This document shows positions 1-64,000 of a DNA stretch of 64,000 bases, in pieces. A program made the translations under genes and the position numbers. The notes beneath the pieces were generated by a model. It ran no database searches. It saw only the letters and a program-made list of their open reading frames with translations, and had not been told where the DNA came from. The stretch is from positions 902,001 through 966,000 of the forward strand of contig NZ_CP132910.1 of NCBI RefSeq assembly GCF_030846775.1. Reading direction: 5' to 3'. The stretch is from Geothrix sp. 21YS21S-2 (lineage in GTDB: Bacteria; Acidobacteriota; Holophagae; Holophagales; Holophagaceae). Numbering within the stretch: position 1 is the stretch's first letter; the number at the start of each line of letters is the position of its first letter.

Positions 1-568
1 CGCCCCCCGGCAGGGCCCCGATGAAGGCCAGGGTGGAGAACACCGCCTCCTCGGTCAGGTAGGGCACCACGCCCAGCCAGGTGAAGAAGGTGCGCTTGCC
101 GGGGTCGAAGCCCTCCAGGGTGAGGCCGTCCTCCAGCGTCTCCCGCTCGAAGTCGACCGGCACGTAGGTGAGGTTGTCCGGCACCGGGATGGCCGCCTCG
201 GCCAGAAGCCGGCGCTTCCAGTCCTGGGTCGCGGGGTGGTCCACCTCGTAGATGTCCAGTTCCTCGCCCAGCGGGTTGCGGTAGGCGTAGGTGTCCAGCC
301 CCGCGCCCAGCACCACCAGCTGCCGGGCCCCGCGGGCGAAGGCGGTGCGCAGGGCGTCCTCCGCGAACCGGGTGCGCACCGCGATGAAGAGCCTGAGCTG
401 GCGCAGGGAGACGTCGCCCGCTGCCCGCCTGACAGCTGAGGCCGCCTCCGGCCCCAGGATCCGCCCTGCCAGGGGATCCGTGAAGATGCGCCCGTTCTCC
501 AGCACCTGATGCACGGCCCGGTGGGTCGCGGCTCCCAGGGCTGTTCGGCTCGGCTCTCCAGGCTGCAT
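1..568 (-). CDS. SAM-dependent methyltransferase, TIGR00027/LCMT-like (3' end outside window)
   Basis: Reading leftward from ATG at 568, about 189 codons are open to the window edge, so the C-terminus is missing. The N-terminus carries the family pattern H-R-A-V-H-Q-V-L-E-N-G-x-I-F-T-D-P, then the SAM-binding LVVLGAGLDTYAYR segment, EVDHPATQDWKR, a VPVDFE motif and TWLGVVPYLT. These are hallmarks of the leucine carboxyl methyltransferase-like family of bacterial SAM methyltransferases, which act on unknown small molecules or carboxyl groups. No strong Shine-Dalgarno is visible before the ATG. The substrate cannot be inferred; it is divergent from the MFS gene at 713. Confidence 0.85.
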   Translation of the reverse strand, partial: MQPGEPSRTALGAATHRAVHQVLENGRIFTDPLAGRILGPEAASAVRRAAGDVSLRQLRLFIAVRTRFAEDALRTAFARGARQLVVLGAGLDTYAYRNPLGEELDIYEVDHPATQDWKRRLLAEAAIPVPDNLTYVPVDFERETLEDGLTLEGFDPGKRTFFTWLGVVPYLTEEAVFSTLAFIGALPGG

Positions 569-712
569 GGGGGCTAGCCTAGTTGGAGCGCGTGCGGGAA
601 TCAAGCCGGGATTCGGCGCGCCCGGGCGCAGTCCGGAGAATCCCTTGAGAAGCCTCGAATATCGCTCCCGGACGGGATCCGGCGGCTTCCCCGGAGGCAG
701 GGCCCGGCCATA

Positions 713-2176
713 ATGGCTTCACAGCCTGCTTTTGCGGCCGGCCCTGGAGGACGTTTGGACACACAGCAGGAAAACCCCCGCCGCTGGGCACTTCTGGCCC
801 TCACCTCCGTGGGGGCGTTCATGGCGCCGCTGGACGGGTCCATCGTGTCCGTGGCCCTGCCCCGCATGGGGCCGGCCCTGCACCTCAGCTTCGCCGCGTC
901 CATGTGGGTGCAGGCCTCATACCTCCTGGCCATGGCGGTGACCCTCATCCCCCTGGGGCGCCTGGCGGACCAGTGGGGCAAGGTGCGGTTCTACCAGGCC
1001 GGCCTGGTCATCTTCACCCTGGGCTCTGCGGCCGCGGCCTCCTCCGTCGACGGCGCCACCCTGGTGGCCAGCCGCGTCCTCCAGGGCGTGGGCGGAGCCC
1101 TGCTCAGCGCCACCTCCGCGGCCATCGTCACCAGCGCCTTCCCGGCCCGGGAGCGGGGGCGGGCCCTGGGCATCAACGTCATGGCCGTGTACGCGGGCCT
1201 GAGCGTGGGGCCGCCCCTGGGCGGGTATCTGGTGGACCACTTCGGCTGGCCCTGGATCTTCCTCATCAACCTGCCCATCGGGCTCTTCACGCTGGTCTGG
1301 GGCCTGAACCTGCTGCCCGGGGTCGAGACGCAGCACGGGCGCGGCGCGAAGATGGACCTGGGCGGCGCGGCCCTCATGGGCGTGATGCTCGTGAGCCTCA
1401 TCGTGCCACTCACCTTCTCGTCGGCGTGGGGGCTGTGGTCCCGGCAGACCTGGGGGATCCTCGCCATCGCGCCCTTGGCCCTCTGGGGATTCCTGGCCTG
1501 GGAGAAGCGCGTGGCCTCTCCGCTGATCGACCTGGACCTGCTGCGCAGGAACCGGCTCTTCGCAGCGGCCAACCTCGCCGCGCTGCTCAACTACATGGCC
1601 CTCTACGCCGTGAGCGTGCTCACCGCGGTCCAGCTTCAGCTGGTCCTGGGCCACCCGGCCCGGGTCGCCGGGTGGGTGCTCATGGGGCAGCCCGTGATGA
1701 TGACCCTCCTGAGCCCCTTCGCGGGCCGGCTCAGCGACCGAATGGGCTCGCGCACCCTGGCCACCTCGGGCATGGTGCTGGTGGCCGCGGGCATGACCCT
1801 CCTGGGCTCCCTGGGGCGGAGCGCGGGCCTGGCCCAGGTGGTGGGCTCCCTGGCGGTGGTGGGCCTGGGCATGGCGGCCTTCAGCGCCCCCAACACCAGC
1901 GCGATCATGGGCAGCGTGGCGCGCACGCAGCTGGGGGTGGCCAGCGCCTTCCTGGCCACGATGCGCGTCACGGGCCAGGCGCTCTCGGTGGCCTTCCTGG
2001 GCGGCATCGCCGCAAGCCGCCTGGGCAGCGGCGGCTGGCGCCTCCTGCTGGCCAAGGCCTCGGGCCCCGCCGCGGGCGCATTCGCCTGGGGATACAGCGC
2101 GGCCATGTACGCAGGCGCCGCCCTGGCCCTGCTGGGCGCCTGGGCGAGCCTCACGCGCCACGGCGGGGAGGCCTGA
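713..2176 (+). CDS. MFS multidrug efflux transporter, DHA2 (14-TM) type
   Basis: This 487-aa integral membrane protein has the MFS motif A (GRLADQWGKVR, after TM2) and the antiporter motif C (YAGLSVGPPLGGYLVDHFGW, in TM5). The motif before TM1, FMAPLDGSIVSVALP, matches the D1 region of DHA2 drug:H+ antiporters such as QacA/EmrB. Length and the two extra central helices fit a 14-span exporter. ATG 713 follows a GGAGG about 15 nt upstream. The next gene starts 2 nt after its stop, so both are probably co-transcribed. The substrate is unknown. Confidence 0.85.
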   Translation: MASQPAFAAGPGGRLDTQQENPRRWALLALTSVGAFMAPLDGSIVSVALPRMGPALHLSFAASMWVQASYLLAMAVTLIPLGRLADQWGKVRFYQAGLVIFTLGSAAAASSVDGATLVASRVLQGVGGALLSATSAAIVTSAFPARERGRALGINVMAVYAGLSVGPPLGGYLVDHFGWPWIFLINLPIGLFTLVWGLNLLPGVETQHGRGAKMDLGGAALMGVMLVSLIVPLTFSSAWGLWSRQTWGILAIAPLALWGFLAWEKRVASPLIDLDLLRRNRLFAAANLAALLNYMALYAVSVLTAVQLQLVLGHPARVAGWVLMGQPVMMTLLSPFAGRLSDRMGSRTLATSGMVLVAAGMTLLGSLGRSAGLAQVVGSLAVVGLGMAAFSAPNTSAIMGSVARTQLGVASAFLATMRVTGQALSVAFLGGIAASRLGSGGWRLLLAKASGPAAGAFAWGYSAAMYAGAALALLGAWASLTRHGGEA

Positions 2177-2178
2177 CT

Positions 2179-3177
2179 GTGTTCGAGCGGATCGACATCG
2201 ACGGCCGGACCTTCGCCCCCGCCCTCTTCCTCGCGCCCATGGAGGGCGTGACCAACTCCGCCTTCCGCCGCCTCCTGTCGGACTTCGGCGGCTACGGCGC
2301 CCTCTTCACCGAGATGCTGTCGGCCGGGGCCTTCCTCCAGGAGAAGACCCGGGAGTCCTCCTTCACGAAGCGCCGGGACTGCGAGGGCCCCGTCATCTAC
2401 CAGTTCGGCGCATCGGGCCGCGAGGACCTGGAGGCCGTCATCCGCAAGCTCCCGGAGCTGGGCGCGGCGGCCATCGACCTGAACCTGGGCTGCCCCGCCC
2501 CCAAGGTCAAGGCCAGCGGCTGGGGCGTGGCCCTCTGCGCCGACTTCCCCCGGCTCCGCGACGTGCTCGAGCGCATCCGCCGCAGCTATGCCGGCACCCT
2601 GACCGTGAAGGTCCGTCTGGGGGACGACCCCGGGAACTGGCGCGAAGGCTTCCTGGAGCGCGTGCGGCTCTTCGAGGACGTGGGCGTCAACGCCCTGACC
2701 GTGCACGTGCGCTTTTCGGGCGAGAAGCTCAAGCGCCGCCCCCGGTGGGAGGAGTTCCCCTGGATCGCGGCCCGCACAAGGCTGCCCGTCATCGGCAACG
2801 GGGACATCTGCTCCCCCCTGGACATCGAGCGGAACCGGGCCTTCTTCGAACCGCTCGCGGGCCTGATGCTGGGACGCATCGCCGTGGTCAAGCCCTGGAT
2901 CTTCCGCGAATTCGCGGGCCTGCCGACGGGGGAGATCGACCACGCCGAGGTGTGGGACCGCCTCTACCGCTATACCCTCGAGGATATGCCCCCGGAGCGC
3001 GCCTTCGGGCGGCTCATGGACTTCAGCTACTATTTCGCCAAGAACTTCATGTTCGGGCACGTGTTCTACTCCAGCCTCCAGAAGGCCGCGACCCCCGCGG
3101 AGATAAGGGAGGCGGCCCTGCGGTTCCTGGAGTCGGGGCCGGGGCTGAACCCGGGCAAGGGCCTGTCCTTCACCTGA
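2179..3177 (+). CDS. tRNA-dihydrouridine synthase (Dus family)
   Basis: The 332-aa protein starts at GTG 2179, directly behind the MFS stop. It is a flavin TIM barrel that reduces uridines in the tRNA D-loop. Evidence: the N-terminal LAPMEGVTNSAFRRL, the catalytic-cysteine motif DLNLGCPAPKV (around residues 95-105), the FMN/phosphate-binding TVKVRLG and LTVHVR strands, and the VIGNGDI and GLMLGRIAVVKPWIF phosphate loops. The helical C-terminal tRNA-binding domain is present. The exact subgroup (DusA/B/C) is not assignable by eye, so no symbol is given. Confidence 0.9.
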   Translation: MFERIDIDGRTFAPALFLAPMEGVTNSAFRRLLSDFGGYGALFTEMLSAGAFLQEKTRESSFTKRRDCEGPVIYQFGASGREDLEAVIRKLPELGAAAIDLNLGCPAPKVKASGWGVALCADFPRLRDVLERIRRSYAGTLTVKVRLGDDPGNWREGFLERVRLFEDVGVNALTVHVRFSGEKLKRRPRWEEFPWIAARTRLPVIGNGDICSPLDIERNRAFFEPLAGLMLGRIAVVKPWIFREFAGLPTGEIDHAEVWDRLYRYTLEDMPPERAFGRLMDFSYYFAKNFMFGHVFYSSLQKAATPAEIREAALRFLESGPGLNPGKGLSFT

Positions 3178-3255
3178 ATTTTTCCATCGAACCCCTTGAC
3201 GGATCCCTCCGGATTCCTCATGGTCAGGCAACGTTCATCTCAAGGAGGAGGCAGC

Positions 3256-3591
3256 ATGAAGATCCAGGAACGTGATGTCAACGCCGTGCACATCATCGCC
3301 CCCCAGGGCAAGGTCACCCTTGGCGACGGCGACCAGGAGCTGGGCGAGGCCGTGCGGCAGTGCCTGGAGCAGGGGCACCGGAAGATCCTCATCGATTTCA
3401 CCAAGGTGTCCGTGCTGGATTCCTCGGGCCTGGGCGAGCTGGTGGGCTGCTACACCTCCATCAAGAACCGCAAGGGCGAGCTGCGCATCTGCGGGCTCAA
3501 TTCCAGGATCTTCAACCTCATGCAGATGACCAGCCTGCATTCCGTGTTCGAGGTGAAAGACACCGAGGCCGAGGCGCTGGCCGGGTTCTAG
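3256..3591 (+). CDS. STAS-domain anti-sigma factor antagonist
   Basis: ATG 3256 sits 6 nt behind a very strong AAGGAGGAGG ribosome site, so I prefer it over the earlier in-frame ATG 3220-side extension. The 111-aa protein is a single STAS domain: N-terminal strand VHIIAPQGKVTLGDGD, then the conserved phosphorylation loop VLDSSGLGELVG whose serine is the usual switch site. Such proteins release a sigma factor or another client from a partner kinase/anti-sigma factor when dephosphorylated. No cognate kinase or sigma factor lies next to it. Confidence 0.85.
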   Translation: MKIQERDVNAVHIIAPQGKVTLGDGDQELGEAVRQCLEQGHRKILIDFTKVSVLDSSGLGELVGCYTSIKNRKGELRICGLNSRIFNLMQMTSLHSVFEVKDTEAEALAGF

Positions 3592-3594
3592 GCC

Positions 3595-5904
3595 TTGATC
3601 GAGGAACCGCCGGTCCCGGCGCCCGACCCGCCTCCCGTTGCCGGGGGGCGGCTCAGGCTGCTGGTGGAAAGGTGGTGCGAACGGCCCATCCGGGCGGCCT
3701 GGGGCGGCGCCTCCGCCTTCGCGGGGCATGCCTGGCCGGGGTTCGCCCTGGGGGCCATGGCGGCCATGCTCGCCTTCTGCGCCTTCCTGGGGACGACCCT
3801 CCGCACGGGCCTGGGGTGGGTGCCCGATGGGGTCCTGGGCCTCGTGGCCGCCGCCTTCGCGCTGCTGGCGGCCGGCGGGATCGTGGTCCTCGTGCGGGCC
3901 GTGGCGGCGGCGTGGCCCTGGCGGTTCTGTTTCGGAGCCCTGGGCTCCCTGGCGGCGATGACGGCCATCCTGGCCGTCCTGGACGTGCCCCTTCCCTTCG
4001 CGCTGGCCTTGGCCGCGACGGCCATCCTTTCCGCCGGAGCCCTGGGCGGCGGGATCTCCGTCCTCGTGCGCGGGAGGCAGGCCGGCTGGGGACACCTGGG
4101 CGCGGCCGCGGCCCTGGCGGCGGCGACCCTGGCGCTGGGCGCGCTGCTGGCGCTCCGGCTCGCAGGGCCGGGTTCCGACCCCTACCTCCTGCCGCCGCCC
4201 CAGGTCCGGGAGGCGGAGCCCCTCCAGGCGCCGGATCCCGGCGCCCCGGGCCTCTGGAAGACCGCCACGCTCTTCTACGGCAGCGGCGCCGACAGGCACA
4301 GGAAGGAGTTCGGGCCCGCGGCCGCCCTCAGGACGCGGCCCGTGGACGCATCCCTGCTGCTGCCGGACCTCAAGGGCCTCAAGGCGCGGATCCGGCAAAG
4401 GTACTGGGGCTTCGGCAAGGAGGCCTTCCCCCTGAACGGGCGCGTCACCTACCCCGAGGGCAAGGGCCCCTTCCCCCTCGTGCTGGCCGTGCACGGCAAC
4501 CACACCGCCCAGAACTTCTCCGATGGCGGCTACCAGTACCTGGGGGACCTCCTGGCCTCCCGGGGCTTCATTTTCGTCTCCGTGGACGAGAACTTCCTGA
4601 ACGGGTCCTGGGAGGGCGGCATCGACAAGGAGAACGCGGCCCGGGCCTGGGTCCTCCTCAAGCACCTGGAGGCGTGGCGCGGCTGGAACGCCGAGGCGGG
4701 CAACCCCTTCCAGGGCAAGGTGGACCTGGACAACGTCGCCCTCGTCGGCCACTCCCGGGGCGGGGAGGCGGCGGCCCTGGCCGCGGCCTTCAACCGGCTC
4801 CCCTGCGACCCGGAGAACGCGGCCCTGCCCTTCGCCTTCGGATTCTCCATCAAGGCGGTGGCGGCCATCGCGCCCATCGACGGCCAGTACGAACCCTCCG
4901 GCCAGCCCATCCCCCTGGAGGACGTCAGTTACCTCGTCCTGCAGGGCAGCCACGACAGCGACGTGTCCATGTTCGCGGGCTACCGCCCCTACAAGCGCGC
5001 CCGGTTCCCTTCGGGAGGCCCCGGCTTCAAGGCGGCCCTCTGGGTCTACCGCGCCAACCACGGCCAGTTCAACACCGCCTGGGGCCGGCATGACGCGGAT
5101 CCCCCCCTGTCCTGGTTCCTGGGCACCGGAGCCCTCATGGCCGGAGAGGACCAACGGCGGGTGGCCAAGGTCTTCCTTTCCGGGTTCCTGGAGGCCACGC
5201 TCCACGGGCACCGGGAGTACCTGCCGATGTTCCGGGACCCCGCGACGGCGGCGCCCTGGCTGCCCCGGGTCCTGCTCCTCAACCAGTTCGAGGACGCCAC
5301 CTTCCGGGCCGTTTCCACCTTCGACGGGGGACTGGACCTCACGCGCGCCACCCTGCCCGGGGCCGTGCAGAAAGGCTCGAACCTGGCCCGGTGGCGGGAG
5401 CGCACCGTGGAGGGCCGGGGCGAGTGGTCCTTCCAGGACAAGGCCGTGACCCTTGGCTGGATCCGCACCCGGGAGAAGGTCCCCTCCTACGCCATCGCCC
5501 TGCCGCCCCTGGACTGGAACCTGACGGCCTCCGCACGCCTGGTCTTCTCCCTGGCTGATACCGACGAGGACCCGTCCGACCAGCCGCCATCCGGGGCGAA
5601 GAAGCCCATCGACCTCACCGTGGAGCTGGTGGCCGCGGACGGCACCGTGGCCCGGGTCCCCCTGAGCCGCGTCCGGCCCCTGCAGCCGGTGGTGAAGGTG
5701 CGGTTCACCAAGTGGGCAGCCCTCGACAAGGCGGCCTTCAAACAGGCCTGGGAGCCCGTGTTCCAGACCTTCGAGCTGCCCCTTGCCCTCTTCAGGGAGG
5801 CCGAGCCCGCCTGGAACCCCCGGGGCCTGAGGGAGATCCGGTTCGTGTTCGACCGGACCGACCGGGGGGTCGTGCTGCTGGACGAAGTCGGTTTCACCTT
5901 CTGA
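3595..5904 (+). CDS. Membrane-anchored alpha/beta hydrolase
   Basis: This 769-aa protein starts at TTG 3595, 3 nt after the STAS gene; the weak start codon and lack of a clear ribosome site suggest translational coupling. Residues about 45-190 contain roughly four to five hydrophobic helices. A large alpha/beta-hydrolase domain follows, with oxyanion-type VLAVHGNHTAQNF (about 295-307), nucleophile elbow VGHSRGGEAA (about 383), acid-region LQGSHDSDVSMFAG and a catalytic His candidate in RANHGQFN. The C-terminal ~200 residues look like a beta-rich accessory domain. Probably an esterase or lipase-like enzyme at the cytoplasmic membrane; the substrate is unknown. Confidence 0.7.
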   Translation: MIEEPPVPAPDPPPVAGGRLRLLVERWCERPIRAAWGGASAFAGHAWPGFALGAMAAMLAFCAFLGTTLRTGLGWVPDGVLGLVAAAFALLAAGGIVVLVRAVAAAWPWRFCFGALGSLAAMTAILAVLDVPLPFALALAATAILSAGALGGGISVLVRGRQAGWGHLGAAAALAAATLALGALLALRLAGPGSDPYLLPPPQVREAEPLQAPDPGAPGLWKTATLFYGSGADRHRKEFGPAAALRTRPVDASLLLPDLKGLKARIRQRYWGFGKEAFPLNGRVTYPEGKGPFPLVLAVHGNHTAQNFSDGGYQYLGDLLASRGFIFVSVDENFLNGSWEGGIDKENAARAWVLLKHLEAWRGWNAEAGNPFQGKVDLDNVALVGHSRGGEAAALAAAFNRLPCDPENAALPFAFGFSIKAVAAIAPIDGQYEPSGQPIPLEDVSYLVLQGSHDSDVSMFAGYRPYKRARFPSGGPGFKAALWVYRANHGQFNTAWGRHDADPPLSWFLGTGALMAGEDQRRVAKVFLSGFLEATLHGHREYLPMFRDPATAAPWLPRVLLLNQFEDATFRAVSTFDGGLDLTRATLPGAVQKGSNLARWRERTVEGRGEWSFQDKAVTLGWIRTREKVPSYAIALPPLDWNLTASARLVFSLADTDEDPSDQPPSGAKKPIDLTVELVAADGTVARVPLSRVRPLQPVVKVRFTKWAALDKAAFKQAWEPVFQTFELPLALFREAEPAWNPRGLREIRFVFDRTDRGVVLLDEVGFTF

Positions 5905-5981
5905 AAGAGATTGGTAGAATCCGGGCGGCCACCCTAACGGATGGGATGTTTTTGCCGATGAGAAGGCAGGAAGGCCGCACC

Positions 5982-6539
5982 ATGGACATTACGGCCATCA
6001 CAACCACCACCCTCCCCCTGACCCAGACGACGGTCAGCCAGGCCGTGACCGCCACGGACCCGGCCGCCGCCTCCCCCGCGGCGACCCCCGCCTTCGACGT
6101 CGCCCTCACGGCCATCACGGCCGCCGCCACCCCCGCGTCAGCGGACACCCTCGACCTGAACGCGGAGGACATCGCCGCCCAGGTGGAGCAGGCCGCCGTG
6201 GCCCAGCAGACCGTCCTCACCGCCATGCGCTCCGGAGCGGACGTCTCCACCCTCCTCAGCGGCCTTCCCCCCGGCGCCACGGCCACGCTCCTGGGCGGCG
6301 GCTTCGTGAGGACCCCCGCCGGGGTCAACGCCTCCGAGCTGGACGCGCTCTGGGAGTTCCATTTCCCCTTCCGCAGGCTGGACGTCCCGGCCGTGACCTC
6401 CTCCACCCATCCCGAACCCACCCGGGAAAAGGACCAGCACGGAGCCGGCAGCTCGCCCCTCACGGGCTACGGCCCCCACGGGGAGAAGGAGCCGGTGCCG
6501 GGCCAGCCCCCCGCCTCGACTCTTGATATCCTGGACTGA
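5982..6539 (+). CDS. Hypothetical Ala/Thr-rich protein
   Basis: A 185-aa protein of unknown function. ATG 5982 is preferred because AGGAAGG lies 8 nt upstream; two earlier in-frame ATGs (5946, 5958) lack one. The first 60 residues are low-complexity T/A/P, followed by a helical stretch (about 45-85) and a segment with LLSGLPPGATATLLGGGF. There is no signal peptide or membrane helix. It sits alone between the hydrolase and the ClC gene. GC usage is host-like, supporting it as a real gene. Confidence 0.6.
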   Translation: MDITAITTTTLPLTQTTVSQAVTATDPAAASPAATPAFDVALTAITAAATPASADTLDLNAEDIAAQVEQAAVAQQTVLTAMRSGADVSTLLSGLPPGATATLLGGGFVRTPAGVNASELDALWEFHFPFRRLDVPAVTSSTHPEPTREKDQHGAGSSPLTGYGPHGEKEPVPGQPPASTLDILD

Positions 6540-6559
6540 CGGGCCCGGGACCCGTCTTC

Positions 6560-10152
<3,593 letters not shown>

Positions 10153-10181
10153 AAAAATCTTTTCCTCGCGATCCGCCTCGA

Positions 10182-10293
10182 GTCCTCTGCATCTCCGCGT
10201 TTATTTCTTCTCTTGGAACGGCCTGGACGCCCGGGCGTTGGATTACCATTTCCACCAAGTCAAGAATTGGAATGAACGCGGAGGCGCTGGGGA
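10182..10293. repeat. Imperfect inverted repeat in an intergenic spacer
   Basis: CTCTGCATCTCCGCGTT near 10,185-10,201 is matched on the opposite strand by GAACGCGGAGGCGCTGG near 10,274-10,290, with about 12 of 17 positions pairing. The sequence resembles the widespread CTCTGCGTCTCCGCGTT palindromic intergenic repeats. It lies between icd and the LD-carboxypeptidase gene and is probably degenerate. Confidence 0.4.
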
Positions 10294-10327
10294 CTCGCGG
10301 CGTCTCGCGGAGACCAGAAAGGCAGCC

Positions 10328-11374
10328 ATGACCCAGAATCGCCGTTCCTTCCTGCAGTCGTCCCTTCTCGCGGCTGCGGCGGTCCCCTTCGCGCCCGGTC
10401 TCCTGGCGGCCCAGACCTCCAAGCCGGGGACCTTCAGGGCCCGGCGCCTCGCCCTGGGCCAGACCGTTGGCCTCGTCAGCCCCGCCGGCGCCACGTGGCA
10501 GTCCGACGAGATCACCTTCATCCAGGAGGCCCTCGCCGCCCTGGGCCTCAAGTCCAAGGTCGGCAGGCACGTCCTGGACCGCTACGGCTACCTCGCCGGC
10601 AGGGACGAGGACCGCGCCGCCGACGTCAACGCCATGTTCGCCGACGACACGGTGGACGCCATCCTCTGCGTGCGCGGCGGCTGGGGCTGCAACCGCATCC
10701 TCCCCCTCATCGACTACCGGTCCATCGCCCTCCACCCCAAGATCCTCCTCGGCTACAGCGACATCACGGCCCTGCTCAACGCCGTGCACGCGAAGACCGG
10801 CCTGGTGACCTTCCACGGCCCCGTGGGGGCCTCGGTGTGGAACGCCTACTCCGTGGACTGGCTGCGCCGCGTGCTCTTCAAGGCCGAGGCCGTCGTCATG
10901 GAGAACCCCAAAATCACGGGGGACAGCCTCGTGCAGACCCGGGACCGGATCCACACCATCACCCCGGGGACCGCCCGCGGGCGCCTCCTGGGGGGGAACC
11001 TGACGGTCCTGGCCGCCATGCTGGGCTCCTCCTACGTGCCCGACTTCACCGGCGCGATCCTCTTCCTGGAGGACACCAACGAGCACATCTACCGCATCGA
11101 CCGCATGCTGACCCAGCTCCGGCTGGCCGGAATCCTGGACCGCATCTCGGGCTTCGTCTTCGGCAACTGCACCAAGTGCGACCCGGGCGACGGGCACGGC
11201 TCCCTGTCCATGGAGGAGGTGCTGAACGACCACATCCGTCCGCTGAAGGTCCCCGCCTGGGCAGGCGCGATGATCGGGCACATCGAGAACAAGTTCATGG
11301 TGCCCGTGGGCGTCCAGGCGGAGATCGACGCCGCGCGCGGGACGATCACGATGCTCGAACCCGCGGTCCGGTGA
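10328..11374 (+). CDS. Exported LD-carboxypeptidase (peptidase S66)
   Basis: The 348-aa enzyme removes the terminal D-Ala from murein tetrapeptides. ATG 10328 gives a Tat-like signal, NRRSFLQSS then a hydrophobic Ala-rich stretch ending about residue 30, so it acts outside the cytoplasm, unlike E. coli LdcA. S66 motifs are complete: VSPAGA near the start of the domain, RGGWGC, nucleophile serine in GYSDITAL, the catalytic Glu in LEDTNEHIYRIDRML, and the His in GHIENKFMVPVG. Its stop overlaps the start of the M14 gene (ATGA), indicating an operon. Part of the murein-turnover region. Confidence 0.9.
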   Translation: MTQNRRSFLQSSLLAAAAVPFAPGLLAAQTSKPGTFRARRLALGQTVGLVSPAGATWQSDEITFIQEALAALGLKSKVGRHVLDRYGYLAGRDEDRAADVNAMFADDTVDAILCVRGGWGCNRILPLIDYRSIALHPKILLGYSDITALLNAVHAKTGLVTFHGPVGASVWNAYSVDWLRRVLFKAEAVVMENPKITGDSLVQTRDRIHTITPGTARGRLLGGNLTVLAAMLGSSYVPDFTGAILFLEDTNEHIYRIDRMLTQLRLAGILDRISGFVFGNCTKCDPGDGHGSLSMEEVLNDHIRPLKVPAWAGAMIGHIENKFMVPVGVQAEIDAARGTITMLEPAVR

Positions 11375-12774
11375 TGAGGCCCCTCCTCGCCCTCCTGACC
11401 CTGGCCTGCTCCCTGGCGGCCGCGGCCCCCTGGTCCGCGCAGGCGCTGTGGGACCAGTGGCCCCAGGCGCGCGTGTCCCCGGCGGATCCGTGGGCCCTCA
11501 GGCACGCGGGCCTCCAGGTCGCCCTGGCGGCCCTCCAGACCCGGCATCCGGGGCTCTTCACGGTCGTGGAGGAGGGCCTGAGCGCCGAGGGCCGCAGGAT
11601 CCAGGTGCTTCGCGCGGGCACCGGCCCCAGGGGCGTGCTCCTCTGGTCGCAGATGCACGGCGACGAGCCCACCGCCACCTCCTCCCTCCTGGACCTCATG
11701 AACTGGCTTGGCATGAACCGCGACGAACCCGAGGTCCAGCACTTCCTCTCGAGGGTCAGCCTCTGGATCATCCCGATGCTGAACCCCGACGGCGCCGAGC
11801 GCTCCCAGCGCCGGAACGCCCAGGAGATCGACATCAACCGCGACGCCCTGCGCCTCTCCTCGCCGGAAGGACGCCTCCTCAAGGCGGTGCGGGACCGCAC
11901 CCGGCCCATGCTCGGCTACAACCTCCACAACCAGAACCCCCTGGTCAAGGCGGGCGCCGGGGGCCGCCAGGTGGCCATCTCCCTCCTCTCGGTGCCCGGG
12001 GACGAGGCCTTCACCGACACGCCCGGCACGCGCCTGACCCGGCGCCTCGCCGTGAAGGTCCAGCAGCTCGTCACCCCCTTCGCCCCCGGCCGCGTGGGCC
12101 GCTACGACATGGACTACACCCCCCGCGCCTTCGGCGACTCCATGACCCGCTGGGGCACCGCCACCCTCCTCATCGAGACCGGGGGCTGGTCCGGGCCCAA
12201 CGAGGCCGAGCGCCTCGTAAGACTCAATTTCGTGGCCCTCCTGGGCTCGCTTTCCGCATTCGCCGACGGCTCCCTGGACGCCCTGGACCTCGCCGACTAC
12301 CCGAAGATCCCCCTGAACACCCGGGACGCCATCGCCACCCTCGTCGTGCGCAACGTCAGGCTGGCCGAGGGACGCGGGCTGGCTCCGTTCACCGCGGACC
12401 TCTCCTTCGTGGTGCAGGGCCCCTTCCGGGGGGACGCCCCGCGGCGCGAACCCGCCCTCCAGGACCTGGGGGACCTGTCGTACGCCCTGGGCCTCACCGA
12501 GCTGGACGCCAGCGGCATGCTGGCCGTGCCCTGGCCCCTGGGGCCCTCCGACTGGCCCGCGCTGCGGGCCGACCTGCACGCGCGCGGCCTCGCCGAAGCC
12601 ACCGAGGCCAGGCTCGCGGCCGCCGTCCGCGGCCTGGGGGACAGTGCCGTGGCGAGGCCCGGCTACCGCGGCGCCATTCTCCTCTACCGGCCCGGCACGG
12701 GCGGAATTCTGAACCTTGCGGGCGCGGTCGTCCACGGCAGGGTTGAAGGCCCCGTGGCCGCCCAGGTCAACTAG
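11374..12774 (+). CDS. Exported M14-family zinc carboxypeptidase
   Basis: A 466-aa protein with a signal peptide (about residues 1-18, ending AAAA-PWS). The M14 zinc site is recognisable: H-x-x-E in QMHGDEPTATSS (about 90), NPDGAER followed by IDINRDA, a His in YNLHNQN and the catalytic Glu in LLIETGGW. M14 members of this type trim peptides, including muropeptides (gamma-D-Glu-DAP carboxypeptidases). The overlap with the upstream LD-carboxypeptidase gene supports a role in stem-peptide degradation. The last 150 residues have no recognised domain. Confidence 0.8.
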   Translation: MRPLLALLTLACSLAAAAPWSAQALWDQWPQARVSPADPWALRHAGLQVALAALQTRHPGLFTVVEEGLSAEGRRIQVLRAGTGPRGVLLWSQMHGDEPTATSSLLDLMNWLGMNRDEPEVQHFLSRVSLWIIPMLNPDGAERSQRRNAQEIDINRDALRLSSPEGRLLKAVRDRTRPMLGYNLHNQNPLVKAGAGGRQVAISLLSVPGDEAFTDTPGTRLTRRLAVKVQQLVTPFAPGRVGRYDMDYTPRAFGDSMTRWGTATLLIETGGWSGPNEAERLVRLNFVALLGSLSAFADGSLDALDLADYPKIPLNTRDAIATLVVRNVRLAEGRGLAPFTADLSFVVQGPFRGDAPRREPALQDLGDLSYALGLTELDASGMLAVPWPLGPSDWPALRADLHARGLAEATEARLAAAVRGLGDSAVARPGYRGAILLYRPGTGGILNLAGAVVHGRVEGPVAAQVN

Positions 12775-12962
12775 CGAACACTCATTCCCGGTTGGCAAAA
12801 TACGCCTTTCCCCACCTGTCGCGGGATCGTGACAGAAATGTGACGAAGCCGTGTAATTGCAGTAGCCATTGGGGCCGGGAGCGGTATACTCCAGGTCAGA
12901 ACACCTAAAAAACGTCATGTATCACCCGGGGGCGATCCGCCCTCCCAGCCGTGGAGAACTCT

Positions 12963-15956
12963 ATGAAACTTCGGCAACTTGGAGCTTTTGCGCTCGTAAT
13001 CGTCGCACTACCCGCCTCCGCGCAGCAGGTGGGTTCGATCTTCGGCAAGGTGACCGCGAAGAACGGGAAGGCCCTGGCGGGCATTCACGTGGATGTCAGC
13101 GGCAACGTCCTGCCCCAGGGCCGCAGGGTGGTCACCAGCGAACTCGGCGAGTACCGGCTGCCCTTCCTGCCTCCGGGCGAGTACAACCTCACCTTCACCC
13201 ACCCGACCCGCACCACGGAAAAGCGCAAGGTCTCCGTGGCCCTCCAGCAGACCTCCACCATCAACGTGGTGATGAACGAGGCCGCCGTGCAGTCCACGGT
13301 CGTGGAAGTGGTGGGCCAGGTCAGCCAGGTCGACCCGTCCTCGGCCGAATTGAAGACCTTCATCGGCTCCGACGTGCTTTCCGCCATGCCGGTGGGGCAG
13401 GGCTACCGCGACATCCTCAAGCTCATCCCGGGGGTCGCCTTGACCAGCCAGGGCACTCGCGATCCCAACGCGGGCGGCAGCGGCCAGGACAACGTCCACC
13501 TCATGGACGGCGTCAACATCAACCTTCCCATGTATGGGTCGATCGGCCTGGGAGCGGGAACCGCCTCCTACGACATCGACCAGGTCGCCATCACCAAGGG
13601 CGGCGCCTCGGCCACCGATTTCAACCGGTCCGCAGGCTTCACGATGAACACAATCAGCAAGTCCGGCACCAACACCTTCGCCGGCGAACTCTCCTACATC
13701 GCAGTGCCGTCGAGCATGGTTGCCCGCCGTCCCGCGGGCAGCACCCAGGCGTTCGAGACCAACTCGACCTATGCCATCGCCAGCGTTGGCGGGCCCATCA
13801 TCAAGGAACGCCTGTTCTTCTTCGCGTCCTTCTATCAGCCGAAGGACACCCGAAAGAACGGTTCCAACCTGTACGGCCCGGTTCCCGAATTCAGCACCGA
13901 CCATAAGGAGTATTTCGGCAAGCTCACCTATTCTCCCCTCAGCAACCTCCTCCTCCATGTCAGCCACCGCCGTTCCGAGCACACCGAGCACAACACCAGC
14001 ATCGGCTCCTTCTCGCCGCCGTCCGTGGCCAACGGGGGTGATTCGAATACCTACATCACCACCCTCGAAGCCTCCTGGTCCGTCACGCCCAACAACTTCC
14101 TGAACTTCAAATACACGAACTTCGCCCTCTACACCCAGGACCACCCGAACACCTTCTCCGGCGCCAAGCCGGCCCTGGACGGCAGTTCCGTGCTCGACGT
14201 CAACAACCTGGACACCCAGGGCAATCTCTCCATCCCCACCGTGGCCCAAGCGGGGTCCAATGCGACCCTTATCGCCCTCATCAACCGCTACGGGTACCCC
14301 GGGGCCAACGCCCCCGCCGGGACCCCAACCACCGCGGCGGGCTTCGTCGGCGGCGGCAGTGTCGGCTCCGCGGCCTCCATCAACACAGACAATTTCTTCC
14401 GCAAGAACTACCAGCTGGCCTGGGACGGCACGTACGGCTCCGCCGTCACCCACGATCTGCATGTCGGCTACCAGTACTGGAAGGAGATGGAGGATCTCTA
14501 CCGCGTTTCCAACGGCTGGGGCTCCATCGCCACCAACCCCACAAACGTGAAGATCCCCACCACTGCGATCAGCGGCGTGGGCCTGGTCTACGCCTACGTG
14601 GCTTCACCCTACCAGCAGGGTCTCGGCCACGCCCCGCAGATCCATTCAGAGTATGTATCCCAGAATTTCGAGGTGAACGACAAGATCCGGTGGGAAAAGT
14701 TCACCTTCAACGTCGGTGTGCTGGTGAGCAACGACAAGCTCTACGGCATGGGCATCCGCTCGGATTCCACCACGGCGGGCGGCTATTCGCTGGCCCCCGG
14801 AGCCAAATATCTCGAGCATGAGATCAAGTGGGCCGACACGCTCCAGCCCCGCCTGGGCGTGACCTGGAACTACCACAAGGAGGACACCATCTACGCGAAC
14901 TACGCGCGGTACGTGCCCTCCACCTCCTCCCTGCCCCGCGCGTCATCCTGGGCCCGGAACCTCGTGGGCACCATCAACGTCTACTTCGATTCCACGGGCC
15001 ACATGATCGGCCAGGGCGCGGACGCCGTGTCCCAGGGCAAGCTTTACCAGGACGGACTCAAGCCCCGCCACACTGACGAGTTCATGGTCGGGACGACCCG
15101 GGACTTCGGCCACGGCCTCACGTCCCGCCTCTACGCCCGCTACCGCAAGAGCGTCAATTTCTGGGAAGACACCCCCAACAACTCCCGGGTCGTCTACAAC
15201 GCCCCCTCCGACGTCCCCCACACCCTCTACATCCCCGACCTCGCCACGAAGCTCAGCAACCTGGGCGCCAACGGCGGGGCCATGAACGGCAACACCTCCG
15301 CGGTCATCGCCCAACTCGACGGCGCCTTCACCAAGTTCTACGAAGTGTCCTCCGAGACCGAGTGGACCCGTGGCCCTCTCTTCGCGAGCCTCTCCTACAC
15401 CTGGAGCCACTACTACGGCAACTTCGACCAGGACAACTCCACCAACGGCTCCGCCAACGACGCCAACGTCTTCGTCGGCTCCTCCAACATCGCCGACAGC
15501 GCGGGCACCCAGATCTGGGACAACAAGTACGGCAACCTCGCCGGCGACCAGCGCCACAAGGTCAAGCTCTTCGGCAGCTACAGCTTCCCCTGGAACGGCA
15601 AGCTCGGCATCTACGGCGTCTACCAGACCGGGCAGCACTGGCAGAGGACCGACTACAAGGTCTACCAGGCCCTCATCACCGCCACCGGTTCCTCCAGCAC
15701 CAGCGATACCGCCCGCTACGCGGAGCCCGCGGGTTCACGGGTGAATCCCTCCCACTACCAGATGGACCTCAGCTACACCCAGACCTTCTGGCAGCAGAAG
15801 CGGATGGGCCTCTCGGCCACCGTGGACCTGTTCAACGTCTTCAACCGGCAGACCGTCACCTCCTACAACCAGAGCGCCAACGGCGGCGCCTTCGGATATG
15901 CCCAGACCTACATGCTGCCCCGCCGCACCCAGTTCGGCGTGAAGTTCTGGTTCTGA
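12963..15956 (+). CDS. TonB-dependent receptor with carboxypeptidase-regulatory domain
   Basis: A 997-aa outer-membrane protein. ATG 12963 follows GGAG by 8 nt and starts a signal peptide cleaved around ALPASA-QQ. Residues ~25-110 form a carboxypeptidase-regulatory-like beta domain (GSIFGKVTAKNGKALAGIHV), then a plug region with QDNVHLMDGVNINLP, then a long beta-barrel rich in aromatic strand ends, finishing in KFWF as expected for BAM substrates. This organisation is typical of the expanded Acidobacteriota receptor family. The ligand is unknown; it sits within murein-recycling genes, so glycan or muropeptide uptake is possible. A strong terminator follows. Confidence 0.9.
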   Translation: MKLRQLGAFALVIVALPASAQQVGSIFGKVTAKNGKALAGIHVDVSGNVLPQGRRVVTSELGEYRLPFLPPGEYNLTFTHPTRTTEKRKVSVALQQTSTINVVMNEAAVQSTVVEVVGQVSQVDPSSAELKTFIGSDVLSAMPVGQGYRDILKLIPGVALTSQGTRDPNAGGSGQDNVHLMDGVNINLPMYGSIGLGAGTASYDIDQVAITKGGASATDFNRSAGFTMNTISKSGTNTFAGELSYIAVPSSMVARRPAGSTQAFETNSTYAIASVGGPIIKERLFFFASFYQPKDTRKNGSNLYGPVPEFSTDHKEYFGKLTYSPLSNLLLHVSHRRSEHTEHNTSIGSFSPPSVANGGDSNTYITTLEASWSVTPNNFLNFKYTNFALYTQDHPNTFSGAKPALDGSSVLDVNNLDTQGNLSIPTVAQAGSNATLIALINRYGYPGANAPAGTPTTAAGFVGGGSVGSAASINTDNFFRKNYQLAWDGTYGSAVTHDLHVGYQYWKEMEDLYRVSNGWGSIATNPTNVKIPTTAISGVGLVYAYVASPYQQGLGHAPQIHSEYVSQNFEVNDKIRWEKFTFNVGVLVSNDKLYGMGIRSDSTTAGGYSLAPGAKYLEHEIKWADTLQPRLGVTWNYHKEDTIYANYARYVPSTSSLPRASSWARNLVGTINVYFDSTGHMIGQGADAVSQGKLYQDGLKPRHTDEFMVGTTRDFGHGLTSRLYARYRKSVNFWEDTPNNSRVVYNAPSDVPHTLYIPDLATKLSNLGANGGAMNGNTSAVIAQLDGAFTKFYEVSSETEWTRGPLFASLSYTWSHYYGNFDQDNSTNGSANDANVFVGSSNIADSAGTQIWDNKYGNLAGDQRHKVKLFGSYSFPWNGKLGIYGVYQTGQHWQRTDYKVYQALITATGSSSTSDTARYAEPAGSRVNPSHYQMDLSYTQTFWQQKRMGLSATVDLFNVFNRQTVTSYNQSANGGAFGYAQTYMLPRRTQFGVKFWF

Positions 15957-15978
15957 TCCCCGACGCCACCGTTGGAGG

Positions 15979-16009
15979 AAAGGGAGCGGCCATGCCGCTC
16001 CCTTTTTTT
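15979..16009 (+). terminator. Rho-independent terminator of the TonB receptor gene
   Basis: A 10-bp perfect stem (AGGGAGCGGC / GCCGCTCCCT) with a 3-nt CAT loop is followed directly by seven Ts. It lies 23 nt after the receptor stop codon. Confidence 0.9.
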
Positions 16010-16128
16010 GTTCTTCACGGAATTGAGTGAAGGCTTCGACCCACACTCGCTTTGGCCTCCTCTTGAGAAGGGCCCTGGGACGGGTGGTCGTAGACCGTCC
16101 TGATCCCGTCACCAAGGTAGTTCGAAAC

Positions 16129-16240
16129 GAAAAGCCTATCGCCGAGGCGCCGAGGAGCCGAGGTTCGCCGAGAAAAGATCTTCTCTTATTCCTCGGCGAT
16201 CCTCGGTTTCCTCGGCGCCTTCGGCGAAAGGCCCTTCGAC
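16129..16240. repeat. Long GC-rich hairpin repeat (REP-like)
   Basis: Two arms of about 50 bp, 16,129-16,180 and 16,185-16,240, are imperfect inverted copies built from repeated CGCCGAGG / CCTCGGCG blocks around an AGATCTTCTC centre. The folded RNA or DNA would form a very long hairpin. It lies in a 600-bp gene-free stretch after the TonB receptor. This is the kind of palindromic dispersed intergenic repeat expected in many copies per genome. Confidence 0.75.
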
Positions 16241-16452
16241 GGAGTTCGCCGGATTCATCGGATAACAAGTCGGCAGCAGTGGACTTCAGGCATCTTGGAG
16301 TTGTCGAAAATCCAGGATGGAAGGAGGCCGCTGCTGCCTATCAAGGAGCTCTGAAGTGGTAACAAAACCGAGGCAATCTGACCTGCCGTAGGGTGAGCCT
16401 CATGAGCGGTGATCGGATGTTCCTTTGCCCTTCTTTCATCCCTTTCCATCCC

Positions 16453-16495
16453 ACTTTTGCAACAGATAGAGCACTGCTCTATCTGTTGCAAAAGT
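16453..16495. repeat. Perfect 43-nt palindrome (21-bp arms, 1-nt centre)
   Basis: The arms 16,453-16,473 and 16,475-16,495 are exact reverse complements around a single C at 16,474. Such a perfect long palindrome is rarely random. There is no T-run on either side that would make it an ordinary terminator. It lies about 60 nt before a broken GxxExxY gene. Confidence 0.85.
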
Positions 16496-16557
16496 CCCCG
16501 TGCATCCCCGGCAGAACCTATCACGGGTGTGTCGGCACGTAGAAATCGGGGCACGGC

Positions 16558-16875
16558 ATGGCCATCCAGGATCCGCTCACCGGCCTGATCATCGGCAGTT
16601 GCTTCAGGGTTGCAAATGAACTTGGCAATGGGTTCGTGGAAAAGGCGTATGAGAACGCCCTGGCCCACGAGTTGCGGAAGGCCAAGGTCAAGGTGGTCCA
16701 GCAGCAGGGAATCGAGGTCTATTACAATGGGGTGGTTACCCGCCGGGTCCCATTGCGAGGTTTCAGGTTGTCTATGTCATCCTTCCTCCCCGCACCGGCT
16801 TTCCGGGCGCACCGTTCAGCTTTTTGTCCACGACTCCAGAGCGCCGGTTCCTTGCGTGGTGGGTCGAAAGGCTAA
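16558..16875 (+). pseudogene. Truncated/frameshifted GxxExxY-family protein
   Basis: The first ~60 codons match the GxxExxY family (normally about 120-130 aa): LTGLIIGSCFRVANELGNGFVEKAYENALAHELRKAKV then VYYNGVV. Directly after this, where a nuclease-like core with LLV and ELK motifs should follow, the reading switches to Arg/Ser/Pro-rich sequence without family similarity, and no other frame restores it. I read it as a gene whose 3' half has been lost. The neighbouring 43-nt palindrome and hairpin repeat suggest a site of past rearrangement. The following ~210 bases up to 17,086 contain no recognisable gene. Confidence 0.65.
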
Positions 16876-17043
16876 TCCGTAGGGTCGGCCCACCCAGTCA
16901 AACTACATGGAAGGCCCGGTTTGGGCCGGTCCGCAACAAGTCCCTCTTTTGGACCGTGCTGGCGAATGCGAATCTGCCGAATAAGGCTCCCTGTCCATTC
17001 AGGTCCCGGAAACTTCAAATCCGGCCTTCGCATTTTGATCTGA

Positions 17044-17063
17044 GGAAGGTGTCACCACCTTCC
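17044..17063 (+). promoter_or_regulatory. Hairpin in the leader of the bacteriocin-like gene
   Basis: GGAAGGTG and CACCTTCC form a perfect 8-bp stem with a TCAC loop, ending 8 nt before the AGGAGAGGAGG ribosome site of the gene at 17,087. It could modulate translation or mRNA stability. Confidence 0.4.
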
Positions 17064-17086
17064 CTGACCAAGGAGAGGAGGATGGC

Positions 17087-17440
17087 ATGCGAATTGGCAA
17101 GGCGTTGAGGTCTCTTTCCGATCTCGAATCGCAGGAGGTTCGCGGCGGGATGTTTGCAGCAACCATGGGATCCGGCCGCCCCTTGATCAGCCCCGCCCGT
17201 CCCTCCAGCTTCTCTGGCAGGGATCTGGAGAACCGGATGATCGGAGGGGCTCTCGGCGGTGGCCTCCGAGGCTATCAATTGGGTGGCCCCCAGGGAGCCA
17301 GACCTGGGGCACTCGGTGGGGCTCTTGCCGGGGGGATGGGATATTGCCTGACCCACGCCTCCGGAGGTGGCCCCACCTATTCCTCGAACCTCGCTTCCTC
17401 CCTGGCTTCTCCCATTCATCGGGCGCCGAACGTCATGTGA
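17087..17440 (+). CDS. Putative class II bacteriocin precursor (double-glycine leader)
   Basis: A 117-aa small protein with a very strong ribosome site (AGGAGAGGAGG). The N-terminus LRSLSDLESQEVRGG resembles the double-glycine leaders cleaved by C39 peptidase/ABC exporters: L and S at the usual positions, acidic residues, then V-x-GG at residues 20-21. The mature part (about 96 aa) holds a glycine-rich membrane-inserting stretch MIGGALGGGL and ALGGALAGGMGY, as seen in class IIb bacteriocins. No C39 exporter is in the window. The next small gene encodes a possible immunity peptide. An alternative is a Gly-zipper peptide of other function. Confidence 0.55.
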   Translation: MRIGKALRSLSDLESQEVRGGMFAATMGSGRPLISPARPSSFSGRDLENRMIGGALGGGLRGYQLGGPQGARPGALGGALAGGMGYCLTHASGGGPTYSSNLASSLASPIHRAPNVM

Positions 17441-17479
17441 ACCTCCGAGTCCTGGCCAGTTCCATGGAGAACCGTACCC

Positions 17480-17632
17480 ATGACGCGCACCCGCGGGGCA
17501 ATTGGGTTGATTCTGGGTTCGATGGCCATCCTCGTCCTCTGCCTGAAAACCGGGGCCGGGATGGGATCCATTCTGCCCGGACTCCTCACGGGCTACGTCG
17601 CCGTCTCGATCTTCTGCCGGAAATCGAGGTGA
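17480..17632 (+). CDS. Small 50-aa membrane protein, candidate immunity peptide
   Basis: A short gene starting ATG 17480 with GGAG 10 nt upstream and ending TGA 17,630-17,632. The product has a basic N-terminus (MTRTRG), two short hydrophobic segments (AIGLILGSMAILVLCL and ILPGLLTGYVAVSIFC) and a basic tail CRKSR. A tiny two-span membrane protein 40 nt downstream of a double-glycine peptide gene is the classical arrangement of bacteriocin immunity. Function is inferred only from size, topology and context. Confidence 0.5.
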   Translation: MTRTRGAIGLILGSMAILVLCLKTGAGMGSILPGLLTGYVAVSIFCRKSR

Positions 17633-17645
17633 GAAGCCCCACAAA

Positions 17646-19145
17646 TCAGCCCTGGCCGGCTTCCACATGCACGGCAGGCGCGAGCCACCCCCGCGCCACC
17701 CTGCAGCCGTTCCCCACCAGGATCGTCACGGCGCTCCCGATCAGGGTGTGCCACGTGAAGTCGATCCGCGTGAAGGCCAGCACCCCCACCATCGCCAGCA
17801 GCCCGCACACGAACCCGGTGAGGGCGTCGGCCTGGTTCGTCCTGCGGAAGAACAGGCCCAGGAAGAAGGTCCCCAGGAGCCCGCCGTAGGTGACCGAGGC
17901 GATCTTCAGGCCCAGCTCCACCACGGGGTTCTTCGTGTCGGTGAAGAGCATGGCGCCGCCGATGAGGAGGACGCCCCACACCAGGGTGAAGATCCGCGAC
18001 CATCGCACCTCGCCCTTGGCGTCCAGGCCCCGGGCCAGCGGGGTGAGCTGGAAGAGGTCCAGGTACGTGGCCGAGGCCAGGGAGCTGATGGACGATGACA
18101 GGGTGCCCATGGCCGAGGCCAGGACCCCCGCCACCACGAGGCCCGCCACGCCCGTGGGGAGGTTCTCCACGATGAACTTCGGGAAGACCTCGTCCGAGGT
18201 GGCCAGGCCCAGCTGCTGGAAGGTGACCCCGCCGTAGAAGGCGTAGAGGCACAGGCCCAGCACCAGGAAGAAGCCGAACTGGAGCAGGATGAAGCTCGCG
18301 TCCAGCATCAGGGCCTTCTGGGAGTCCCGTCGGGTGCGGCAGCCCAGGAGCCGCTGCACCAGGAGCTGGTCGGTGCCGTGGGAGGCCATGGTCAGGAAGG
18401 TGCCGCCCAGGACGCCGCCCAGGAGGGTGTAGGGCGCGGCCAGGAAGCCCCGCAGGGATCCCCCCGTGGCGGTGTTGATGAAGGCGAACTTGTCCTGGCC
18501 GTTGGCGGTGGCGAAGGCGGCCACATCCGCCCAGCCGTGGGGCAGCCGGTGGAGGATGAGCACCATGGCCGCCACCGCCCCGCCCAGGTAGATGAAGAGC
18601 TGCACCACGTCCATGGCCACCACCGCCTTCAGGCCGCCCAGGTACGTGTAGAGGAGGGTGAAGCCCCCGATGAGCAGGATGCTGGCGGGATAGTCCAGCC
18701 CGGTGATCAGGTGCACCGGGATGGCCGTGGCGAACAGCCGCACCCCGGAAGCCAGCACGCGGGTCACGATGAACACGCTCGAGGTGAACTTGCGCAGGGG
18801 GAGGCCGAAGCGCCTGCCCAGGAAGTCGTAGGCCGTCTCCAGGTCGCCGCGGTAGTAGGCCGGGATGAAGACCGCGCTCACGATGAGCCGGCCGATGAAG
18901 TAGCCCGCCACCAGCTGGAGGAAGTGCATGTTCCCCTTGAAGGCCAGGCCGGGGATGCTGATGAAGGTCAGGGTGCTCGTCTCGCTCGCGACGATGGAAA
19001 AGCCCACGGACCACCAGGACATCTCCTTGCCGCCCAGGAAGTAGTCCCGGGAGGACCGCTGGCGGCCCGAGATCAGGATGCCCGCGAGGGTCACCCCCAG
19101 GAGGTAGACGATCACGATGACGTAGTCGAGAAGCCTGAAACCCAT
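17646..19145 (-). CDS. Sodium:solute symporter (SSS family)
   Basis: A 499-aa protein with about 13 hydrophobic helices. SSS features: N-terminal RDYFLGGKEMSWWSVGFSIVASETSTLTF (Na+ site region), a GxFxPAYYRGDLETAYDFLGRRFG loop, and GVLASAMGTLSSSISSLASATYLDL, the conserved Na2-site helix. It imports a sugar, amino sugar, amino acid or carboxylate with Na+. It lies just downstream of nagZ on the same strand (15 nt gap), so a murein-derived amino sugar such as MurNAc, anhydroMurNAc or GlcNAc is a reasonable guess. Confidence 0.85.
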   Translation of the reverse strand: MGFRLLDYVIVIVYLLGVTLAGILISGRQRSSRDYFLGGKEMSWWSVGFSIVASETSTLTFISIPGLAFKGNMHFLQLVAGYFIGRLIVSAVFIPAYYRGDLETAYDFLGRRFGLPLRKFTSSVFIVTRVLASGVRLFATAIPVHLITGLDYPASILLIGGFTLLYTYLGGLKAVVAMDVVQLFIYLGGAVAAMVLILHRLPHGWADVAAFATANGQDKFAFINTATGGSLRGFLAAPYTLLGGVLGGTFLTMASHGTDQLLVQRLLGCRTRRDSQKALMLDASFILLQFGFFLVLGLCLYAFYGGVTFQQLGLATSDEVFPKFIVENLPTGVAGLVVAGVLASAMGTLSSSISSLASATYLDLFQLTPLARGLDAKGEVRWSRIFTLVWGVLLIGGAMLFTDTKNPVVELGLKIASVTYGGLLGTFFLGLFFRRTNQADALTGFVCGLLAMVGVLAFTRIDFTWHTLIGSAVTILVGNGCRVARGWLAPAVHVEAGQG

Positions 19146-19160
19146 TGTTCGCGCCTTTCT

Positions 19161-20186
19161 CTAGACAGCGGCCTGCCGCACTCGGGCCACCCAGGCTTCC
19201 CAGGCGCGCTGATCGAAGGGAGTCCCGGCGGGCTCCGCGAGGGTCCGGCGGTAGGCGCGGCCGGCCTGCACCGCGGCCTCCACCGCCTCCGGGGGGAGCG
19301 TGCGCAGGGCCGCCACCGAGGCCTCGAGGGCCTCCGGCGTCTGGCACACCAGCAGGGCCAGGTGGCCGGCCTCGATGGCCAGGCGGATGCGCTCGGGCCA
19401 GGGGAAGCCCCCGACGCCGCCCATCTCCATGTCGTCCGTCACCCAGGCCCCGGGGATGCCCCAGGGATTGCCCGCCACGTGGCCCCGGTGGAGGCTCGCG
19501 GGCAGGTCCCCGCTCCAGGGCGTGCGCACGTGGCCCACCATGGTCAGGCGATCGGGGCGCGCCAGGGCGCGGAAGGGCTCCAGGGCCCGCAGGATGGCCT
19601 CCGGGTCCGAGAGCTCGGGCAGGGCGCGGTGGCTGTCCACCTTCGTGCCCCCCAGGCCCGGGAAGTGCTTGAGGCAGCCCTTGACGCCCGTGGATTCCAG
19701 CCCCTCCAGGAAGGCCTCTGCGGCCTGGGCGGCCTCGACGGGATCCGCGGAGGCGCGGCGGTCCCCGAGCCCCGTGCCGGGAATGCCGTCGTGGAGGTCC
19801 ACCAGCGGCGCGAAGTCGATGTTGAAGCCGAGGAGCGCGAGCCCCTCGCCCCAGAGGCGGCCCCAGGCCCGGGCGCCCTCCCTGCCGGAGACGGTCCAGA
19901 TGCGCCGGAACGACGGCGTCTCCCCGACCCAGCACAGCAGCCGCGAGACGGGGCCCCCCTCCTGGTCGATGGCCATGGCCAGCGGCACCTCGCGCCCCCA
20001 GCGGAGCTGGAGGTCCCGGAGGAGGGCATGGCAGCGGGCCGGGCCCGTGACGGGGTCCGGGTCGAGGTTGCGGGCGAACATCACCACGCCCCCCGGGACG
20101 GTCTCGCCGGGCACATCGGCGGCATCGCGGGCGTGGACGCCCATCCAGATCGTTTCGGCGGCAGAAGGGATCAAAGGATCTCCCAT
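19161..20186 (-). CDS. nagZ: Beta-N-acetylglucosaminidase (GH3)
   Basis: A 341-aa GH3 enzyme that removes GlcNAc from GlcNAc-anhydroMurNAc (peptides). Seen: AIDQEGGPVSRL, the NagZ-type loop motif KHFPGLG (about residue 170; normally KHFPGHG, so the third loop His is replaced by Leu here), and the nucleophile region VTDDMEMGGV. The His in that loop is the usual general acid, so its replacement is odd; the next His-containing segment is DSHRALPEL. No signal peptide, so cytoplasmic. ATG 20186 has no clear Shine-Dalgarno. It is divergent from murQ and co-directional with the SSS symporter. Confidence 0.85.
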   Translation of the reverse strand: MGDPLIPSAAETIWMGVHARDAADVPGETVPGGVVMFARNLDPDPVTGPARCHALLRDLQLRWGREVPLAMAIDQEGGPVSRLLCWVGETPSFRRIWTVSGREGARAWGRLWGEGLALLGFNIDFAPLVDLHDGIPGTGLGDRRASADPVEAAQAAEAFLEGLESTGVKGCLKHFPGLGGTKVDSHRALPELSDPEAILRALEPFRALARPDRLTMVGHVRTPWSGDLPASLHRGHVAGNPWGIPGAWVTDDMEMGGVGGFPWPERIRLAIEAGHLALLVCQTPEALEASVAALRTLPPEAVEAAVQAGRAYRRTLAEPAGTPFDQRAWEAWVARVRQAAV

Positions 20187-20206
20187 AAATTGGACACGTC
20201 GGGGTT

Positions 20207-20238
20207 GTGAATACTGTAACATTTTTATAAACATTCAC
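20207..20238. promoter_or_regulatory. AT-rich dyad between nagZ and murQ, candidate operator
   Basis: In the 74-bp divergent spacer, GTGAAT (20,207) and ATTCAC (20,233) form an exact inverted pair around an AT-rich core that itself contains TGTAACA / TAAACA. The spacer is strikingly AT-rich against the surrounding GC-rich DNA and must carry both promoters. A shared repressor or activator site is a fair inference; no regulator gene is adjacent. Confidence 0.4.
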
Positions 20239-20260
20239 TAAGCCGGGAGTTCTCATCAAC

Positions 20261-21148
20261 ATGGCCCTGCCCCGCACCGAACAGACCTCCCCCGGCCACG
20301 CACGCCTCGACGAGTACGGCACCCTCGAACTGGTCCAGGCCTTCATCGACGACCAGGCGGCTGCCGCCCTGGCGGTGCGCGCCGCCGCGCCCGGGCTCGC
20401 CCGGGCCGTGGAGGCCGCCGCCGGGCGCCTGGAGCAGGGCGGGCGGATCATCTACGTCGGCGCGGGCACCTCCGGGCGCCTGGGGCTCCTGGACAGCGTC
20501 GAGCTGCATCCCACCTTCTCCTGGCCCCCGGAACGCGCCCTGGCGCTCCTGGCGGGGGGGCCCACGGCGGTGCACCTGGCCGTGGAAGGGGCCGAGGACG
20601 ACCGGGAGCGGGGGGCGCTGGACCTCGCCGCGCTGCGGCCCGGCCCCTCCGACGTGGTGCTCCTGCTGGCCGCCTCGGGGGCCACGCCTTTCGCCCTGGG
20701 CGCCCTGGAGGCCGCCCGCGCCGCAGGGGCCCTCACCATCGGCATCGCCAACAACCCGGACTCGCCCCTGGCGGCGGGCGCCGAGGTGGGCATCACCCTC
20801 GACACCGGCCCCGAGGTCATCTCCGGCAGCACCCGGCTCAAGGCCGGAACCGCCCAGAAGATCGCCCTCAACACCTTCTCCTCGGCGGTGATGGTGCGGC
20901 TCAACAAGGTCTACGGGAACCTCATGGTGGACGTCAGGGCCACCAACGCCAAGCTGGTGCGCCGGGCCATCCGCCTCATCGAGGCGGCTTCCGGGGCCCC
21001 GGAGGAGCGTGCCCGGGAGGCCTTCGAGGCCTGCGGGGGCCAGGTCAAGACGGCCATCGTCGCCCTCCGGCTGGGCCTCGCCCCCGACCAGGCGCGGGAA
21101 CGCCTCGCGGCGGTCCGTGGCAGCGTCCGCGCCGCCCTGGGGGCCTAG
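20261..21148 (+). CDS. murQ: N-acetylmuramic acid 6-phosphate etherase
   Basis: A 295-aa SIS-domain enzyme cleaving the lactyl ether of MurNAc-6-P to give GlcNAc-6-P and D-lactate. Diagnostic segments: IIYVGAGTSGRLGLLDSVELHPTFSW, VHLAVEGAEDDRERG, GIANNPDSPLAAGAEVGI, TGPEVISGSTRLKAGTAQKIALN and YGNLMVDVRATNAKL. Length and motif order match MurQ throughout. It heads a tightly packed operon: the AmpG-like gene starts 2 nt after its stop. The pathway role fits the kinase at 24,959 and NamZ at 34,717. Confidence 0.95.
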   Translation: MALPRTEQTSPGHARLDEYGTLELVQAFIDDQAAAALAVRAAAPGLARAVEAAAGRLEQGGRIIYVGAGTSGRLGLLDSVELHPTFSWPPERALALLAGGPTAVHLAVEGAEDDRERGALDLAALRPGPSDVVLLLAASGATPFALGALEAARAAGALTIGIANNPDSPLAAGAEVGITLDTGPEVISGSTRLKAGTAQKIALNTFSSAVMVRLNKVYGNLMVDVRATNAKLVRRAIRLIEAASGAPEERAREAFEACGGQVKTAIVALRLGLAPDQARERLAAVRGSVRAALGA

Positions 21149-21149
21149 C

Positions 21150-22415
21150 GTGAAGGAGAGGTCGCCCTGGGCCTGGGTGCCCTCGCTGTACTTCGCCCAG
21201 GGGCTCCCCTACGTCACCGTGATGTTCCTGTCCGTGGTGTTCTACAAGAACCTCGGCGTGCGCAACACCGACATCGCCCTCTACACCAGCTGGCTCTACC
21301 TGCCCTGGGTCGTCAAGCCCCTCTGGTCCCCCCTGGTGGACCTCCTGGGCACCAAGCGCGGCTGGGTCGTGGCGCTCCAGGGCGTCCTGGCCGCGGCCTT
21401 CGCCCTGCTGGCCTTCCTGGCGCCGGCCCCGGGCTTCTTCCGGCTCACCCTGGCCATGTTCTGGATCGTGGCCTTCGCCTCGGCCACCCACGACATCGCC
21501 GCCGACGGCTTCTACCTCCTCGGCCTCACGGAAAAGCGCCAGGCCGCCTACGTGGGCCTTCGCAGCGCCTTCTACCGCGCCGCCATGATCACCGCCCAGG
21601 GCGGCCTGGTGCTCGCCGCCGGCAAGCTCGCCGAGCGCACCGGGGATCCCCGCCACGCGTGGGCGGCGGTCTTCATGGTGCTGGGCGCGGCCTTCCTGGG
21701 CTTCTTCTCCTGGCACCGCTGGTCCCTGCCGCGGCCTCCGGCCGACGGTCCCTCCCGGGGCACGGCCGGGCTCCTCCGGGAGTCCCTCGCCACCTTCACG
21801 TCCTTCTTCGCGCGCAGGGACATCGTCCTGGTCCTGGGGTTCCTGCTCACCTTCCGCCTGGGGGAGGCCCAGGCCATCAAGATGGTGACGCCCTTCCTCC
21901 TGGATCCCGCCGCCCGGGGGGGCCTGGGCCTCACCACCGCCCAGGTGGGGCTGGCCTACGGCACCGTGGGCATGGTCGCCCTCACCGCAGGCGGCATCGC
22001 CGGCGGTTGGGCCATCTCCCGCTTCGGCCTCCGGCGCTGGATCTGGCCCATGACCCTGGCCGTGCACCTTCCGAACCTGGCCTTCGTGTACCTGGCCGCG
22101 CTCCGGCCCGCGGGCCTGGGCACCGTGGCCACCGCCGTCGCCATCGAGCAGTTCGGCTACGGCTTCGGGTTCACCGCCTACATCATGTTCATGGTGATGA
22201 TCTCGGCCGGGAAGCACCGCACCGCCCACTACGCCATCGCCACCGGCTTCATGGCCATGGGCATGATGCTGCCGGGCATGGCCAGCGGCTGGATCCAGGA
22301 GCACCTCGGGTACCTGCGCTTCTTCCTCTGGGTGTGCCTCTCCACCCTGCCCTCCATCGTCCTCACGGCCTTCCTGAAGATCGACGCGGCCTTCGGACGC
22401 AGGGAGCAGGCATGA
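21150..22415 (+). CDS. ampG: AmpG-like muropeptide permease (MFS)
   Basis: A 421-aa MFS protein starting GTG 21150. AmpG-like features: N-terminal SLYFAQGLPYVTV, then YTSWLYLPWVVKPLWSPLVD and SATHDIAADGFYL, closely matching the AmpG/acetyl-CoA transporter branch. It should import GlcNAc-anhydroMurNAc-peptides from the periplasm. Position directly between murQ and amino-sugar genes supports this. Its stop overlaps the next start (ATGA). A related substrate such as a free anhydro-sugar is possible. Confidence 0.8.
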   Translation: MKERSPWAWVPSLYFAQGLPYVTVMFLSVVFYKNLGVRNTDIALYTSWLYLPWVVKPLWSPLVDLLGTKRGWVVALQGVLAAAFALLAFLAPAPGFFRLTLAMFWIVAFASATHDIAADGFYLLGLTEKRQAAYVGLRSAFYRAAMITAQGGLVLAAGKLAERTGDPRHAWAAVFMVLGAAFLGFFSWHRWSLPRPPADGPSRGTAGLLRESLATFTSFFARRDIVLVLGFLLTFRLGEAQAIKMVTPFLLDPAARGGLGLTTAQVGLAYGTVGMVALTAGGIAGGWAISRFGLRRWIWPMTLAVHLPNLAFVYLAALRPAGLGTVATAVAIEQFGYGFGFTAYIMFMVMISAGKHRTAHYAIATGFMAMGMMLPGMASGWIQEHLGYLRFFLWVCLSTLPSIVLTAFLKIDAAFGRREQA

Positions 22416-23527
22416 ACCGGCGCCTGGCGTCCCTGGACGCCTTCCGCGGCTTCGCCATCGCGGCCATGGTGCTGGTGAACAACCCCGGCAGCTGGAAGCA
22501 CGTCTACGGCCCCCTGGACCACGCGGCGTGGAACGGCTGCACGTTCACCGACCTGATCTTCCCCTTCTTCCTCTTCGCCGCGGGCCTGGCCATGACGATC
22601 TCCCTGGCCGGCAGGGGCGGAGGGGCCGCAGGCCTCTACCGGATCCTGCTGCGGCGCGCCGCGGTCATCTTCCTCATCGGGCTGGGGCTCAACCTCATCC
22701 CGGCCTTCCAGCCCTCCACCGTGCGCGTGCTGGGCGTCCTGCAGCGGATCGCGCTCTGCCTGGCGCTGGGCGGGCCCGTGGTCCTCTGGGGCCGGGAGCG
22801 GGCCGCGGTGGCCGCCATCCTGGGCCTCTGCGGGCTCTGGCTCGTCCTGGAACTGGCGGTGCCCGTGCCCGGGACCGACGGCGTGGCGGCCGCGGGCCGC
22901 CTCCTGCCCGGGCAGGACTTCGGCGCCTGGCTGGACCGCCTCGTCCTTCCGGGCCACCTGTGGGCCCACGCCCGCACCTGGGACCCCGAAGGGCTCGTGG
23001 GCACCCTCACGGCCACGGCGACCCTGCTCCTGGGCTCCCTGGCCGGGAGGCACCTGGCCGCCCCCGCGGGTCGCCACGCCAAGTGGCGCGGGCTGCTCCT
23101 GGGCGGAGCGGTCCTCCTGGCCCTGGGCTGGCTCCTGGGCCGGGCCATCCCCATCAACAAGAGCCTCTGGACGCCGTCCTTCGTGCTGTTCACCGCCGGC
23201 TGGGCCCTGGCGGGGCTCGCCGCCTGCCACGCGGCCCTGGACGAGGCTCCCGCGGGCTTCCGGGAGGCGGCCCGCAAGGTCTGCCTGCCGCTGACCATCT
23301 ACGGCATGAACGCGCTCTTCCTCTTCGTCCTGTCGGGCATCGCCGCGCGGGCCATCCAGCTGGTCCGCGCCGGGGGCGTCCCCCTCAAGGAGCGGGCCTT
23401 CGGGGCCCTGGCGTCCCTCCCCGTCTCCCCGGTGAACGCCTCCCTGCTCTTCGCGATCCTGTTCAACCTGGCCATGTTCGCCGTGGCCTGGGCCATGTGG
23501 AGGAAGAAGTGGTTCGTGAAGGTCTGA
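22412..23527 (+). CDS. NagX/HGSNAT-like membrane acyltransferase (DUF5009 type)
   Basis: A 371-aa protein of about ten hydrophobic helices. The N-terminus RLASLDAFRGFAIAAMVLVNNPGSW and the following TFTDLIFPFFLFAAGLAM are the signature of the DUF5009/heparan-alpha-glucosaminide N-acetyltransferase family. IYGMNALFLFVLSG near the C-terminus is also typical. Members are found with GlcNAc and murein utilisation genes (NagX) and may transfer acetyl groups across the membrane to amino sugars. It is translationally coupled to ampG and overlaps the next gene by 19 nt. Confidence 0.8.
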   Translation: MNRRLASLDAFRGFAIAAMVLVNNPGSWKHVYGPLDHAAWNGCTFTDLIFPFFLFAAGLAMTISLAGRGGGAAGLYRILLRRAAVIFLIGLGLNLIPAFQPSTVRVLGVLQRIALCLALGGPVVLWGRERAAVAAILGLCGLWLVLELAVPVPGTDGVAAAGRLLPGQDFGAWLDRLVLPGHLWAHARTWDPEGLVGTLTATATLLLGSLAGRHLAAPAGRHAKWRGLLLGGAVLLALGWLLGRAIPINKSLWTPSFVLFTAGWALAGLAACHAALDEAPAGFREAARKVCLPLTIYGMNALFLFVLSGIAARAIQLVRAGGVPLKERAFGALASLPVSPVNASLLFAILFNLAMFAVAWAMWRKKWFVKV

Positions 23528-24972
23528 AGCGCCTGGCGGCCCTCGCCGCCCTCGCGGCCTTCCTGGGCTGCGTGCCGCTGCGCCGCACGCCTCCCCCCGC
23601 CCCCCGGGAGTTCCGGGGCGCCTGGGTGGCCTCCGTGGCCAACATCGACTGGCCCAGCCGCCCGGGCCTGGGCGCCGAGGCCCAGCGGCAGGAGGCCCGG
23701 GACCTCGTCGCCTTGGCCCGGGCCCGGGGCCTGAACGCCCTCATCCTCCAGGTGCGCCCCGGCGCCGACGCGCTCTACCCCTCCACCCTGGAACCCTGGT
23801 CCGAGTACCTCACCGGGGAGCAGGGCCGGCCCCCGAAGCCGTACTACGACCCCCTGGCCTTCTGGATCCGGGAGGCCCACGCCGCGGGCCTGGAGCTCCA
23901 CGCCTGGTTCAATCCCTACCGCGCCCGGCCCTCCTCCGCGCAGTCCCCCCTGGCGCCCTCCCACGTGGGGAAGGCCCGGCCGGAGCTGGTGCGGTCCTAC
24001 GGCGACCAGCTCTGGCTGGACCCCGGGGAGTCCGGGGCCGTGGAACAGGCCCTGGCCGTCATCCTGGACGTGGTGCGCCGCTACGACGTGGACGGCGTGC
24101 ACATCGACGACTACTTCTACCCCTACCCCGTCAAGGACGCCGAGGGCCGGCCGGTGGAGTTCCCCGACGACCCCTCCTGGCGGGCCTACCAGGCCGCCGG
24201 TGGCGCGCTGTCCCGGCCCGACTGGCGCCGGCGCAACGTGGACACCCTCGTGGAGCGCCTCTACAGGGAGGTCCACCGGGTGAAGCCCGAGGTGCGCGTG
24301 GGCGTGAGCCCCTTCGGCGTCGGCCGGCCCGGGCCCGGCTTCAGCCAGTACGAGGAGCTCTACGCCGACGTCGAGACCTGGCTCGCCCGCGGCTGGATGG
24401 ACTACCTCGCGCCCCAGCTCTACTGGAAGCGGGATTCCCCGGGTCAGCCCTTCGGGCCCCTCCTGGACTACTGGCAGGGCCGGAACACCCTGGGCCGCCA
24501 CGTGTGGCCCGGGCTCTTCACCAGCCGCACCCTCGGTCCCGACCCCTGGCCCCCGGAGGAGATCCTGGAGCAGATCCGGGAGGCCCGGGACCGCCACAGC
24601 GGCGGCCACGCCCACTTCAGCATCAAGGCCCTGAAGGGGGAGGCCGGCGCGGCCCTGGCCTACGACGGCCCCGCGCTGGTTCCCGCCTCGCCCTGGCTGG
24701 GCTCCGTCCCGCCGCCGGCCCCCGTGGTTCGAACCACGCGCTCCGCCGCGGGCCTGCGGGTCCAGGTGGACGATCCGCCCTGGCTCCTGGCCCTCTGGGC
24801 CCGCTACGGGTCCACCTGGCGCTTCTTCGCCCTTCCCGGGGGCGCGGGGATCCTCCCCGCCCGGTGGGAAGGCTCGCCCCTGGGGTCCGTCTGGGCCTCC
24901 TCCGTGGGGCGCACGGGGGCCGAGAGTCCGCTCGCGGCCGTCCTTCCGGAGGCACAGCATGGAACCCCTTGA
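23509..24972 (+). CDS. GH10-like (GHL10/PF02638) lipoprotein glycosidase
   Basis: Starting GTG 23509, 5 nt behind GGAGGA, this 487-aa protein begins with a signal and a possible lipobox AAFLGC (Cys about residue 21). The domain has FRGAWVASVANIDWPS, LNALILQVRPGADALY, LELHAWFNPYR, DGVHIDDYFYPYP and VGVSPFGVGRP, all conserved in YddW-type glycosyl-hydrolase-like 10 proteins that act on murein or other glycans outside the cytoplasm. The C-terminal ~100 residues form a less conserved beta domain. The operon places it with murein recycling. Confidence 0.8.
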   Translation: MVREGLKRLAALAALAAFLGCVPLRRTPPPAPREFRGAWVASVANIDWPSRPGLGAEAQRQEARDLVALARARGLNALILQVRPGADALYPSTLEPWSEYLTGEQGRPPKPYYDPLAFWIREAHAAGLELHAWFNPYRARPSSAQSPLAPSHVGKARPELVRSYGDQLWLDPGESGAVEQALAVILDVVRRYDVDGVHIDDYFYPYPVKDAEGRPVEFPDDPSWRAYQAAGGALSRPDWRRRNVDTLVERLYREVHRVKPEVRVGVSPFGVGRPGPGFSQYEELYADVETWLARGWMDYLAPQLYWKRDSPGQPFGPLLDYWQGRNTLGRHVWPGLFTSRTLGPDPWPPEEILEQIREARDRHSGGHAHFSIKALKGEAGAALAYDGPALVPASPWLGSVPPPAPVVRTTRSAAGLRVQVDDPPWLLALWARYGSTWRFFALPGGAGILPARWEGSPLGSVWASSVGRTGAESPLAAVLPEAQHGTP

Positions 24973-25903
24973 TCATGAACCGCCCCGTTTCCTGGCCCTG
25001 GGCATCGACGCCGGGGGCACCGCCACCCGCTGGGCCCTGGCCACGCCTCCCGGGGACATCGTGGCCGAAGGCTCCGTTCCCGGGTTCAGCGCCATGGACC
25101 TCTTCGGGCCCGGGCAGGGCCGCGTGGCCGCGGTCCTCGAGGAGCTGGCCCGGGACGTGCTGGCCGCGGGAAGCCCCTCCCGGGTGCACGCGGGCCTGAC
25201 GGGGTTCAGCTCCGCGGGCGAGGTCCTGGCGCGCCTCGTGGCCGCGCCGCTGGGCCTGCCCGAAAGCGCCGTCACCCTCAGCAGCGACATCGAGACCACC
25301 TACCTGGACCTCTTCCCGCCGGGCCAGGGCTACGTGGTGTACGCCGGCACCGGTTCCGTGGCCGTCTTCATCGACGAGGGCGGGGAGATGCACCGCGCCG
25401 GCGGCCGGGGCGTCCTCATCGACGACGGGGGCGGCGGCTTCTGGATCGCCCGTGAGGGGCTGCGCCACGTGTGGCGCGCCGAGGACGAGAATCCCGGAGC
25501 CTGGAAGGCGTCCCCCCTGGCACGGGAGCTCTTCGAGCTGGTGGGCGGCCCCGACTGGGCCAACACCCGCAGGACCGTGTACGCCGGCAGCCGCGGCGAC
25601 GTGGGCCGCCTCGCCCTGGCCGTGGCCCGGGCCGCGGACCGCGACCCCGCGGCCCGCCACATCCTGCGCGCCGCGGGCGCCGAGCTGGCCCGTCTCGCGG
25701 TGTCCCTCCTGAACCGCTACGGGCCCCGCCCCGTGGCGCTCAGCGGCCGCGCCGCCACCCTCCATCCCCTCATCCCCGACACCATGCGCGAGGCGCTGCC
25801 ACCGGGCACCGACTTCGCCGTCCGTTCCAGCCGCGGCGAGCACGCCGCGGCCCGACTCGCCCTGGCCGCCGCCGGCGTCCCCCCCGAGGACCACCCGTCA
25901 TGA
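24959..25903 (+). CDS. BadF/BadG/BcrA-type ATPase, likely GlcNAc/MurNAc kinase
   Basis: A 314-aa ASKHA-fold kinase. Seen: phosphate-1 motif LGIDAGGTATRWAL, phosphate-2 GYVVYAGTGSVAVFI with the following GRGVLIDDGGGGFWIA, and adenosine motif RPVALSGRAATLHP. The family includes eukaryotic-type N-acetylglucosamine kinase and bacterial MurK, which phosphorylates MurNAc and GlcNAc. Next to murQ, a MurNAc kinase would feed the etherase directly. It overlaps the upstream stop by 14 nt and the next start by 4 nt. Substrate assignment rests on context. Confidence 0.75.
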   Translation: MEPLDHEPPRFLALGIDAGGTATRWALATPPGDIVAEGSVPGFSAMDLFGPGQGRVAAVLEELARDVLAAGSPSRVHAGLTGFSSAGEVLARLVAAPLGLPESAVTLSSDIETTYLDLFPPGQGYVVYAGTGSVAVFIDEGGEMHRAGGRGVLIDDGGGGFWIAREGLRHVWRAEDENPGAWKASPLARELFELVGGPDWANTRRTVYAGSRGDVGRLALAVARAADRDPAARHILRAAGAELARLAVSLLNRYGPRPVALSGRAATLHPLIPDTMREALPPGTDFAVRSSRGEHAAARLALAAAGVPPEDHPS

Positions 25904-26673
25904 GACTCGCCCTTCCCTGCCTCCTCCTTCTCCTCGCGGCGGGCTGCGCCCGGCCCGCCATCGACACCTCCCACCCGGCCAGGAGCCAGGACAGCCGGGC
26001 CCAGTTCCTCATCCTGCACTTCACCGGCGAGCCCTGGGAACGCTCCATGAAGATCCTCACCGAGGACAACGTGAGCGCCCACTACCTGGTGGGGGACAGC
26101 CCGGTGAAGGTCTACCGCCTCGTGGACGAGAACCGGCGCGCCTGGCACGCGGGGGCGAGCTCGTGGAAGGGGCAGACCCAGCTCAACGCGGCCTCCATCG
26201 GCATCGAGATCCAGAACCTGGGCGACGTTGCCGGGCCGGACGGGAAGATCGTCTACCACGCCTACCCCAAGGAGCAGATCGACACCGTGGTCGAGCTCGT
26301 CAGGCAGATCGTCGCGCGCCACGGGATCCGCCCCGACCGGGTGCTCGGCCACAGCGACATCGCGCCCATGCGCAAGGTGGACCCGGGCCCGACCTTCCCC
26401 TGGAAGCGCCTGGCCGACGAAGGCCTGATCACCTGGCCCGACGCCGCGAAGGTGGCCGCCCGAAGGCCGGCCTTCGAGGCCGCCCTGCCCGACGCGGCCT
26501 GGTTCCAGGCGCGGCTGGCGAAGCACGGCTTCGAGATCACCGCCAGCGGCCAGTTCGACGCGGCCACGACGCGGATCCTGGGCAACTTCCAGATGAAGTA
26601 CCGCCCGGCGGTCTACGACGGCAGGCCCGACGCCGAGACCGCCGCCATCCTCGACGTGCTTACCGCGCCCTGA
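25900..26673 (+). CDS. AmiD-like lipoprotein N-acetylmuramoyl-L-alanine amidase (first copy)
   Basis: A 257-aa protein with a lipoprotein signal (lipobox LAAGC, Cys 16). It is an amidase_2 domain: zinc-binding His in ILHFTGEPW, second His in RAWHAGAS, IGIEIQN, and KVDPGPTFPW carrying the final zinc ligand. A C-terminal helical module (about 190-257, DAAWFQARLAKHGF) resembles a peptidoglycan-binding domain. It cuts the MurNAc-L-Ala bond of (anhydro)muropeptides at the outer membrane. Last gene of the murQ operon; its 3' end overlaps the convergent C26 gene by 14 bp. Confidence 0.85.
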   Translation: MRLALPCLLLLLAAGCARPAIDTSHPARSQDSRAQFLILHFTGEPWERSMKILTEDNVSAHYLVGDSPVKVYRLVDENRRAWHAGASSWKGQTQLNAASIGIEIQNLGDVAGPDGKIVYHAYPKEQIDTVVELVRQIVARHGIRPDRVLGHSDIAPMRKVDPGPTFPWKRLADEGLITWPDAAKVAARRPAFEAALPDAAWFQARLAKHGFEITASGQFDAATTRILGNFQMKYRPAVYDGRPDAETAAILDVLTAP

Positions 26674-27757
26674 GCGCCTTCCCCAGCCAGGCCCAAACGG
26701 CCTTGTTGAACTCCAGGCTCCGGGGCGTCCCCGCCAGGATCGCGTTGTAGCTCACGGGAACGTCCTCCGGGCGCTGCCGGAAGCGGGCTTCCGTCTCCCA
26801 GAGCTGGAAGTGCTCCGGGTGGAACTGCACGCCCAGGACGTTGGGGAACCGCTTGTGCTCCATGGCCTCCACCAGCTTGCCGTCCCGGGAGGTGGCCAGG
26901 ACCGACCAGCCCCCTGCGGCTTCCACCACCGCCTGGTGGTGGGAGCTGAGGATGCGCGGATGGTCCGCCGGGCCGAAGCCGCTCTCCTTCAGGAACCGGC
27001 CCTCCCTCAGCTGGAGGGTGTGGAAGTTGTAGGACATCAGTTTCTCCTGCGGCAGCAGGCGCCTGTAGGGGTTGTTGTGCCACTGCTCGGGCCCCAGGGC
27101 GATGGCGTCCTCGTAGCTCGCGGCGCCGTAGATGCCGGTCCAGATGTCCTGGACCAGGCTCCCGCCCGTGCCCACGTTCAGGCTCTGGAAGCCCAGGCAG
27201 ATGCCCAGGACGGGGAAGGCCGGCCGCGCTGCCAGGAGCGGCTTGGCGCTCGGGTCCTGGGTGCCTCCCAGCAGGTGGAAGATGGCGGAGAGCTCCAGCC
27301 GGTTCCGGTGGGGGTCGTCAACCTCCGAGAGGAAGTTCGTCTTCTGGTGGAAGATGGCCGCCGGGATGTCCGGGCCGCCGAAGAAGACGGCGCCGTCGGA
27401 CTTCGCGGCGACGGCCTCGAACTCCGGCGTGCAGGCGTTGGGCCTGAACAGGTCCGCCTCGGCCAGGGCCGCGGAGACGGCGTGGAACTTCACCCAGGCG
27501 AAGCCGTGGTCCCCGGCGAACTTCCGGGAAGCCTCGAAGTCCTCCTTCTGCTGCACGTGGTAGACGCCGACCACCGTGAGTCCGGGGACGTCCAGGATGC
27601 CCTTCTCCCGCAGCGCGGCCAGGCACCGGAGGTTGTAAACCGTCGGGTTGAACACCACGAGCCGCGGCCCGTCCTGCGGGGGCCGGGGGGCGTCCAGGAA
27701 GCGCTCCTGGGCGCCGAGGCCCAGGCAGAAGGCCAGGGCCAGCGCCAGGAGCCTCAT
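26660..27757 (-). CDS. Exported C26 class I GATase-like gamma-glutamyl hydrolase
   Basis: A 365-aa protein with a signal peptide (MRLLALALAFCLGLGAQ). The class I glutamine-amidotransferase triad is present: Cys in VLGICLGFQSLNV, and His/Glu in GVQFHPEHFQ. This is the peptidase C26 arrangement (PuuD/gamma-glutamyl hydrolase), but periplasmic. Its gene is translationally coupled (ATGA) behind the L-Ala-D/L-Glu epimerase and an NlpC/P60 peptidase, so hydrolysis of a gamma-D-Glu bond in murein peptides is likely, though not proven by sequence. The N-terminal ~100 residues are less conserved. Confidence 0.75.
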   Translation of the reverse strand: MRLLALALAFCLGLGAQERFLDAPRPPQDGPRLVVFNPTVYNLRCLAALREKGILDVPGLTVVGVYHVQQKEDFEASRKFAGDHGFAWVKFHAVSAALAEADLFRPNACTPEFEAVAAKSDGAVFFGGPDIPAAIFHQKTNFLSEVDDPHRNRLELSAIFHLLGGTQDPSAKPLLAARPAFPVLGICLGFQSLNVGTGGSLVQDIWTGIYGAASYEDAIALGPEQWHNNPYRRLLPQEKLMSYNFHTLQLREGRFLKESGFGPADHPRILSSHHQAVVEAAGGWSVLATSRDGKLVEAMEHKRFPNVLGVQFHPEHFQLWETEARFRQRPEDVPVSYNAILAGTPRSLEFNKAVWAWLGKALRAR

Positions 27758-28884
27758 CGCACGAGCCGGACGCCGAGGCCCGGGGCGTCGGGCAGGATGA
27801 GCTTGCCCTTGCTTGCCGTGACGCCCGTGTAGGGGTCGTTGCCGATGAGGAGGAACCCGTCCAGGTCCGCGTAGTCCGCCAGGGGGGAGAGGTGGGCGGC
27901 GGCCGTGATGGAACAGGAGCTGGAGACCATGCACCCGATCATGGTCTTCATGCCCAGGGCCCGGGCCACGGTGAGCTGGCGGTAGGACTCCAGGAGCCCT
28001 CCCGCCTTGTCCAGCTTCACGACGATGCCGTCGAAGGCGTCCCGCAGCTTGGGGATGTCGGCGGCATCGTGGCAGGCCTCGTCCGCGAAGATCGGGATGT
28101 GCACGTGGTTCCGGATCCAGCGGGTCTCCTCGACCATGTGCGCGGGCAGGGGCTGCTCGATGAGCTGCACGCCCTGGGACTCGAGCCAGTTGATCTTGCG
28201 GGCGGCCTCCTCCTTCGAGGTCCAGCCCTCGTTGGCGTCCACCCGGAGCGGCTTCTTCGTGACGCTGCGCACCGCCTCGATGGTGGCCTCGTCCGTGGCG
28301 AGGCCCACCTTGACCTTCAGGAAGGGGAAGTCCTCGGCCTCGCGGACCTTCTGGCGGGTGATCTCCGGGGTGTCGATGCCGATGGACATGTTGGTTACCG
28401 CGGCATCCGCCGGGTCCAGCCCGAAGTGCCGGCACACGGGCACGCCCAGCTTCTTGCCCATCCAGTCGAAGAGCGCCAGGTCCACCGCGGCCAGGGCCGC
28501 GCGCTGCCCGGGGAGGCGGCGGTCCAGCTCCGCCAGGAGCTTGTCGAAGCTCCAGGGGTCGCCGCCGGTGATGAGCGCCTTCACGGCCTCCAGGGCGTGC
28601 TGTCCGCCCAGGGCGTCCTGCTTGTAGCGCACGATGCCGGCCCCCTCGCCGTAGCCCGTGATCCCGTCGCGGGTGAACTGGGTGTGCAGCGTGTCCCGGT
28701 AGGCGCTGGAGGACATGGTGGTGGTCCAGGTGTGCCGCAGTTCAAGCCGGCGGATCCGGGTCGTGAAGCCGGCGGCCTTCGGGGCCGCGGGCCTTGCGGC
28801 GGGGGTCTCCAGCAGGTCCCTCCCGAGGAGCGCGGAGCCCGCGGTGGCCGCGGCGATTGCCTGGAAGAGTTCGCGTCGTTTCAC
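27754..28884 (-). CDS. Dipeptide epimerase (L-Ala-D/L-Glu epimerase), with Tat-like leader
   Basis: A 376-aa enolase-superfamily enzyme. Catalytic K-x-K is seen in FLKVKVGL, metal ligands in VDANEGW, IEQPLP and FADEACH, and the second base lysine in VVKLDKAGG; this is the L-Ala-D/L-Glu epimerase signature. GTG 28884 gives an N-terminus KRRELFQAIAAATAGSALLG, resembling a Tat signal, which would place it outside the cytoplasm, unlike YcjG/YkfB. It overlaps both neighbours by 4 nt in an NlpC/P60-epimerase-C26 operon, mirroring the ykfABC and ycj murein peptide systems. Confidence 0.85.
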   Translation of the reverse strand: MKRRELFQAIAAATAGSALLGRDLLETPAARPAAPKAAGFTTRIRRLELRHTWTTTMSSSAYRDTLHTQFTRDGITGYGEGAGIVRYKQDALGGQHALEAVKALITGGDPWSFDKLLAELDRRLPGQRAALAAVDLALFDWMGKKLGVPVCRHFGLDPADAAVTNMSIGIDTPEITRQKVREAEDFPFLKVKVGLATDEATIEAVRSVTKKPLRVDANEGWTSKEEAARKINWLESQGVQLIEQPLPAHMVEETRWIRNHVHIPIFADEACHDAADIPKLRDAFDGIVVKLDKAGGLLESYRQLTVARALGMKTMIGCMVSSSCSITAAAHLSPLADYADLDGFLLIGNDPYTGVTASKGKLILPDAPGLGVRLVR

Positions 28885-29753
28885 TTGAGCCTCCGCATCG
28901 CCACGAGGATCGCGGACCATTCGGGGCTTGCGAGCTCCGAGATCTGCACCATGGGGCGGTTCCTGGGTGTGTCGTGGATGAAGGCGCCCTTGCCGAGGTA
29001 CATCCCGGTGTGGCTGATGTGGTCCTTGTCCCTGCCGAAGAAGAGCAGATCGCCGGGTTCCAGCGCGGCGCGGTCCGGCACCGGGACCAGGCCCTTCCAT
29101 TCCGCCTGCACGTTGGCGTCCCTGGGCATGATGGCCCCGCGGCGCCGGATGATGGCCTGGGTGAACCCCGAGCAGTCGAACCCGAAGGAGGAGCACCCGC
29201 CCCAGGTGTAGTTGACGCCCAGGAAGCGCCGGGCCAGCTCCAGGGAGGCCTCGATGCCGATGGGCCTGAAGTCCGTGCGCACGTCGCCGCTCTGGATCCA
29301 GGCGCCGCGCCCGTCGGGGAGCCTCACGCCGAGCCAGCGCGCGCTGTCCATGGGTCCGGGGACCCGCTCCAGGCGCGCGCCGAAGGGCGCGGTGAGCAGG
29401 GGCGCGTGCCTGGTCACGTCCGGCTCGCGGTACACGTTCGCGCCCAGGACGTCCACTTCCACCATCGTCCCCGCGGGGTAGCCCTCGCCGGCCTTCAGGG
29501 CCCGCAGGGCCGAGGCCTCGGCCCACCCGGGGTAGTCGTCGTCCCCCTTGATGCGCACCCAGCCGTCCTTGCGCTCCAGTTCCACCACGCGCGCGCCCAG
29601 AAGCGCCTGGGACACCACGTCGGCGTCCTCCCGGGGGCCCGAGAAGAAGTTCACGACGGGCCGGGTCACCACGTGGGCCTGGGGATCCCCGGCCCATCCG
29701 GGCAGGACCATCAGGAGGGAGGCGATGAGGCCGCGGATGAAGGCAGGACGCAT
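28881..29753 (-). CDS. NlpC/P60 endopeptidase, YkfC-like, exported
   Basis: A 290-aa protein; ATG 29753 with GAGG upstream starts a signal peptide ending around LPGWAG. Two SH3-like segments (about 25-150: VVNFFSGPREDADVV and TMVEVDVLGANVYREP) precede an NlpC/P60 domain with catalytic Cys in FGFDCSGFTQ, GDLLFFG, and His in SHTGMYLGKGAFIHDT. The SH3-SH3-NlpC order matches gamma-D-Glu-L-diamino acid endopeptidases such as YkfC, which release L-Ala-gamma-D-Glu, the substrate of the coupled epimerase. Confidence 0.9.
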   Translation of the reverse strand: MRPAFIRGLIASLLMVLPGWAGDPQAHVVTRPVVNFFSGPREDADVVSQALLGARVVELERKDGWVRIKGDDDYPGWAEASALRALKAGEGYPAGTMVEVDVLGANVYREPDVTRHAPLLTAPFGARLERVPGPMDSARWLGVRLPDGRGAWIQSGDVRTDFRPIGIEASLELARRFLGVNYTWGGCSSFGFDCSGFTQAIIRRRGAIMPRDANVQAEWKGLVPVPDRAALEPGDLLFFGRDKDHISHTGMYLGKGAFIHDTPRNRPMVQISELASPEWSAILVAMRRLK

Positions 29754-29808
29754 GGGGTACCTCGGACTGGAGAGAGCTGGCTGATACATCATGTCACAAG
29801 GCAAGGAC

Positions 29809-30717
29809 CTAGGGGACCTGGAGCGTCCCCGACACCCTGCCCTCCGGGGAGGAGGCCCCGGCCAGCTCCATCCAGGCCGCGGCCTTCCGGGCGATGCGGG
29901 CGATGACGGCCTCCCCTTCGCGGTCGTCCCGGAGGTGGGAGGCCATCACGGCGACGACGAAGGGGCGGCCCTTCACGAACACGATGCCCACGTCGTTGCG
30001 CACCCCCTGGAGGGAGCCGGTCTTGTCGGCCACCACCAGGCCGTCCGGGAGGAGGCGGGAGAGGTAGCTGTCCTTGGGAATCGAAAGCAGCTTCATGAGC
30101 CCGGCCCGGGACGCCGGGGAGAGGGTGGGGCCGCTGTGGATCTCGGTGACCAGCCGGGCCAGCTCCCGGGGGGTGGCGACGTTCTCCCGGCCTTCGGCGG
30201 CGGCCTTCGCGTCCATCATCTTCCGGCGCAGGCGGGTTCGCGTCAGGCCCAGGGCGTCCAGGGCCGCGTTCACGCGGTCCATGCCCACCCGGTCGATGAG
30301 GATGTTGGTGGCGCTGTTGTCGCTCACCACCACCGTGAACAGGGCCAGGTCGTGCAGGGTGAGGCGGGTGCCCGGGGCGAGGTTGCCCAGGATGGCGCTG
30401 TCCTCGGCCAGGTCCCGGGGGTCCACCGCGTAGGGATCGGTGAGACGGGGGCCCGGCTTCTCGCACTGGCGGTACAGCTCCAGCAGGAGGGCCAGCTTGA
30501 TGGTGCTGGCCGCGGGGAAGACCTCGTCGGCCCGGAGGGAGAAGGTCTCGCGCGTGTCCAGGCTCTGGATGAACACGCCCACGCGGCCTTCCGCGGCATC
30601 GGCGATCCGGGTCACGTCCCGGGTCATGCGGGCCCAGGCCCAGGAGGGGTCCGCCTGGGCCCGGAGGCTGGCCGCGGCCACGAGGCAGAGGGCGCACGCG
30701 CGGAAGGATCTGAGCAT
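29809..30717 (-). CDS. Class A beta-lactamase-like serine hydrolase, exported
   Basis: A 302-aa protein with a signal peptide (ATG 30717, AGGAG 5 nt upstream). Penicillin-recognising motifs: S-x-x-K in FPAASTIKLALL, S-D-N in VVSDNSATN, and K-T-G in VVADKTGSLQG. The omega-loop Glu expected in class A enzymes may be within AAAEGRENVATPREL. It could be a true beta-lactamase or a D-Ala-D-Ala peptidase; the murein context allows either. Divergent from the VanX/YkuD gene with only 35 bp between starts. Confidence 0.8.
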   Translation of the reverse strand: MLRSFRACALCLVAAASLRAQADPSWAWARMTRDVTRIADAAEGRVGVFIQSLDTRETFSLRADEVFPAASTIKLALLLELYRQCEKPGPRLTDPYAVDPRDLAEDSAILGNLAPGTRLTLHDLALFTVVVSDNSATNILIDRVGMDRVNAALDALGLTRTRLRRKMMDAKAAAEGRENVATPRELARLVTEIHSGPTLSPASRAGLMKLLSIPKDSYLSRLLPDGLVVADKTGSLQGVRNDVGIVFVKGRPFVVAVMASHLRDDREGEAVIARIARKAAAWMELAGASSPEGRVSGTLQVP

Positions 30718-30752
30718 TTCCACTCCTGGGACAAATCCATTATGCTCACGTT

Positions 30753-32165
30753 ATGTCCAACCCCAGCATCCGTGGAACCCATGCCGCTCCGTACCGGGGA
30801 GGGCGCGGACGGATTCCCTTCGCGGTGCTGGCCGCGCTGGCCCTGTCCCTGGGCGCGCAGACCCCCAGGCTCGACGAGCTGATCGCCGAATCCCGGGCGG
30901 CGGCGATGCCCGCGTTTCCCAGGAGCACGGCCGCGCCGGACCTGGTGGAGCTGGATCCCTCCATCCGCCTCGACATCCGCTACGCCACCCGCGACAACTT
31001 CCTCAAGGCCCCGGTGTACGCCCAGGCCCGGGCCTTCCTCCAGCGCCCCGTGGCCGAGGCCCTCCTGCGGGCGGACCGCGCCCTCCAGGCCACGGGCCTG
31101 CGCCTGCGGGTCCACGACGCCTACCGGCCCTGGTGGGTCACGCGGGTCTTCTGGGAGGCCACGCCGAAGGCCGACCGGGACTACGTGGCCGACCCCGCCA
31201 AGGGCTCGGTCCACAACCGCGGGTGCGCGGTGGACGTGGACCTCCTCGGGCCGGACGGGACCCCCCTCCCCATGCCCAGCGCCTACGACGAGATGTCCCC
31301 GAAGTCGCACGCCGCCTACGCGGGCGGCGACGCCCAGGCCCGGCGGAACCGGGACCTGCTGAGGGCCGCCATGGAGAAGGAGGGCTTCCGGGTGCTCAAG
31401 GAGGAGTGGTGGCATTTCGACCATGCCTCCAGCCCCGGCTACGGCGTCCTGAACGTGCCTTTCGAAGCCATCCGCGACCGGTCGGCGGAGTTCGCCGCGG
31501 CGGGCCAGGTGCTCCTGGTCACCACCTCCGGCTGGAATGCCGTCCAGGGCCGCATGCAGCGCTTCGAGCGGGTCGGCGGCACCCTCGTGAAGGCCGGGGC
31601 CCCGCTCCCGGTGTGGCTCGGGAAATCCGGCCTGGCCTGGCGCAGCGACGACGGCGCGCCCGCGGCCCCCGCCCCGGGCCCCGCCAAGCGCGAAGGCGAC
31701 GGCCGATCCCCCGCGGGCGTGCTGACCTTCGGCGGCATGTGGGGCTACGCGCCCCGGGCGCCCGAGGGCGTCAAGCTGCCCTACCGTTCCTCGACCGAAT
31801 GCGACCGCTGCGTGGACGACCCCGACCACGCCGACTACGGCCGCATCGTCAGCACCGCCGACACGGCCCCCACCTGGCGCTCCGCGGAGCGCATGCGCCT
31901 GGAGACCGACCACTACCGCTGGCTGGCCGTGATCCACTACAACGACCAGCGCCCCGTCAAGGGCGCCGGCAGCTGCATCTTCCTGCACGTGGCCCCGCCC
32001 CCCGGCGGCGGCACCGCGGGCTGCACCGCCCTGGCCCCGGAGGACCTCCTCACCGTCCTGACGTGGCTGGATCCCGCGCGCAATCCCCTGCTCGTGCAGC
32101 TCCCCGGGGAGCTGCTGGATGCCGCGAGCGCCGCCTGGCACCTGCCCGCCGCCCTCAACCCCTAA
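30753..32165 (+). CDS. Exported fusion: VanX-type D-Ala-D-Ala dipeptidase + L,D-transpeptidase-like domain
   Basis: A 470-aa two-domain protein with a hydrophobic N-terminus (about 22-37, FAVLAALALSLGAQ). Residues ~60-245 are M15D D-Ala-D-Ala dipeptidase: DIRYATRDNF, DAYRP, GSVHNRGCAVDVDL (zinc His and Asp) and EEWWHFDH (catalytic Glu, zinc His). Residues ~260-450 look like a YkuD/YafK-like L,D-transpeptidase fold with VIHYNDQ and SCIFLHV followed by GGGTAGCTAL, where the Cys would be catalytic. ATG 30753 lacks a ribosome site, so it may be leaderless. The exported DAP decarboxylase follows 15 nt on. Confidence 0.8.
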   Translation: MSNPSIRGTHAAPYRGGRGRIPFAVLAALALSLGAQTPRLDELIAESRAAAMPAFPRSTAAPDLVELDPSIRLDIRYATRDNFLKAPVYAQARAFLQRPVAEALLRADRALQATGLRLRVHDAYRPWWVTRVFWEATPKADRDYVADPAKGSVHNRGCAVDVDLLGPDGTPLPMPSAYDEMSPKSHAAYAGGDAQARRNRDLLRAAMEKEGFRVLKEEWWHFDHASSPGYGVLNVPFEAIRDRSAEFAAAGQVLLVTTSGWNAVQGRMQRFERVGGTLVKAGAPLPVWLGKSGLAWRSDDGAPAAPAPGPAKREGDGRSPAGVLTFGGMWGYAPRAPEGVKLPYRSSTECDRCVDDPDHADYGRIVSTADTAPTWRSAERMRLETDHYRWLAVIHYNDQRPVKGAGSCIFLHVAPPPGGGTAGCTALAPEDLLTVLTWLDPARNPLLVQLPGELLDAASAAWHLPAALNP

Positions 32166-32180
32166 GAACCGGGAGTCCCC

Positions 32181-33536
32181 GTGTCCATGCGCCCCCTCAG
32201 CCTCGCCCTTCTCCTGCTCGCCCCGGCCCTGGTGCGGGCCGCGGACCCCACCGTCCACGAAGCCCTCGTGGCCGTCAGGGCGGACAGGGCCGGCGACCCG
32301 GGGGTGGCGAGGACCCTCCAGGCCCTGGCCTCGGCCCACGGCACGCCGGTCTATGTCTACGACCAGGCCCACATCCTCGGCCAGGTGGGCGCCCTCAAGG
32401 CCGCCTTCGCCCCCAGGTTCCCCAAGCTGCGCCTCCTCTACGCCCTCAAGGCCAACACCAACCCCGCGATCATCGGCCTCCTGAAAAGCGAGGGCCTCGG
32501 GGCCGAGGTGGTGTCCCAGGGCGAGATCGAGTGGGCCCTGAGGGCGGGCTACAAGGGCCCGGAGATCATGTTCACCTCCTCCTCCAAGAGCCCCGCCGAA
32601 CTGCGGCGCGCCATCGCCCTGGGCGCCGTCCTCAACGTGGACTCCATGGACGAGCTGGGCCAGGCGCAGGCCGAGGCCCTCCGGCAGAAGAAGCAGGCCC
32701 GCATCAGCTTCCGGGTCAACCCCGGCGTGGACCCCCACACCATCCACCAGATCAACACCGGCATCACCGAGTCCAAGTTCGGCCTGCACCTCCAGGACGG
32801 CATCGCCTTCCGGGCCTACGAGAAGGCCAAGGCCATGCCCGGGATCCGCATCGAGGGCGTGCACTGCCACATCGGCTCCCAGATCACCGAGACCGAGGGC
32901 TACGCCCTCACCGCCAGGAAGATGCTGGGCTTCGTCAAGGAGCTCAAGGACAAGCTGGGCCTGCGCCTTGCCTTCGTGGACCTGGGCGGCGGGCTGGGCA
33001 TCCCCTACAAGGACGGCCAGGAGGTCATGTCCCCCGGGGAGCTGGCCAAGGTCCTGGAGCCCATCTGGAAGGAAGGCGTGGCCGCGGCGGGCTACGAGCC
33101 CACCCTGTGGCTCGAGCCGGGGCGCTTCTTCGTGGGCGGCGCCGGCTTCGTCCTGGTGCGCGTCAACACGGTCAAGCAGACCCCGGTCAAGACCTTCGTG
33201 AACGTGGACGCGGGCTTCAACACCCTCATGCGCCCCATCCTCTACCAGGCCTACCACCGCGTGCGCGTCCTGGGGAAGACCGCGGACCCGGTCACCGTGG
33301 ACATCGCCGGCGACGTGTGCGAGACCGGCGACATCCTCGCGGAGGCCCGCACCCTGCCCCGGGCATCGGCGGGCGACCTCCTGGCCATCCTGGACGCCGG
33401 CGCCTACGGCTTCTCCATGGCCAGCGAGTACAACTCCCGGCCGATGCCCGCCGAGCTCCTGGTCGACGGCGCCAAGGTGCGCGTCATCCGCCGCCGCGCG
33501 GGCTTCGCCGACATCTTCCGGAACACCGGCAAGTGA
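32181..33536 (+). CDS. lysA: Diaminopimelate decarboxylase with a signal peptide
   Basis: A 451-aa fold-III PLP enzyme converting meso-DAP to L-lysine. Motifs are complete: PLP lysine in YALKANTNP, SKFGLH, HCHIGSQITE, the glycine-rich VDLGGGLGIPY, EPGRFFVG, and GDVCETGDILA with the active-site Cys. The unusual part is the N-terminus: RPLSLALLLLAPALVRAADP reads as a Sec signal peptide cleaved near ALVRA-ADP, before an additional ~30 residues. LysA is normally cytoplasmic. GTG 32181 has GGGAG 5 nt upstream. Its stop overlaps the following amidase start. Confidence 0.88.
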   Translation: MSMRPLSLALLLLAPALVRAADPTVHEALVAVRADRAGDPGVARTLQALASAHGTPVYVYDQAHILGQVGALKAAFAPRFPKLRLLYALKANTNPAIIGLLKSEGLGAEVVSQGEIEWALRAGYKGPEIMFTSSSKSPAELRRAIALGAVLNVDSMDELGQAQAEALRQKKQARISFRVNPGVDPHTIHQINTGITESKFGLHLQDGIAFRAYEKAKAMPGIRIEGVHCHIGSQITETEGYALTARKMLGFVKELKDKLGLRLAFVDLGGGLGIPYKDGQEVMSPGELAKVLEPIWKEGVAAAGYEPTLWLEPGRFFVGGAGFVLVRVNTVKQTPVKTFVNVDAGFNTLMRPILYQAYHRVRVLGKTADPVTVDIAGDVCETGDILAEARTLPRASAGDLLAILDAGAYGFSMASEYNSRPMPAELLVDGAKVRVIRRRAGFADIFRNTGK

Positions 33537-34321
33537 GGGCCCCGGGCATCGCGCTCGGCGCGCTCCTGCTCCTCTGCGCCGGCTGCCACCATGCGCCCCG
33601 CAATCCGCTGGCCCAGTGGTCCCCGTCGCCCAACTTCAACGCCCGCCGGCCCCAGATGGTCATCATCCACCACACAGCCTGCAACACCTTCGACGAGGCG
33701 CTGAAGGTCCTCCAGACCGCGAATTCCGGCGGGCCCGTGAGCAGCCACTACCTCATCGGCCGGGACGGGCGCCTGGCCCAGCTGGTCTCGGACGACCACC
33801 GCGCCTGGCACGCCGGGGGGGGCGGCACCTGGGGGGCCTCCCGGGACATCAATTCCCTCTCCATCGGCATCGAGCTGGACAACAACGGGTTCGAGCCCTT
33901 CGCCCAGCCCCAGATCGACAAGCTGCTGGTGCTGCTGGACGACCTGGTGCGCCGCTACGACATCCCCCGCACCCAGATCATCGCCCACGCCGACGTGGAC
34001 CCGGTGCGCAAGCACGACCCCAACGCGGCCTTCCCCTGGAAGCTCCTGGCCGAGAAGGGCTTCGGCCTGTGGCCCGACGCCGAGCTGCCGGAACCCCCGG
34101 CGGACTTCAACCCCTGGGCCGCCCTGCGGATCCTGGGCTACTCCCTGAAGAACCCCGCCGCCACCCTGGGCGCCTTCCACCTCCACTACCGCGCCACCGA
34201 GGCCGGGGAGCTGGACGGCCTGGACCGGAGGATCCTCTTCAACCTGCAGTCAAGGCAGCTTGGGACCGCGGGTCTTCCGCATCAGGATCTCGGACTGCCC
34301 GGCAACCAGGTAATCCGGTAG
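33533..34321 (+). CDS. AmiD-like lipoprotein N-acetylmuramoyl-L-alanine amidase (second copy)
   Basis: A 262-aa protein starting GTG 33533, overlapping the lysA stop (GTGA). It has a lipoprotein signal (lipobox LLCAGC). The amidase_2 zinc site is clear: VIIHHTACNTF, RAWHAGGGGTWG, SIGIELDNNGF and KHDPNAAFPWK. It is homologous to the copy at 25,900 but clearly diverged. A helical C-terminal segment WAALRILGYSLKN resembles the peptidoglycan-binding module. Its last ~72 bp overlap the convergent GNAT gene. Confidence 0.85.
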   Translation: MRAPGIALGALLLLCAGCHHAPRNPLAQWSPSPNFNARRPQMVIIHHTACNTFDEALKVLQTANSGGPVSSHYLIGRDGRLAQLVSDDHRAWHAGGGGTWGASRDINSLSIGIELDNNGFEPFAQPQIDKLLVLLDDLVRRYDIPRTQIIAHADVDPVRKHDPNAAFPWKLLAEKGFGLWPDAELPEPPADFNPWAALRILGYSLKNPAATLGAFHLHYRATEAGELDGLDRRILFNLQSRQLGTAGLPHQDLGLPGNQVIR

Positions 34322-34717
34322 CTCCCCCACCACCCGGTAGCCCAGCCGTTCGTAGAAGCGGCGGGCGCCGTGGTTGAAGGCGGAGACGCAGAGGAAGACA
34401 TTGGGGTAGTCCCGGAAGATCCGCTCCTCCGCGAAGCCGATGAGCGAGGCGCCCAGGCCCAGGTTCCTGAAGCCGGGCGCCACGCAGATCGCCTGGATGT
34501 AGCCCACGAAGGCGCCCTGCAGGTTGAGCATCAGGAATCCGGCGAGGCGGTCGCCCGCGCGCGCCACGTAGCGCTCCCGGCTCGGGTCCCGGATCTGGGC
34601 CAGGAGGGAGGGCCGGCCTATGCCCAGGGTCCGCCAGGGGTCCGAGGACGCCAGGAGGTCCGCGCACAGCTCCGGCTCGAGGTCGGTGTGGAGCGGCCGG
34701 ATCGAGAGCGCGTCCAT
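34250..34717 (-). CDS. GNAT-family N-acetyltransferase
   Basis: A 155-aa single GNAT domain. The acetyl-CoA-binding segment AICVAPGFRNLGLGASLI (motif A) and the late SAFNHGARRFYERLGYRVVGEL are typical. Its ATG overlaps the stop of the serine hydrolase/NamZ gene (ATGA), so they are co-transcribed. It may acetylate an amino sugar or amino acid from murein, but the substrate cannot be read from sequence. Confidence 0.85.
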   Translation of the reverse strand: MDALSIRPLHTDLEPELCADLLASSDPWRTLGIGRPSLLAQIRDPSRERYVARAGDRLAGFLMLNLQGAFVGYIQAICVAPGFRNLGLGASLIGFAEERIFRDYPNVFLCVSAFNHGARRFYERLGYRVVGELPDYLVAGQSEILMRKTRGPKLP

Positions 34718-36975
34718 CAGGGGTAGAGGAGGAAGGGCGCGCGCCGCTTCAGGAAGGCGTCCCGGGCCTCCTCCCAGCCCCGCACGACGGCCTGGAAGGG
34801 CTTGTCCGCGGCCAGCAGCGCGATGGAGGCGTCGTCCCGCAGCAGGCGGTTGAGCTTGGCCAGGTCGAAGGCCTTGCCGTACAGCCGGCGCAGGGTGTGG
34901 GCGACCGCCAGGCCCAGTTCCACGGGCCGCAGGGCGTCCCGGTCCGTGAGGAGGATGCGGACGCCGCCGCAGTCCTGGTCCTTGAAGACGCTGGCCGCGG
35001 GGCGGAACCGCACGGCGACGAAGCGCACGCCGGGCAGCCCCAGCTTGTTGAGCTCGAAGGCCAGGGCACGGTCGTTGACGTACGGGGCGCCCAGCACCTG
35101 GAAGGGCGTATCCGTGCCCCGGCCCACGCTGATGGCCGATTCCAGCAGGCCGGTGCCGGGATACAGCGCCGCGGCGTCGAGGTTGCGCATGTTGGGCGAG
35201 GGGTCCGTCCACGGCAGGCCCGTGGCGTCGAGCCACTGCCCGCGCTGCCAGCCCTGCACCTGGACCACCTGGAGCCTGGCGCCCAGCTTGAGTTCGCCGT
35301 TGAACATCCCGGCGAGCTCGCCCACGGTCATGCCGTGGCGGATGGCGACGGGATGGCAGGCCGTGAACCCGAACTCGGACGGGACCACGGGCCCTTCGAC
35401 CCGGTCGCCCCGCACGGGGTTGACCCGGTCCAGGACGATCAGGGGGATGCCGGCGGCGGCGGCGGCCTCGAGGCAGCCCTTCAGGGTGGCGATGTAGGTG
35501 TAGAAGCGGCAGCCGATGTCCTGGACGTCGAAGACCAGGGCGTCGAGGCCGGCCAGATCCGCGGGCGACGGCGCGCGCTGGCCGGCCTTGTAGAGGCTGA
35601 CCACCGGCAGGCCGGTGCGGGCGTCCACGGAATCCGGGATGCCCTCCTGGTCCAGCTGGCCGCGGATGCCGTGCTCGGGGCTGAAGAGCCGCACCAGTCG
35701 CACGCCGGGCGCGGCCTTGAGGACATCGGCCGTGGCGTGGCGCTCGTTGTCGATGCCCGTGTGGTTCGTGCACAGGCCGATGCGCAGGCCCTTCAGGGCG
35801 GCGAAGCCGGTGCGCTCGAGCACGTCGATGCCGTTGAGCGCGGTGGGCACCTCGTCCTTGGCGCGGGGGAACAGCGTCCCGTCCCGGCGCTCCGTGAGCC
35901 CCGACGCGCGGGCCGCGAGCGTGGCCACCTCGTAGTACAACTCGCGCGTCACGCCCTTGCCGTCGGGGTGGAGGCGGGTGGTGAGCAGCACGTAGAAGGT
36001 CTCCGAGGCCGGGTCCATCCACAGGGCCGTGCCCGTCCAGCCCGTGTGGCCGAAGGAGCCCAGCCCGAAGAGGGCGCCCCGGGGCCGGCTGAACGCGGAG
36101 TCCAGGTCCCAGCCGAGGCCCCGGCGCTCGTACACCGAGGCCGGGGTCTGGACGCTGCGCATCAGCGCCAGGGTCGAGGGCTTGAGGAGGGGGCCGCCGC
36201 GCAGCAGGAAGCGCGCGTACGTTGCGAGGTCGGTTGCGGTGGAGAAGAGCCCGGCATGCCCCGCCACGCCGCCCATGCGGCGCGCGGTCGGGTCGTGGAC
36301 GACGCCCCGGAGCATGACGCCGTGCTCGTCCCGCTCGGTGGGGGCGACCTGCGACGGGTCCGGATGGAAGGTGGAAGAGGTCATGCCCAGCGGCCCGAAC
36401 ACCTCGCGGGCCGCGAAGAGGTCAAGGGGCTGCCCCGACACCCGGCGCACGATTTCGCCCAGGAGGATGAAGTTCACGTCGCTGTATCGGAACTCCCGGC
36501 CCGGAGGCGGGTCCGGCACGCAGGCGCAGGCCCGCCGGATGCCCTCCTCGTACCCGCTCCAGGGTTCGGTGAGCGCCAGGTCCGCGATCAGCCCGGACGT
36601 GTGGGTGAGCAGGTGGCGCACCGTCACCTCGCCGCTGGCGAACTCCGGCAGGTAGGCGCGGACCGGGGCCGACAGGTCGACCTTGCCACGCTCCACCAGC
36701 AGCAGGACGGAGGGGAGCGTGGCGACGACCTTGGTGAGGGAGGCCACGTCGAAGACCGTGGCTTCCGTCATGGGTTCCACCGAGGGCACCAGCGCGCGGT
36801 TCCCCTGGGCCCAGTGGGCGTCCCCGGAGCCGTGGCCCACCCACACCACGGCCCCGGGCGTGACCTTGCGCTCGATGGCGCCGGCGAGGGCGGCCCTGAG
36901 CTCGTCGAGCCCTTTCGGGTTGAACGGCTGCGCGCTCAGCACGAATGCGGAAAGCAGGAGGACCATGATTCGCAT
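34717..36975 (-). CDS. Exported fusion: class C beta-lactamase-family serine hydrolase + DUF1343/NamZ exo-N-acetylmuramidase
   Basis: A 752-aa protein with a signal peptide (MRIMVLLLSAFVLSAQ). Residues ~25-375 are a serine hydrolase with S-x-x-K in DVASLTKVV, Y-x-N as YSDVN, and GSFGHTGWTG. Residues ~385-752 are DUF1343 (GH171, NamZ): GLCTNHTGID, LFSPEHGIRG, VFDVQDIGCRFYTYI, LDRVNPV, CHPVAIRHGMTVGELA and GLPWTDPSPNMRN. NamZ removes terminal MurNAc from murein chains. The fusion could combine D-Ala trimming with exo-muramidase action. Free MurNAc would suit the kinase and MurQ upstream. Confidence 0.88.
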   Translation of the reverse strand: MRIMVLLLSAFVLSAQPFNPKGLDELRAALAGAIERKVTPGAVVWVGHGSGDAHWAQGNRALVPSVEPMTEATVFDVASLTKVVATLPSVLLLVERGKVDLSAPVRAYLPEFASGEVTVRHLLTHTSGLIADLALTEPWSGYEEGIRRACACVPDPPPGREFRYSDVNFILLGEIVRRVSGQPLDLFAAREVFGPLGMTSSTFHPDPSQVAPTERDEHGVMLRGVVHDPTARRMGGVAGHAGLFSTATDLATYARFLLRGGPLLKPSTLALMRSVQTPASVYERRGLGWDLDSAFSRPRGALFGLGSFGHTGWTGTALWMDPASETFYVLLTTRLHPDGKGVTRELYYEVATLAARASGLTERRDGTLFPRAKDEVPTALNGIDVLERTGFAALKGLRIGLCTNHTGIDNERHATADVLKAAPGVRLVRLFSPEHGIRGQLDQEGIPDSVDARTGLPVVSLYKAGQRAPSPADLAGLDALVFDVQDIGCRFYTYIATLKGCLEAAAAAGIPLIVLDRVNPVRGDRVEGPVVPSEFGFTACHPVAIRHGMTVGELAGMFNGELKLGARLQVVQVQGWQRGQWLDATGLPWTDPSPNMRNLDAAALYPGTGLLESAISVGRGTDTPFQVLGAPYVNDRALAFELNKLGLPGVRFVAVRFRPAASVFKDQDCGGVRILLTDRDALRPVELGLAVAHTLRRLYGKAFDLAKLNRLLRDDASIALLAADKPFQAVVRGWEEARDAFLKRRAPFLLYP

Positions 36976-37007
36976 GACCCAGCCTACTCCAACTTCCCGC
37001 TTTTTTC

Positions 37008-37730
37008 TCAGGCCTTCGCAGTCTCCATTTCGGCTGCCCTGGGGAAGAGGATGTGGCTCTCCAGGTAGATGTGCAGGTGGAGGTCCTCCTCCAGGTTCCG
37101 GAGGCCCATGTACAGGGACCGGAAGCTGCCGCAGGCGTCGTCCGGCAGGGTGTAGTCCTTCGTGAGCTCGCGGATCTCCCGCAGGACGTCGCCGGCGGCC
37201 TCGTGCTCGCTCTGCATGACGCTGATGGGGCCGCGCACGCTGCCGAAGCAGCTGTCGCAGGCGGGGGCGCCCGACTCCAGGCCCCGGATGAAGGGGAAGA
37301 GGATCTGCTCCTCCTTCTGCAGGTGGGGCATGAGGTCGTCGTAGAGCGCCGTGAAGAGGCTGGCCACCCGCGCCAGCTCCGGATGGTTGGCGCCGTGGAC
37401 CCGGGCCACCTTCTCCATGAGGGGGGCCACGCGGTTCAGCTCCTCCCGGGTGAAGACGTGGTGGGTGGACTCGATGTGGGCGATGAGGGCGGTCATGCTG
37501 CCCGCGGCCAGGACCTTGGGATCCAGGGGCTCGGCGGCCGGGGCATCCAGCCCCTCCAATGCGGGCAGGACGTCGGACACCTGGCGCCCGGCGTGGGCGC
37601 AGGCCTCGGCGAGGGTGCGGTGGCCGCCGCAGCAGTAGTCGATGTTGTGGCGCTCGAAGAGGCGCATGGTCGCGGGGTGCTCGAGGACGATGTCGCCGAT
37701 GCGGGTTGCCGGGGTGATGGTGCTGGACAT
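37008..37730 (-). CDS. Iron-sulfur cluster repair di-iron protein (RIC/YtfE/ScdA)
   Basis: A 240-aa protein; ATG 37730 follows GGAGGG. The N-terminal ScdA_N segment HNIDYCCGGHRTLAEAC precedes a hemerythrin-like four-helix bundle with di-iron ligands in IAHIESTHHVFTREEL, HPELARV, HLQKEEQILFPF, SEHEAAGDVL and HIYLESHILFPR. It repairs Fe-S clusters damaged by nitric oxide or peroxide. A CRP/FNR-like palindrome upstream suggests control by an NO- or redox-responsive regulator. Confidence 0.92.
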   Translation of the reverse strand: MSSTITPATRIGDIVLEHPATMRLFERHNIDYCCGGHRTLAEACAHAGRQVSDVLPALEGLDAPAAEPLDPKVLAAGSMTALIAHIESTHHVFTREELNRVAPLMEKVARVHGANHPELARVASLFTALYDDLMPHLQKEEQILFPFIRGLESGAPACDSCFGSVRGPISVMQSEHEAAGDVLREIRELTKDYTLPDDACGSFRSLYMGLRNLEEDLHLHIYLESHILFPRAAEMETAKA

Positions 37731-37757
37731 TGTGGGTCCCTCCGTAGACCAATATCC

Positions 37758-37792
37758 GACCGGAACGGTCAACTAACCTTGACGGAGGTCAA
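37758..37792 (-). promoter_or_regulatory. CRP/FNR-type palindrome plus second dyad upstream of RIC
   Basis: TTGACGGAGGTCAA at 37,779-37,792 is a perfect 5-4-5 palindrome of the CRP/FNR superfamily type. GACCGGAACGGTC at 37,758-37,770 is a second perfect 5-3-5 dyad. Both lie 28-62 nt upstream of the RIC start codon, in promoter position. Regulators of the DNR/NnrR/FNR group commonly control RIC genes. Confidence 0.6.
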
Positions 37793-37802
37793 GAGGGCGG
37801 AA

Positions 37803-38936
37803 TTAAAAGAGGGGCCGGGGCGCTCCCCCGGCGCCGGGCTTCACCAGCGACCCGGCCCGGACCCCCAGGAGGCGCAGGCGGCGGTCGAAGGTCACCCGGC
37901 GCAGGCAGTCCCGGGCGGCGTCCCGCAGGCCGTCGGCGGAGGCCACGGCCCAGGCCAGGGTCACGTCCCGGGAGAGGATGGAGAAGTCGTCGAAGCGGAG
38001 CTTGACGCCCACGGTCTTGGCGGCGAGGCCCTTGCGCTCCAGGTCCTGGGCCAGCCGCCCGCAGAGGTCCAGGAGGATGGCGGTGAGCCGCTCCCGGTCC
38101 TCCCGGGGGTGCAGGTCCCGCTCGAAGGTGGTCTCCCGGCTCATGGACTTGGCCTCCCGCACGATCGTGAGGGGGCGTCCGTCCCGGCCGTGGGCGGCCT
38201 CGGAGAGCCAGGCGCCGAAGCTCTGCCCGAACCGCTGGAGGAGCAGCGCGGGATCGGCCGCCGCCAGGTCGCCGATGGTGCGGATCCCCATGGCCTCCAG
38301 CTTCCCGAAGGCCTTGGGCCCGATGCCGTTGACCGCCGAGGCCGGCAGGGGCCAGATGCGGGCCGGGATGTCCTCCAGGCCGAGGATCGTGACCCCGTCG
38401 GGCTTCTGGAGCTCCGAGGCGATCTTGGAGAGGAGCTTGTTGGGCGTGATTCCCACGGAGCAGGTGAGGCCGGTGGCGGCCTTCACGGCCTCCTTCAGGC
38501 GCCGGGCCAGCTCCGCGGAAGTTCCCTCCACCTCCGTGAGGTCGATGTAGATCTCGTCGATGCCCCGGTCCTCGATGCTGGGCGCGATCTCCGCCACGGC
38601 GGCCTTGAAGGCCCGGGACACCCGCGAATAGGTCTCGTAGTCCCCCGGCAGCAGGATGGCGTCGGGGGCCAGGGCGGCGGCCTTCATGAGGCCCATGCCC
38701 GAGCGCACCCCGAAGGCCCGCGCCGGGTAGGTGCAGGTGGTGACCACGCCCCGCCCCCGGTAGTCCCTCAGGCGCTGGAACCCTTCCTCCGCGGGGCGCC
38801 GGCGGCCGCCGATGACCACGGGCAGGCCCTTGAGCTCCGGGAATTTGAGGAGCTCCACCGAGGCGAAGTACGCGTCCATGTCCAGGTGCGCGATGCGCCG
38901 GGGAGGGCCGGAATCCACTGTGTCTGTCGGCTGCAT
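37803..38936 (-). CDS. dinB: DNA polymerase IV (Y family)
   Basis: A 377-aa translesion polymerase. Catalytic motifs: IAHLDMDAYFASVE, YPARAFGVRSGM, and the palm SIEDRGIDEIYIDLT (usually S-x-D-E-A; Ile replaces Ala here). Then GLTCSVGITPNKLLSKIASELQKPDG and the HhH region VNGIGPKAFGKLEAMGI; the C-terminal little-finger domain is complete. No C-terminal clamp-binding motif is obvious beyond PRPLF, which may serve. ATG 38936 was chosen because the polymerase domain begins just after it. Confidence 0.93.
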   Translation of the reverse strand: MQPTDTVDSGPPRRIAHLDMDAYFASVELLKFPELKGLPVVIGGRRRPAEEGFQRLRDYRGRGVVTTCTYPARAFGVRSGMGLMKAAALAPDAILLPGDYETYSRVSRAFKAAVAEIAPSIEDRGIDEIYIDLTEVEGTSAELARRLKEAVKAATGLTCSVGITPNKLLSKIASELQKPDGVTILGLEDIPARIWPLPASAVNGIGPKAFGKLEAMGIRTIGDLAAADPALLLQRFGQSFGAWLSEAAHGRDGRPLTIVREAKSMSRETTFERDLHPREDRERLTAILLDLCGRLAQDLERKGLAAKTVGVKLRFDDFSILSRDVTLAWAVASADGLRDAARDCLRRVTFDRRLRLLGVRAGSLVKPGAGGAPRPLF

Positions 38937-39089
38937 AGGCGTCGCCCCGGGCGGGATGACGAAATTATAGCGAACCGGCGTCCTCGCCGCGAGCCAAGGA
39001 TTGAACCCGCGCGTCTTTCGCCGCATCTTTGACGGTGGACTCAACCCCCACCGGACCGCGGGGGTCCAACATCACGAAAGGAGCGGACC

Positions 39090-39806
39090 ATGGCCATTTC
39101 AAGCAGGTTCCCCACCATCCTCCGTTTCGCGGCCCTTTCCCTCATCGCCTGCTCCGCCTTCGCCGGCCAGCCCTGGTTCCGGGGCGGCGGATCGGCCGGG
39201 CGCGGCGGCGGCTTCCACTCCGGTGGCGGTTTCCACTCCGGCGGCGGCTTCCGGGTCCACCCCGGCGGCTTCCATGGCAGCCCCGGCCTGCGCGTCTACG
39301 GTTCCGTGGGCATCCTGCCGCGGGGCTACGCCACCTACCGCTGGGGCGGGTCCCCCTACTACATGCACGGCGGACTCTGGTACCGCCCCTGGCGGGGCGC
39401 CTACCTGGGCTGCTACCCCCCCATCGGCCTCTACCTGGACGTCCTGCCCTTCGGGTTCGCCACGGCCTACTACGGCGGCCTGCGCTACTACACCTACGAG
39501 GACGTCTATTACACCGACTCTCCTTCGGGCGGCTACGTGGTGGCCGATCCCCCGGAGCGGGAGGAGGCCCGCCGCGCCGCGCCGGCCGCACCGGAGCACG
39601 ACGCTCTCCTGGTCAGTCCCAGGGAAGGCCAGAGCGCCGAGAAGATGAAGGCGGACCGCGCCGACGCCCAGCGCCACGCCCGCAAGGTCAGCGGCTACGA
39701 CCCGGCGTTCAGCGATCCCTCCGACCCGGGGACGCCCCGGGCCCGCAGGGCCTACCAGAAGGCCCTGAGGTCGTACCTGGAGGACCGCGGCTACTCGGTG
39801 GACTGA
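39090..39806 (+). CDS. Exported Gly/Tyr-rich protein (DUF6515-like)
   Basis: A 238-aa protein with AAAGGAG 7 nt before ATG and a signal peptide ending near SAFAG. A short tandem repeat GGGFHSGGGFHSGGGF (about 35-55) leads into an aromatic-rich domain with PRGYATYRWGGSPYYMHGGLWY and VLPFGFATAYYGGLRYYTYEDVYY, as in DUF6515 proteins. The C-terminus is charged and helical. Function unknown; a secreted or envelope-associated protein. Confidence 0.7.
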   Translation: MAISSRFPTILRFAALSLIACSAFAGQPWFRGGGSAGRGGGFHSGGGFHSGGGFRVHPGGFHGSPGLRVYGSVGILPRGYATYRWGGSPYYMHGGLWYRPWRGAYLGCYPPIGLYLDVLPFGFATAYYGGLRYYTYEDVYYTDSPSGGYVVADPPEREEARRAAPAAPEHDALLVSPREGQSAEKMKADRADAQRHARKVSGYDPAFSDPSDPGTPRARRAYQKALRSYLEDRGYSVD

Positions 39807-39842
39807 CCCGGGACCGAAACGAAGTTTTTTCTGTAATCGCCA

Positions 39843-39871
39843 TTGACTTGGTAAACAGTGTTTCCTAAATT
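39843..39871 (+). promoter_or_regulatory. Sigma-70 promoter with operator-like dyad for the TetR/ABC operon
   Basis: TTGACT (39,843-39,848), a 17-bp spacer and TAAATT (39,866-39,871) form a good promoter. The spacer contains GGTAAAC AG TGTTTCC, a near-palindrome, in the position expected for an autoregulating TetR repressor. The TetR start codon is 25 nt downstream. Confidence 0.65.
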
Positions 39872-39895
39872 GGTGGGGTAGCCTGGAGGCGCCCC

Positions 39896-40516
39896 GTGGG
39901 TCCCACCGATCGACGCGAACGAGAAAAGCAGCTTTTGCGCAGGAAGATCCTGGACGTCTCCCGGGAGCTCTTCGCCGAGCGCGGCTACGACGCCGTCACC
40001 ATGCGCACCATCGCCGAGGCCATCGAGTACAGCCCCCGCACCATCTACCTCCACTTCAAGGACAAGGAAGACCTCATCCGGGAGCTGTGCCAGGAGGATT
40101 TCCGGGCCTTCGGCGAGGAGCTGGCGCGGGGCATCGCCATTCCCGACCCCCTGGACCGGGTGCGCGCCATCGGCCTCAGCTACGCCGCCTTCGCCCTGGC
40201 GTACCCCCACCACTACCGGCTGATGTTCATGAACCCGCCCCAGGCCAAGCCCGAGCACGGCGGCGACGGCAAGGGGAATCCGGAAGTGGACGCCTACGCC
40301 CTGCTGCGCTCCACCCTCGAGGAGGCCATCGCCGCCGGCCTCCTCCGCCCCGACTGGACCGATCCCGACCTGGCCGCCCAGGTGGTCTGGTCGGGCATGC
40401 ATGGCCTCATGTCGCTGGCCATCACCCACAAGGACGACGCGTGGGTGGCCTGGACCCCCGTCCAGGCGCGCATCGAGGCCATGACCGACGTCCTGATCCG
40501 GGGCATCCGCCGGTAG
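39896..40516 (+). CDS. TetR-family transcriptional regulator
   Basis: A 206-aa repressor starting GTG 39896 with GGAGG upstream. The N-terminal helix-turn-helix is standard: RRKILDVSRELFAERGYDAVTMRTIAEAI then YSPRTIYLHFKDKEDLI. The C-terminal ligand-binding domain includes YPHHYRLMFMNPP and WSGMHGLMSLAI, as in TetR_C_13/WHG-type members. It heads the ABC exporter genes and likely represses them and itself through the dyad in its promoter. Confidence 0.9.
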   Translation: MGPTDRREREKQLLRRKILDVSRELFAERGYDAVTMRTIAEAIEYSPRTIYLHFKDKEDLIRELCQEDFRAFGEELARGIAIPDPLDRVRAIGLSYAAFALAYPHHYRLMFMNPPQAKPEHGGDGKGNPEVDAYALLRSTLEEAIAAGLLRPDWTDPDLAAQVVWSGMHGLMSLAITHKDDAWVAWTPVQARIEAMTDVLIRGIRR

Positions 40517-40599
40517 GACCTTCCATCTCCCCCCTGCCCCGCGGCGCCCGCCGCGCGGCGCGAGCTGCACATCCAACCCTTCCCGCAAGGAGTCCCCCC

Positions 40600-41727
40600 A
40601 TGGTGGACCTCGCCCTGCGCATGCTCCTGCACGACCGCATGCGGTTCCTCATCACCGTCGCCGGCGTGGCCTTCGCCGTGCAGCTCATCCTCTCGCAGGT
40701 GGGGCTGTTCCTGGGCCTCGTCCGGAACTCCTCGGTGATCGTTCGCCACATCCCCGCCGACATCTGGGTGACGTCCCGCAACACCCCCAACGTGGACTTC
40801 GCCCAGACCTTCCCGGAGACCTATGTGAACCGCGTGCGGTCCATCCCGGGGGTGGCGCGGGCCGACAACCTCATCGTCACCTTCGTGAACGCCACCCTCC
40901 CCACCGGCGCCACGGAAGGCACGGTCACCTATGCCCTGGAGGACTTCCGCGCCTGGAACCTGCCCTGGGACATGGAGAGCGGGAGCGTCGAGGACCTCCG
41001 CCGGGGCAACTACATCGTCACCGACGCCTCGGCCGCGCGGCGCATCGGCGCGTTCGCCGCGGGCGACTACCGCCAGGTGCAGGGCGTGCGCATGCGCTAT
41101 GCGGGGCGCTCCCGCGGCGCCGTGTCGTTCACCACCACGCCGGTGTCCTTCATGGACTACCGCCTGGTCCAGCAGCTCAATCCGGACCTCCTGTCGGGCA
41201 GCACCACCTACATCCTCGTGAAGGCCGCGCCCGGCGCGGACCTGAAGGCGCTCCGCGCGGAGATCGGGCGGCGCCTGCCCCACAACGACGTCTACACCGC
41301 CCGGGACTGGGCTGACCGCTCCGACGCCTACTGGATCAACAACACCGGCATCGGCATGAACGCCTTCACCGCGGTGTTCCTGGGGGTGCTGGTGGGCGTG
41401 GTGGTGGTGGCCCAGACCCTCTACACCTCCACCATGGACCACCTCAAGGAGTTCGGCACCGTCAAGGCCATCGGCGGCTCCAACGCCGACATCTACCTGC
41501 TCCTGGGCCGCCAGGCCGCGGTGGCCGCGGTGCTGGGCTTCACCCTGGGCGGCCTCATGGTCCTGGGCCTCAGGCCCGCGGTGGCCGCCCTCGGCCTCCA
41601 GCTCATCCTGCCAATGCGGGTGTGGGCGCTGGTGGGCGGCGGAACCCTCCTCATGTGCGTGCTTTCCGCCGGCCTCAGCTTCCGCAAGGTGGCCGGCATC
41701 GACCCCGGCCTCGTCTTCAGGAGCTGA
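40600..41727 (+). CDS. ABC exporter permease, DevC/MacB-like
   Basis: A 375-aa permease with one N-terminal TM helix (FLITVAGVAFAVQLILSQVGLFLGLV), a large periplasmic domain (about 45-255) and three C-terminal helices from FTAVFLGVLVGVVVVAQTLY onward. That is the MacB-type topology, as in DevC. KEFGTVKAIGGSNADIYLLLGRQA is the conserved cytoplasmic coupling region. It works with the ATPase (41,731) and adaptor (42,408) to export a compound or lipoprotein. No TolC gene is present here. Confidence 0.88.
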   Translation: MVDLALRMLLHDRMRFLITVAGVAFAVQLILSQVGLFLGLVRNSSVIVRHIPADIWVTSRNTPNVDFAQTFPETYVNRVRSIPGVARADNLIVTFVNATLPTGATEGTVTYALEDFRAWNLPWDMESGSVEDLRRGNYIVTDASAARRIGAFAAGDYRQVQGVRMRYAGRSRGAVSFTTTPVSFMDYRLVQQLNPDLLSGSTTYILVKAAPGADLKALRAEIGRRLPHNDVYTARDWADRSDAYWINNTGIGMNAFTAVFLGVLVGVVVVAQTLYTSTMDHLKEFGTVKAIGGSNADIYLLLGRQAAVAAVLGFTLGGLMVLGLRPAVAALGLQLILPMRVWALVGGGTLLMCVLSAGLSFRKVAGIDPGLVFRS

Positions 41728-41730
41728 ACC

Positions 41731-42393
41731 ATGCCCGTCCTCTCCGCCACCGGCATCATCAAGGACTACCAGGAGGGGCGCGAGCCCGTACGCATCCTCC
41801 ACGGCCTCTCCCTGGACCTGGAGCCCGGGGAGGTCGTCGCCCTGGAGGGCCCCTCGGGGTCCGGCAAGACCACCCTGCTGCAGATCCTCGGCTGCATCCT
41901 GAGCCCGACCGGGGGGGAGGTGCGGGTCGCGGGCGAGGCCGCCCGGCCCGGGCGCCTTGCGGCCCTGCGCAGGAGCCACATCGGCTTCGTGTTCCAGCAG
42001 TACAACCTCTTCCCCTCCCTCAACGCGGTGGAGAACGTCCAGTACGCCCTGCAGGTGAAGGGCTTCCCCCGGGAGGGCATCCGGGAGGAGGCCCGCACCT
42101 GGATCGAGACCATGGGCCTGGCGGACCGCGCCGGGTACCTGCCCCGGGACCTCTCCGGCGGCCAGAAGCAGCGCGTGGCCATCGCCCGGGCCATGGCCGG
42201 GAGGCCCCAGGCGCTGCTGGCCGACGAACCCACCGCCAACCTCGACACCGCCTCCGGCAGCCAGGTGCTGCGGCTCTTCCGGAACCTCGCCACGGACCAC
42301 GGCCGCGCCGTGCTGATCGTCACCCACGACCCCAAGGTCCAGGACATCGCCGACCGGGTGCTGCGCATCCGGGACGGCCGGTTCCAGGCCTAA
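41731..42393 (+). CDS. ABC transporter ATP-binding protein, LolD/DevA/MacB type
   Basis: A 220-aa ATPase: Walker A GPSGSGKTTLL, Q-loop FVFQQYNLFPSL, signature LSGGQKQRVAIARAM, Walker B ALLADEPTANLD and H-loop VTHDPKV. The motif spacing is that of the MacB/LolD export subfamily. It starts 3 nt after the permease stop, so both are co-translated. Confidence 0.93.
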   Translation: MPVLSATGIIKDYQEGREPVRILHGLSLDLEPGEVVALEGPSGSGKTTLLQILGCILSPTGGEVRVAGEAARPGRLAALRRSHIGFVFQQYNLFPSLNAVENVQYALQVKGFPREGIREEARTWIETMGLADRAGYLPRDLSGGQKQRVAIARAMAGRPQALLADEPTANLDTASGSQVLRLFRNLATDHGRAVLIVTHDPKVQDIADRVLRIRDGRFQA

Positions 42394-42407
42394 GAAAGGA
42401 GCCCCCC

Positions 42408-43271
42408 ATGCGCAAGCTGCCCCTAGTCCTCGCCGGCCTCTCCACCCTGGCCCTCACCGCCTTCGCGCTCTATCCCCGCGCCCAGGCCCGGCCCCAGCCC
42501 GCCCCCGCGGCGCCTTCCGCCCTGCGCTGCGAAGGCCGTGTGGCCGCCTACCCCGGGGCCGACCTGGTGGTCTCCGCCGAGTACGGCGGGCGCCTGGCCT
42601 CGCTCCCCGTGCGTGAACTGGACCGCGTCCGGGCGGGGCAGGTACTCGCCCGCCTCGATTCCCGGGAGCAGGAGGCGAGCCTCGCCTCGGCCCGCGCCCG
42701 GGTGCGGGAGCTGGAGGCCGAGGGCCGCTTCCTGGACCTGGAGCTGCGGCGCCAGCAGCGCCTCCTGGCCGCGGGGGTCGTGGGCCAGCGCGCCTTCGAC
42801 GACGCGGACTCCCAGCTCCGGCTCTCCCGGGCCCGCCGGGAGGCGGCGCTGGCCACCGCGGCCCAGCTGGAGGCCGCCCTGGCCAAGCTCACCCTGGTGG
42901 CGCCCTTTTCCGGCGTCATCGTGGAGCGCCTGGCCCAGCCCGGCGAGCTCCTGGCCCCCGGGGGGCGCCTGGTGCGCATCGCCGACCTGGACCGCCTGCG
43001 GGTGGAAGCCGAAGTGGACGAGTACGACCTGCCCTCCCTGGCGGTGGGCCGGGAGGTGGCCATCGAGGTGGAGGGCACCGCCGGCACCCTGGCGGGACGG
43101 GTGGAGGAGGTGCCTGCGGCCGTGTCCCTGCGCCGCCTCAAGCCCCTGGACCCCGCCCGGCCCTCGGACATCCGGGTCGCCCTCGTGAAGGTGGCCCTGC
43201 CCCGGGAGGCCCGCCTGAAGCTGGGCCAGCGGGTGGAACTGGCCATCGCCTCCGGGAGTGGGCTAAAGTAG
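42408..43271 (+). CDS. Periplasmic adaptor (HlyD/DevB-like) of the ABC exporter
   Basis: A 287-aa protein with AAAGGAG before ATG 42408 and an N-terminal anchor (LVLAGLSTLALTAFALYP). A lipoyl-like half (VVSAEYGGRLASLPV, GQVLARLDSREQEAS) is followed by a coiled-coil hairpin (about 95-150), then the second lipoyl half LVAPFSGVIVERLAQPGELL and a beta-barrel domain. It bridges the permease to an outer-membrane channel. Third structural gene of the TetR-controlled operon. Confidence 0.88.
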   Translation: MRKLPLVLAGLSTLALTAFALYPRAQARPQPAPAAPSALRCEGRVAAYPGADLVVSAEYGGRLASLPVRELDRVRAGQVLARLDSREQEASLASARARVRELEAEGRFLDLELRRQQRLLAAGVVGQRAFDDADSQLRLSRARREAALATAAQLEAALAKLTLVAPFSGVIVERLAQPGELLAPGGRLVRIADLDRLRVEAEVDEYDLPSLAVGREVAIEVEGTAGTLAGRVEEVPAAVSLRRLKPLDPARPSDIRVALVKVALPREARLKLGQRVELAIASGSGLK

Positions 43272-43304
43272 TTCGTCCCTCGCAAAACGAGGCCTGGAGG
43301 CCCC

Positions 43305-44315
43305 ATGTTCCGCTCCATCCCGCTCGCCCTGGCCCTCGCCCTCGCCCTGCCCGCCCAGGAAACGCCGGAAGCGCGCATCAAGCGCCTCGAAGCCCACGTG
43401 GAGAGCCTGGCGTGGGAGCTGGACCAGGTGCGCAAGTCCGCCGACGACGCCCTGTTCTGGCTGCGCCTTTCCGACGTGGCCGAGGTGGACAAGGTCATCC
43501 TGACGGGCCCGCCCAACCCCAAGGGCAAGGAGACCTACGGCATCCGGAACGAGCGCCACCCCCTGCGGATCTACGCGTACACCTTCGTCCCGAAGAACCT
43601 GGACCGGGCCCGGAAGCATCCGGCCATCCTCCTCAGCCACGGGGGCGTCCACGGCGACTTCGGCACCTACCACGCGCACCTGGTGCGGGAGATGGTGGCC
43701 CGGGGCTACATCGTCGTGGCGCCCGAATACCGCGGCTCCACGGGCTACGGCAAGGGCCTGCACGACGCCATCGACTATGGGGGCCTGGAGAACGACGACG
43801 TGGTGGCCTGCCGGGACTGGGCCGTGGAGGAGCTGCCCGTGGACCCCAGGCGCGTGGCCCTGGTGGGCTGGAGCCACGGGGGCATGATCAGCCTCATGGC
43901 CGGCTTCGACCACCCGGACAAGTTCGCCTGCATCTACGCCGGCGTGCCCGTGAGCGACCTGCTGGCCCGCGTGGCCTACGCCGGGGAGGAATACCGCGAC
44001 GACGCGACGGTCAAGAGCATGTTCGGCAAGCCGCCCACGGAGGACGTGGACCTCCTGCGCCGGCGCAGCCCCATCTGGAACGTCCACAAGCTCAAGCTCC
44101 CCCTCATGGTCACCAGCACCACCAACGACCGGGACGTGGACGTGGTGGAGGTGGAGCAGCTCATCACCCACCTCAAGGCCGCGGGCAAGGCCTTCGATTC
44201 GAAGATCGAGCAGGACGCGCCGGGAGGGCACGGGTGGGACCGCATCGACACGTCCTACGCGCGCAAGGCCCGCAAGGCGATGTACGAGTTCCTGGCAAAG
44301 CATCTGGGCAGGTAG
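43305..44315 (+). CDS. Exported S9/prolyl-oligopeptidase-like hydrolase
   Basis: A 336-aa protein with a signal peptide (FRSIPLALALALALPAQE) and a short coiled-coil stretch (about 25-50) before the catalytic domain. Alpha/beta-hydrolase signatures: ILLSHGGVHGDFG, APEYRGSTGYG, nucleophile GWSHGGMISL, acid candidate in STTNDRDVDV and His in GGHGWDR. Probably a periplasmic peptidase or esterase. It may belong to the ABC operon (33-nt gap) but has its own GGAGG. Confidence 0.8.
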   Translation: MFRSIPLALALALALPAQETPEARIKRLEAHVESLAWELDQVRKSADDALFWLRLSDVAEVDKVILTGPPNPKGKETYGIRNERHPLRIYAYTFVPKNLDRARKHPAILLSHGGVHGDFGTYHAHLVREMVARGYIVVAPEYRGSTGYGKGLHDAIDYGGLENDDVVACRDWAVEELPVDPRRVALVGWSHGGMISLMAGFDHPDKFACIYAGVPVSDLLARVAYAGEEYRDDATVKSMFGKPPTEDVDLLRRRSPIWNVHKLKLPLMVTSTTNDRDVDVVEVEQLITHLKAAGKAFDSKIEQDAPGGHGWDRIDTSYARKARKAMYEFLAKHLGR

Positions 44316-44329
44316 CAGCCGGGTAGGCC

Positions 44330-44358
44330 GCCAGAAAAGTGTTACCTGTCCTTCTGGC
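44330..44358. terminator. Hairpin between convergent genes
   Basis: GCCAGAA (44,330) and TTCTGGC (44,352) form a 7-bp stem between the stops of two convergent genes. It lacks a clear T-tract, so termination activity is uncertain. Confidence 0.35.
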
Positions 44359-44361
44359 TGC

Positions 44362-46872
44362 CTAGGCCGTCCTGAAATACATCCGCAAGACGAGTCCCTC
44401 CCCTTCCCCGTTCTGCACATGGAACCCCGCCCGGTGGGCCTTCAGGATGCCCACGGCGGCCGCCAGCCCCAGGCCCCGGCCGGGCTCGCGGGTGGTGTAG
44501 AAGGGGTCGCAGATCAGGTGCAGCTTGTCCGGGGCCACGCCGGGACCGTCGTCCTGCACCTCCAGGCACACGGTGCCGGGGGCGTGGAACTGGGGCAGGG
44601 GCCACACGCCCTGGTGCGTGCCGGCCCCGGCGCCGGCATGGGTGCGGAGCCGCAGGCGGACCCGCGAGGCCCCGGCTTCCAGGGCGTTGTCCAACATGGC
44701 CGTCACGACCTGCTCGAGCTTGCCGGGATCCCCCAGGATGGGGGGCACGGCATGGAAGTCCCGTTCGAGCATCAGGCCCGGCTTCAGGGGAACGCGATCG
44801 AGCAGATCCTCCAGCTCCATCGGCTCCAGGCGCACGATGCCGCGGCCCGAGAAGTCCAGCATCTTGCGGGAGAGGGTCACGGCCCTGCCCAGGGCGGCCC
44901 GGGCCTGGTCCAGGATCAGGGCAAGGTCGACGTTCCCCTTGGTCATGAACCCGGCGATCTCGAGGTTGGACTGGATGGCCTGGAACACGTTGTTGAAGTC
45001 GTGGGCGATGCCTCCGGCCATGAGCACCAGGCTCTCGGCCTTGCGGGCCCGCAGCTCGCTCTGGGCGGCCTGGTCCACGGCGCTGAGGTCCCGGACCATG
45101 GAGAGGATCTGCCGGGGCTCGCCGGGAGCCAGAAGGCCGATGCGGACCTCCACGGGGAAGGAGGTGCCGTCCTTGCGCCGCGTGCGCCCCTCGAAGCGCC
45201 TCGACTCGCCGAAGGCCAGGGCGTTCCAGATGCCGGCGTACGCGTCCATGGGCATGTCGGGGGAAAGGTCCTGCACCCGCAGGTTCGCCAGTTCCTCCCG
45301 GGAATACCCGGTGAGCCTCGAGGCTTCCAGGTTGGCCAGGAGGATGCGGCCCTCCGGATCGAAGAGGAAGATGGGATCCACCGCGTTCTCCACCAGGTTC
45401 CGGAAGCGGGCCTCGCTCTCCCGCAGGTTCTCCAGGGCCCGCATGTGGCCGGTGATGTCCTCCACGAGGGCCAGGTGATGGGGCACCCCTCCCAGATCCA
45501 AGGGCAGGCGGACCACCCTCAGGCGCCCCCAGACCACGTGGCCGTCGCTGTGGAGGTAGCGCTTCTCCTTGGCGAACTCCTCGACCTTCCCGGAGATCAC
45601 GTCCCCAAGGGAGGCCAGATCCGCCGCCACGTGGTCGGAGTGGGTCAGGTCCTGGAAGGTGCGCTCCAGGAGCTCGCCCGGGGTATAGCCCAGGATCTGC
45701 CCCAGACGCGGGTTCACCGCCACGAAGCCTCCCGTGACACTGTTCACGATGGCCATGCCCACGGGCGCCTTCTCGAACAGCGTCCCGAAGCGGGCCCCGG
45801 TCATGCGGAGCTCCTCGGCCATGCTCAGCGCCATGCGATGTGCGCGGTGCGCCGCTCCCTGGCCCAGGAACAGGACCGTGGCGAATCCCAGGCTCAGGGC
45901 CAGGCCCGCCACCAGGATCTCCCAGTGGCCCCTGCTGCCCGCCCCGGCGAAGAAGGAGGCATTGGAGCGCACCTGCAGCGTCCACACCCGGCCGCCCACG
46001 GGGAACGAGCGCTCCAGCGCGGGCCCGCCACGGGCGAAGTCAGGGACGGATTCGAAGAGCAGGGGCCCCCCGCCCTGCGCGGGCCCGTCCACCAGGGCCA
46101 CGTCGGCCGAAACCCGTTCCTGGGCCAACGTTCCGCGGACCAGGTCCCCCATGCGGAAGGGGAGGTAGGTCCAGCCCCGGAAGGCCACCCTGCGCTGGGC
46201 CACGGTGTCCCGGGGCAGGCGCCGGTCGTACACGGGCGCATAGAACAGGGTGCCGACCTGCACGTCGGTGGCGGTCTCCTGGTAGAGGGTCACCGGCCCG
46301 GACATGAGCGGTACCCCCTGGTCGCGGGCCCGGAGCATGGCAGCGCGCTGCACCTGGTCGGCCGACATGTCCTTGCCGAAGGCCCGCCGGTTGCGGGCGT
46401 CCATGGGCTCGAGGTAGATGATGGCGCTGCATCCGTCCTGCCCGGGCGCCAGGGCGCCGCCGGGTTCGACGCGGTAGTCCGGGAAGCCCTCCCGGCGCAT
46501 GCGCCTTGTGTGGGCCTCCAGGTCACCGGGCGCGATCCACTCCGCGAACCCCAGCCCCTGGGCCCCCGGGTGCAGCGTGGGGAGTTCCAGCCCTTCCACG
46601 TAGTCCCGGAACTCCCCGCGGCTGGGGAGGGACCCGCGCCCGAGGTACCCGGCGCTGCCGCGCAGCACCTCCTCCAGGCTCTTCATCCGGAATTCCAGCT
46701 GCATCGCCAGCGACCGCGCCTGGTCCCTCTGGAGGTCCCGGATCCGGGTCCGCTCCACCTGCCGGCTCATGGACCAGGCCACCAGCGTGAGCAGGACGCC
46801 GCAGAGCAGCCCCGCCAGGGGCCAGAAGCCTCGGAAAGCGCGCACGGCGAGCTTCGGTTCGTCGGGAACCAT
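44362..46872 (-). CDS. Hybrid sensor histidine kinase with CHASE and two PAS domains
   Basis: An 836-aa membrane kinase. TM1 (about 17-37), a periplasmic CHASE domain (about 60-300, with LGFAEWIAPGDLEAHTRRM and FYAPVYDRRLP), TM2 (about 320-340), PAS 1 (GTLFEKAPVGMAIVNSVTGG) and PAS 2 (NLVENAVDPIFLFDPEGR), then an H-box with phospho-acceptor GGIAHDFNNVFQAI, N-box LDNALEAGASRV, G1 VQDDGPGV, F-box CDPFYTTREPG and G2 GLGLAAAVGIL. It senses an unknown periplasmic ligand. No response regulator is adjacent, and there is no receiver domain, so it is an orphan kinase here. Confidence 0.9.
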   Translation of the reverse strand: MVPDEPKLAVRAFRGFWPLAGLLCGVLLTLVAWSMSRQVERTRIRDLQRDQARSLAMQLEFRMKSLEEVLRGSAGYLGRGSLPSRGEFRDYVEGLELPTLHPGAQGLGFAEWIAPGDLEAHTRRMRREGFPDYRVEPGGALAPGQDGCSAIIYLEPMDARNRRAFGKDMSADQVQRAAMLRARDQGVPLMSGPVTLYQETATDVQVGTLFYAPVYDRRLPRDTVAQRRVAFRGWTYLPFRMGDLVRGTLAQERVSADVALVDGPAQGGGPLLFESVPDFARGGPALERSFPVGGRVWTLQVRSNASFFAGAGSRGHWEILVAGLALSLGFATVLFLGQGAAHRAHRMALSMAEELRMTGARFGTLFEKAPVGMAIVNSVTGGFVAVNPRLGQILGYTPGELLERTFQDLTHSDHVAADLASLGDVISGKVEEFAKEKRYLHSDGHVVWGRLRVVRLPLDLGGVPHHLALVEDITGHMRALENLRESEARFRNLVENAVDPIFLFDPEGRILLANLEASRLTGYSREELANLRVQDLSPDMPMDAYAGIWNALAFGESRRFEGRTRRKDGTSFPVEVRIGLLAPGEPRQILSMVRDLSAVDQAAQSELRARKAESLVLMAGGIAHDFNNVFQAIQSNLEIAGFMTKGNVDLALILDQARAALGRAVTLSRKMLDFSGRGIVRLEPMELEDLLDRVPLKPGLMLERDFHAVPPILGDPGKLEQVVTAMLDNALEAGASRVRLRLRTHAGAGAGTHQGVWPLPQFHAPGTVCLEVQDDGPGVAPDKLHLICDPFYTTREPGRGLGLAAAVGILKAHRAGFHVQNGEGEGLVLRMYFRTA

Positions 46873-47021
46873 GATCAGGCGTCCTTGGGAAGAAACCAGC
46901 TGGCAGACAGCTGGGCATGGGTGCGATCATCCAACTATAGGCCGAATCGCCCCCGCGAACCTTGGCCATTTCCCGGTACGCCCCATCCCGGAAGGTTCGT
47001 TCGGGAACCCCGGCGGTCCCG

Positions 47022-47438
47022 TCAGGGGTACCGGCGCCGCACCTCGGCCAGGGACCCGGCGACGAGCCGCTCCAGCACCGCCAGGTCCAGGTCGCCGAGC
47101 TGTCGAACGTACAAACAGGCCTTGCCCACCTTGTGCCTTCCCAGCTTCGCGAGGAGTTCGTCCCGCCCGGGGAAACCGGCCATCAGGTAGATGCTGATAT
47201 CGCCCTTCCGGGAGGCGAAACCCACCTGGCAGGAGTCCCCTTCCCTGCCGCTCTCGTACCTGTAGTGATAGCTTCCGAAGCCCACGATGCCGGACCCCCA
47301 CATGACTGCCGGATAGCCGGTCACGCGGGTCATCAGACGGACCAGCTCCCGGCAGTCGTCGCGCCTGGATCCATCGGCGATTCCGGCGAGGTAGGCCTCC
47401 ACGCTGGCCTGGGTGGGTCGGGTCTTGTTCTCAGCCAT
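47022..47438 (-). CDS. DUF1801 domain protein
   Basis: A 138-aa cytoplasmic protein. TRPTQASVEAYLAGIADGSRRDDCRELVRLM at the start, MWGSGIVGFGSYHYRYESGREGD in the middle and KACLYVRQLGDLDLAVLERLV at the end are the DUF1801/YdhG pattern. Function of the family is unknown (YjbR/frataxin-like fold). A second in-frame ATG at 47453 is possible; neither has a strong ribosome site. Last chromosomal gene before the integrated element. Confidence 0.8.
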   Translation of the reverse strand: MAENKTRPTQASVEAYLAGIADGSRRDDCRELVRLMTRVTGYPAVMWGSGIVGFGSYHYRYESGREGDSCQVGFASRKGDISIYLMAGFPGRDELLAKLGRHKVGKACLYVRQLGDLDLAVLERLVAGSLAEVRRRYP

Positions 47439-47454
47439 GGGAAGAAAATACATG

Positions 47455-47477
47455 AAAAGCCCCCGGGATCGGGGGCT
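47455..47477 (-). terminator. Rho-independent terminator (minus strand), distal tRNA-Cys terminator
   Basis: AGCCCCC / GGGGGCT 7-bp stem with a 6-nt loop, followed on the minus strand by TTTT. It lies downstream of the tRNA-Cys fragment in transcription direction. Confidence 0.65.
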
Positions 47478-47604
47478 GTATCTGCGGGAAATTGCCCGCC
47501 TCGGGCCGTGCAGGGAAAGTATCGGTTCTCCGGGAGTGCGGTCAACCCCGCCGCAACCGCCGGCCGAGGGCGCGGGAACAGGACGGCAGGATTGGAGACC
47601 TGGG

Positions 47605-47640
47605 AAAAAAGCCCGGAGATCTGGTCTCGCGGGCTTCTTC
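47605..47640 (-). terminator. Rho-independent terminator directly after tRNA-Cys
   Basis: On the minus strand AAGCCCG pairs with CGGGCTT, with an inner GAGA/TCTC stem, then six Ts. It begins 7 nt past the CCA end of the tRNA-Cys fragment, so it is the original host terminator of that tRNA gene. Confidence 0.85.
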
Positions 47641-47646
47641 ATCTAC

Positions 47647-47694
47647 TGGAGGCGCCGATCGGAATCGAACCGATGAATGGCAGATTTGCAGTCT
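47647..47694 (-). other. tRNA-Cys 3' fragment: attachment site of the integrated element
   Basis: Read on the minus strand, this is the 3' part of tRNA-Cys: anticodon stem-loop AGA CTGCAAA TCT (anticodon GCA), T-arm with GGTTCGATTCC, and acceptor strand ending GGCGCCTCCA with encoded CCA. No 5' half (acceptor GGCGCC plus D-arm) exists upstream; AT-rich element DNA begins in the anticodon stem. This is the expected att remnant after integrase recombination in a tRNA gene. The complete tRNA-Cys should be rebuilt at the far end, beyond 64,000. Confidence 0.85.
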
Positions 47695-48448
47695 TGGTTT
47701 CTTGCAATAACAACCTTTATTTTCAACATTTAGCTATTTTAATTAACAATTTTTAGGCATTGAATCTAAATATACTTAGCCATATCAAGGATTTGAAGGT
47801 CGGACAAAATCCGGACATTCCTTCTGGTTCCATGCACTTGCATTTCTATTATAATCAATACTTACGTATTTGGCTTGTTAATATTGAAGTATTCATTGTA
47901 ATTTCTATTCAGTGGTTCTCTGGATTTATATGAATTTGTCTAAACCTTTGATCTGTCAAGCAGATTAGTAATCTGGAGCAAGTGCCAAACATCAGTGATT
48001 GCTAAAATACCATTGCGACGCCTTCTCAATTGCCCCGCCCTACCCTGTCCAGCATCCCGAATACCCAAGATGCCTACTACCTGCACTTAGGGTCATGCCG
48101 ATTCTACCCTAGCCCTAAGTGTTGAAATGGTTGCGCATTCTAAGGCTTTGCCTGCCAACCCTACCCTGCCTGGACACGACAGAGGCCCAGGCGGTGAGAA
48201 TATGTCTCGTTTTTTGGCATAAAGATTAGTATTAGGGATGATAGGTCTTTGGATTAGAGATCATGGGGCAAAACCCAAAAGATTAGAAATCGTTTGCCGG
48301 AGGATTCAACATTACGGCCCTACCTGCTAGGGCACTTTTTCGGAGATTTTGGCTAAAAGGCAAATTGTTAACAAATCCGTGACATGAACCATTTAATGAT
48401 GCACTTATTTTTCATATTTTTACCGTTATTCTACTTCGCTTTTTTGAA
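47695..48448. other. Gene-free left arm of the element with short repeats
   Basis: About 750 bp with no convincing gene. It contains CCCTACCCTG at 48,038 and 48,159, variants CTACCCTA at 48,104 and GCCCTACCTG at 48,318, and a 9-bp inverted pair CACTTAGGG (48,084) / CCCTAAGTG (48,113). A further CCCTACCCTA lies near the other end of the element (62,687). Repeats next to an att site suggest integrase arm sites or a replication/regulatory region, but this is inference. Confidence 0.45.
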
Positions 48449-48518
48449 GTGCGAGCGGTTGGGAACGGTTATAGCTCTCCTGCCCTATCCATTGGAGCAC
48501 TGTTGCTCCCACTCGCAC
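48449..48518. other. tRNA-like folded element upstream of the RHH gene
   Basis: A 70-nt segment closed by a perfect 7-bp stem GTGCGAG (48,449) / CTCGCAC (48,512) and containing a perfect hairpin GGAGCA-CTGT-TGCTCC (48,494-48,509). The minus strand holds GCTCCAATGGATAGGGCA, close to a tRNA D-arm (GCTCAATGGATAGAGCA). No T-arm (GTTCRANNC) or proper anticodon arm can be folded, so it is not a functional tRNA; it could be a decayed phage tRNA or a cis-acting RNA. Confidence 0.4.
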
Positions 48519-48528
48519 AGGAGCCGCC

Positions 48529-48708
48529 ATGGCCGCACCACTCAAAGCACCAGAGATTAGAGCAAGAAGCAAAATCAATACCTACCTTACTAAAAGCACA
48601 CATGACAAGCTGAAGGAGCTTGCAAAAGGGCATAACACAACCATTAGCAACATTATCAAGGAATTGGTAGAAGTCTACCTCAACCAAGAAACAGAAAAGG
48701 AGAAATAG
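48529..48708 (+). CDS. Ribbon-helix-helix (Arc/MetJ-like) DNA-binding protein
   Basis: A 59-aa protein with AGGAG 6 nt before ATG. After a basic N-terminus (APEIRARSKINTYLTKSTHDKL) come two short helices, KLKELAKGHNTTISNIIKELVEVYL, the layout of RHH repressors in which INTYL would form the DNA-contacting strand. Likely a regulator of the element, possibly of its own operon with the two genes that follow at 2-nt spacings. Confidence 0.65.
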   Translation: MAAPLKAPEIRARSKINTYLTKSTHDKLKELAKGHNTTISNIIKELVEVYLNQETEKEK

Positions 48709-48710
48709 AA

Positions 48711-49148
48711 ATGGCATCCATCAATTGCGAAACATTCATTTGCGGAATCAATGTATTCCCCACATTCAGCGTTAGGCGGGAACCTCAAATGAGATTGAAT
48801 TTCCCCAATGCTTATGAATTCCTGGACGAAAGCACACTCTTGAACATCATCAAATTTTTTGATTACATTGATGATGACGATAAGAGAAATGCATTCGCGG
48901 CTGAATACATCAAAGAAAACAAGCTAAAATTATACAATTTGTTGCTTGATACGCATGTGAGGCCGCTTGATTTTTGTCTTGAATGCAGGCGCATCTTTGA
49001 CCTCTTCACTCTGGAAAAAGCCTACACCTGGACATATGAAGGTGAAACACTCACATTGAAATACACCCTAGAAACCGTCAAAAACAACGATGAGGCAAAA
49101 GAAGCATTATTCAACCGACTTGCGGTAATCAAAGGACAGGAGAAGTAG
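48711..49148 (+). CDS. Hypothetical protein of the element
   Basis: A 145-aa protein not recognised. GGAGAAATAG overlaps the stop of the RHH gene and serves as ribosome site, so translation is coupled. It is acidic, with FFDYIDDDDKRNAF and a helix-rich centre, and has three cysteines including one in FCLECRR. No membrane helix or signal. AT-rich codon use differs sharply from the host chromosome. Confidence 0.6.
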   Translation: MASINCETFICGINVFPTFSVRREPQMRLNFPNAYEFLDESTLLNIIKFFDYIDDDDKRNAFAAEYIKENKLKLYNLLLDTHVRPLDFCLECRRIFDLFTLEKAYTWTYEGETLTLKYTLETVKNNDEAKEALFNRLAVIKGQEK

Positions 49149-49150
49149 AA

Positions 49151-49417
49151 ATGACTAACAACCTTAACAATATCCAAGAGGCAGTAGACAAGCTCAACAT
49201 TCCAGAGCAGAAAGAAGTAGATGAAGCCTGGAAAGAGGCTTGTGAAGTGGCGTTAGACATTGCCAGAAATGATATTGAAGGCATTGACGACGATCTAATC
49301 AAAAATGTATACATGCCAAAAGAAGATAATGAATCAGATAAACACTATGAAGCCAGAGTAAAATTGGTATCAGAAGCTCTTGGAAAGATAGTGCTTTCGA
49401 TTCCTGATGCTGAGTAG
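49151..49417 (+). CDS. Hypothetical acidic protein of the element
   Basis: An 88-aa, highly acidic, helical protein (DEAWKEACEVALDIARNDIEGIDDD). AGGAGAAG lies just upstream and the gap to the previous gene is 2 nt. It is the third and last gene of the RHH operon, ended by a strong terminator. Acidic small phage proteins often mimic DNA or bind host enzymes; nothing specific supports that here. Confidence 0.55.
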   Translation: MTNNLNNIQEAVDKLNIPEQKEVDEAWKEACEVALDIARNDIEGIDDDLIKNVYMPKEDNESDKHYEARVKLVSEALGKIVLSIPDAE

Positions 49418-49426
49418 ATAGAGCTT

Positions 49427-49467
49427 AGGCCATCCTTTGAGAAATCATTGGATGGCCTATTTTTTTT
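49427..49467 (+). terminator. Rho-independent terminator of the RHH operon
   Basis: AGGCCATCC / GGATGGCCT is a perfect 9-bp stem with a 14-nt loop, followed by a run of eight Ts. It sits 10 nt after the last stop codon, between convergent operons. Confidence 0.9.
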
Positions 49468-49489
49468 GCCCATTTTCTGAATCAAAATA

Positions 49490-49990
49490 TCAAAATCCCT
49501 GACCTTGAATGAAATTTAATGCCTGCTCTCTTGTGACTTGTGTATATTTCTTTTTATCATTGCAGAGCAGAATCATGTTGCGATTATTTGCTCTATTTGC
49601 CGTGGCATATGAGGCGTGAATCCAGGTTCCGTGAGGATTCTGATCTGACATGCCCTCCAAGATAAGCTGATCAAAGATTATGCCTGCCTGGAGAATGAGC
49701 CGTAGGGCCTTTAGTAGTGGCATATCAGCAAGAACCATATCCAGAGCTTCAGCCCTTGCGTGTTGGCTTGTAGACACTCCACCTACCAGCCTATTAAGCT
49801 CGTCACATCTCCAGCCGGAATTGATGTGTATTGGCGTATTCAGTGCCTCTCTGATTGGTTCAAAGAGAAATTCGGCAAGGATCTTGGCTCTTGGAATCAA
49901 ATCATCTGGAAGCGAATTATCAATTCCATTCTTAACAGCAATATCAGAATGTTCCAATTCTTCTTTTGAAAGGTGTTTCGACAATTGCAT
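49490..49990 (-). CDS. Phage endolysin, M15A-type peptidase
   Basis: A 166-aa single-domain protein: N-terminal KHLSKEELEHSDIA, ILAEFLFEPIREALNTPIHINSGWRCDELNRLVGGV, then zinc ligands in SQHARAEALDM (His and Asp) and WIHASYA (His). This is the Peptidase_M15_3 type found in phage lysins that cut murein stem peptides. The usual G after SQHxx is replaced (SQHARAEA), which is unusual but spares the ligands. No signal peptide. Last gene of the minus-strand phage operon; the 37-aa membrane peptide at 52,715 could act as a holin. Confidence 0.75.
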   Translation of the reverse strand: MQLSKHLSKEELEHSDIAVKNGIDNSLPDDLIPRAKILAEFLFEPIREALNTPIHINSGWRCDELNRLVGGVSTSQHARAEALDMVLADMPLLKALRLILQAGIIFDQLILEGMSDQNPHGTWIHASYATANRANNRNMILLCNDKKKYTQVTREQALNFIQGQGF

Positions 49991-49991
49991 A

Positions 49992-50654
49992 CTATCTACC
50001 AGACATTAACCTATCAAGCTTTTCATTAATATTTCGTAGCTCAATTGAAATCTGAATCTCAAGCTTTGCAATTCTTACATCATGGTCTGACATCTTTGTA
50101 TTGGCACCTTCTGAATGATTTTCTAGCATGTCCAATCGTGCTGTAATAGCCTCAAGTGCAATTTCAACATCAGTATTGGCCTGTTCAACCATTGTCTTTG
50201 AATGGGTTGCACACTTTGAAGCCTGCTTATCTTCCTGAGTAGATTGTCTATCTTCTATAGCCTTCTTAAAGAGCGGTCTGATTTCTGGGCTATTGGAGAT
50301 GGACGGAGCGAGTCTGTCATCTGCGAATTTCTTCATAAGGGTATCTTTTGGGAAATAGATACCATTTGGACGAGGTTTGTAGTGTGTGTAGTAGAGAATA
50401 TAGGCAGTAATTACCTGGGATTTGCCTGTCTGACTTGCCAGCATAAATGTAATTCTTTGGTATCTCTTATCATTTCCTACGGCCAACATTTCATACTGAT
50501 ATGGCATTAGTGTTGTATTGTATCTGCCAGCAAACCTCGACTCACCACCCGCAACATACAGGAATATATTTGCCCAATCAGCAGGGTTAATATCTGGCTT
50601 TGGCTTGATAATAGTCAATACACGCCTAAGCGTGTCCTTAATTCTGATATCCAC
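49992..50654 (-). CDS. Truncated GpA-type terminase large subunit fused to a coiled coil
   Basis: A 220-aa protein. Residues 1-~115 match the start of GpA-family terminase ATPases: ADWANIFLYVAGGESRFAGRY, MPYQYEMLAVGND, the Walker A-like FMLASQTGKSQV and FADDRLAPSISNSPEIRPL. Then similarity stops and a long coiled coil follows (about 118-220: EIALEAITARLDMLENH, RIAKLEIQISIELRNINEKLDRLM). Walker B, the C-motif and the nuclease domain are absent (full proteins are ~600 aa). Either an internal deletion joined two genes, or this is a specialised protein that interferes with a helper terminase. Confidence 0.75.
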   Translation of the reverse strand: MDIRIKDTLRRVLTIIKPKPDINPADWANIFLYVAGGESRFAGRYNTTLMPYQYEMLAVGNDKRYQRITFMLASQTGKSQVITAYILYYTHYKPRPNGIYFPKDTLMKKFADDRLAPSISNSPEIRPLFKKAIEDRQSTQEDKQASKCATHSKTMVEQANTDVEIALEAITARLDMLENHSEGANTKMSDHDVRIAKLEIQISIELRNINEKLDRLMSGR

Positions 50655-51197
50655 TTAAATACTACTTTCTTCTATATCTTCATCTTCAATAAACACATTT
50701 TTGATAAATGTTGCCTCATTCATTTTCTCGAAAATTGCATCAATCTGCGCCTGGAGAATTGACGCTTTCTCGTCTTCTGTCTGTCCATCGTGGATGAGCT
50801 TTGAGGCTAGATCGCCAAAGCTTTCACGCATGGTATTAGCGGCTGAAATGGTTCTTGACCAGCCATCTTCAATATCACGAGCAGGCAGAAGAGCCTCTTT
50901 CTCTCGTTCGTATTTCAGCTTCTCTCTATCAGCTTCAATCTTGAGCTTCACCAATCGAGCTTGGTCTAATGGTCCCAAGTCTTCATCTTTCAAACCTGAT
51001 CGATACTTAACATACCAAGCAAGAACATCTTCAAGAACATAGTAATTTTTTGTTCTACCCACCTTTTCTGGATCAATACGAAATGGAAGACCCTTATCTT
51101 TAACCAAATTTGATATATGTTGTGGTGATAAACCTAATATATCATGAACATTATCAAGGGTCATATTATCTGTGTTAAGGTTTTTAATTATTGCCAT
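50655..51197 (-). CDS. Phage terminase small subunit (Nu1-like)
   Basis: A 180-aa protein directly upstream of the truncated large subunit (no gap). N-terminal winged-helix-like HTH (DNVHDILGLSPQHISNLVKDKGLPF) is followed by DQARLVKLKIEADREKLKYEREKEALLPARDIEDGW, the pattern of phage DNA-packaging Nu1/TerS proteins. The C-terminus is helical and ends acidic (FIEDEDIEESS). It would bind the packaging site of the element. Confidence 0.75.
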   Translation of the reverse strand: MAIIKNLNTDNMTLDNVHDILGLSPQHISNLVKDKGLPFRIDPEKVGRTKNYYVLEDVLAWYVKYRSGLKDEDLGPLDQARLVKLKIEADREKLKYEREKEALLPARDIEDGWSRTISAANTMRESFGDLASKLIHDGQTEDEKASILQAQIDAIFEKMNEATFIKNVFIEDEDIEESSI

Positions 51198-51256
51198 TAT
51201 ATATTCTCGCTATACCATATTGCGCTACTATCTTAGGGTCCAATATACTTAATCTA

Positions 51257-51288
51257 CTATTATATCTATATCAAATCGGTTCAAATCG
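51257..51288 (-). promoter_or_regulatory. Promoter and direct-repeat site upstream of the terminase genes
   Basis: On the minus strand TTGAAC (51,279-51,284) and TAATAG (51,257-51,262) are separated by 16 bp, within a very AT-rich segment ahead of TerS. TCAAATCG occurs twice exactly 10 bp apart (51,271 and 51,281), overlapping the -35 region, as expected for a regulator binding one face of the helix. Confidence 0.45.
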
Positions 51289-51418
51289 AGTAAGAGTAGT
51301 GGAAAAGCGGGCGTTGCGAACCTCCGATTTGCAGGCCATTTATGAAGGACCCATCGAAATCATGAGGGCGCATGAGTGATTGACCTTTCGTGCCCAACAT
51401 CTCTGATCACTCACCTTG

Positions 51419-52084
51419 CTACTTCTTTGGCCTCATGCTCTTGAATACCTGTTCGATAGCCTGCGTGAAGACCTCTTGGTATTCGCTTGAGACAATCTGG
51501 TTTGCCGTGTCTATGAAGTGGGGCTTCACAGGTCGAGTGATGCGGCTGGTCATGCGATAGATTGGCTTGATGGTCCTCTTCCCTGTTCTCTGGAAGATCA
51601 TGAGAGAGCCTGTGTCGCTCTTCAGTGAGAAGGTTCTATTGCCGCCTGTCTGGTGGGGCTGGATCGTGCCAGAGCCAAAGGTCAGGTTCCGCATAGCCAG
51701 AGCATTGGAGCCTCTTACGATCTTGTTTGTGAGCTTTCCAGCTTGAGCAGCCAAGAGAGATCGACCATTAGCCGGTGTGTGCGCCTGCCCTTCTTCAAAG
51801 GATGCCAATTGGGCATACTCAACAGAGATGGTGACATTCCACTTTGTCTTTGTTGCCCTATTCACCTTAGATATCTTGATTGAATTGAATATGAATTTCT
51901 TGCGTGAGTCTTTGATCTTGAATGAGGATTCGATACGCTCTCTCATTCTCTGTTGGAATCTATCAGCCAACATATTGAGACCTCGCTTAATAGCCTCTGG
52001 AATCTGGTCTTCTCTCTGGATATTTTTGAAGTATTCAATTACTGGCTGGACTTGCATATCAACATTAACAATCATCATCTTCAA
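51419..52084 (-). CDS. HK97 gp10-like / minor tail (head-tail joining) protein
   Basis: A 221-aa protein. IPEAIKRGLNMLADRFQQRMRERI, then EYAQLASFEEGQAH, and a C-terminal tail-domain region TRPVKPHFIDTANQIVSSEYQEVFTQAIEQVF resemble gp10-like tail-completion or minor-tail proteins. Basic overall. It is one of only two structural-type genes in the element. A ~220-bp gap separates it from TerS. Assignment is by overall pattern, not by an invariant motif. Confidence 0.5.
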   Translation of the reverse strand: MKMMIVNVDMQVQPVIEYFKNIQREDQIPEAIKRGLNMLADRFQQRMRERIESSFKIKDSRKKFIFNSIKISKVNRATKTKWNVTISVEYAQLASFEEGQAHTPANGRSLLAAQAGKLTNKIVRGSNALAMRNLTFGSGTIQPHQTGGNRTFSLKSDTGSLMIFQRTGKRTIKPIYRMTSRITRPVKPHFIDTANQIVSSEYQEVFTQAIEQVFKSMRPKK

Positions 52085-52091
52085 TCACCGG

Positions 52092-52718
52092 CTATTCTCC
52101 AGAATGATCGTCTGGCATAGAGTATGGATCTTCTCTACCGTCAGGATCATATGTCTCTTCATAGATTAAATCATCTGGATCACTTTGAAGTAGCCATTCA
52201 TCCATTGTTCCGGTATGGACAGCATGATCAGTGAGCTTCTGATTCATCCCTTGAAGATCAAATTTGAAGCGCATATAGAAGTATGTGTAGACAGTGGCAT
52301 AGACATCTATACCGTCTTTGTCCTGTCCAATCACCCGCTTTGGATCATACTTCCCAATATTCTTGATCCCAGATACCACAAGATTATTAAAACAATCTTC
52401 ATATAGATCACCCCATTTGGTCATACGCGCCATCATTCCATAGATCAGGCGACACAAGTAGAGAATGAAATCATCTCTATTGGCATCTGTCTTATTCAGA
52501 TTCCATTTGAGCCAGAGGTATTGACCAACCTCTGTGATGAATGGCGTCTTGGCTGGCCTGCCCTTCCTTGGCTTTGTGGACGGTTGAATCTCTGGGAAGT
52601 AGGCACAGGCTCGCTTGATGAAGGCTGGAGAGCATGAGTCAATGGTCCTGGTCTTTAATATTTCTTGGATGGTCCTCTTCTCTATTTCAGTGACCATCTG
52701 TTCATCGTATGGCATCAT
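52092..52718 (-). CDS. Sigma-70-region-2-like phage protein (gp55-like)
   Basis: A 208-aa protein. Residues ~85-155 (ILYLCRLIYGMMARMTKWGD, LYEDCFNNLVVSGIKNIGKYDP, then YATVYTYFYMRFKFDL) follow the order of sigma region 2: core-binding helix, helix with a K-Y-D-P turn, and an aromatic -10-recognition helix. This resembles T4 gp55-type late sigma factors. The C-terminus is very acidic (DPDGREDPYSMPDDHSGE). Alternatively a structural protein. It overlaps the 37-aa membrane peptide gene by 4 nt. Confidence 0.5.
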   Translation of the reverse strand: MMPYDEQMVTEIEKRTIQEILKTRTIDSCSPAFIKRACAYFPEIQPSTKPRKGRPAKTPFITEVGQYLWLKWNLNKTDANRDDFILYLCRLIYGMMARMTKWGDLYEDCFNNLVVSGIKNIGKYDPKRVIGQDKDGIDVYATVYTYFYMRFKFDLQGMNQKLTDHAVHTGTMDEWLLQSDPDDLIYEETYDPDGREDPYSMPDDHSGE

Positions 52719-52828
52719 CTTTTATTTCTTTCAATATACAAACAAATCAATAATGTTAATAACGCGATATCAAGTATTACGATAAAGGCCCATACCGTAT
52801 AACCCATCATCAATAACAGGAACCACAT
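52715..52828 (-). CDS. 37-aa hydrophobic membrane peptide (holin-like candidate)
   Basis: A small gene starting ATG 52828, overlapping the RusA stop (TAATG), and ending in TGA that overlaps the next start. The product is nearly all hydrophobic (FLLLMMGYTVWAFIVIL, ALLTLLICLY) with a basic tail ERNKR. Precise double translational coupling argues it is real. A small membrane peptide in the same operon as an endolysin could be a holin or pinholin; this is inference. Confidence 0.6.
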   Translation of the reverse strand: MWFLLLMMGYTVWAFIVILDIALLTLLICLYIERNKR

Positions 52829-53394
52829 TATGGAGTCTGAATAGCGACCTGGATATCCATGATCTCTATTTCTATCTTTTCTTCTACACTACAAATCTTC
52901 TGGAGGCACAAACCAAAGACCTGTGAATCGTCCAAGCCAGCCTCAATCTCTCTCAAGGCTTCAAATAGGGCATCAACAGCCGCCTTCTCATAGCTGGCAG
53001 CATCCTTGATCCTGATCCCACCGGCTTTTGTGAACCAGGTAGGACAGTGGAGCCGTAGAACCAGGCACAGGCTTTGACCTTTGAGAGCCTGAACATCACC
53101 AGAGAGGCCATGAGCTTCAATCTGTTTCAGAATCTCATGCTGAGCTATGGCTTTCCAGATTCTTCCTTCTGGTGTCAGGACTCGATATCGCCCTCTGGTC
53201 ATGTAAAGCTGATTAATAGATGGTGGGAAAGAAGATAGCTGGAATACAAGCATTGATTGATGGTCTCTAGAGATTAATTCTGTCTCTTGATCCGAGAGAT
53301 GAGACGATTTCTCAAATTTATTTTCAAAAATATCTGATATGCTCTGCCCATTCCGGGAGTCAGAGCATGTTTCTTCAAACGGTTCAGCAGGCAT
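52828..53394 (-). CDS. RusA-family Holliday junction resolvase
   Basis: A 188-aa frame; the RusA fold begins near residue 49 (VFQLSSFPPSINQLY), so the true start may be ATG 53253 (about 141 aa, usual RusA length). Motifs: PPSINQLYMTRGRYRVLTPEG, the acidic KDAASYEKAAVDALFEAL and DDSQVFGL, matching the metal-binding positions, though the normal D-x-D-N reads D-A-A-S here. It resolves branched DNA before packaging. If the longer start is used it overlaps the divergent gene at 53,367 by 28 bp. Confidence 0.75.
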   Translation of the reverse strand: MPAEPFEETCSDSRNGQSISDIFENKFEKSSHLSDQETELISRDHQSMLVFQLSSFPPSINQLYMTRGRYRVLTPEGRIWKAIAQHEILKQIEAHGLSGDVQALKGQSLCLVLRLHCPTWFTKAGGIRIKDAASYEKAAVDALFEALREIEAGLDDSQVFGLCLQKICSVEEKIEIEIMDIQVAIQTP

Positions 53395-54263
53395 GCTCTA
53401 ATTGCCATCCGGTTCATGGTGCGATTCAGCAGGCCTCCACTTCAAGCAATACCTTGGCCTGGATAGGTGCAATTGGGGCAATCACCGGAGGCATAGGAGC
53501 CTGTGTGGCAGCAATAATTTCCGGGTTTGCAGCCAGCATCAGCCGAGAATCAGCAAAGGCAAGCGAAGATGCTTTAGTCGTCAGCCGTGAAGCCGTTCAA
53601 TCAAGCAAAGATGCGGCAGAAGCCAGCCGGATATCTGCCGATATCATGCAAAAACAGTATCAAGATGAATCGGACCAAAAGAGGCCCTTGCTCGAATTCG
53701 GAAAGATTGAATTGACGAATAAAGATAGAGATAATTACTCTCAATACCATGACCCAACACGGTGCGTATTGCACAGATTCACAATACCCGTCAAGAACAA
53801 GCGTCAAGAATATCTTGAAGATATTTCATATATATATGCATTTTATAGCGACAACGAAATTATCGATATTGGCTTCAATTTTCACTCAATAGCCTATTCT
53901 TGCAGGGATCATTACATTATAGACGAGATAATTCAAAATCCAAAAAAATACCCCAACAAAGATGTTTATTTGTTTTTGTTTGTAAATGTTCACGACATTA
54001 ACGGAAAGAGCAAATTTGCAATATATGGCGAAAAATTTGATAAATCATGCTGCAATAATTTTAATATTACCATTAGCAAAAAGCTTGAACCAATCCAGCA
54101 TGAATTGACAGCCGCTATTGGTGAAATATATGCAGAAATCATAAATATGAGCAAAGCACATCTAAGGTATAACAAAAGAGATAAAATGATTAGACTATTA
54201 GAACAAGACGCTTTATTCATAAAAAGCCTTGAACAGTGTAGAAAAATAAATCCAGATTTATAG
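53367..54263 (+). CDS. Membrane-anchored protein, family A member 1 (CxxCH, TM, coiled coil, soluble domain)
   Basis: A 298-aa protein of unknown function; GGGAG precedes ATG 53367. N-terminal segment QACSNCHPVHGAIQQ (residues 8-22) contains C-x-x-C-H-x-x-H. A TM helix follows (about 30-54, AWIGAIGAITGGIGACVAAII), then a charged coiled coil (about 56-100, SRESAKASEDALVVSREAV) and, after KRPLLEFGKIEL, a beta-rich soluble domain to the end. Positive charges after the TM favour N-out/C-in. It is the first of three tandem paralogs on the plus strand. Confidence 0.7.
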   Translation: MFLQTVQQACSNCHPVHGAIQQASTSSNTLAWIGAIGAITGGIGACVAAIISGFAASISRESAKASEDALVVSREAVQSSKDAAEASRISADIMQKQYQDESDQKRPLLEFGKIELTNKDRDNYSQYHDPTRCVLHRFTIPVKNKRQEYLEDISYIYAFYSDNEIIDIGFNFHSIAYSCRDHYIIDEIIQNPKKYPNKDVYLFLFVNVHDINGKSKFAIYGEKFDKSCCNNFNITISKKLEPIQHELTAAIGEIYAEIINMSKAHLRYNKRDKMIRLLEQDALFIKSLEQCRKINPDL

Positions 54264-54278
54264 CCAAGGAGCCAGAGC

Positions 54279-55196
54279 ATGTTACTTGAGCCAATTAAAC
54301 AGGCTTGTTCTAATTGCCATCTGGTTCATGTGGCAATTCAGCAAATCCAACAGGTCCAGGCACCTCCCATGCCAACACCGGGTTTTCTTTCATTGAATTG
54401 GGGCAACCTGGCCTCTCTTGCTGGTGCCATTGTCGCTGGTGTGGCGGCCTATCAAGCAAAGATTGCAGCAAGGGCCAGCCGGGAATCAGCAGATGTGATG
54501 AAGAAGGAATACAAACAGCAGCTAAATCAGCAGAAACCAGTAATGGATTTTGAAAGCATCATATTTCATAGTGACACAAAGAATGGCCAGATATTAGGCT
54601 CAAAAATATATCCAAGATTTATTACCGTCAAAATCAGTAACATCAAGGGTGAAAATATTAATTACGTTGACTATGTTTATGCGGTTACAGACGATTCAAA
54701 GGTGCTATCTATTGGTTATGAAAACATGCCTCTTCAATACAGTCATTGTTATAGGCATACGCTTAACATCGACCTAGAGAATGATAGCAATTATAATCCA
54801 GAGAATATGTTTTTATTCATTTTTCTATCTGTTATGGATTCATCGAATAGAGAAGCCTTCTCAATATATGGTCAGCAGGTTAAACCTGGAAATAGCTTTG
54901 ACGCACTTGAAACAGAAATATCAAAGCCTATTGATACAAATTATTTGATTCTTGATTCAATTAGAGAAATCATCTGGGACCACGTAATAGTGAATATGGA
55001 TACATACGACCAATTATGTCTATCTCAAATATTAAATCAGGACCTTGATTTCCGTGAATTTAGAAAGCAACCTCAATACAAAGATTTTCTGCCTGACATT
55101 TGGGAAATTGTTGATAAGGAACCTGAAGAAGAGAAGAAGTCTATATGGTCGAAATTCCGAAAAAGAGTGAAGCTGAAAGAAGACCAAATAGTATGA
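54279..55196 (+). CDS. Membrane-anchored protein, family A member 2
   Basis: A 305-aa paralog of the preceding gene, AAGGAG before ATG, 15-nt gap. Residues 8-22 repeat the N-terminal motif (QACSNCHLVHVAIQQ) at identical positions; the nucleotide sequence there is also conserved. A P-rich linker, a TM (about 41-60, LASLAGAIVAGVAAYQAKI) and a short coiled coil (ASRESADVMKKEYKQQ) lead to QKPVMDFESIIF and the soluble domain. The C-terminus is basic (SIWSKFRKRVKLKED). Soluble domains of members 1 and 2 are clearly diverged, as if binding different partners. Confidence 0.7.
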   Translation: MLLEPIKQACSNCHLVHVAIQQIQQVQAPPMPTPGFLSLNWGNLASLAGAIVAGVAAYQAKIAARASRESADVMKKEYKQQLNQQKPVMDFESIIFHSDTKNGQILGSKIYPRFITVKISNIKGENINYVDYVYAVTDDSKVLSIGYENMPLQYSHCYRHTLNIDLENDSNYNPENMFLFIFLSVMDSSNREAFSIYGQQVKPGNSFDALETEISKPIDTNYLILDSIREIIWDHVIVNMDTYDQLCLSQILNQDLDFREFRKQPQYKDFLPDIWEIVDKEPEEEKKSIWSKFRKRVKLKEDQIV

Positions 55197-55228
55197 TGTA
55201 TCCTCTTACGCATCAGTGGAGATAGACC

Positions 55229-56059
55229 ATGTTCCTTGATCCTGTCTACCATGTGGCTGTTCAAGCGATGCCTCACCAAAGCTGGCTCTCTACAAATGGG
55301 CTAAGTGCCCTTGCAGCTACTGCTTCATTCTTGGCTGCTGGTGCAAGCTGGCTAAGTGTCTACTGGGCGAACAAGGCCAGAAAAGAGGAATTGGATAGGA
55401 GCAAACCAGATTTACAATTTGGCTATATGAATGTTGAAGATTCATCATCAGTCGAAAAAGATTTCAACATGGTTGACTTGAAATTCATGCTATACAACAC
55501 GAAAAGAAACAAAATCCAGAGTATAGAGCAGACAATATTTATAACCTATCCGAGTAATGTAAAAAAAGATACAAGCAGATACCACTTTGACTACATGATA
55601 GGAACAGATGGGCATCAAATTGATCTACAACACAATATATTGCCATGTCCAGAACCAAAATCATTGATAATAATGATGCTTAAGACAACAGATGTATTTG
55701 GCAATACTGGTGAAAACATTTTCACATTATATTTTATAATAAAAGGAATGGCAATTCAATCTGGTGATGAAATGGAAATGTGCATGAAAGAAAGAAGACC
55801 TGTATTATATCAGGCAAATTCGGCTGGACAATTGGCACTTGGCGAAACAGCTTTTGTTCCATATCTACATCCAGCCATTATTGATAGACTTGTAATATGC
55901 CTAACAGATATTCACGATGATAAAATCGATAAGATGCTGTTTGACAAGGACTTGATTAATGCTCTACGCAAATTCAAATTTCGCAAGATACTTGGCAGAT
56001 TTAACATAATAAAACATATTCGTGTAGCAATAAAAAGCATGATACACAAGATGCATTAG
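55229..56059 (+). CDS. Membrane-anchored protein, family A member 3
   Basis: A 276-aa protein, GGAG before ATG 55229. It keeps the layout (MFLDPV start, TM about 25-45 GLSALAATASFLAAGASWLSV, charged linker NKARKEELDR, then SKPDLQFGYMNV and a beta-rich domain) but lacks the CxxCH segment, having VYHVAVQAMPHQSW instead. It ends inside a hairpin. Function unknown; co-oriented and closely spaced with members 1 and 2, so one transcript is likely. Confidence 0.7.
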   Translation: MFLDPVYHVAVQAMPHQSWLSTNGLSALAATASFLAAGASWLSVYWANKARKEELDRSKPDLQFGYMNVEDSSSVEKDFNMVDLKFMLYNTKRNKIQSIEQTIFITYPSNVKKDTSRYHFDYMIGTDGHQIDLQHNILPCPEPKSLIIMMLKTTDVFGNTGENIFTLYFIIKGMAIQSGDEMEMCMKERRPVLYQANSAGQLALGETAFVPYLHPAIIDRLVICLTDIHDDKIDKMLFDKDLINALRKFKFRKILGRFNIIKHIRVAIKSMIHKMH

Positions 56060-56102
56060 GCCAATCATACACATAATATCTCTACCTGTAATATTGGCCT
56101 AA
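56056..56102 (+). terminator. Hairpin at the end of the family A operon
   Basis: TTAGGCCAAT (56,056) and ATTGGCCTAA (56,093) form a perfect 10-bp stem with a 27-nt loop that includes the stop codon of member 3. There is no T-run, so it may be a processing or protective 3' structure rather than a Rho-independent terminator. Confidence 0.5.
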
Positions 56103-56152
56103 ACAAGATGATTTAACATCTATTGACCTATTCAATTCAATCTCTTTGTATC

Positions 56153-56187
56153 GTAAAACCCACTCGCTTCGCTCGTTAGGGTTTTAC
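56153..56187. repeat. Perfect 9-bp inverted repeat with CTCGCTTCGCTCG core
   Basis: GTAAAACCC (56,153) and GGGTTTTAC (56,179) enclose ACTCGCTTCGCTCGTTA, itself partly palindromic. A second REP-like hairpin (CCTCGCC-TTC-GGCTCGG, about 56,192-56,208) follows immediately. The pair is GC-richer than its surroundings and resembles bacterial REP elements. Confidence 0.7.
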
Positions 56188-56786
56188 TCTTCCTCGCCTT
56201 CGGCTCGGAGAAACACTAAAAGAATAATCTTTTAATGAAGATAACCTATGACTTTCCCCAGCAACCATTCTCTAAAAAATGGTCTGACTATCAGACCTAA
56301 AAGAGATTCAATGGCTACTGGTGAAGTGGTATAGATTCAACCTACCGGATTTCTAAAGGTGAAGGTCAATTTGATTCCTGAGTCTAAATTGATTGCTTCT
56401 GGAGAGGGTCACGCTGTTCCCCACTTTAGTCTTACTCCAGACTTCACAGCCTGGACATGACGGTAATTCCCTAACAACCAAATCCGGTAGCAATTAGGGC
56501 ATTCACTCTTACGAGTGGCTATAATAACAAGTCGAAGTAGATTATAGCTTCCTGAGACGGTTCCTAAAACATCTGCCGCTATCATTCCTCGGCTACTTTC
56601 CAGGTCTTGGCCTCTATAATATAATTCGGACGATTGAACCGTCCGTAAAAGCGATTTTGAAAATATATTTTTCAACGTGATCAAAGCCACTCTCTACAGA
56701 AATGGCAGACCAGAGATTATCATTAACATTTGTAATGGTCATACATTGCATAATAATCAATAACACTATTCTATAACAATTCCATT
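56188..56786. other. About 600 bp without a convincing gene
   Basis: After the hairpin pair no frame looks like a protein. A 93-codon minus-strand frame (56,409-56,690, GTG start) contains CPNC and ends ...GVRLKWGTA, faintly like the decayed 3' end of an IS605-type tnpB gene, but it lacks the rest of any such domain. A small dyad CGGACG/CGTCCG lies near 56,628-56,646. The stretch may hold a transposon remnant or a structured RNA. Confidence 0.35.
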
Positions 56787-57542
56787 CTAATCTTCTAAAT
56801 ATGAACCTTTTGGCTTCATAACAAATTTCTTCAATTCTTCTAAATAATCACCCTTGGGTTCCATATTTTTTAATAGCTCAATAGCCTTCACCGGATCAAG
56901 ACCAAGATCAGAGGCAACCTCTTCAAAAATCAATTGATCTAATGCAGGATCAAAGTCTTTCGTCGCAATTCGTGTATAATTTTCAATTAAATCAATAATA
57001 AAATTAATATATTTGCGTATTCTATCCAATTCTTTCCTTTTTGCATCATCAATCCCTTCATCAAAAGTGGATACGGTGCCAAGCAAGGGCGTCAACATGA
57101 AAGGGATAGACCCCAAGAGCATTTCAATGCGATCTACAATCACTTTATCAAGATAGGCTTTATGATTTGAGAAAATAGCATTACATTCTGAGAATGCTTT
57201 AGTGTAATTCTTTAATTCTTTTTTGAATTCATCAGGTCTTTCAAATGCGATACTACCTCTCATGCCGTTATACGATTTTGACAAGACGTGGGTAGCGATA
57301 GAAAATGCCCCAACAAATTGAAATCTCTTCTCCTGTTCAAGCTTGTGAGAAAATGCTTCCTTTCCCAAATCAGATTCCAGCCTCTTCATCTTTTCATCAA
57401 TACCGCTTTGGTAATCTTTTAGATTCTTCTCTACTGCCTCTCGGATCTTTTCGTCCGTAGCCTTGACCAGGGTTTTCAGGCTCCACCAGCCATAGACTCC
57501 AAGCCCAAGTAAGCCGATCTCTCCCCATATCAGTCCAATCAT
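56787..57542 (-). CDS. TM + coiled-coil protein of the element
   Basis: A 251-aa protein of unknown function: N-terminal TM (about 4-22, LIWGEIGLLGLGVYGWW), a long coiled coil (about 23-75, KIREAVEKNLKDY, EKMKRLESDLGKEAF) and an all-helical domain (about 80-251). The C-terminus carries a near-duplicate MEPKGDYLEELKK / VMKPKGSYLED. Different from family A but with the same single-anchor plan. Its ATG overlaps the stop of a 43-aa hydrophobic peptide gene (ATGA). Confidence 0.65.
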   Translation of the reverse strand: MIGLIWGEIGLLGLGVYGWWSLKTLVKATDEKIREAVEKNLKDYQSGIDEKMKRLESDLGKEAFSHKLEQEKRFQFVGAFSIATHVLSKSYNGMRGSIAFERPDEFKKELKNYTKAFSECNAIFSNHKAYLDKVIVDRIEMLLGSIPFMLTPLLGTVSTFDEGIDDAKRKELDRIRKYINFIIDLIENYTRIATKDFDPALDQLIFEEVASDLGLDPVKAIELLKNMEPKGDYLEELKKFVMKPKGSYLED

Positions 57543-57670
57543 GTTCGGCTCCGAAGCGAATCAACCTGTAGTAGCACGACCAGAACCATCAAGCAAGAGA
57601 TGCCTACTCCAAGTCCGGCCAAAAGTCCCAAGATGGAACCAAGGCCACACGGCAATTCAAGAAACACCAT
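57539..57670 (-). CDS. 43-aa hydrophobic membrane peptide
   Basis: ATG 57670 to TGA 57,541-57,539, overlapping the next ATG by 4 nt. The product is almost one continuous hydrophobic stretch (GSILGLLAGLGVGISCLMVL, then VVLLQV) with a basic end DSLRSRT. The tight coupling to the TM/coiled-coil gene suggests a functional pair; no strong ribosome site is visible upstream. Confidence 0.5.
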   Translation of the reverse strand: MVFLELPCGLGSILGLLAGLGVGISCLMVLVVLLQVDSLRSRT

Positions 57671-57752
57671 TACAGTGAATCTCTAAATTAATTTCATCCC
57701 GATTCAATAGACCCGAATCGTATTTATGAATTAAATATCAGAGATTCACACA

Positions 57753-57905
57753 ATGGACAATGATACACGCAAGATACTATTACAAAAGCTCAAGTATGAT
57801 TTAGAAGCTCTTGATGCAGCAACAGAGAGTGTCCTAACAGATATTGAGACAGTAGAACAGCAGAAGATAGACATCATGCTCCAAATCCTATACGGGCTGG
57901 AGTAG
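57753..57905 (+). CDS. 50-aa acidic coiled-coil peptide
   Basis: ATG 57753 to TAG 57,903-57,905. The product is helical and heptad-like (KILLQKLKYDLEALDAATES, TDIETVEQQKIDIMLQIL). It is coupled to the HNH gene: the junction reads TAGTGATG. Unknown function; possibly a partner or leader peptide of the HNH protein. No strong ribosome site, so moderate confidence. Confidence 0.5.
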   Translation: MDNDTRKILLQKLKYDLEALDAATESVLTDIETVEQQKIDIMLQILYGLE

Positions 57906-57907
57906 TG

Positions 57908-58441
57908 ATGAGCGAAACCATAAGCCGTAAAGAGCAATTAGAAGAAGATGTATACGCACTTCTCAAGAAGCTGGACATGCTTCAAACAAGGGTATTGTCT
58001 GTCGCTTGGCACATGATTCCCCATCTCCAGTCTGAATTCCCAATGCTCCCACGAGGGAAGGTCAAGCGAGAGGATGAAGAGAGGTTCCTTGAGGATTTCT
58101 ACCAGGCCTACAGCAAGGGCACCTTTGATGCCTACCTGAAGAAGCGAGAAGAGAGATGGGCCTTCTACCGCTCTCCAGAATGGGCAGAGAAGAAGGCAGA
58201 GGCCTACAAGGTCTTTGGGCACCGCTGCATGGCCTGCGGAGCCTCTGGCGGGCCTCTATCAGTCGATCACATCATCAGCCGCAATGAGGCACCAGAGAAG
58301 GAGCTTGAAATCAAAAATCTCCAGATTCTCTGCATCTTTTGCAATAAGGGAAAGAGTGGTTCCAGACAAGATTACAGGAAGAGAGAAGACCTGCTAAGTC
58401 TAATCAGGCACCTTGGAATCAAGCTCAACAAAGCAAGCTAA
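57908..58441 (+). CDS. HNH endonuclease
   Basis: A 177-aa protein; ATG 57908 has GGAG upstream. A helical N-terminal half (about 1-85) precedes the HNH motif: zinc CMACGAS, LSVDHIISRNEAPEKELEIKNLQILC and the second zinc pair CIFCNKGKS. This is the standard H-N-H with a double CxxC zinc knuckle. Phage HNH proteins aid cos cleavage by terminase, home, or attack foreign DNA. GC usage is higher than in the flanking genes. It ends next to the convergent family A member 4. Confidence 0.85.
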   Translation: MSETISRKEQLEEDVYALLKKLDMLQTRVLSVAWHMIPHLQSEFPMLPRGKVKREDEERFLEDFYQAYSKGTFDAYLKKREERWAFYRSPEWAEKKAEAYKVFGHRCMACGASGGPLSVDHIISRNEAPEKELEIKNLQILCIFCNKGKSGSRQDYRKREDLLSLIRHLGIKLNKAS

Positions 58442-59344
58442 TCAAAGATCACCCAATCTAATCACATTGATTTTGGCAGAAGCAACCTGCCTTTTTGATG
58501 TTTTCCCCATTTTTCTACTTGAAGCTGGGCGCATTCGCCGTCCAGAACCAACAACCTTAATAAGTCCAACCAATGAAAGCATTGATAATAATTCAGTATT
58601 GATATGTTTTTCAAAATATTTTTCAATTCCAACATTAACGATTGGATTAATATCGCCATTACTGCAATACAGCATGGATGGCATATCCGTAAATTCCGAT
58701 TTGCCTGAGTATCTAATTGTTCTTATTTTGGCATACATGTAATTTGTAAGCATTTTGCTATTCGGCGCATAATGTATAAAATACACACCCCTACTAATAA
58801 GACCGTCTATTCCTTCAGCTTCAACGATCAATACAATTTCTACGTTAGATTCTTTATACCTTATGCGTGGAGAGCGAACAATAATAGCAATTGATGACTT
58901 GTTGCCTCCAAGGACTTTATTACTCAATATATCGGTAGAGCCTTCATTCCTTCCTATCTTGCCATACATGGGTATCGTCTCTAAATCAGTCGCATCAGTC
59001 GATATTCTTTTCCCATCTTTCATTATTTCAAATATAACATATCTGATATTATTTAATGGCTTATTTCTGATGTTTTCAAGCTCAAACCGTATTGCAATAT
59101 TGTTAAAAAGACCATCTTGATATGTCAAATTGTCCTTCAATACTAGAATGGGTTTGTCAGCGTCTTCACGTTTTTGTCTTTCTATTTTTTGCTCTCTGTT
59201 ACTTCTAATCCCATTGTAAATTGCGAATATAGCACCGCAACCAGTAAATAATGTGAACAGTCCAGAGAATTGAGCAATTTTTTCCCATAATGCTTTTGGC
59301 GGGACCTGTTCTACTACAATTCGTATTACTTCTCCAGGTAACAT
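58442..59344 (-). CDS. Membrane-anchored protein, family A member 4
   Basis: A 300-aa protein; ATG 59344 follows GGAG by 5 nt. The plan matches the three tandem genes: short N-terminal outside segment, TM (about 26-45, FSGLFTLFTGCGAIFAIYNG), basic/charged linker RSNREQKIERQKREDA, then DKPILVLKDN and a beta-rich soluble domain. The C-terminal 40 residues are strongly basic (GSGRRMRPASSRKMGKTSKR). It lacks CxxCH. Encoded on the opposite strand, 2.4 kb from the tandem copies. Confidence 0.65.
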   Translation of the reverse strand: MLPGEVIRIVVEQVPPKALWEKIAQFSGLFTLFTGCGAIFAIYNGIRSNREQKIERQKREDADKPILVLKDNLTYQDGLFNNIAIRFELENIRNKPLNNIRYVIFEIMKDGKRISTDATDLETIPMYGKIGRNEGSTDILSNKVLGGNKSSIAIIVRSPRIRYKESNVEIVLIVEAEGIDGLISRGVYFIHYAPNSKMLTNYMYAKIRTIRYSGKSEFTDMPSMLYCSNGDINPIVNVGIEKYFEKHINTELLSMLSLVGLIKVVGSGRRMRPASSRKMGKTSKRQVASAKINVIRLGDL

Positions 59345-59364
59345 CAAATCTCCAATCTACATTT

Positions 59365-59958
59365 TCATCCCAGGTAATTTGCTTTCTCCATAAGCATTTT
59401 CAAAATATCCAATGGCCTTTGACGGTCCTTCTCTGTAAAAGCAATTGATGGACGGTAATACTGACCAACGCCAGTCCTATAACCATCATTCCAAGGTATA
59501 TTTATAATCGATTCTACTTCCAATAGATATTTTTCCATCATGTCAACAAATTCAGGCCCCAAATGAATCATTTGCATTCTTGAAAATGTAATCAATTCTT
59601 GTGTCCTTTGACGAATATTACCAATGGCGTATTTGGGATCATCTTGCGATTTTTCAATCTGCCAATAGCTTTTGACGTTATTATATATTTGGTCCAATAC
59701 CTCCTGGTAATGTCTTGAAATATCATAATGAATCTTTTGCATTCTTCTTTCTTCAATTTTTGCTTCTTCCATTGCCTTTAATTCGGCAGACCTGTCTATC
59801 TTTGCCAATTCAAGCTCATTTCCCAATTTAATCTTTTTCACTTCTCCAGCGTAAACCAGATATTTCTCAAATCCTTTGTATGCAGCGTATGCAATAACAA
59901 GAGCAATAGATAGCACTAGGCCATACGTCTTTACAATGTATATCCATAGATTTTCCAT
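59365..59958 (-). CDS. TM + coiled-coil protein of the element
   Basis: A 197-aa protein with GGAG 8 nt before ATG. TM about 10-28 (TYGLVLSIALVIAYAAYKG), a strongly charged coiled coil (about 38-75, LELAKIDRSAELKAMEEAKI), then a helical domain with YQEVLDQIYNNVKSYW and a C-terminal region with NIPWNDGYRTGVGQYYRPS. Not recognised. Same strand and 20 nt upstream of family A member 4, so probably co-transcribed. Confidence 0.65.
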   Translation of the reverse strand: MENLWIYIVKTYGLVLSIALVIAYAAYKGFEKYLVYAGEVKKIKLGNELELAKIDRSAELKAMEEAKIEERRMQKIHYDISRHYQEVLDQIYNNVKSYWQIEKSQDDPKYAIGNIRQRTQELITFSRMQMIHLGPEFVDMMEKYLLEVESIINIPWNDGYRTGVGQYYRPSIAFTEKDRQRPLDILKMLMEKANYLG

Positions 59959-60099
59959 TGTTCGATCTCCAATCTTTTATTTTGGTTGTTTGGCGTTTTT
60001 GCCTTTTGAGTCGGTTGTCTTACTAATTCCAAAATCAGCATTTTACATCTAATTAATCAATCCCAACGGTGATTCGACAATAGTATTTGAAGCTTGTCA

Positions 60100-60720
60100 C
60101 TAAGCAAAAATCGATTTTAACAATGGGATCACGAGCTTAAAAACAAATGATCCGAAATAAATTATAATAGTAATATTAAAAACGCTGAAGGCAGTAACAA
60201 GAATTAGATAAGCAATTTTCTTGCTTTTCTTAAACACATTTTCACCATCTCTTACAATATTCCATTCTTTTTTTAACATATACGCAAATGCATCTATCAC
60301 TGACTCAAATTGCGCTATTCTCAATACCGAGTCAGCAAATCTAGCCTTACCGTTTGTATCAGCCTGTATTTCCTTTATCATGGAAACAAGTCCAGAATGC
60401 TCTGTCGGATTTAGCCTGAGTATTATGCGATTAGCCAGGGCATTCATCTTTGATAGTGCGTCCATGTGTGTTTCTGGTTTTATTTCCACATGGTTCACAG
60501 TATGTATAACATGGTTGCCATGGTCCGTAAATCTATATAATGCGTTCACCAAACCAAAGAAATCTGAAACATCAATTCTTATCGCATCTATCCAAGCTTG
60601 CCTAAATTTGGATATCTCATTTTCCTTTGAAATAATCATGCTAATATAGGAGAAGCCACCCGCGATTAGTGCGGCCGAAATAACACCCACTACGGCTAGA
60701 AATTCCTTGTAATTTTCCAT
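60100..60720 (-). CDS. Multi-span helical membrane protein of the element
   Basis: A 206-aa protein; ATG 60720 is chosen because GGAG lies 6 nt upstream. TM1 about 8-30, then ENEISKFRQAWIDAIRIDVSDF, a pattern seen in many uncharacterised small membrane proteins of phages and defence islands (K-I-x-x-F-R-Q-x-W-I-D-x-L/I-R). A helical soluble domain (HVEIKPETHMDALSKMNALANR) is followed by a C-terminal TM hairpin (IAYLILVTAFSVFNITIIIYF and VFKLVIPLL). Function unknown. Confidence 0.65.
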   Translation of the reverse strand: MENYKEFLAVVGVISAALIAGGFSYISMIISKENEISKFRQAWIDAIRIDVSDFFGLVNALYRFTDHGNHVIHTVNHVEIKPETHMDALSKMNALANRIILRLNPTEHSGLVSMIKEIQADTNGKARFADSVLRIAQFESVIDAFAYMLKKEWNIVRDGENVFKKSKKIAYLILVTAFSVFNITIIIYFGSFVFKLVIPLLKSIFA

Positions 60721-60745
60721 GTTTTCTCCCATCCATTATTATTCA

Positions 60746-61255
60746 CTACAGATTTTCACGTTCTTTGGTTAATCTTGTTCCGTATATTATTTTCAGGAAA
60801 TTCAATTTACCGTCTTCACTACTAATAAGTAATAACGTTATATCAATTTTTCCCAAAATCCAGATCATTTCTTTTCTAGTAAATGACGCCACATCGGTTC
60901 GCTTTGGCATTCCGTATTTATCCGATAAGCTTTTGAACAAATTACTATACGTATTTACGGCTGAAGCTCTACCAATTTCAGAGGGAGCAGACAAGTGAAC
61001 CTGCTTCAATTTATCATTTTTAATATAAAACATAGCCGTAAAGGATTCACCATCGAGCATCACATCTTTCAGAATATACGGAGACGTTGAACCATCACTC
61101 AATGGGCTATCTTCTGGATTAGGAACCAGCCCTTTAATGGTTTTCAATAGCTCCTTTGTAGACATTCCTGCCCTTGCCTCTTTCCAGAGTGCCTGGGCAT
61201 TGGCCATATTGGTAAGCAGACAGGGAACCGAAAGAAATAATACAAGTGGTCTCAT
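60746..61255 (-). CDS. Exported small protein, GM-x-x-x-E (SmpA-like) type
   Basis: A 169-aa protein; ATG 61255 is preferred since GGAGAGG lies just upstream and a signal peptide (RPLVLFLSVPCLLTNMANA-QA) follows. The mature part begins EARAGMSTKELLKTIKG, the G-M-s-x-x-E pattern of SmpA/OmlA-like repeats, and later has LSDKYGMPKRT. It resembles the divergent lipoprotein at 61,379. Role unknown; envelope protein carried by a mobile element. Confidence 0.6.
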   Translation of the reverse strand: MRPLVLFLSVPCLLTNMANAQALWKEARAGMSTKELLKTIKGLVPNPEDSPLSDGSTSPYILKDVMLDGESFTAMFYIKNDKLKQVHLSAPSEIGRASAVNTYSNLFKSLSDKYGMPKRTDVASFTRKEMIWILGKIDITLLLISSEDGKLNFLKIIYGTRLTKERENL

Positions 61256-61378
61256 GACCTCTCCGGCTTGGTTGGAATCTGGAGAGATGGTAGTCCCATC
61301 CTCTCTTAAATCCAAGAATCTTTGGTTGACCAAATCTGGTTCTGCTAATCTCGTGGCATCCATCAGACAGGAGAACCC

Positions 61379-61981
61379 ATGAGATGCACCTACCCTGCCC
61401 TTCTCCTATGCCTGGTTCTGGCCTGTGATCAGAGAGCCACCACACCACCCGCGCAGGCTATAGCTCCCGCCGTGGCCCCTACTCCTGTCGTCCCTGCCCC
61501 ACCACCTACGCCCTATGGCATTAAGAAGATTTTTGCAGGCATGACCTTGAAGGAATTCATGGCAGCGAAGCCAAACATCTATCTTACTTTTATGTCCGAC
61601 GGCGTTAAGTGCTACACCATAAAAGAGACAATTGCAGGCGTGAAGTGTGAACCCATTTGTTCTTTTGAGGATTATGGAGACGGCAAGATCCTAGACCGAT
61701 TACATTTTTCAATTAAAGATTATGACTATAGCTCAATCAGAGATGCCATCATTGAAAAATACGGTTATCCATCAAAGGCTGAAAAGGTAACGAAGCATAA
61801 TGCGATGGGAGCATCATTTCACGGTGAAGAGCTTGAGTGGAGGAACAGCATCAGCTTCATTAGGGCTGAACAGGTTGGATCAAAGGTATCTGAATCTTCC
61901 TTCAGCTTTGGGTATACGGACGCCAAGCATAGAACGTCAAAAGAAGATTTAGCCAAAGAAAAGAAAAAGAAGGATATTTAA
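61379..61981 (+). CDS. Lipoprotein, GM-x-x-x-E (SmpA-like) type
   Basis: A 200-aa protein with AGGAG before ATG and a lipoprotein signal (lipobox LVLAC, Cys 16). A Pro/Ala linker (about 20-46) leads to KIFAGMTLKEFMAAKP, then EKYGYPSKAEKV and a beta strand region ELEWRNSISFIRAEQ. The fold is likely the same as the divergent exported protein; together they form a head-to-head envelope pair sharing a 123-bp promoter region. The C-terminus is a lysine-rich tail. Confidence 0.65.
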   Translation: MRCTYPALLLCLVLACDQRATTPPAQAIAPAVAPTPVVPAPPPTPYGIKKIFAGMTLKEFMAAKPNIYLTFMSDGVKCYTIKETIAGVKCEPICSFEDYGDGKILDRLHFSIKDYDYSSIRDAIIEKYGYPSKAEKVTKHNAMGASFHGEELEWRNSISFIRAEQVGSKVSESSFSFGYTDAKHRTSKEDLAKEKKKKDI

Positions 61982-62011
61982 GGCAGACTTGAGACGCATA
62001 TAGTAATTCTA

Positions 62012-62611
62012 TTAATTATAGACCTTTGTTTTCTTTATCATTTCCAGGAATTTAAGATGGATTGCACTTGTATTTTCAGCGTATTTCTTCATATCAATTG
62101 AATATATTGCCGCTAATGGCCCAGTGGTGATATAAACAAAATCAGACTTAACATCTTTGACAATTCCATCGATTCCGTCGATTACATTTTGGTCTCCAGA
62201 CAAAAGATGTAAATCATATAATGTTAATTCAATAGATTCCAATTCATGACCTATTTCCTGTGATAATTGATTGACCTTGCTTGGATTTGTGCTATAAGAA
62301 GCATCAAATCTAGGGTCACGATAATTTGGATCAATCTTTCCATTAAATTCATTTGAAATTTCACGTCTATAGCCTATTATTTTATTAATGCTTTTATAAA
62401 TTGATATATAATCACTTTTGGCAAGATCAGCCTTTTTGAGGGTAATCTCATTTTTTAATTGATTTTTGTTTGACATGTAGCTTCCAGCTATCGCAAGGAT
62501 ACCTCCAACCATTACTGACATCACCGGCATTAGCATCTCGCTAACCCTTTTCTGTTTGCCTTCATTAACATTCCTCAATCTATTAAAAATATAATACGGC
62601 TTTCTACGCAC
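62012..62611 (-). CDS. TM + helical domain protein of the element
   Basis: A 199-aa protein; GTG 62611 is chosen because a full AGGAGG lies 6 nt upstream. Basic N-terminus, TM about 27-46 (LMPVMSVMVGGILAIAGSYM), then a charged linker NKNQLKNEITLKKADLAKSD and a helical domain (ISIYKSINKIIGYRREIS, SKVNQLSQEIGHELES). Unknown function; fourth of the non-family-A single-anchor proteins. Confidence 0.65.
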   Translation of the reverse strand: MRRKPYYIFNRLRNVNEGKQKRVSEMLMPVMSVMVGGILAIAGSYMSNKNQLKNEITLKKADLAKSDYISIYKSINKIIGYRREISNEFNGKIDPNYRDPRFDASYSTNPSKVNQLSQEIGHELESIELTLYDLHLLSGDQNVIDGIDGIVKDVKSDFVYITTGPLAAIYSIDMKKYAENTSAIHLKFLEMIKKTKVYN

Positions 62612-62710
62612 TGGAAACCTCCTATGTGAAATCCTTAGCTTCCCGAGGAGAAAAGACACCCAATCTTCCGACCTCCGGTTTTGTGCCCTACCCTACTCCA
62701 AAACCCCAAA

Positions 62711-62739
62711 TAAAAAAAGAGCCTCAATCAAGAGGCTCT
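62711..62739 (-). terminator. Rho-independent terminator after the gene at 62,765
   Basis: On the minus strand AGAGCCTC / GAGGCTCT forms a perfect 8-bp stem with a 6-nt loop followed by seven Ts, 26 nt past the stop codon. Confidence 0.92.
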
Positions 62740-62764
62740 GATCTTGAGTGGTAGCTAGTGCTGG

Positions 62765-63478
62765 CTACTTGAGCTTCTTAGAGGCGCGAGCCTTGGCAAG
62801 AGCCTTGATGGCGGCCAGATTCCCCTTCCGGCTCGACGTTTTGATGTATCCGGTCGGGCCAGTGCCGAATTGCTTCTGATACGAGGTAAGAATGTCGATC
62901 GCTTCAGCCTTGAAGGTTTCAGTAGCTACGGCCACCTGGAATTGCATCACCATCTCTTCAGGAGTGCCCTTGAACCTCTTGGCAATACCCTTAGCGAAGG
63001 TTTCAGCATTCTTCTCAACCTGCGTAGCCCTCTGACCTGTTCCCACGCTCTTCTTAGGCTTGATGGCAACCATAGCCGAGAGAGCTTCAGAGTATTCCAT
63101 TTCAGCCGCCTCAACAGCATCAAGGAAGGCTGAATACTTCTTCTCCAGAGCCGCATAGATGATGTGGTTCTGTCGTGCTTCAGGCTTGCCAGCAATTTCA
63201 GATTCAAGCCTAGTGATTACAGCGGCAGGGATGGAGATCTTGCCAAAGCGATATTCGGCCTTGTCGCTCTTGCCGGTGCCTTTGATGTAGCTGAAGAGGT
63301 TTTCCTTTTTCATTACGGGCATCTTGTCTCCTGTGGGTTGTGGTGCCGGTGAAGGTGGAAGAGATGGAGTAGCAGAGATGATGATTTGTGTAGCTTGAGC
63401 CTCTGTCTTTTGAGCGTCAAGCTGTTTCTGCTTCTCCAGCTTGGCTCTAGCACTATTCGGAAATTTGAAGATTGACAT
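62765..63478 (-). CDS. Hypothetical soluble protein of the element
   Basis: A 237-aa protein starting ATG 63478 with GGAGGT 7 nt upstream. A basic N-terminal helix (SIFKFPNSARAKLEKQKQLDAQK), a Pro-rich linker (ATPSLPPSPAPQPTG), a helical core (YSAFLDAVEAAEMEYSEALSAM) and a Lys/Ala-rich basic C-terminus (AAIKALAKARASKKLK) suggest a nucleic-acid-binding protein. Not recognised. Its GC content and strong start and terminator signals set it apart; probably a well-expressed single gene. Confidence 0.6.
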   Translation of the reverse strand: MSIFKFPNSARAKLEKQKQLDAQKTEAQATQIIISATPSLPPSPAPQPTGDKMPVMKKENLFSYIKGTGKSDKAEYRFGKISIPAAVITRLESEIAGKPEARQNHIIYAALEKKYSAFLDAVEAAEMEYSEALSAMVAIKPKKSVGTGQRATQVEKNAETFAKGIAKRFKGTPEEMVMQFQVAVATETFKAEAIDILTSYQKQFGTGPTGYIKTSSRKGNLAAIKALAKARASKKLK

Positions 63479-63697
63479 ATGCACTACCTCCAATGTTCAG
63501 TATATGCTTATGATATAGATTGCAAGATATTATTTTACGATTGTTATTCAATGCTAGATCCAGCCTTGAGAAGCCATCTCATCCACCCCTGAACCAAAGA
63601 TTTTCTTCTCCAGGCCTCTTCTGATAGTGCTACCATTTCCTAGCTTTCTTGCCTAACAGAATGTCCGAGATGCTAGACCATCTACAGGAGAGATGAG

Positions 63698-64000
63698 ATG
63701 CCAGCACCAAAGCTAAAGGCACCAATTATTAAGCTTGCAACAAAGGAAGAGGCTGTAGCTAAAGACAGGGTATCCAGGGGCGGATTGAAGAAGAGAGGCC
63801 GATACTACCACTATCGATTTGAGGTAGAAGGCCATGAATACACAGGCTCCACCAAACAGGAGACCTTGAAAGAGGCTAAGAAAGAGCTAGAAAGGCAGAG
63901 ACAGAAGATCCACCATCGGACCAAAGGAACACCTTTCAATCCCCTACTTTCCGAGCTAATCACAGAATGGGAGAAGACCCAAAGAGCGGACAACCATTCA
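63698..64000 (+). CDS. Tyrosine-type phage integrase (N-terminal part; continues past window)
   Basis: ATG 63698 with AGGAGAG upstream; 101 codons are open to the edge. KRGRYYHYRFEVEGHEYTGS then TKQETLKEAKKELERQRQK is the arm-site-binding (AP2-like) N-terminal domain of phage integrases, and PLLSELITEWEKTQRA begins the SAM-like core-binding domain. The catalytic domain lies outside. Its position by the expected intact tRNA-Cys end fits the integration model. Confidence 0.85.
   Translation, partial: MPAPKLKAPIIKLATKEEAVAKDRVSRGGLKKRGRYYHYRFEVEGHEYTGSTKQETLKEAKKELERQRQKIHHRTKGTPFNPLLSELITEWEKTQRADNHS

Follow-up and report, generated by a model that had tools for sequence, protein, structure and literature searches.

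A truncated terminase large subunit gene joined to an unrelated coding tail in a tRNA-Cys island of Geothrix sp. 21YS21S-2: probable deletion scar in a cryptic prophage

In the genome of Geothrix sp. 21YS21S-2, an intact gene for a terminase small subunit (TerS) is followed directly by a gene whose 220-residue product starts as a GpA-type large subunit (TerL) and ends as something else. A preliminary description of this locus had proposed that the short protein may redirect or poison the terminase of a helper phage, with a simple deletion scar as the alternative, which raises the question of whether the fusion gene was selected for such a role or left behind by a deletion. The alternative proved to be the better reading: the fusion gene is probably the scar of a deletion that a cryptic prophage has undergone. 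The analyses covered a window of 64,000 nucleotides, corresponding to positions 902001-966000 of the 5.25-Mb single contig that makes up the genome; positions below are those of the window unless stated otherwise.

The terminase locus

The fusion gene, its two parts and its immediate neighbours are the following:

49490..49990, minus strand: M15 peptidase of the endolysin type (PF08291, E 2.5e-16; phrog_894 endolysin, E 1.2e-28)
49992..50654, minus strand: fusion gene of a TerL N-terminus and a tail, 220 aa, GTG start (PF05876 and phrog_15)
49995..50252, minus strand: non-TerL tail, residues 135-220, helical or coiled-coil-like, coding in the frame of the fusion gene
50253..50651, minus strand: TerL-derived part, residues 2-134, with a Walker A-like SQTGKS (our own HMM ends at residue 134, Pfam and PHROG at 146 and 144)
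50655..51197, minus strand: TerS, intact, 180 aa, ATG start (phrog_57, E 3e-15, residues 17-164)

Both open reading frames reported earlier at 49992-51197 are real, and the upstream one is indeed a normal TerS. The genes are tightly packed, with 0 nt between TerS and the fusion gene (the TAA of the former is followed at once by the GTG of the latter) and 1 nt between the TAG of the fusion gene and the ATG of the M15 peptidase. The Pfam GpA_ATPase profile PF05876 matches residues 40-146 (E 2.5e-20), covering profile positions 2-109 of 247, and phrog_15, a TerL family, matches residues 6-144 (E 3.6e-31). Like GpA-family TerLs (PF05876; lambda gpA, phrog_15), the fusion protein has the family N-terminus up to residue ~134-146, the SQTGKS motif and a TerS encoded directly upstream; by the HMM and the multiple alignment, the TerL N-terminus is retained. 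Unlike these enzymes, it measures 220 aa instead of ~590-780 aa, ends in an unrelated tail of 75-85 residues and lacks both Walker B, in keeping with the partial profile match, and the C-terminal nuclease, for which the C-terminal model scored no better than on shuffled sequences. The earlier claims that Walker A is kept while Walker B and nuclease are missing are thus upheld by the profile match and by the Walker B and C-terminal models. The truncation itself was also recognized correctly, but its extent was not: the TerL residues kept number 134 by our HMM, or 144-146 by PHROG and Pfam, rather than ~115.

Nature of the tail

The similarity to TerL ends sharply within the fusion protein. With our own HMM, for which 15 distinct full-length TerLs were used, the alignment spans residues 5-134, and shuffling the tail leaves the score unchanged (74.3 bits versus a mean of 74.1). 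An ancient natural shortening, in which a diverged TerL-like protein would carry a degenerate TerL continuation as its tail and would have been reused outside packaging, finds some encouragement in BLASTP, where the alignment with a single TerL (L016) extends to residue 170, and in the multiple alignment, which sets the tail opposite the Walker B region and the RNExLD motif. However, the profile and shuffle tests support neither region, so that these alignments stand at chance level. The model of the Walker B region, on which 15 of 15 true TerLs score 49.9-99.4 bits in leave-one-out tests, gave no scored hit with a 62-residue slice, and on the model of the C-terminal nuclease motif the tail did no better than 389 of 1760 scored shuffles. 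A degenerate TerL tail, whether from the Walker B region or from the C-terminal RNExLD motif, was rejected on the shuffled-tail controls, and natural shortening is accordingly very improbable. Even less credence can be given to a sequencing or assembly error, or a recent frameshift, that would have broken a full TerL and left its remainder in another frame. The abrupt end of TerL similarity is what such an event would leave, but the final 309 bases of the fusion gene, read in three frames, score from -3.5 to -5.1 on the Walker B region model, with no TerL signal. In a tblastn search with three full-length TerLs against the six frames of the island, two of the three queries gave matches at E < 0.5 to the fusion N-terminus only and the third gave nothing below E 1; a frameshifted TerL remainder elsewhere in the island was thereby rejected.

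The tail is nevertheless coding. Its codon score is 0.248 in its own frame, none of the five other frames exceeds -0.083, and 0 of 2000 base shuffles scored as high. As the tail is coding but not TerL, two coding segments have been joined. The preliminary description had the protein continue as a coiled coil; an unrelated tail is confirmed, and a coiled coil is plausible from the sequence, with a crude heptad score that 205 of 2000 shuffles reached and an AlphaFold model that places two helices in the tail at a mean pLDDT of 38.9, too low for use. A sequence search of solved structures returned chance matches only (best E 0.79), and the tail region gave no sign of structured RNA (z 0.63; 141 of 200 shuffles folded equally well).

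The island in tRNA-Cys

The GC content of the window is ~70% up to 47 kb and drops to 35-47% from ~47.6 kb on. This change coincides with an island of 17,538 bp, counting both att copies, with ~40% GC and integrated in tRNA-Cys. Besides the terminase locus, its recognizable features are:

47647..47694, no strand: attL, 48-bp copy of the 3' part of tRNA-Cys
48529..48708, plus strand: Arc-like repressor (phrog_2639, E 1.6e-7)
51419..52084, minus strand: gp10-like/minor tail protein (phrog_1924, E 1.4e-11; phrog_27, E 3.4e-8)
52092..52718, minus strand: protein without a match in the Pfam and PHROG scans, in the same gene row as the gp10-like gene
52828..53394, minus strand: RusA-like resolvase (phrog_34, E 5.6e-6)
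57905..58441, plus strand: HNH endonuclease (PF01844, E 4e-8)
63698..64000, plus strand, running on to genome position 966888 and adjoining attR: tyrosine integrase, 396 aa (L007:1698-2888; PF00589, E 5.8e-15; phrog_1, E 6.9e-38)
Genome positions 967137-967184 (L007:3137-3184), beyond the window: attR, perfect 48-bp repeat inside the intact tRNA-Cys

The tRNA-Cys gene, called at L007:3137-3211, is complete on the integrase side of the island. The 48-bp att sequence occurs twice in this genome and exactly once in three of five other genomes of the genus; it was not found in the remaining two, both of which are drafts. Since the sequence is single and the flank to the right of tRNA-Cys is conserved in two of the three single-site genomes, these three genomes have an undivided site.

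The gene row of the island runs in the order RusA-like, unmatched protein, gp10-like, TerS and cut TerL. No portal, capsid or replication genes were recognized by Pfam and PHROGs among the island open reading frames scanned, in agreement with the earlier statement that capsid genes are lacking. The gp10-like/minor tail gene and the endolysin-type M15 gene had gone unmentioned in that description. A primase or replication module was likewise not detected by Pfam, by PHROGs or, for ten proteins, by NCBIfam, a search from which remote versions could escape. With 48-bp att repeats in tRNA-Cys, a phage integrase, remnants of RusA-like, TerS, gp10-like and endolysin type, and neither portal nor capsid among the frames scanned, the island resembles cryptic prophages with late-gene deletions; it differs from them in that ~10 kb of it consists of orphan genes and no intact parent was found.

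Satellites offer the other comparison. As far as passages of PMC6092414 describe them, phage-inducible chromosomal islands (PICIs) are ~15 kb long, contain no structural or lytic genes and have a conserved replication module. The island is PICI-like in its size, its att sites, the absence of capsid genes and its TerS, which is sometimes present in PICIs and other satellites; unlike them, it keeps the M15 endolysin and gp10-like genes, and no primase or replication gene was found. Its assignment as a PICI was rejected on the presence of these lytic and structural genes and on the missing replication genes. The Pseudomonas satellite AH14b, as presented in parts of PMC4936722, is of similar size and has a primase but no recognized terminase or lytic gene, whereas the island has TerS and an endolysin and no primase was found in it.

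Distribution of the truncated architecture and relatives with full-length TerL

Truncation of this kind stands out among the genomes compared. A GpA match at E <= 1e-10 is present in 8 of 93 genomes of the class, at 10 places in total, nine of which extend to position 247, the profile end, and have frames of 633-779 aa; the fusion alone stops at 109, in a frame of 220 aa. The fusion protein itself matches nine places in eight of 396 phylum genomes at E <= 1e-6, the other eight lying in frames of 631-717 aa, and six places in four of 77 family genomes, the other five lying in frames of 635-706 aa. None of the 124 phage and 83 plasmid records with a match was matched over 80% of the query, and none of the stretches returned by pattern scans of viral_contigs and genome_contigs (8 and 9, respectively) was confirmed as a relative. 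At the sequence level, the joint of truncated TerL and tail is unique within the material searched, as seen by architecture scans that detect close relatives only, so that a distant copy may exist unseen. Similarly, viral_contigs yielded no close relatives of TerS, of the gp10-like protein or of the 208-aa protein, and phage records none of TerS or the gp10-like protein.

The nearest counterpart of the late genes lies in the same genome, where a second prophage at ~835-857 kb (L009 from 6 kb, L028 to 8 kb) has the order gp10-like, TerS, full TerL (631 aa), portal, protease, structural protein and major head protein. Like the island, it carries gp10-like, TerS and the TerL N-terminus in the same order, with identities of 34, 27 and 24%, respectively; unlike the island, it has a full-length TerL, portal, protease and major head protein, and a GC content of mostly 60-69%. 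It is a distant relative of the island late genes and a possible helper. At E <= 1e-4 it was also the sole other match of the gp10-like protein in the 396 phylum genomes. In another genus of the family (L027), an Arc-like gene, a weak RusA-like match (E 0.005), a primosomal-type protein, a weak gp10-like match (E 6e-4, in a small sequence set), TerS and a full TerL follow one another, and in L030 the gp10-like gene is followed by a full TerL. Although the TerLs compared share only 21-26% identity with the fusion, the recurrent order gp10-like, TerS and full TerL in relatives indicates that the full length is ancestral and the fusion derived. A full-length terminase between the same flanks, which according to the preliminary description would reveal a local deletion, was recovered at family level only: the upstream flank of gp10-like and TerS recurs in the second prophage and in the different genus, but neither the same site nor the downstream flank does.

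Origin of the fusion gene

We propose that an in-frame deletion, with one end behind codon 134-146 of terL and the other inside a small helical gene located just before the M15 endolysin gene, fused the start of the former to the 3' part of the latter, and that the same event would have taken out the remainder of terL together with the head-tail genes. The product would be unable to package DNA and would have no selected role. Its persistence could be explained if frame and translational coupling had been kept by chance on both sides, and lysogeny presumably can do without it. The deletion itself we infer, neither an ancestor at this site nor a DNA-level relative having been found. Two observations run against a plain version of these events. 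The open reading frames around the fusion are open and show no visible decay; furthermore, a simple deletion from the order of the second prophage or L030 would not yield the order of the island, because there the small membrane or coiled-coil genes sit upstream of the gp10-like gene and not beyond TerL.

Phages with related endolysins are informative on the possible source of the tail. An M15 relative was found in 478 phage records, six of which were examined for the gene abutting M15 upstream; these genes are mostly small, and several are membrane- or coiled-coil-like by eye, while in two of the phages M15 comes after a very large gene or a tail fibre gene. The closest phage M15 relative (43% identity) has a small coiled-coil-like protein encoded directly upstream, and in alignment with this protein the tail outscores 995 of 1000 shuffles, the best result among five proteins tried (29, 185, 388 and 658 of 1000 shuffles were at or above the score for the other four). 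Because coiled coils look alike and five proteins were tried, this match lends weak support. Given the gene orders in the second prophage and L030, the ancestor would need either lysis genes after the late operon, an order suggested by the two phages with M15 behind a very large or tail fibre gene, or a rearrangement.

The explanation that most deserves to be weighed against a deletion scar is that the fusion protein acts on TerS: the island would be a satellite, the N-terminus of the fusion would bind its own or a helper TerS, and the tail would oligomerize, so that the helper TerL is kept off or redirected. Such a decoy has several facts in its favor. The TerL N-terminus has been kept and abuts an intact TerS, and in lambda the TerS-binding part is indeed located in the N-terminal domain of TerL, according to passages of PMC9026076. 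The size, att sites and absence of capsid genes of the island are satellite-like, and the other prophage of this genome encodes TerL, portal and major head protein. We nonetheless consider a decoy unlikely. No conserved architecture was found in viral_contigs, genome_contigs, the 77 family and 396 phylum genomes or the matching phage and plasmid records, and the redirecting or poisoning of a helper terminase suggested earlier is left unsupported by all these sets. No replication module was found, lytic and tail-type genes are kept, unlike in PICIs, and the TerS of the island is only 27% identical to that of the possible helper. Selection for a role as TerS decoy was not seen in any result. The more specific proposal of an undescribed satellite of a GpA-packaging phage, with a selected decoy that would bind TerS, multimerize through its tail and starve or redirect the helper motor, is less likely again; interference would here proceed via a broken TerL rather than via TerS or an Rpp-like protein. 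If true, a decoy would add a large-subunit route to the ways in which satellites interfere with packaging. We know of no satellite that interferes via the large terminase subunit, and a limited literature search yielded none using a truncated TerL, by title or abstract. The known cases of packaging interference covered by that search act via TerS, Rpp or cos. A deletion scar, should this preferred reading be correct, would provide a clear example of a late-operon deletion that welds a motor fragment to a neighbour gene with both translational couplings kept, and would caution against taking such fusions for designed proteins.

Other genes of the island

HNH endonucleases of the PF01844 type are often found beside terminase genes; the HNH gene of the island is located ~7 kb from TerS. 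Scans for promoters and terminators gave results at chance level, and no Rfam family reached its gathering score in 47000-64000. Between 53367 and 62659, orphan proteins of ~200-300 aa are encoded in a row, several of them with one N-terminal hydrophobic stretch (by eye). Searches of Pfam, PHROG and PADLOC gave nothing convincing for them, and they look like putative cargo, possibly for defence; defence models run on ten proteins gave matches at E > 0.005 only. Two of the orphan genes are tandem paralogues (53367-54263 and 54279-55196; 27-29% identical), the second without a relative in other genomes among the 77 of the family. A 76-nt direct repeat, 80% identical, lies over their start regions (53356-53431 and 54268-54343), which suggests that an orphan gene was duplicated in tandem.

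Follow-up and report, generated by a model that had tools for sequence, protein, structure and literature searches.

Many new phage-defence proteins come from the cargo of prophages, and orphan operons carried as such cargo are candidates for testing. The closest described proteins include PdpSau, which is encoded by a prophage, is anchored in the membrane and stops phage replication while membrane polarity changes (PMC10127798), and SieA, an inner-membrane protein that blocks DNA entry (PMC10883804). SieA types that are less than 30% identical were alike in their phage target specificity (PMC10883804). Here we analyse four genes of Geothrix sp. 21YS21S-2, A1 to A4, that likewise code for proteins with a membrane segment and lie in a prophage remnant, within a window of 64,000 nucleotides (contig NZ_CP132910.1, positions 902,001 to 966,000, forward strand). 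Our verdict is that the A genes are real, phage-borne, without detected relatives, and of an ordinary kind.

Results

A prophage remnant in tRNA-Cys

The element measures 17.49 kb (about 17.5 kb), has a GC content of 41% and sits in tRNA-Cys. The GC content falls from about 70% to about 41% between two exact 48-bp repeats (contig positions 949647-949694 and 967137-967184), of which the right att partner lies beyond the window, within the intact tRNA-Cys gene. A tyrosine integrase is encoded at the tRNA-side end of the element; it shares 31-33% identity with its best matches in 198 other genomes of the phylum, a distant relationship. The att repeats, the integrase and the phage genes (small terminase subunit, a fragment of TerL, endolysin; Table 1) identify the element as a prophage and set the bounds of what the first-pass annotation had described as a phage element. 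Since the element ORFs scanned gave no recognisable gene for capsid, portal or tail tube, the element most probably represents a decayed prophage that carries cargo. The unrelated coiled C-terminus of the TerL fragment adjoins the endolysin, and looks like the product of one in-frame deletion of the whole morphogenesis block. A contig search found no viral contigs related to the integrase or to the TerL fragment, and the element was not seen in the other phylum genomes sampled. The tRNA was the sole match in an Rfam scan, and scans for sigma-70 promoters and terminators gave results at chance level.

Table 1. Features of the prophage remnant and of its cargo genes, in window coordinates
Feature	Position	Strand	Remarks
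Left att	47647-47694	none	exact 48-bp repeat, equal to the tRNA-Cys 3' half
Endolysin-like peptidase M15	49490-49990	-	
TerL fragment	49992-50654	-	ends within the GpA ATPase domain; fused to a foreign C-terminus
Small terminase subunit	50655-51197	-	
Minor tail / tail completion protein	51419-52084	-	
RusA-like resolvase	52828-53394	-	divergent from A1; true start probably internal, near 53253
5' end of A1	53356-53431	+	covers the ribosome-binding region and the initial ~22 codons; identity with the A2 5' end, 54268-54343, in 61 of 76 bases
A1	53367-54263	+	298 aa; CSNCH leader, TM ~33-51, long coiled linker, KRPLLEF, predicted beta-sandwich ~108-225, helical C-terminus
A2	54279-55196	+	305 aa; CSNCH leader, TM, linker shorter than that of A1, QKPVMDF, domain; full-length A1 paralog
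A3	55229-56059	+	276 aa; leader, TM, linker related to A1/A2; SKPDLQF; very basic C-terminus
A4	58442-59344	-	300 aa from ATG; A1-A3-like layout, DKPILVL, basic C-terminus
B60	59365-59958	-	TM segment, apparently helical; directly upstream of A4, same strand, 20-nt gap
Tyrosine integrase	63698-64000	+	396 aa, PF00589; runs past the window, end would be 64888

Layout of A1 to A4

All four ORFs were confirmed as intact, with plausible ribosome-binding sites. A2 starts 15 nt past the A1 stop and A3 32 nt past the A2 stop, and A1-A2-A3 are predicted to form one small operon. As the first-pass annotation had described, each of the four proteins has a short N-terminus, one transmembrane (TM) helix, a charged linker and a KP motif; the N-terminal TM helix is the single hydrophobic segment in each. 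Lys and Arg residues number 2, 4, 5 and 4 (A1 to A4) in the C-terminal flank of the TM segment versus 0, 0, 0 and 2 in the N-terminal flank, a charge distribution consistent with a predicted N-out/C-in topology. The motif that follows the TM segment, [KR]P-x-[LM]-x-[FL], reads RPLLEF in A1, KPVMDF in A2, KPDLQF in A3 and KPILVL in A4. Such a motif within 40 aa of the TM segment was present in about 1% of shuffled A3 or A4 tails, so that alone it is a modest clue; similar motifs were also found elsewhere, in B60, S61 and S62.

A1 and A2 are clear full-length paralogs (27% identity over 275 columns, blastp E 4e-21; 40 SD above shuffles). The leader and linker of A3 scored 5.6-6.3 SD above shuffles against A1 and A2, with 0 of 400 shuffles as good, while in the A3 domain shuffles did equally well in 161 and 337 of 400 cases. 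A4 matched the A1/A2 profile at E 0.07, versus E 0.12 for the unrelated neighbour B57, and pairwise shuffles gave 4.4 SD for A3-A4 (1 of 400 as good) and 3.9 SD for A2-A4 (2 of 400). Kinship of A4 to A1-A3 is suggestive only. The proposed four-member family would therefore really consist of two paralogs, a third protein with the same type of anchor and a fourth that resembles them in layout: the grouping held for A1 and A2 over their full length and for the A3 anchor, while the A3 domain scored no better than shuffles and A4 barely rises above background. Tandem duplication and a membrane anchor, also put forward at first pass, were supported.

Search for relatives

No meaningful family match was found for A1-A4 in Pfam, PHROGs, PADLOC or NCBIfam, in line with the first reading of the proteins as belonging to no recognised family. 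Weak matches to the TM and coil stretch in these four collections were dismissed as low-complexity. The best value among the PADLOC defence models, 0.0056 for LeoBC, covered TM and coil only and is not meaningful; the suggested role in superinfection exclusion or defence thus found no backing in these models. Nor did a search of the phage collection give a sequence match between the A proteins and superinfection exclusion proteins.

Viral contigs scanned with A1, A1+A2, A3, A4 and the four-row alignment yielded no relative, and the same was true of genome contigs (about 85,000 species genomes, short-pattern scans) searched with A1+A2, and of both genome and viral contigs searched with the degenerate pattern CSNCHxVHxA[IV]Q. 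As these contig scans depend on short peptides that match almost exactly, distant relatives would escape them and may exist. No relative was found in phages by tblastn (E 9 at best in one search) or in plasmids (E 3 at best in one search), no A1-A4 homolog in 60 relatives and 396 phylum genomes, no match among solved structures searched by sequence, and, among the terms tried, no matching description of these proteins in the literature. With no homologs, there is no recurring neighbourhood to back a function.

Predicted fold of the soluble domain

The AlphaFold2 model of A1, built on an alignment of A1 and A2 only, has a mean pLDDT of 46. In this model, residues ~108-225 form a multi-strand beta-sandwich that starts at the KP motif, with pLDDT values of about 54-73 per 10-residue block. 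The A4 model (A3 as second row, without A1/A2; pLDDT 36) shows beta strands that begin at the KP motif, and its structural neighbours are Ig-like. When the A1 model was compared using Foldseek and VIA-align, many sandwiches tied (C2, Z 8.9; GH2 sandwich, 7.9; TMEM106B, 7.8). PDB fold matches to C2, RhoGDI, ApaG, TRAP, Asf1 and MtrC domain I were put down to a resemblance that beta-sandwiches share in general and were rejected as a sign of family membership, and a BFVD structure search gave no usable match. A common build of the A1 and A4 domains is plausible from these low-confidence models, which argue for it weakly because beta-sandwiches are so widespread and neither model is of good quality. 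Of the beta-rich domain of about 200 residues that had been ascribed to each protein, the models thus recover a beta-sandwich for A1 and A4, in both cases at low confidence. Neither has a housekeeping match. Unrelated folds or a housekeeping family would have refuted the first-pass reading; it is not refuted, but models of this quality do not suffice to confirm that the folds are related.

Neighbouring genes

Four more orphan proteins with one or more TM segments are encoded on the minus strand of the cargo region (56787-57542, B60, 60100-60732 and 62012-62659); judged by inspection, their soluble parts are apparently helical. An HNH endonuclease-like protein (PHROG 144; 57905-58441, plus strand) is also encoded among the cargo genes. 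The products of two divergent neighbours, 60746-61363 (minus strand) and 61379-61981 (plus strand), show weak mutual similarity (E 0.065), and the latter resembles a lipobox protein at its N-terminus (LVLAC) and weakly matches PHROG 36303. A3 and B57 are separated by about 730 bases (56060-56786) with several hairpins, where no convincing gene or Rfam match was found.

Discussion

The best reading of the A genes is that they are ordinary lysogenic-conversion cargo, perhaps for superinfection exclusion. We consider the architecture and the cargo status, taken alone, to be probable. The whole statement, in which a decayed prophage carries as cargo an A1-A3 operon whose membrane-anchored products, with a cytoplasmic beta-sandwich, would protect the lysogen from other phages, is tentative, and we would place it somewhat short of an even chance. 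Loss of the morphogenesis genes with the cargo ORFs intact was counted in its favour, as were the low-GC element with its att repeats and integrase, the tight spacing of the A genes and their conserved ribosome-binding region, the homology of A1, A2 and the A3 anchor, the predicted beta-sandwich of A1 and, weakly, of A4, the further orphan TM proteins beside the A genes and the published examples PdpSau and SieA; the lack of a defence-family match and of homologs, the generic superfold, and homology of the A3 and A4 domains at a background or suggestive level were counted against it.

As we picture it, the small A1-A2-A3 operon would have arisen by tandem duplication, and each protein would be held in the inner membrane by its one N-terminal helix, with the N-terminus outside. 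The linker may space or oligomerise the protein, and the Ig-like beta-sandwich would bind a partner in the cytoplasm. The likeliest job would be to shield the lysogen from other phages at its inner membrane, through superinfection exclusion or an abortive response. The first-pass annotation had further proposed that divergence of the soluble domains reflects target diversification. Divergence by itself gives no support to that proposal, because diverged SieA types share the same specificity (PMC10883804).

The element is a remnant, so its cargo could be unselected. The A genes might then be leftovers with no host role, kept because the remnant is recent, as the truncated TerL, the missing morphogenesis genes and the absence of the element from the other phylum genomes sampled would allow; however, none of the four ORFs is broken, each has a plausible ribosome-binding site, and the leader and anchor are conserved between the duplicated copies, and we regard unselected leftovers as unlikely. 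It is conceivable too, although quite unlikely, that the A proteins serve the phage itself, in lysis, membrane association of replication or virion assembly, and not host protection. The genes are found among phage genes, beside the RusA-like gene, and a TM anchor is compatible with several phage processes, but the PHROGs lysis, replication and assembly families gave no meaningful match and A1-A3 run against the direction of the phage genes that remain.

The leaders of A1 and A2, predicted to be outside, carry CSNCH, a CXXCH heme-attachment motif (53394-53408 in A1, 54306-54320 in A2), followed by a conserved His. The first-pass annotation had passed over this feature. The stretch QACSNCHxVHxAIQQ is the best-conserved between the two proteins (13 of 15 residues identical, versus 27% overall), and among the long ORFs of the element CxxCH occurs only in A1 and A2. 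The host carries adjacent ResB and CcsA genes (System II heme attachment), and in the case of the bacterial System II synthase CcsBA a limited stretch that contains CXXCH proved both necessary and sufficient (PMC8112865), so that heme attachment would be possible if the leader is exported. These points, together with the predicted N-out topology, favour a reading in which A1 and A2 bear covalent c-type heme on the outside CSNCH and redox state, heme or phage-induced stress is sensed or relayed through the membrane to the domain inside. Yet A3 and A4 are without the motif, the leader is short and has no evident distal ligand, the topology is predicted only, and the identity of the block could stem from recent conversion. 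Local gene conversion could lie behind the high leader identity since A1/A2 codon identity is higher in the conserved block than elsewhere (10 of 14, 71%, versus 25 of 61, 41%; p 0.07). We find a heme-bearing A1/A2 very unlikely, and the more specific idea of a prophage-encoded heme/redox sensor guarding the inner membrane, with a minimal System II c-type heme site linked to an Ig-like cytoplasmic domain, highly improbable. Heme on the A1/A2 leader, with export predicted from flank charge, is a lead, not a finding, and whether two phage-borne CSNCH leaders really carry heme c is a cheap and specific question.

Should the A proteins do no more than follow the pattern common for lysogenic-conversion cargo, the reading that we prefer, the finding would be an ordinary one. 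At the level of fold, the A1 model resembles the luminal domain of TMEM106B, which is TM-anchored and Ig-like/LEA2-like, and C2 domains. Sequence identity to these is about 7-13%, and with ties to many unrelated sandwiches and a model pLDDT of 46 no family is assigned to A1. P22 SieA, HK97 gp15, Tuc2009 Sie and TP-J34 Ltp, which act in superinfection exclusion at the inner membrane, are also small prophage-encoded membrane proteins; SieA, however, has three TM helices (PMC10883804), whereas the A proteins have one TM segment and a large soluble domain. Similar in layout are PdpSau, an abortive-infection protein of a Staphylococcus aureus prophage, and AbiP, likewise prophage-borne; both combine a membrane helix at the N-terminus with a soluble cytoplasmic domain. 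Their C-terminus is positively charged, as in A3 and A4. The likeness is one of layout: PdpSau has an OB-like region and is predicted to be N-in (PMC10127798), whereas the A proteins, present in several copies, have a putative beta-sandwich and are predicted to be N-out.
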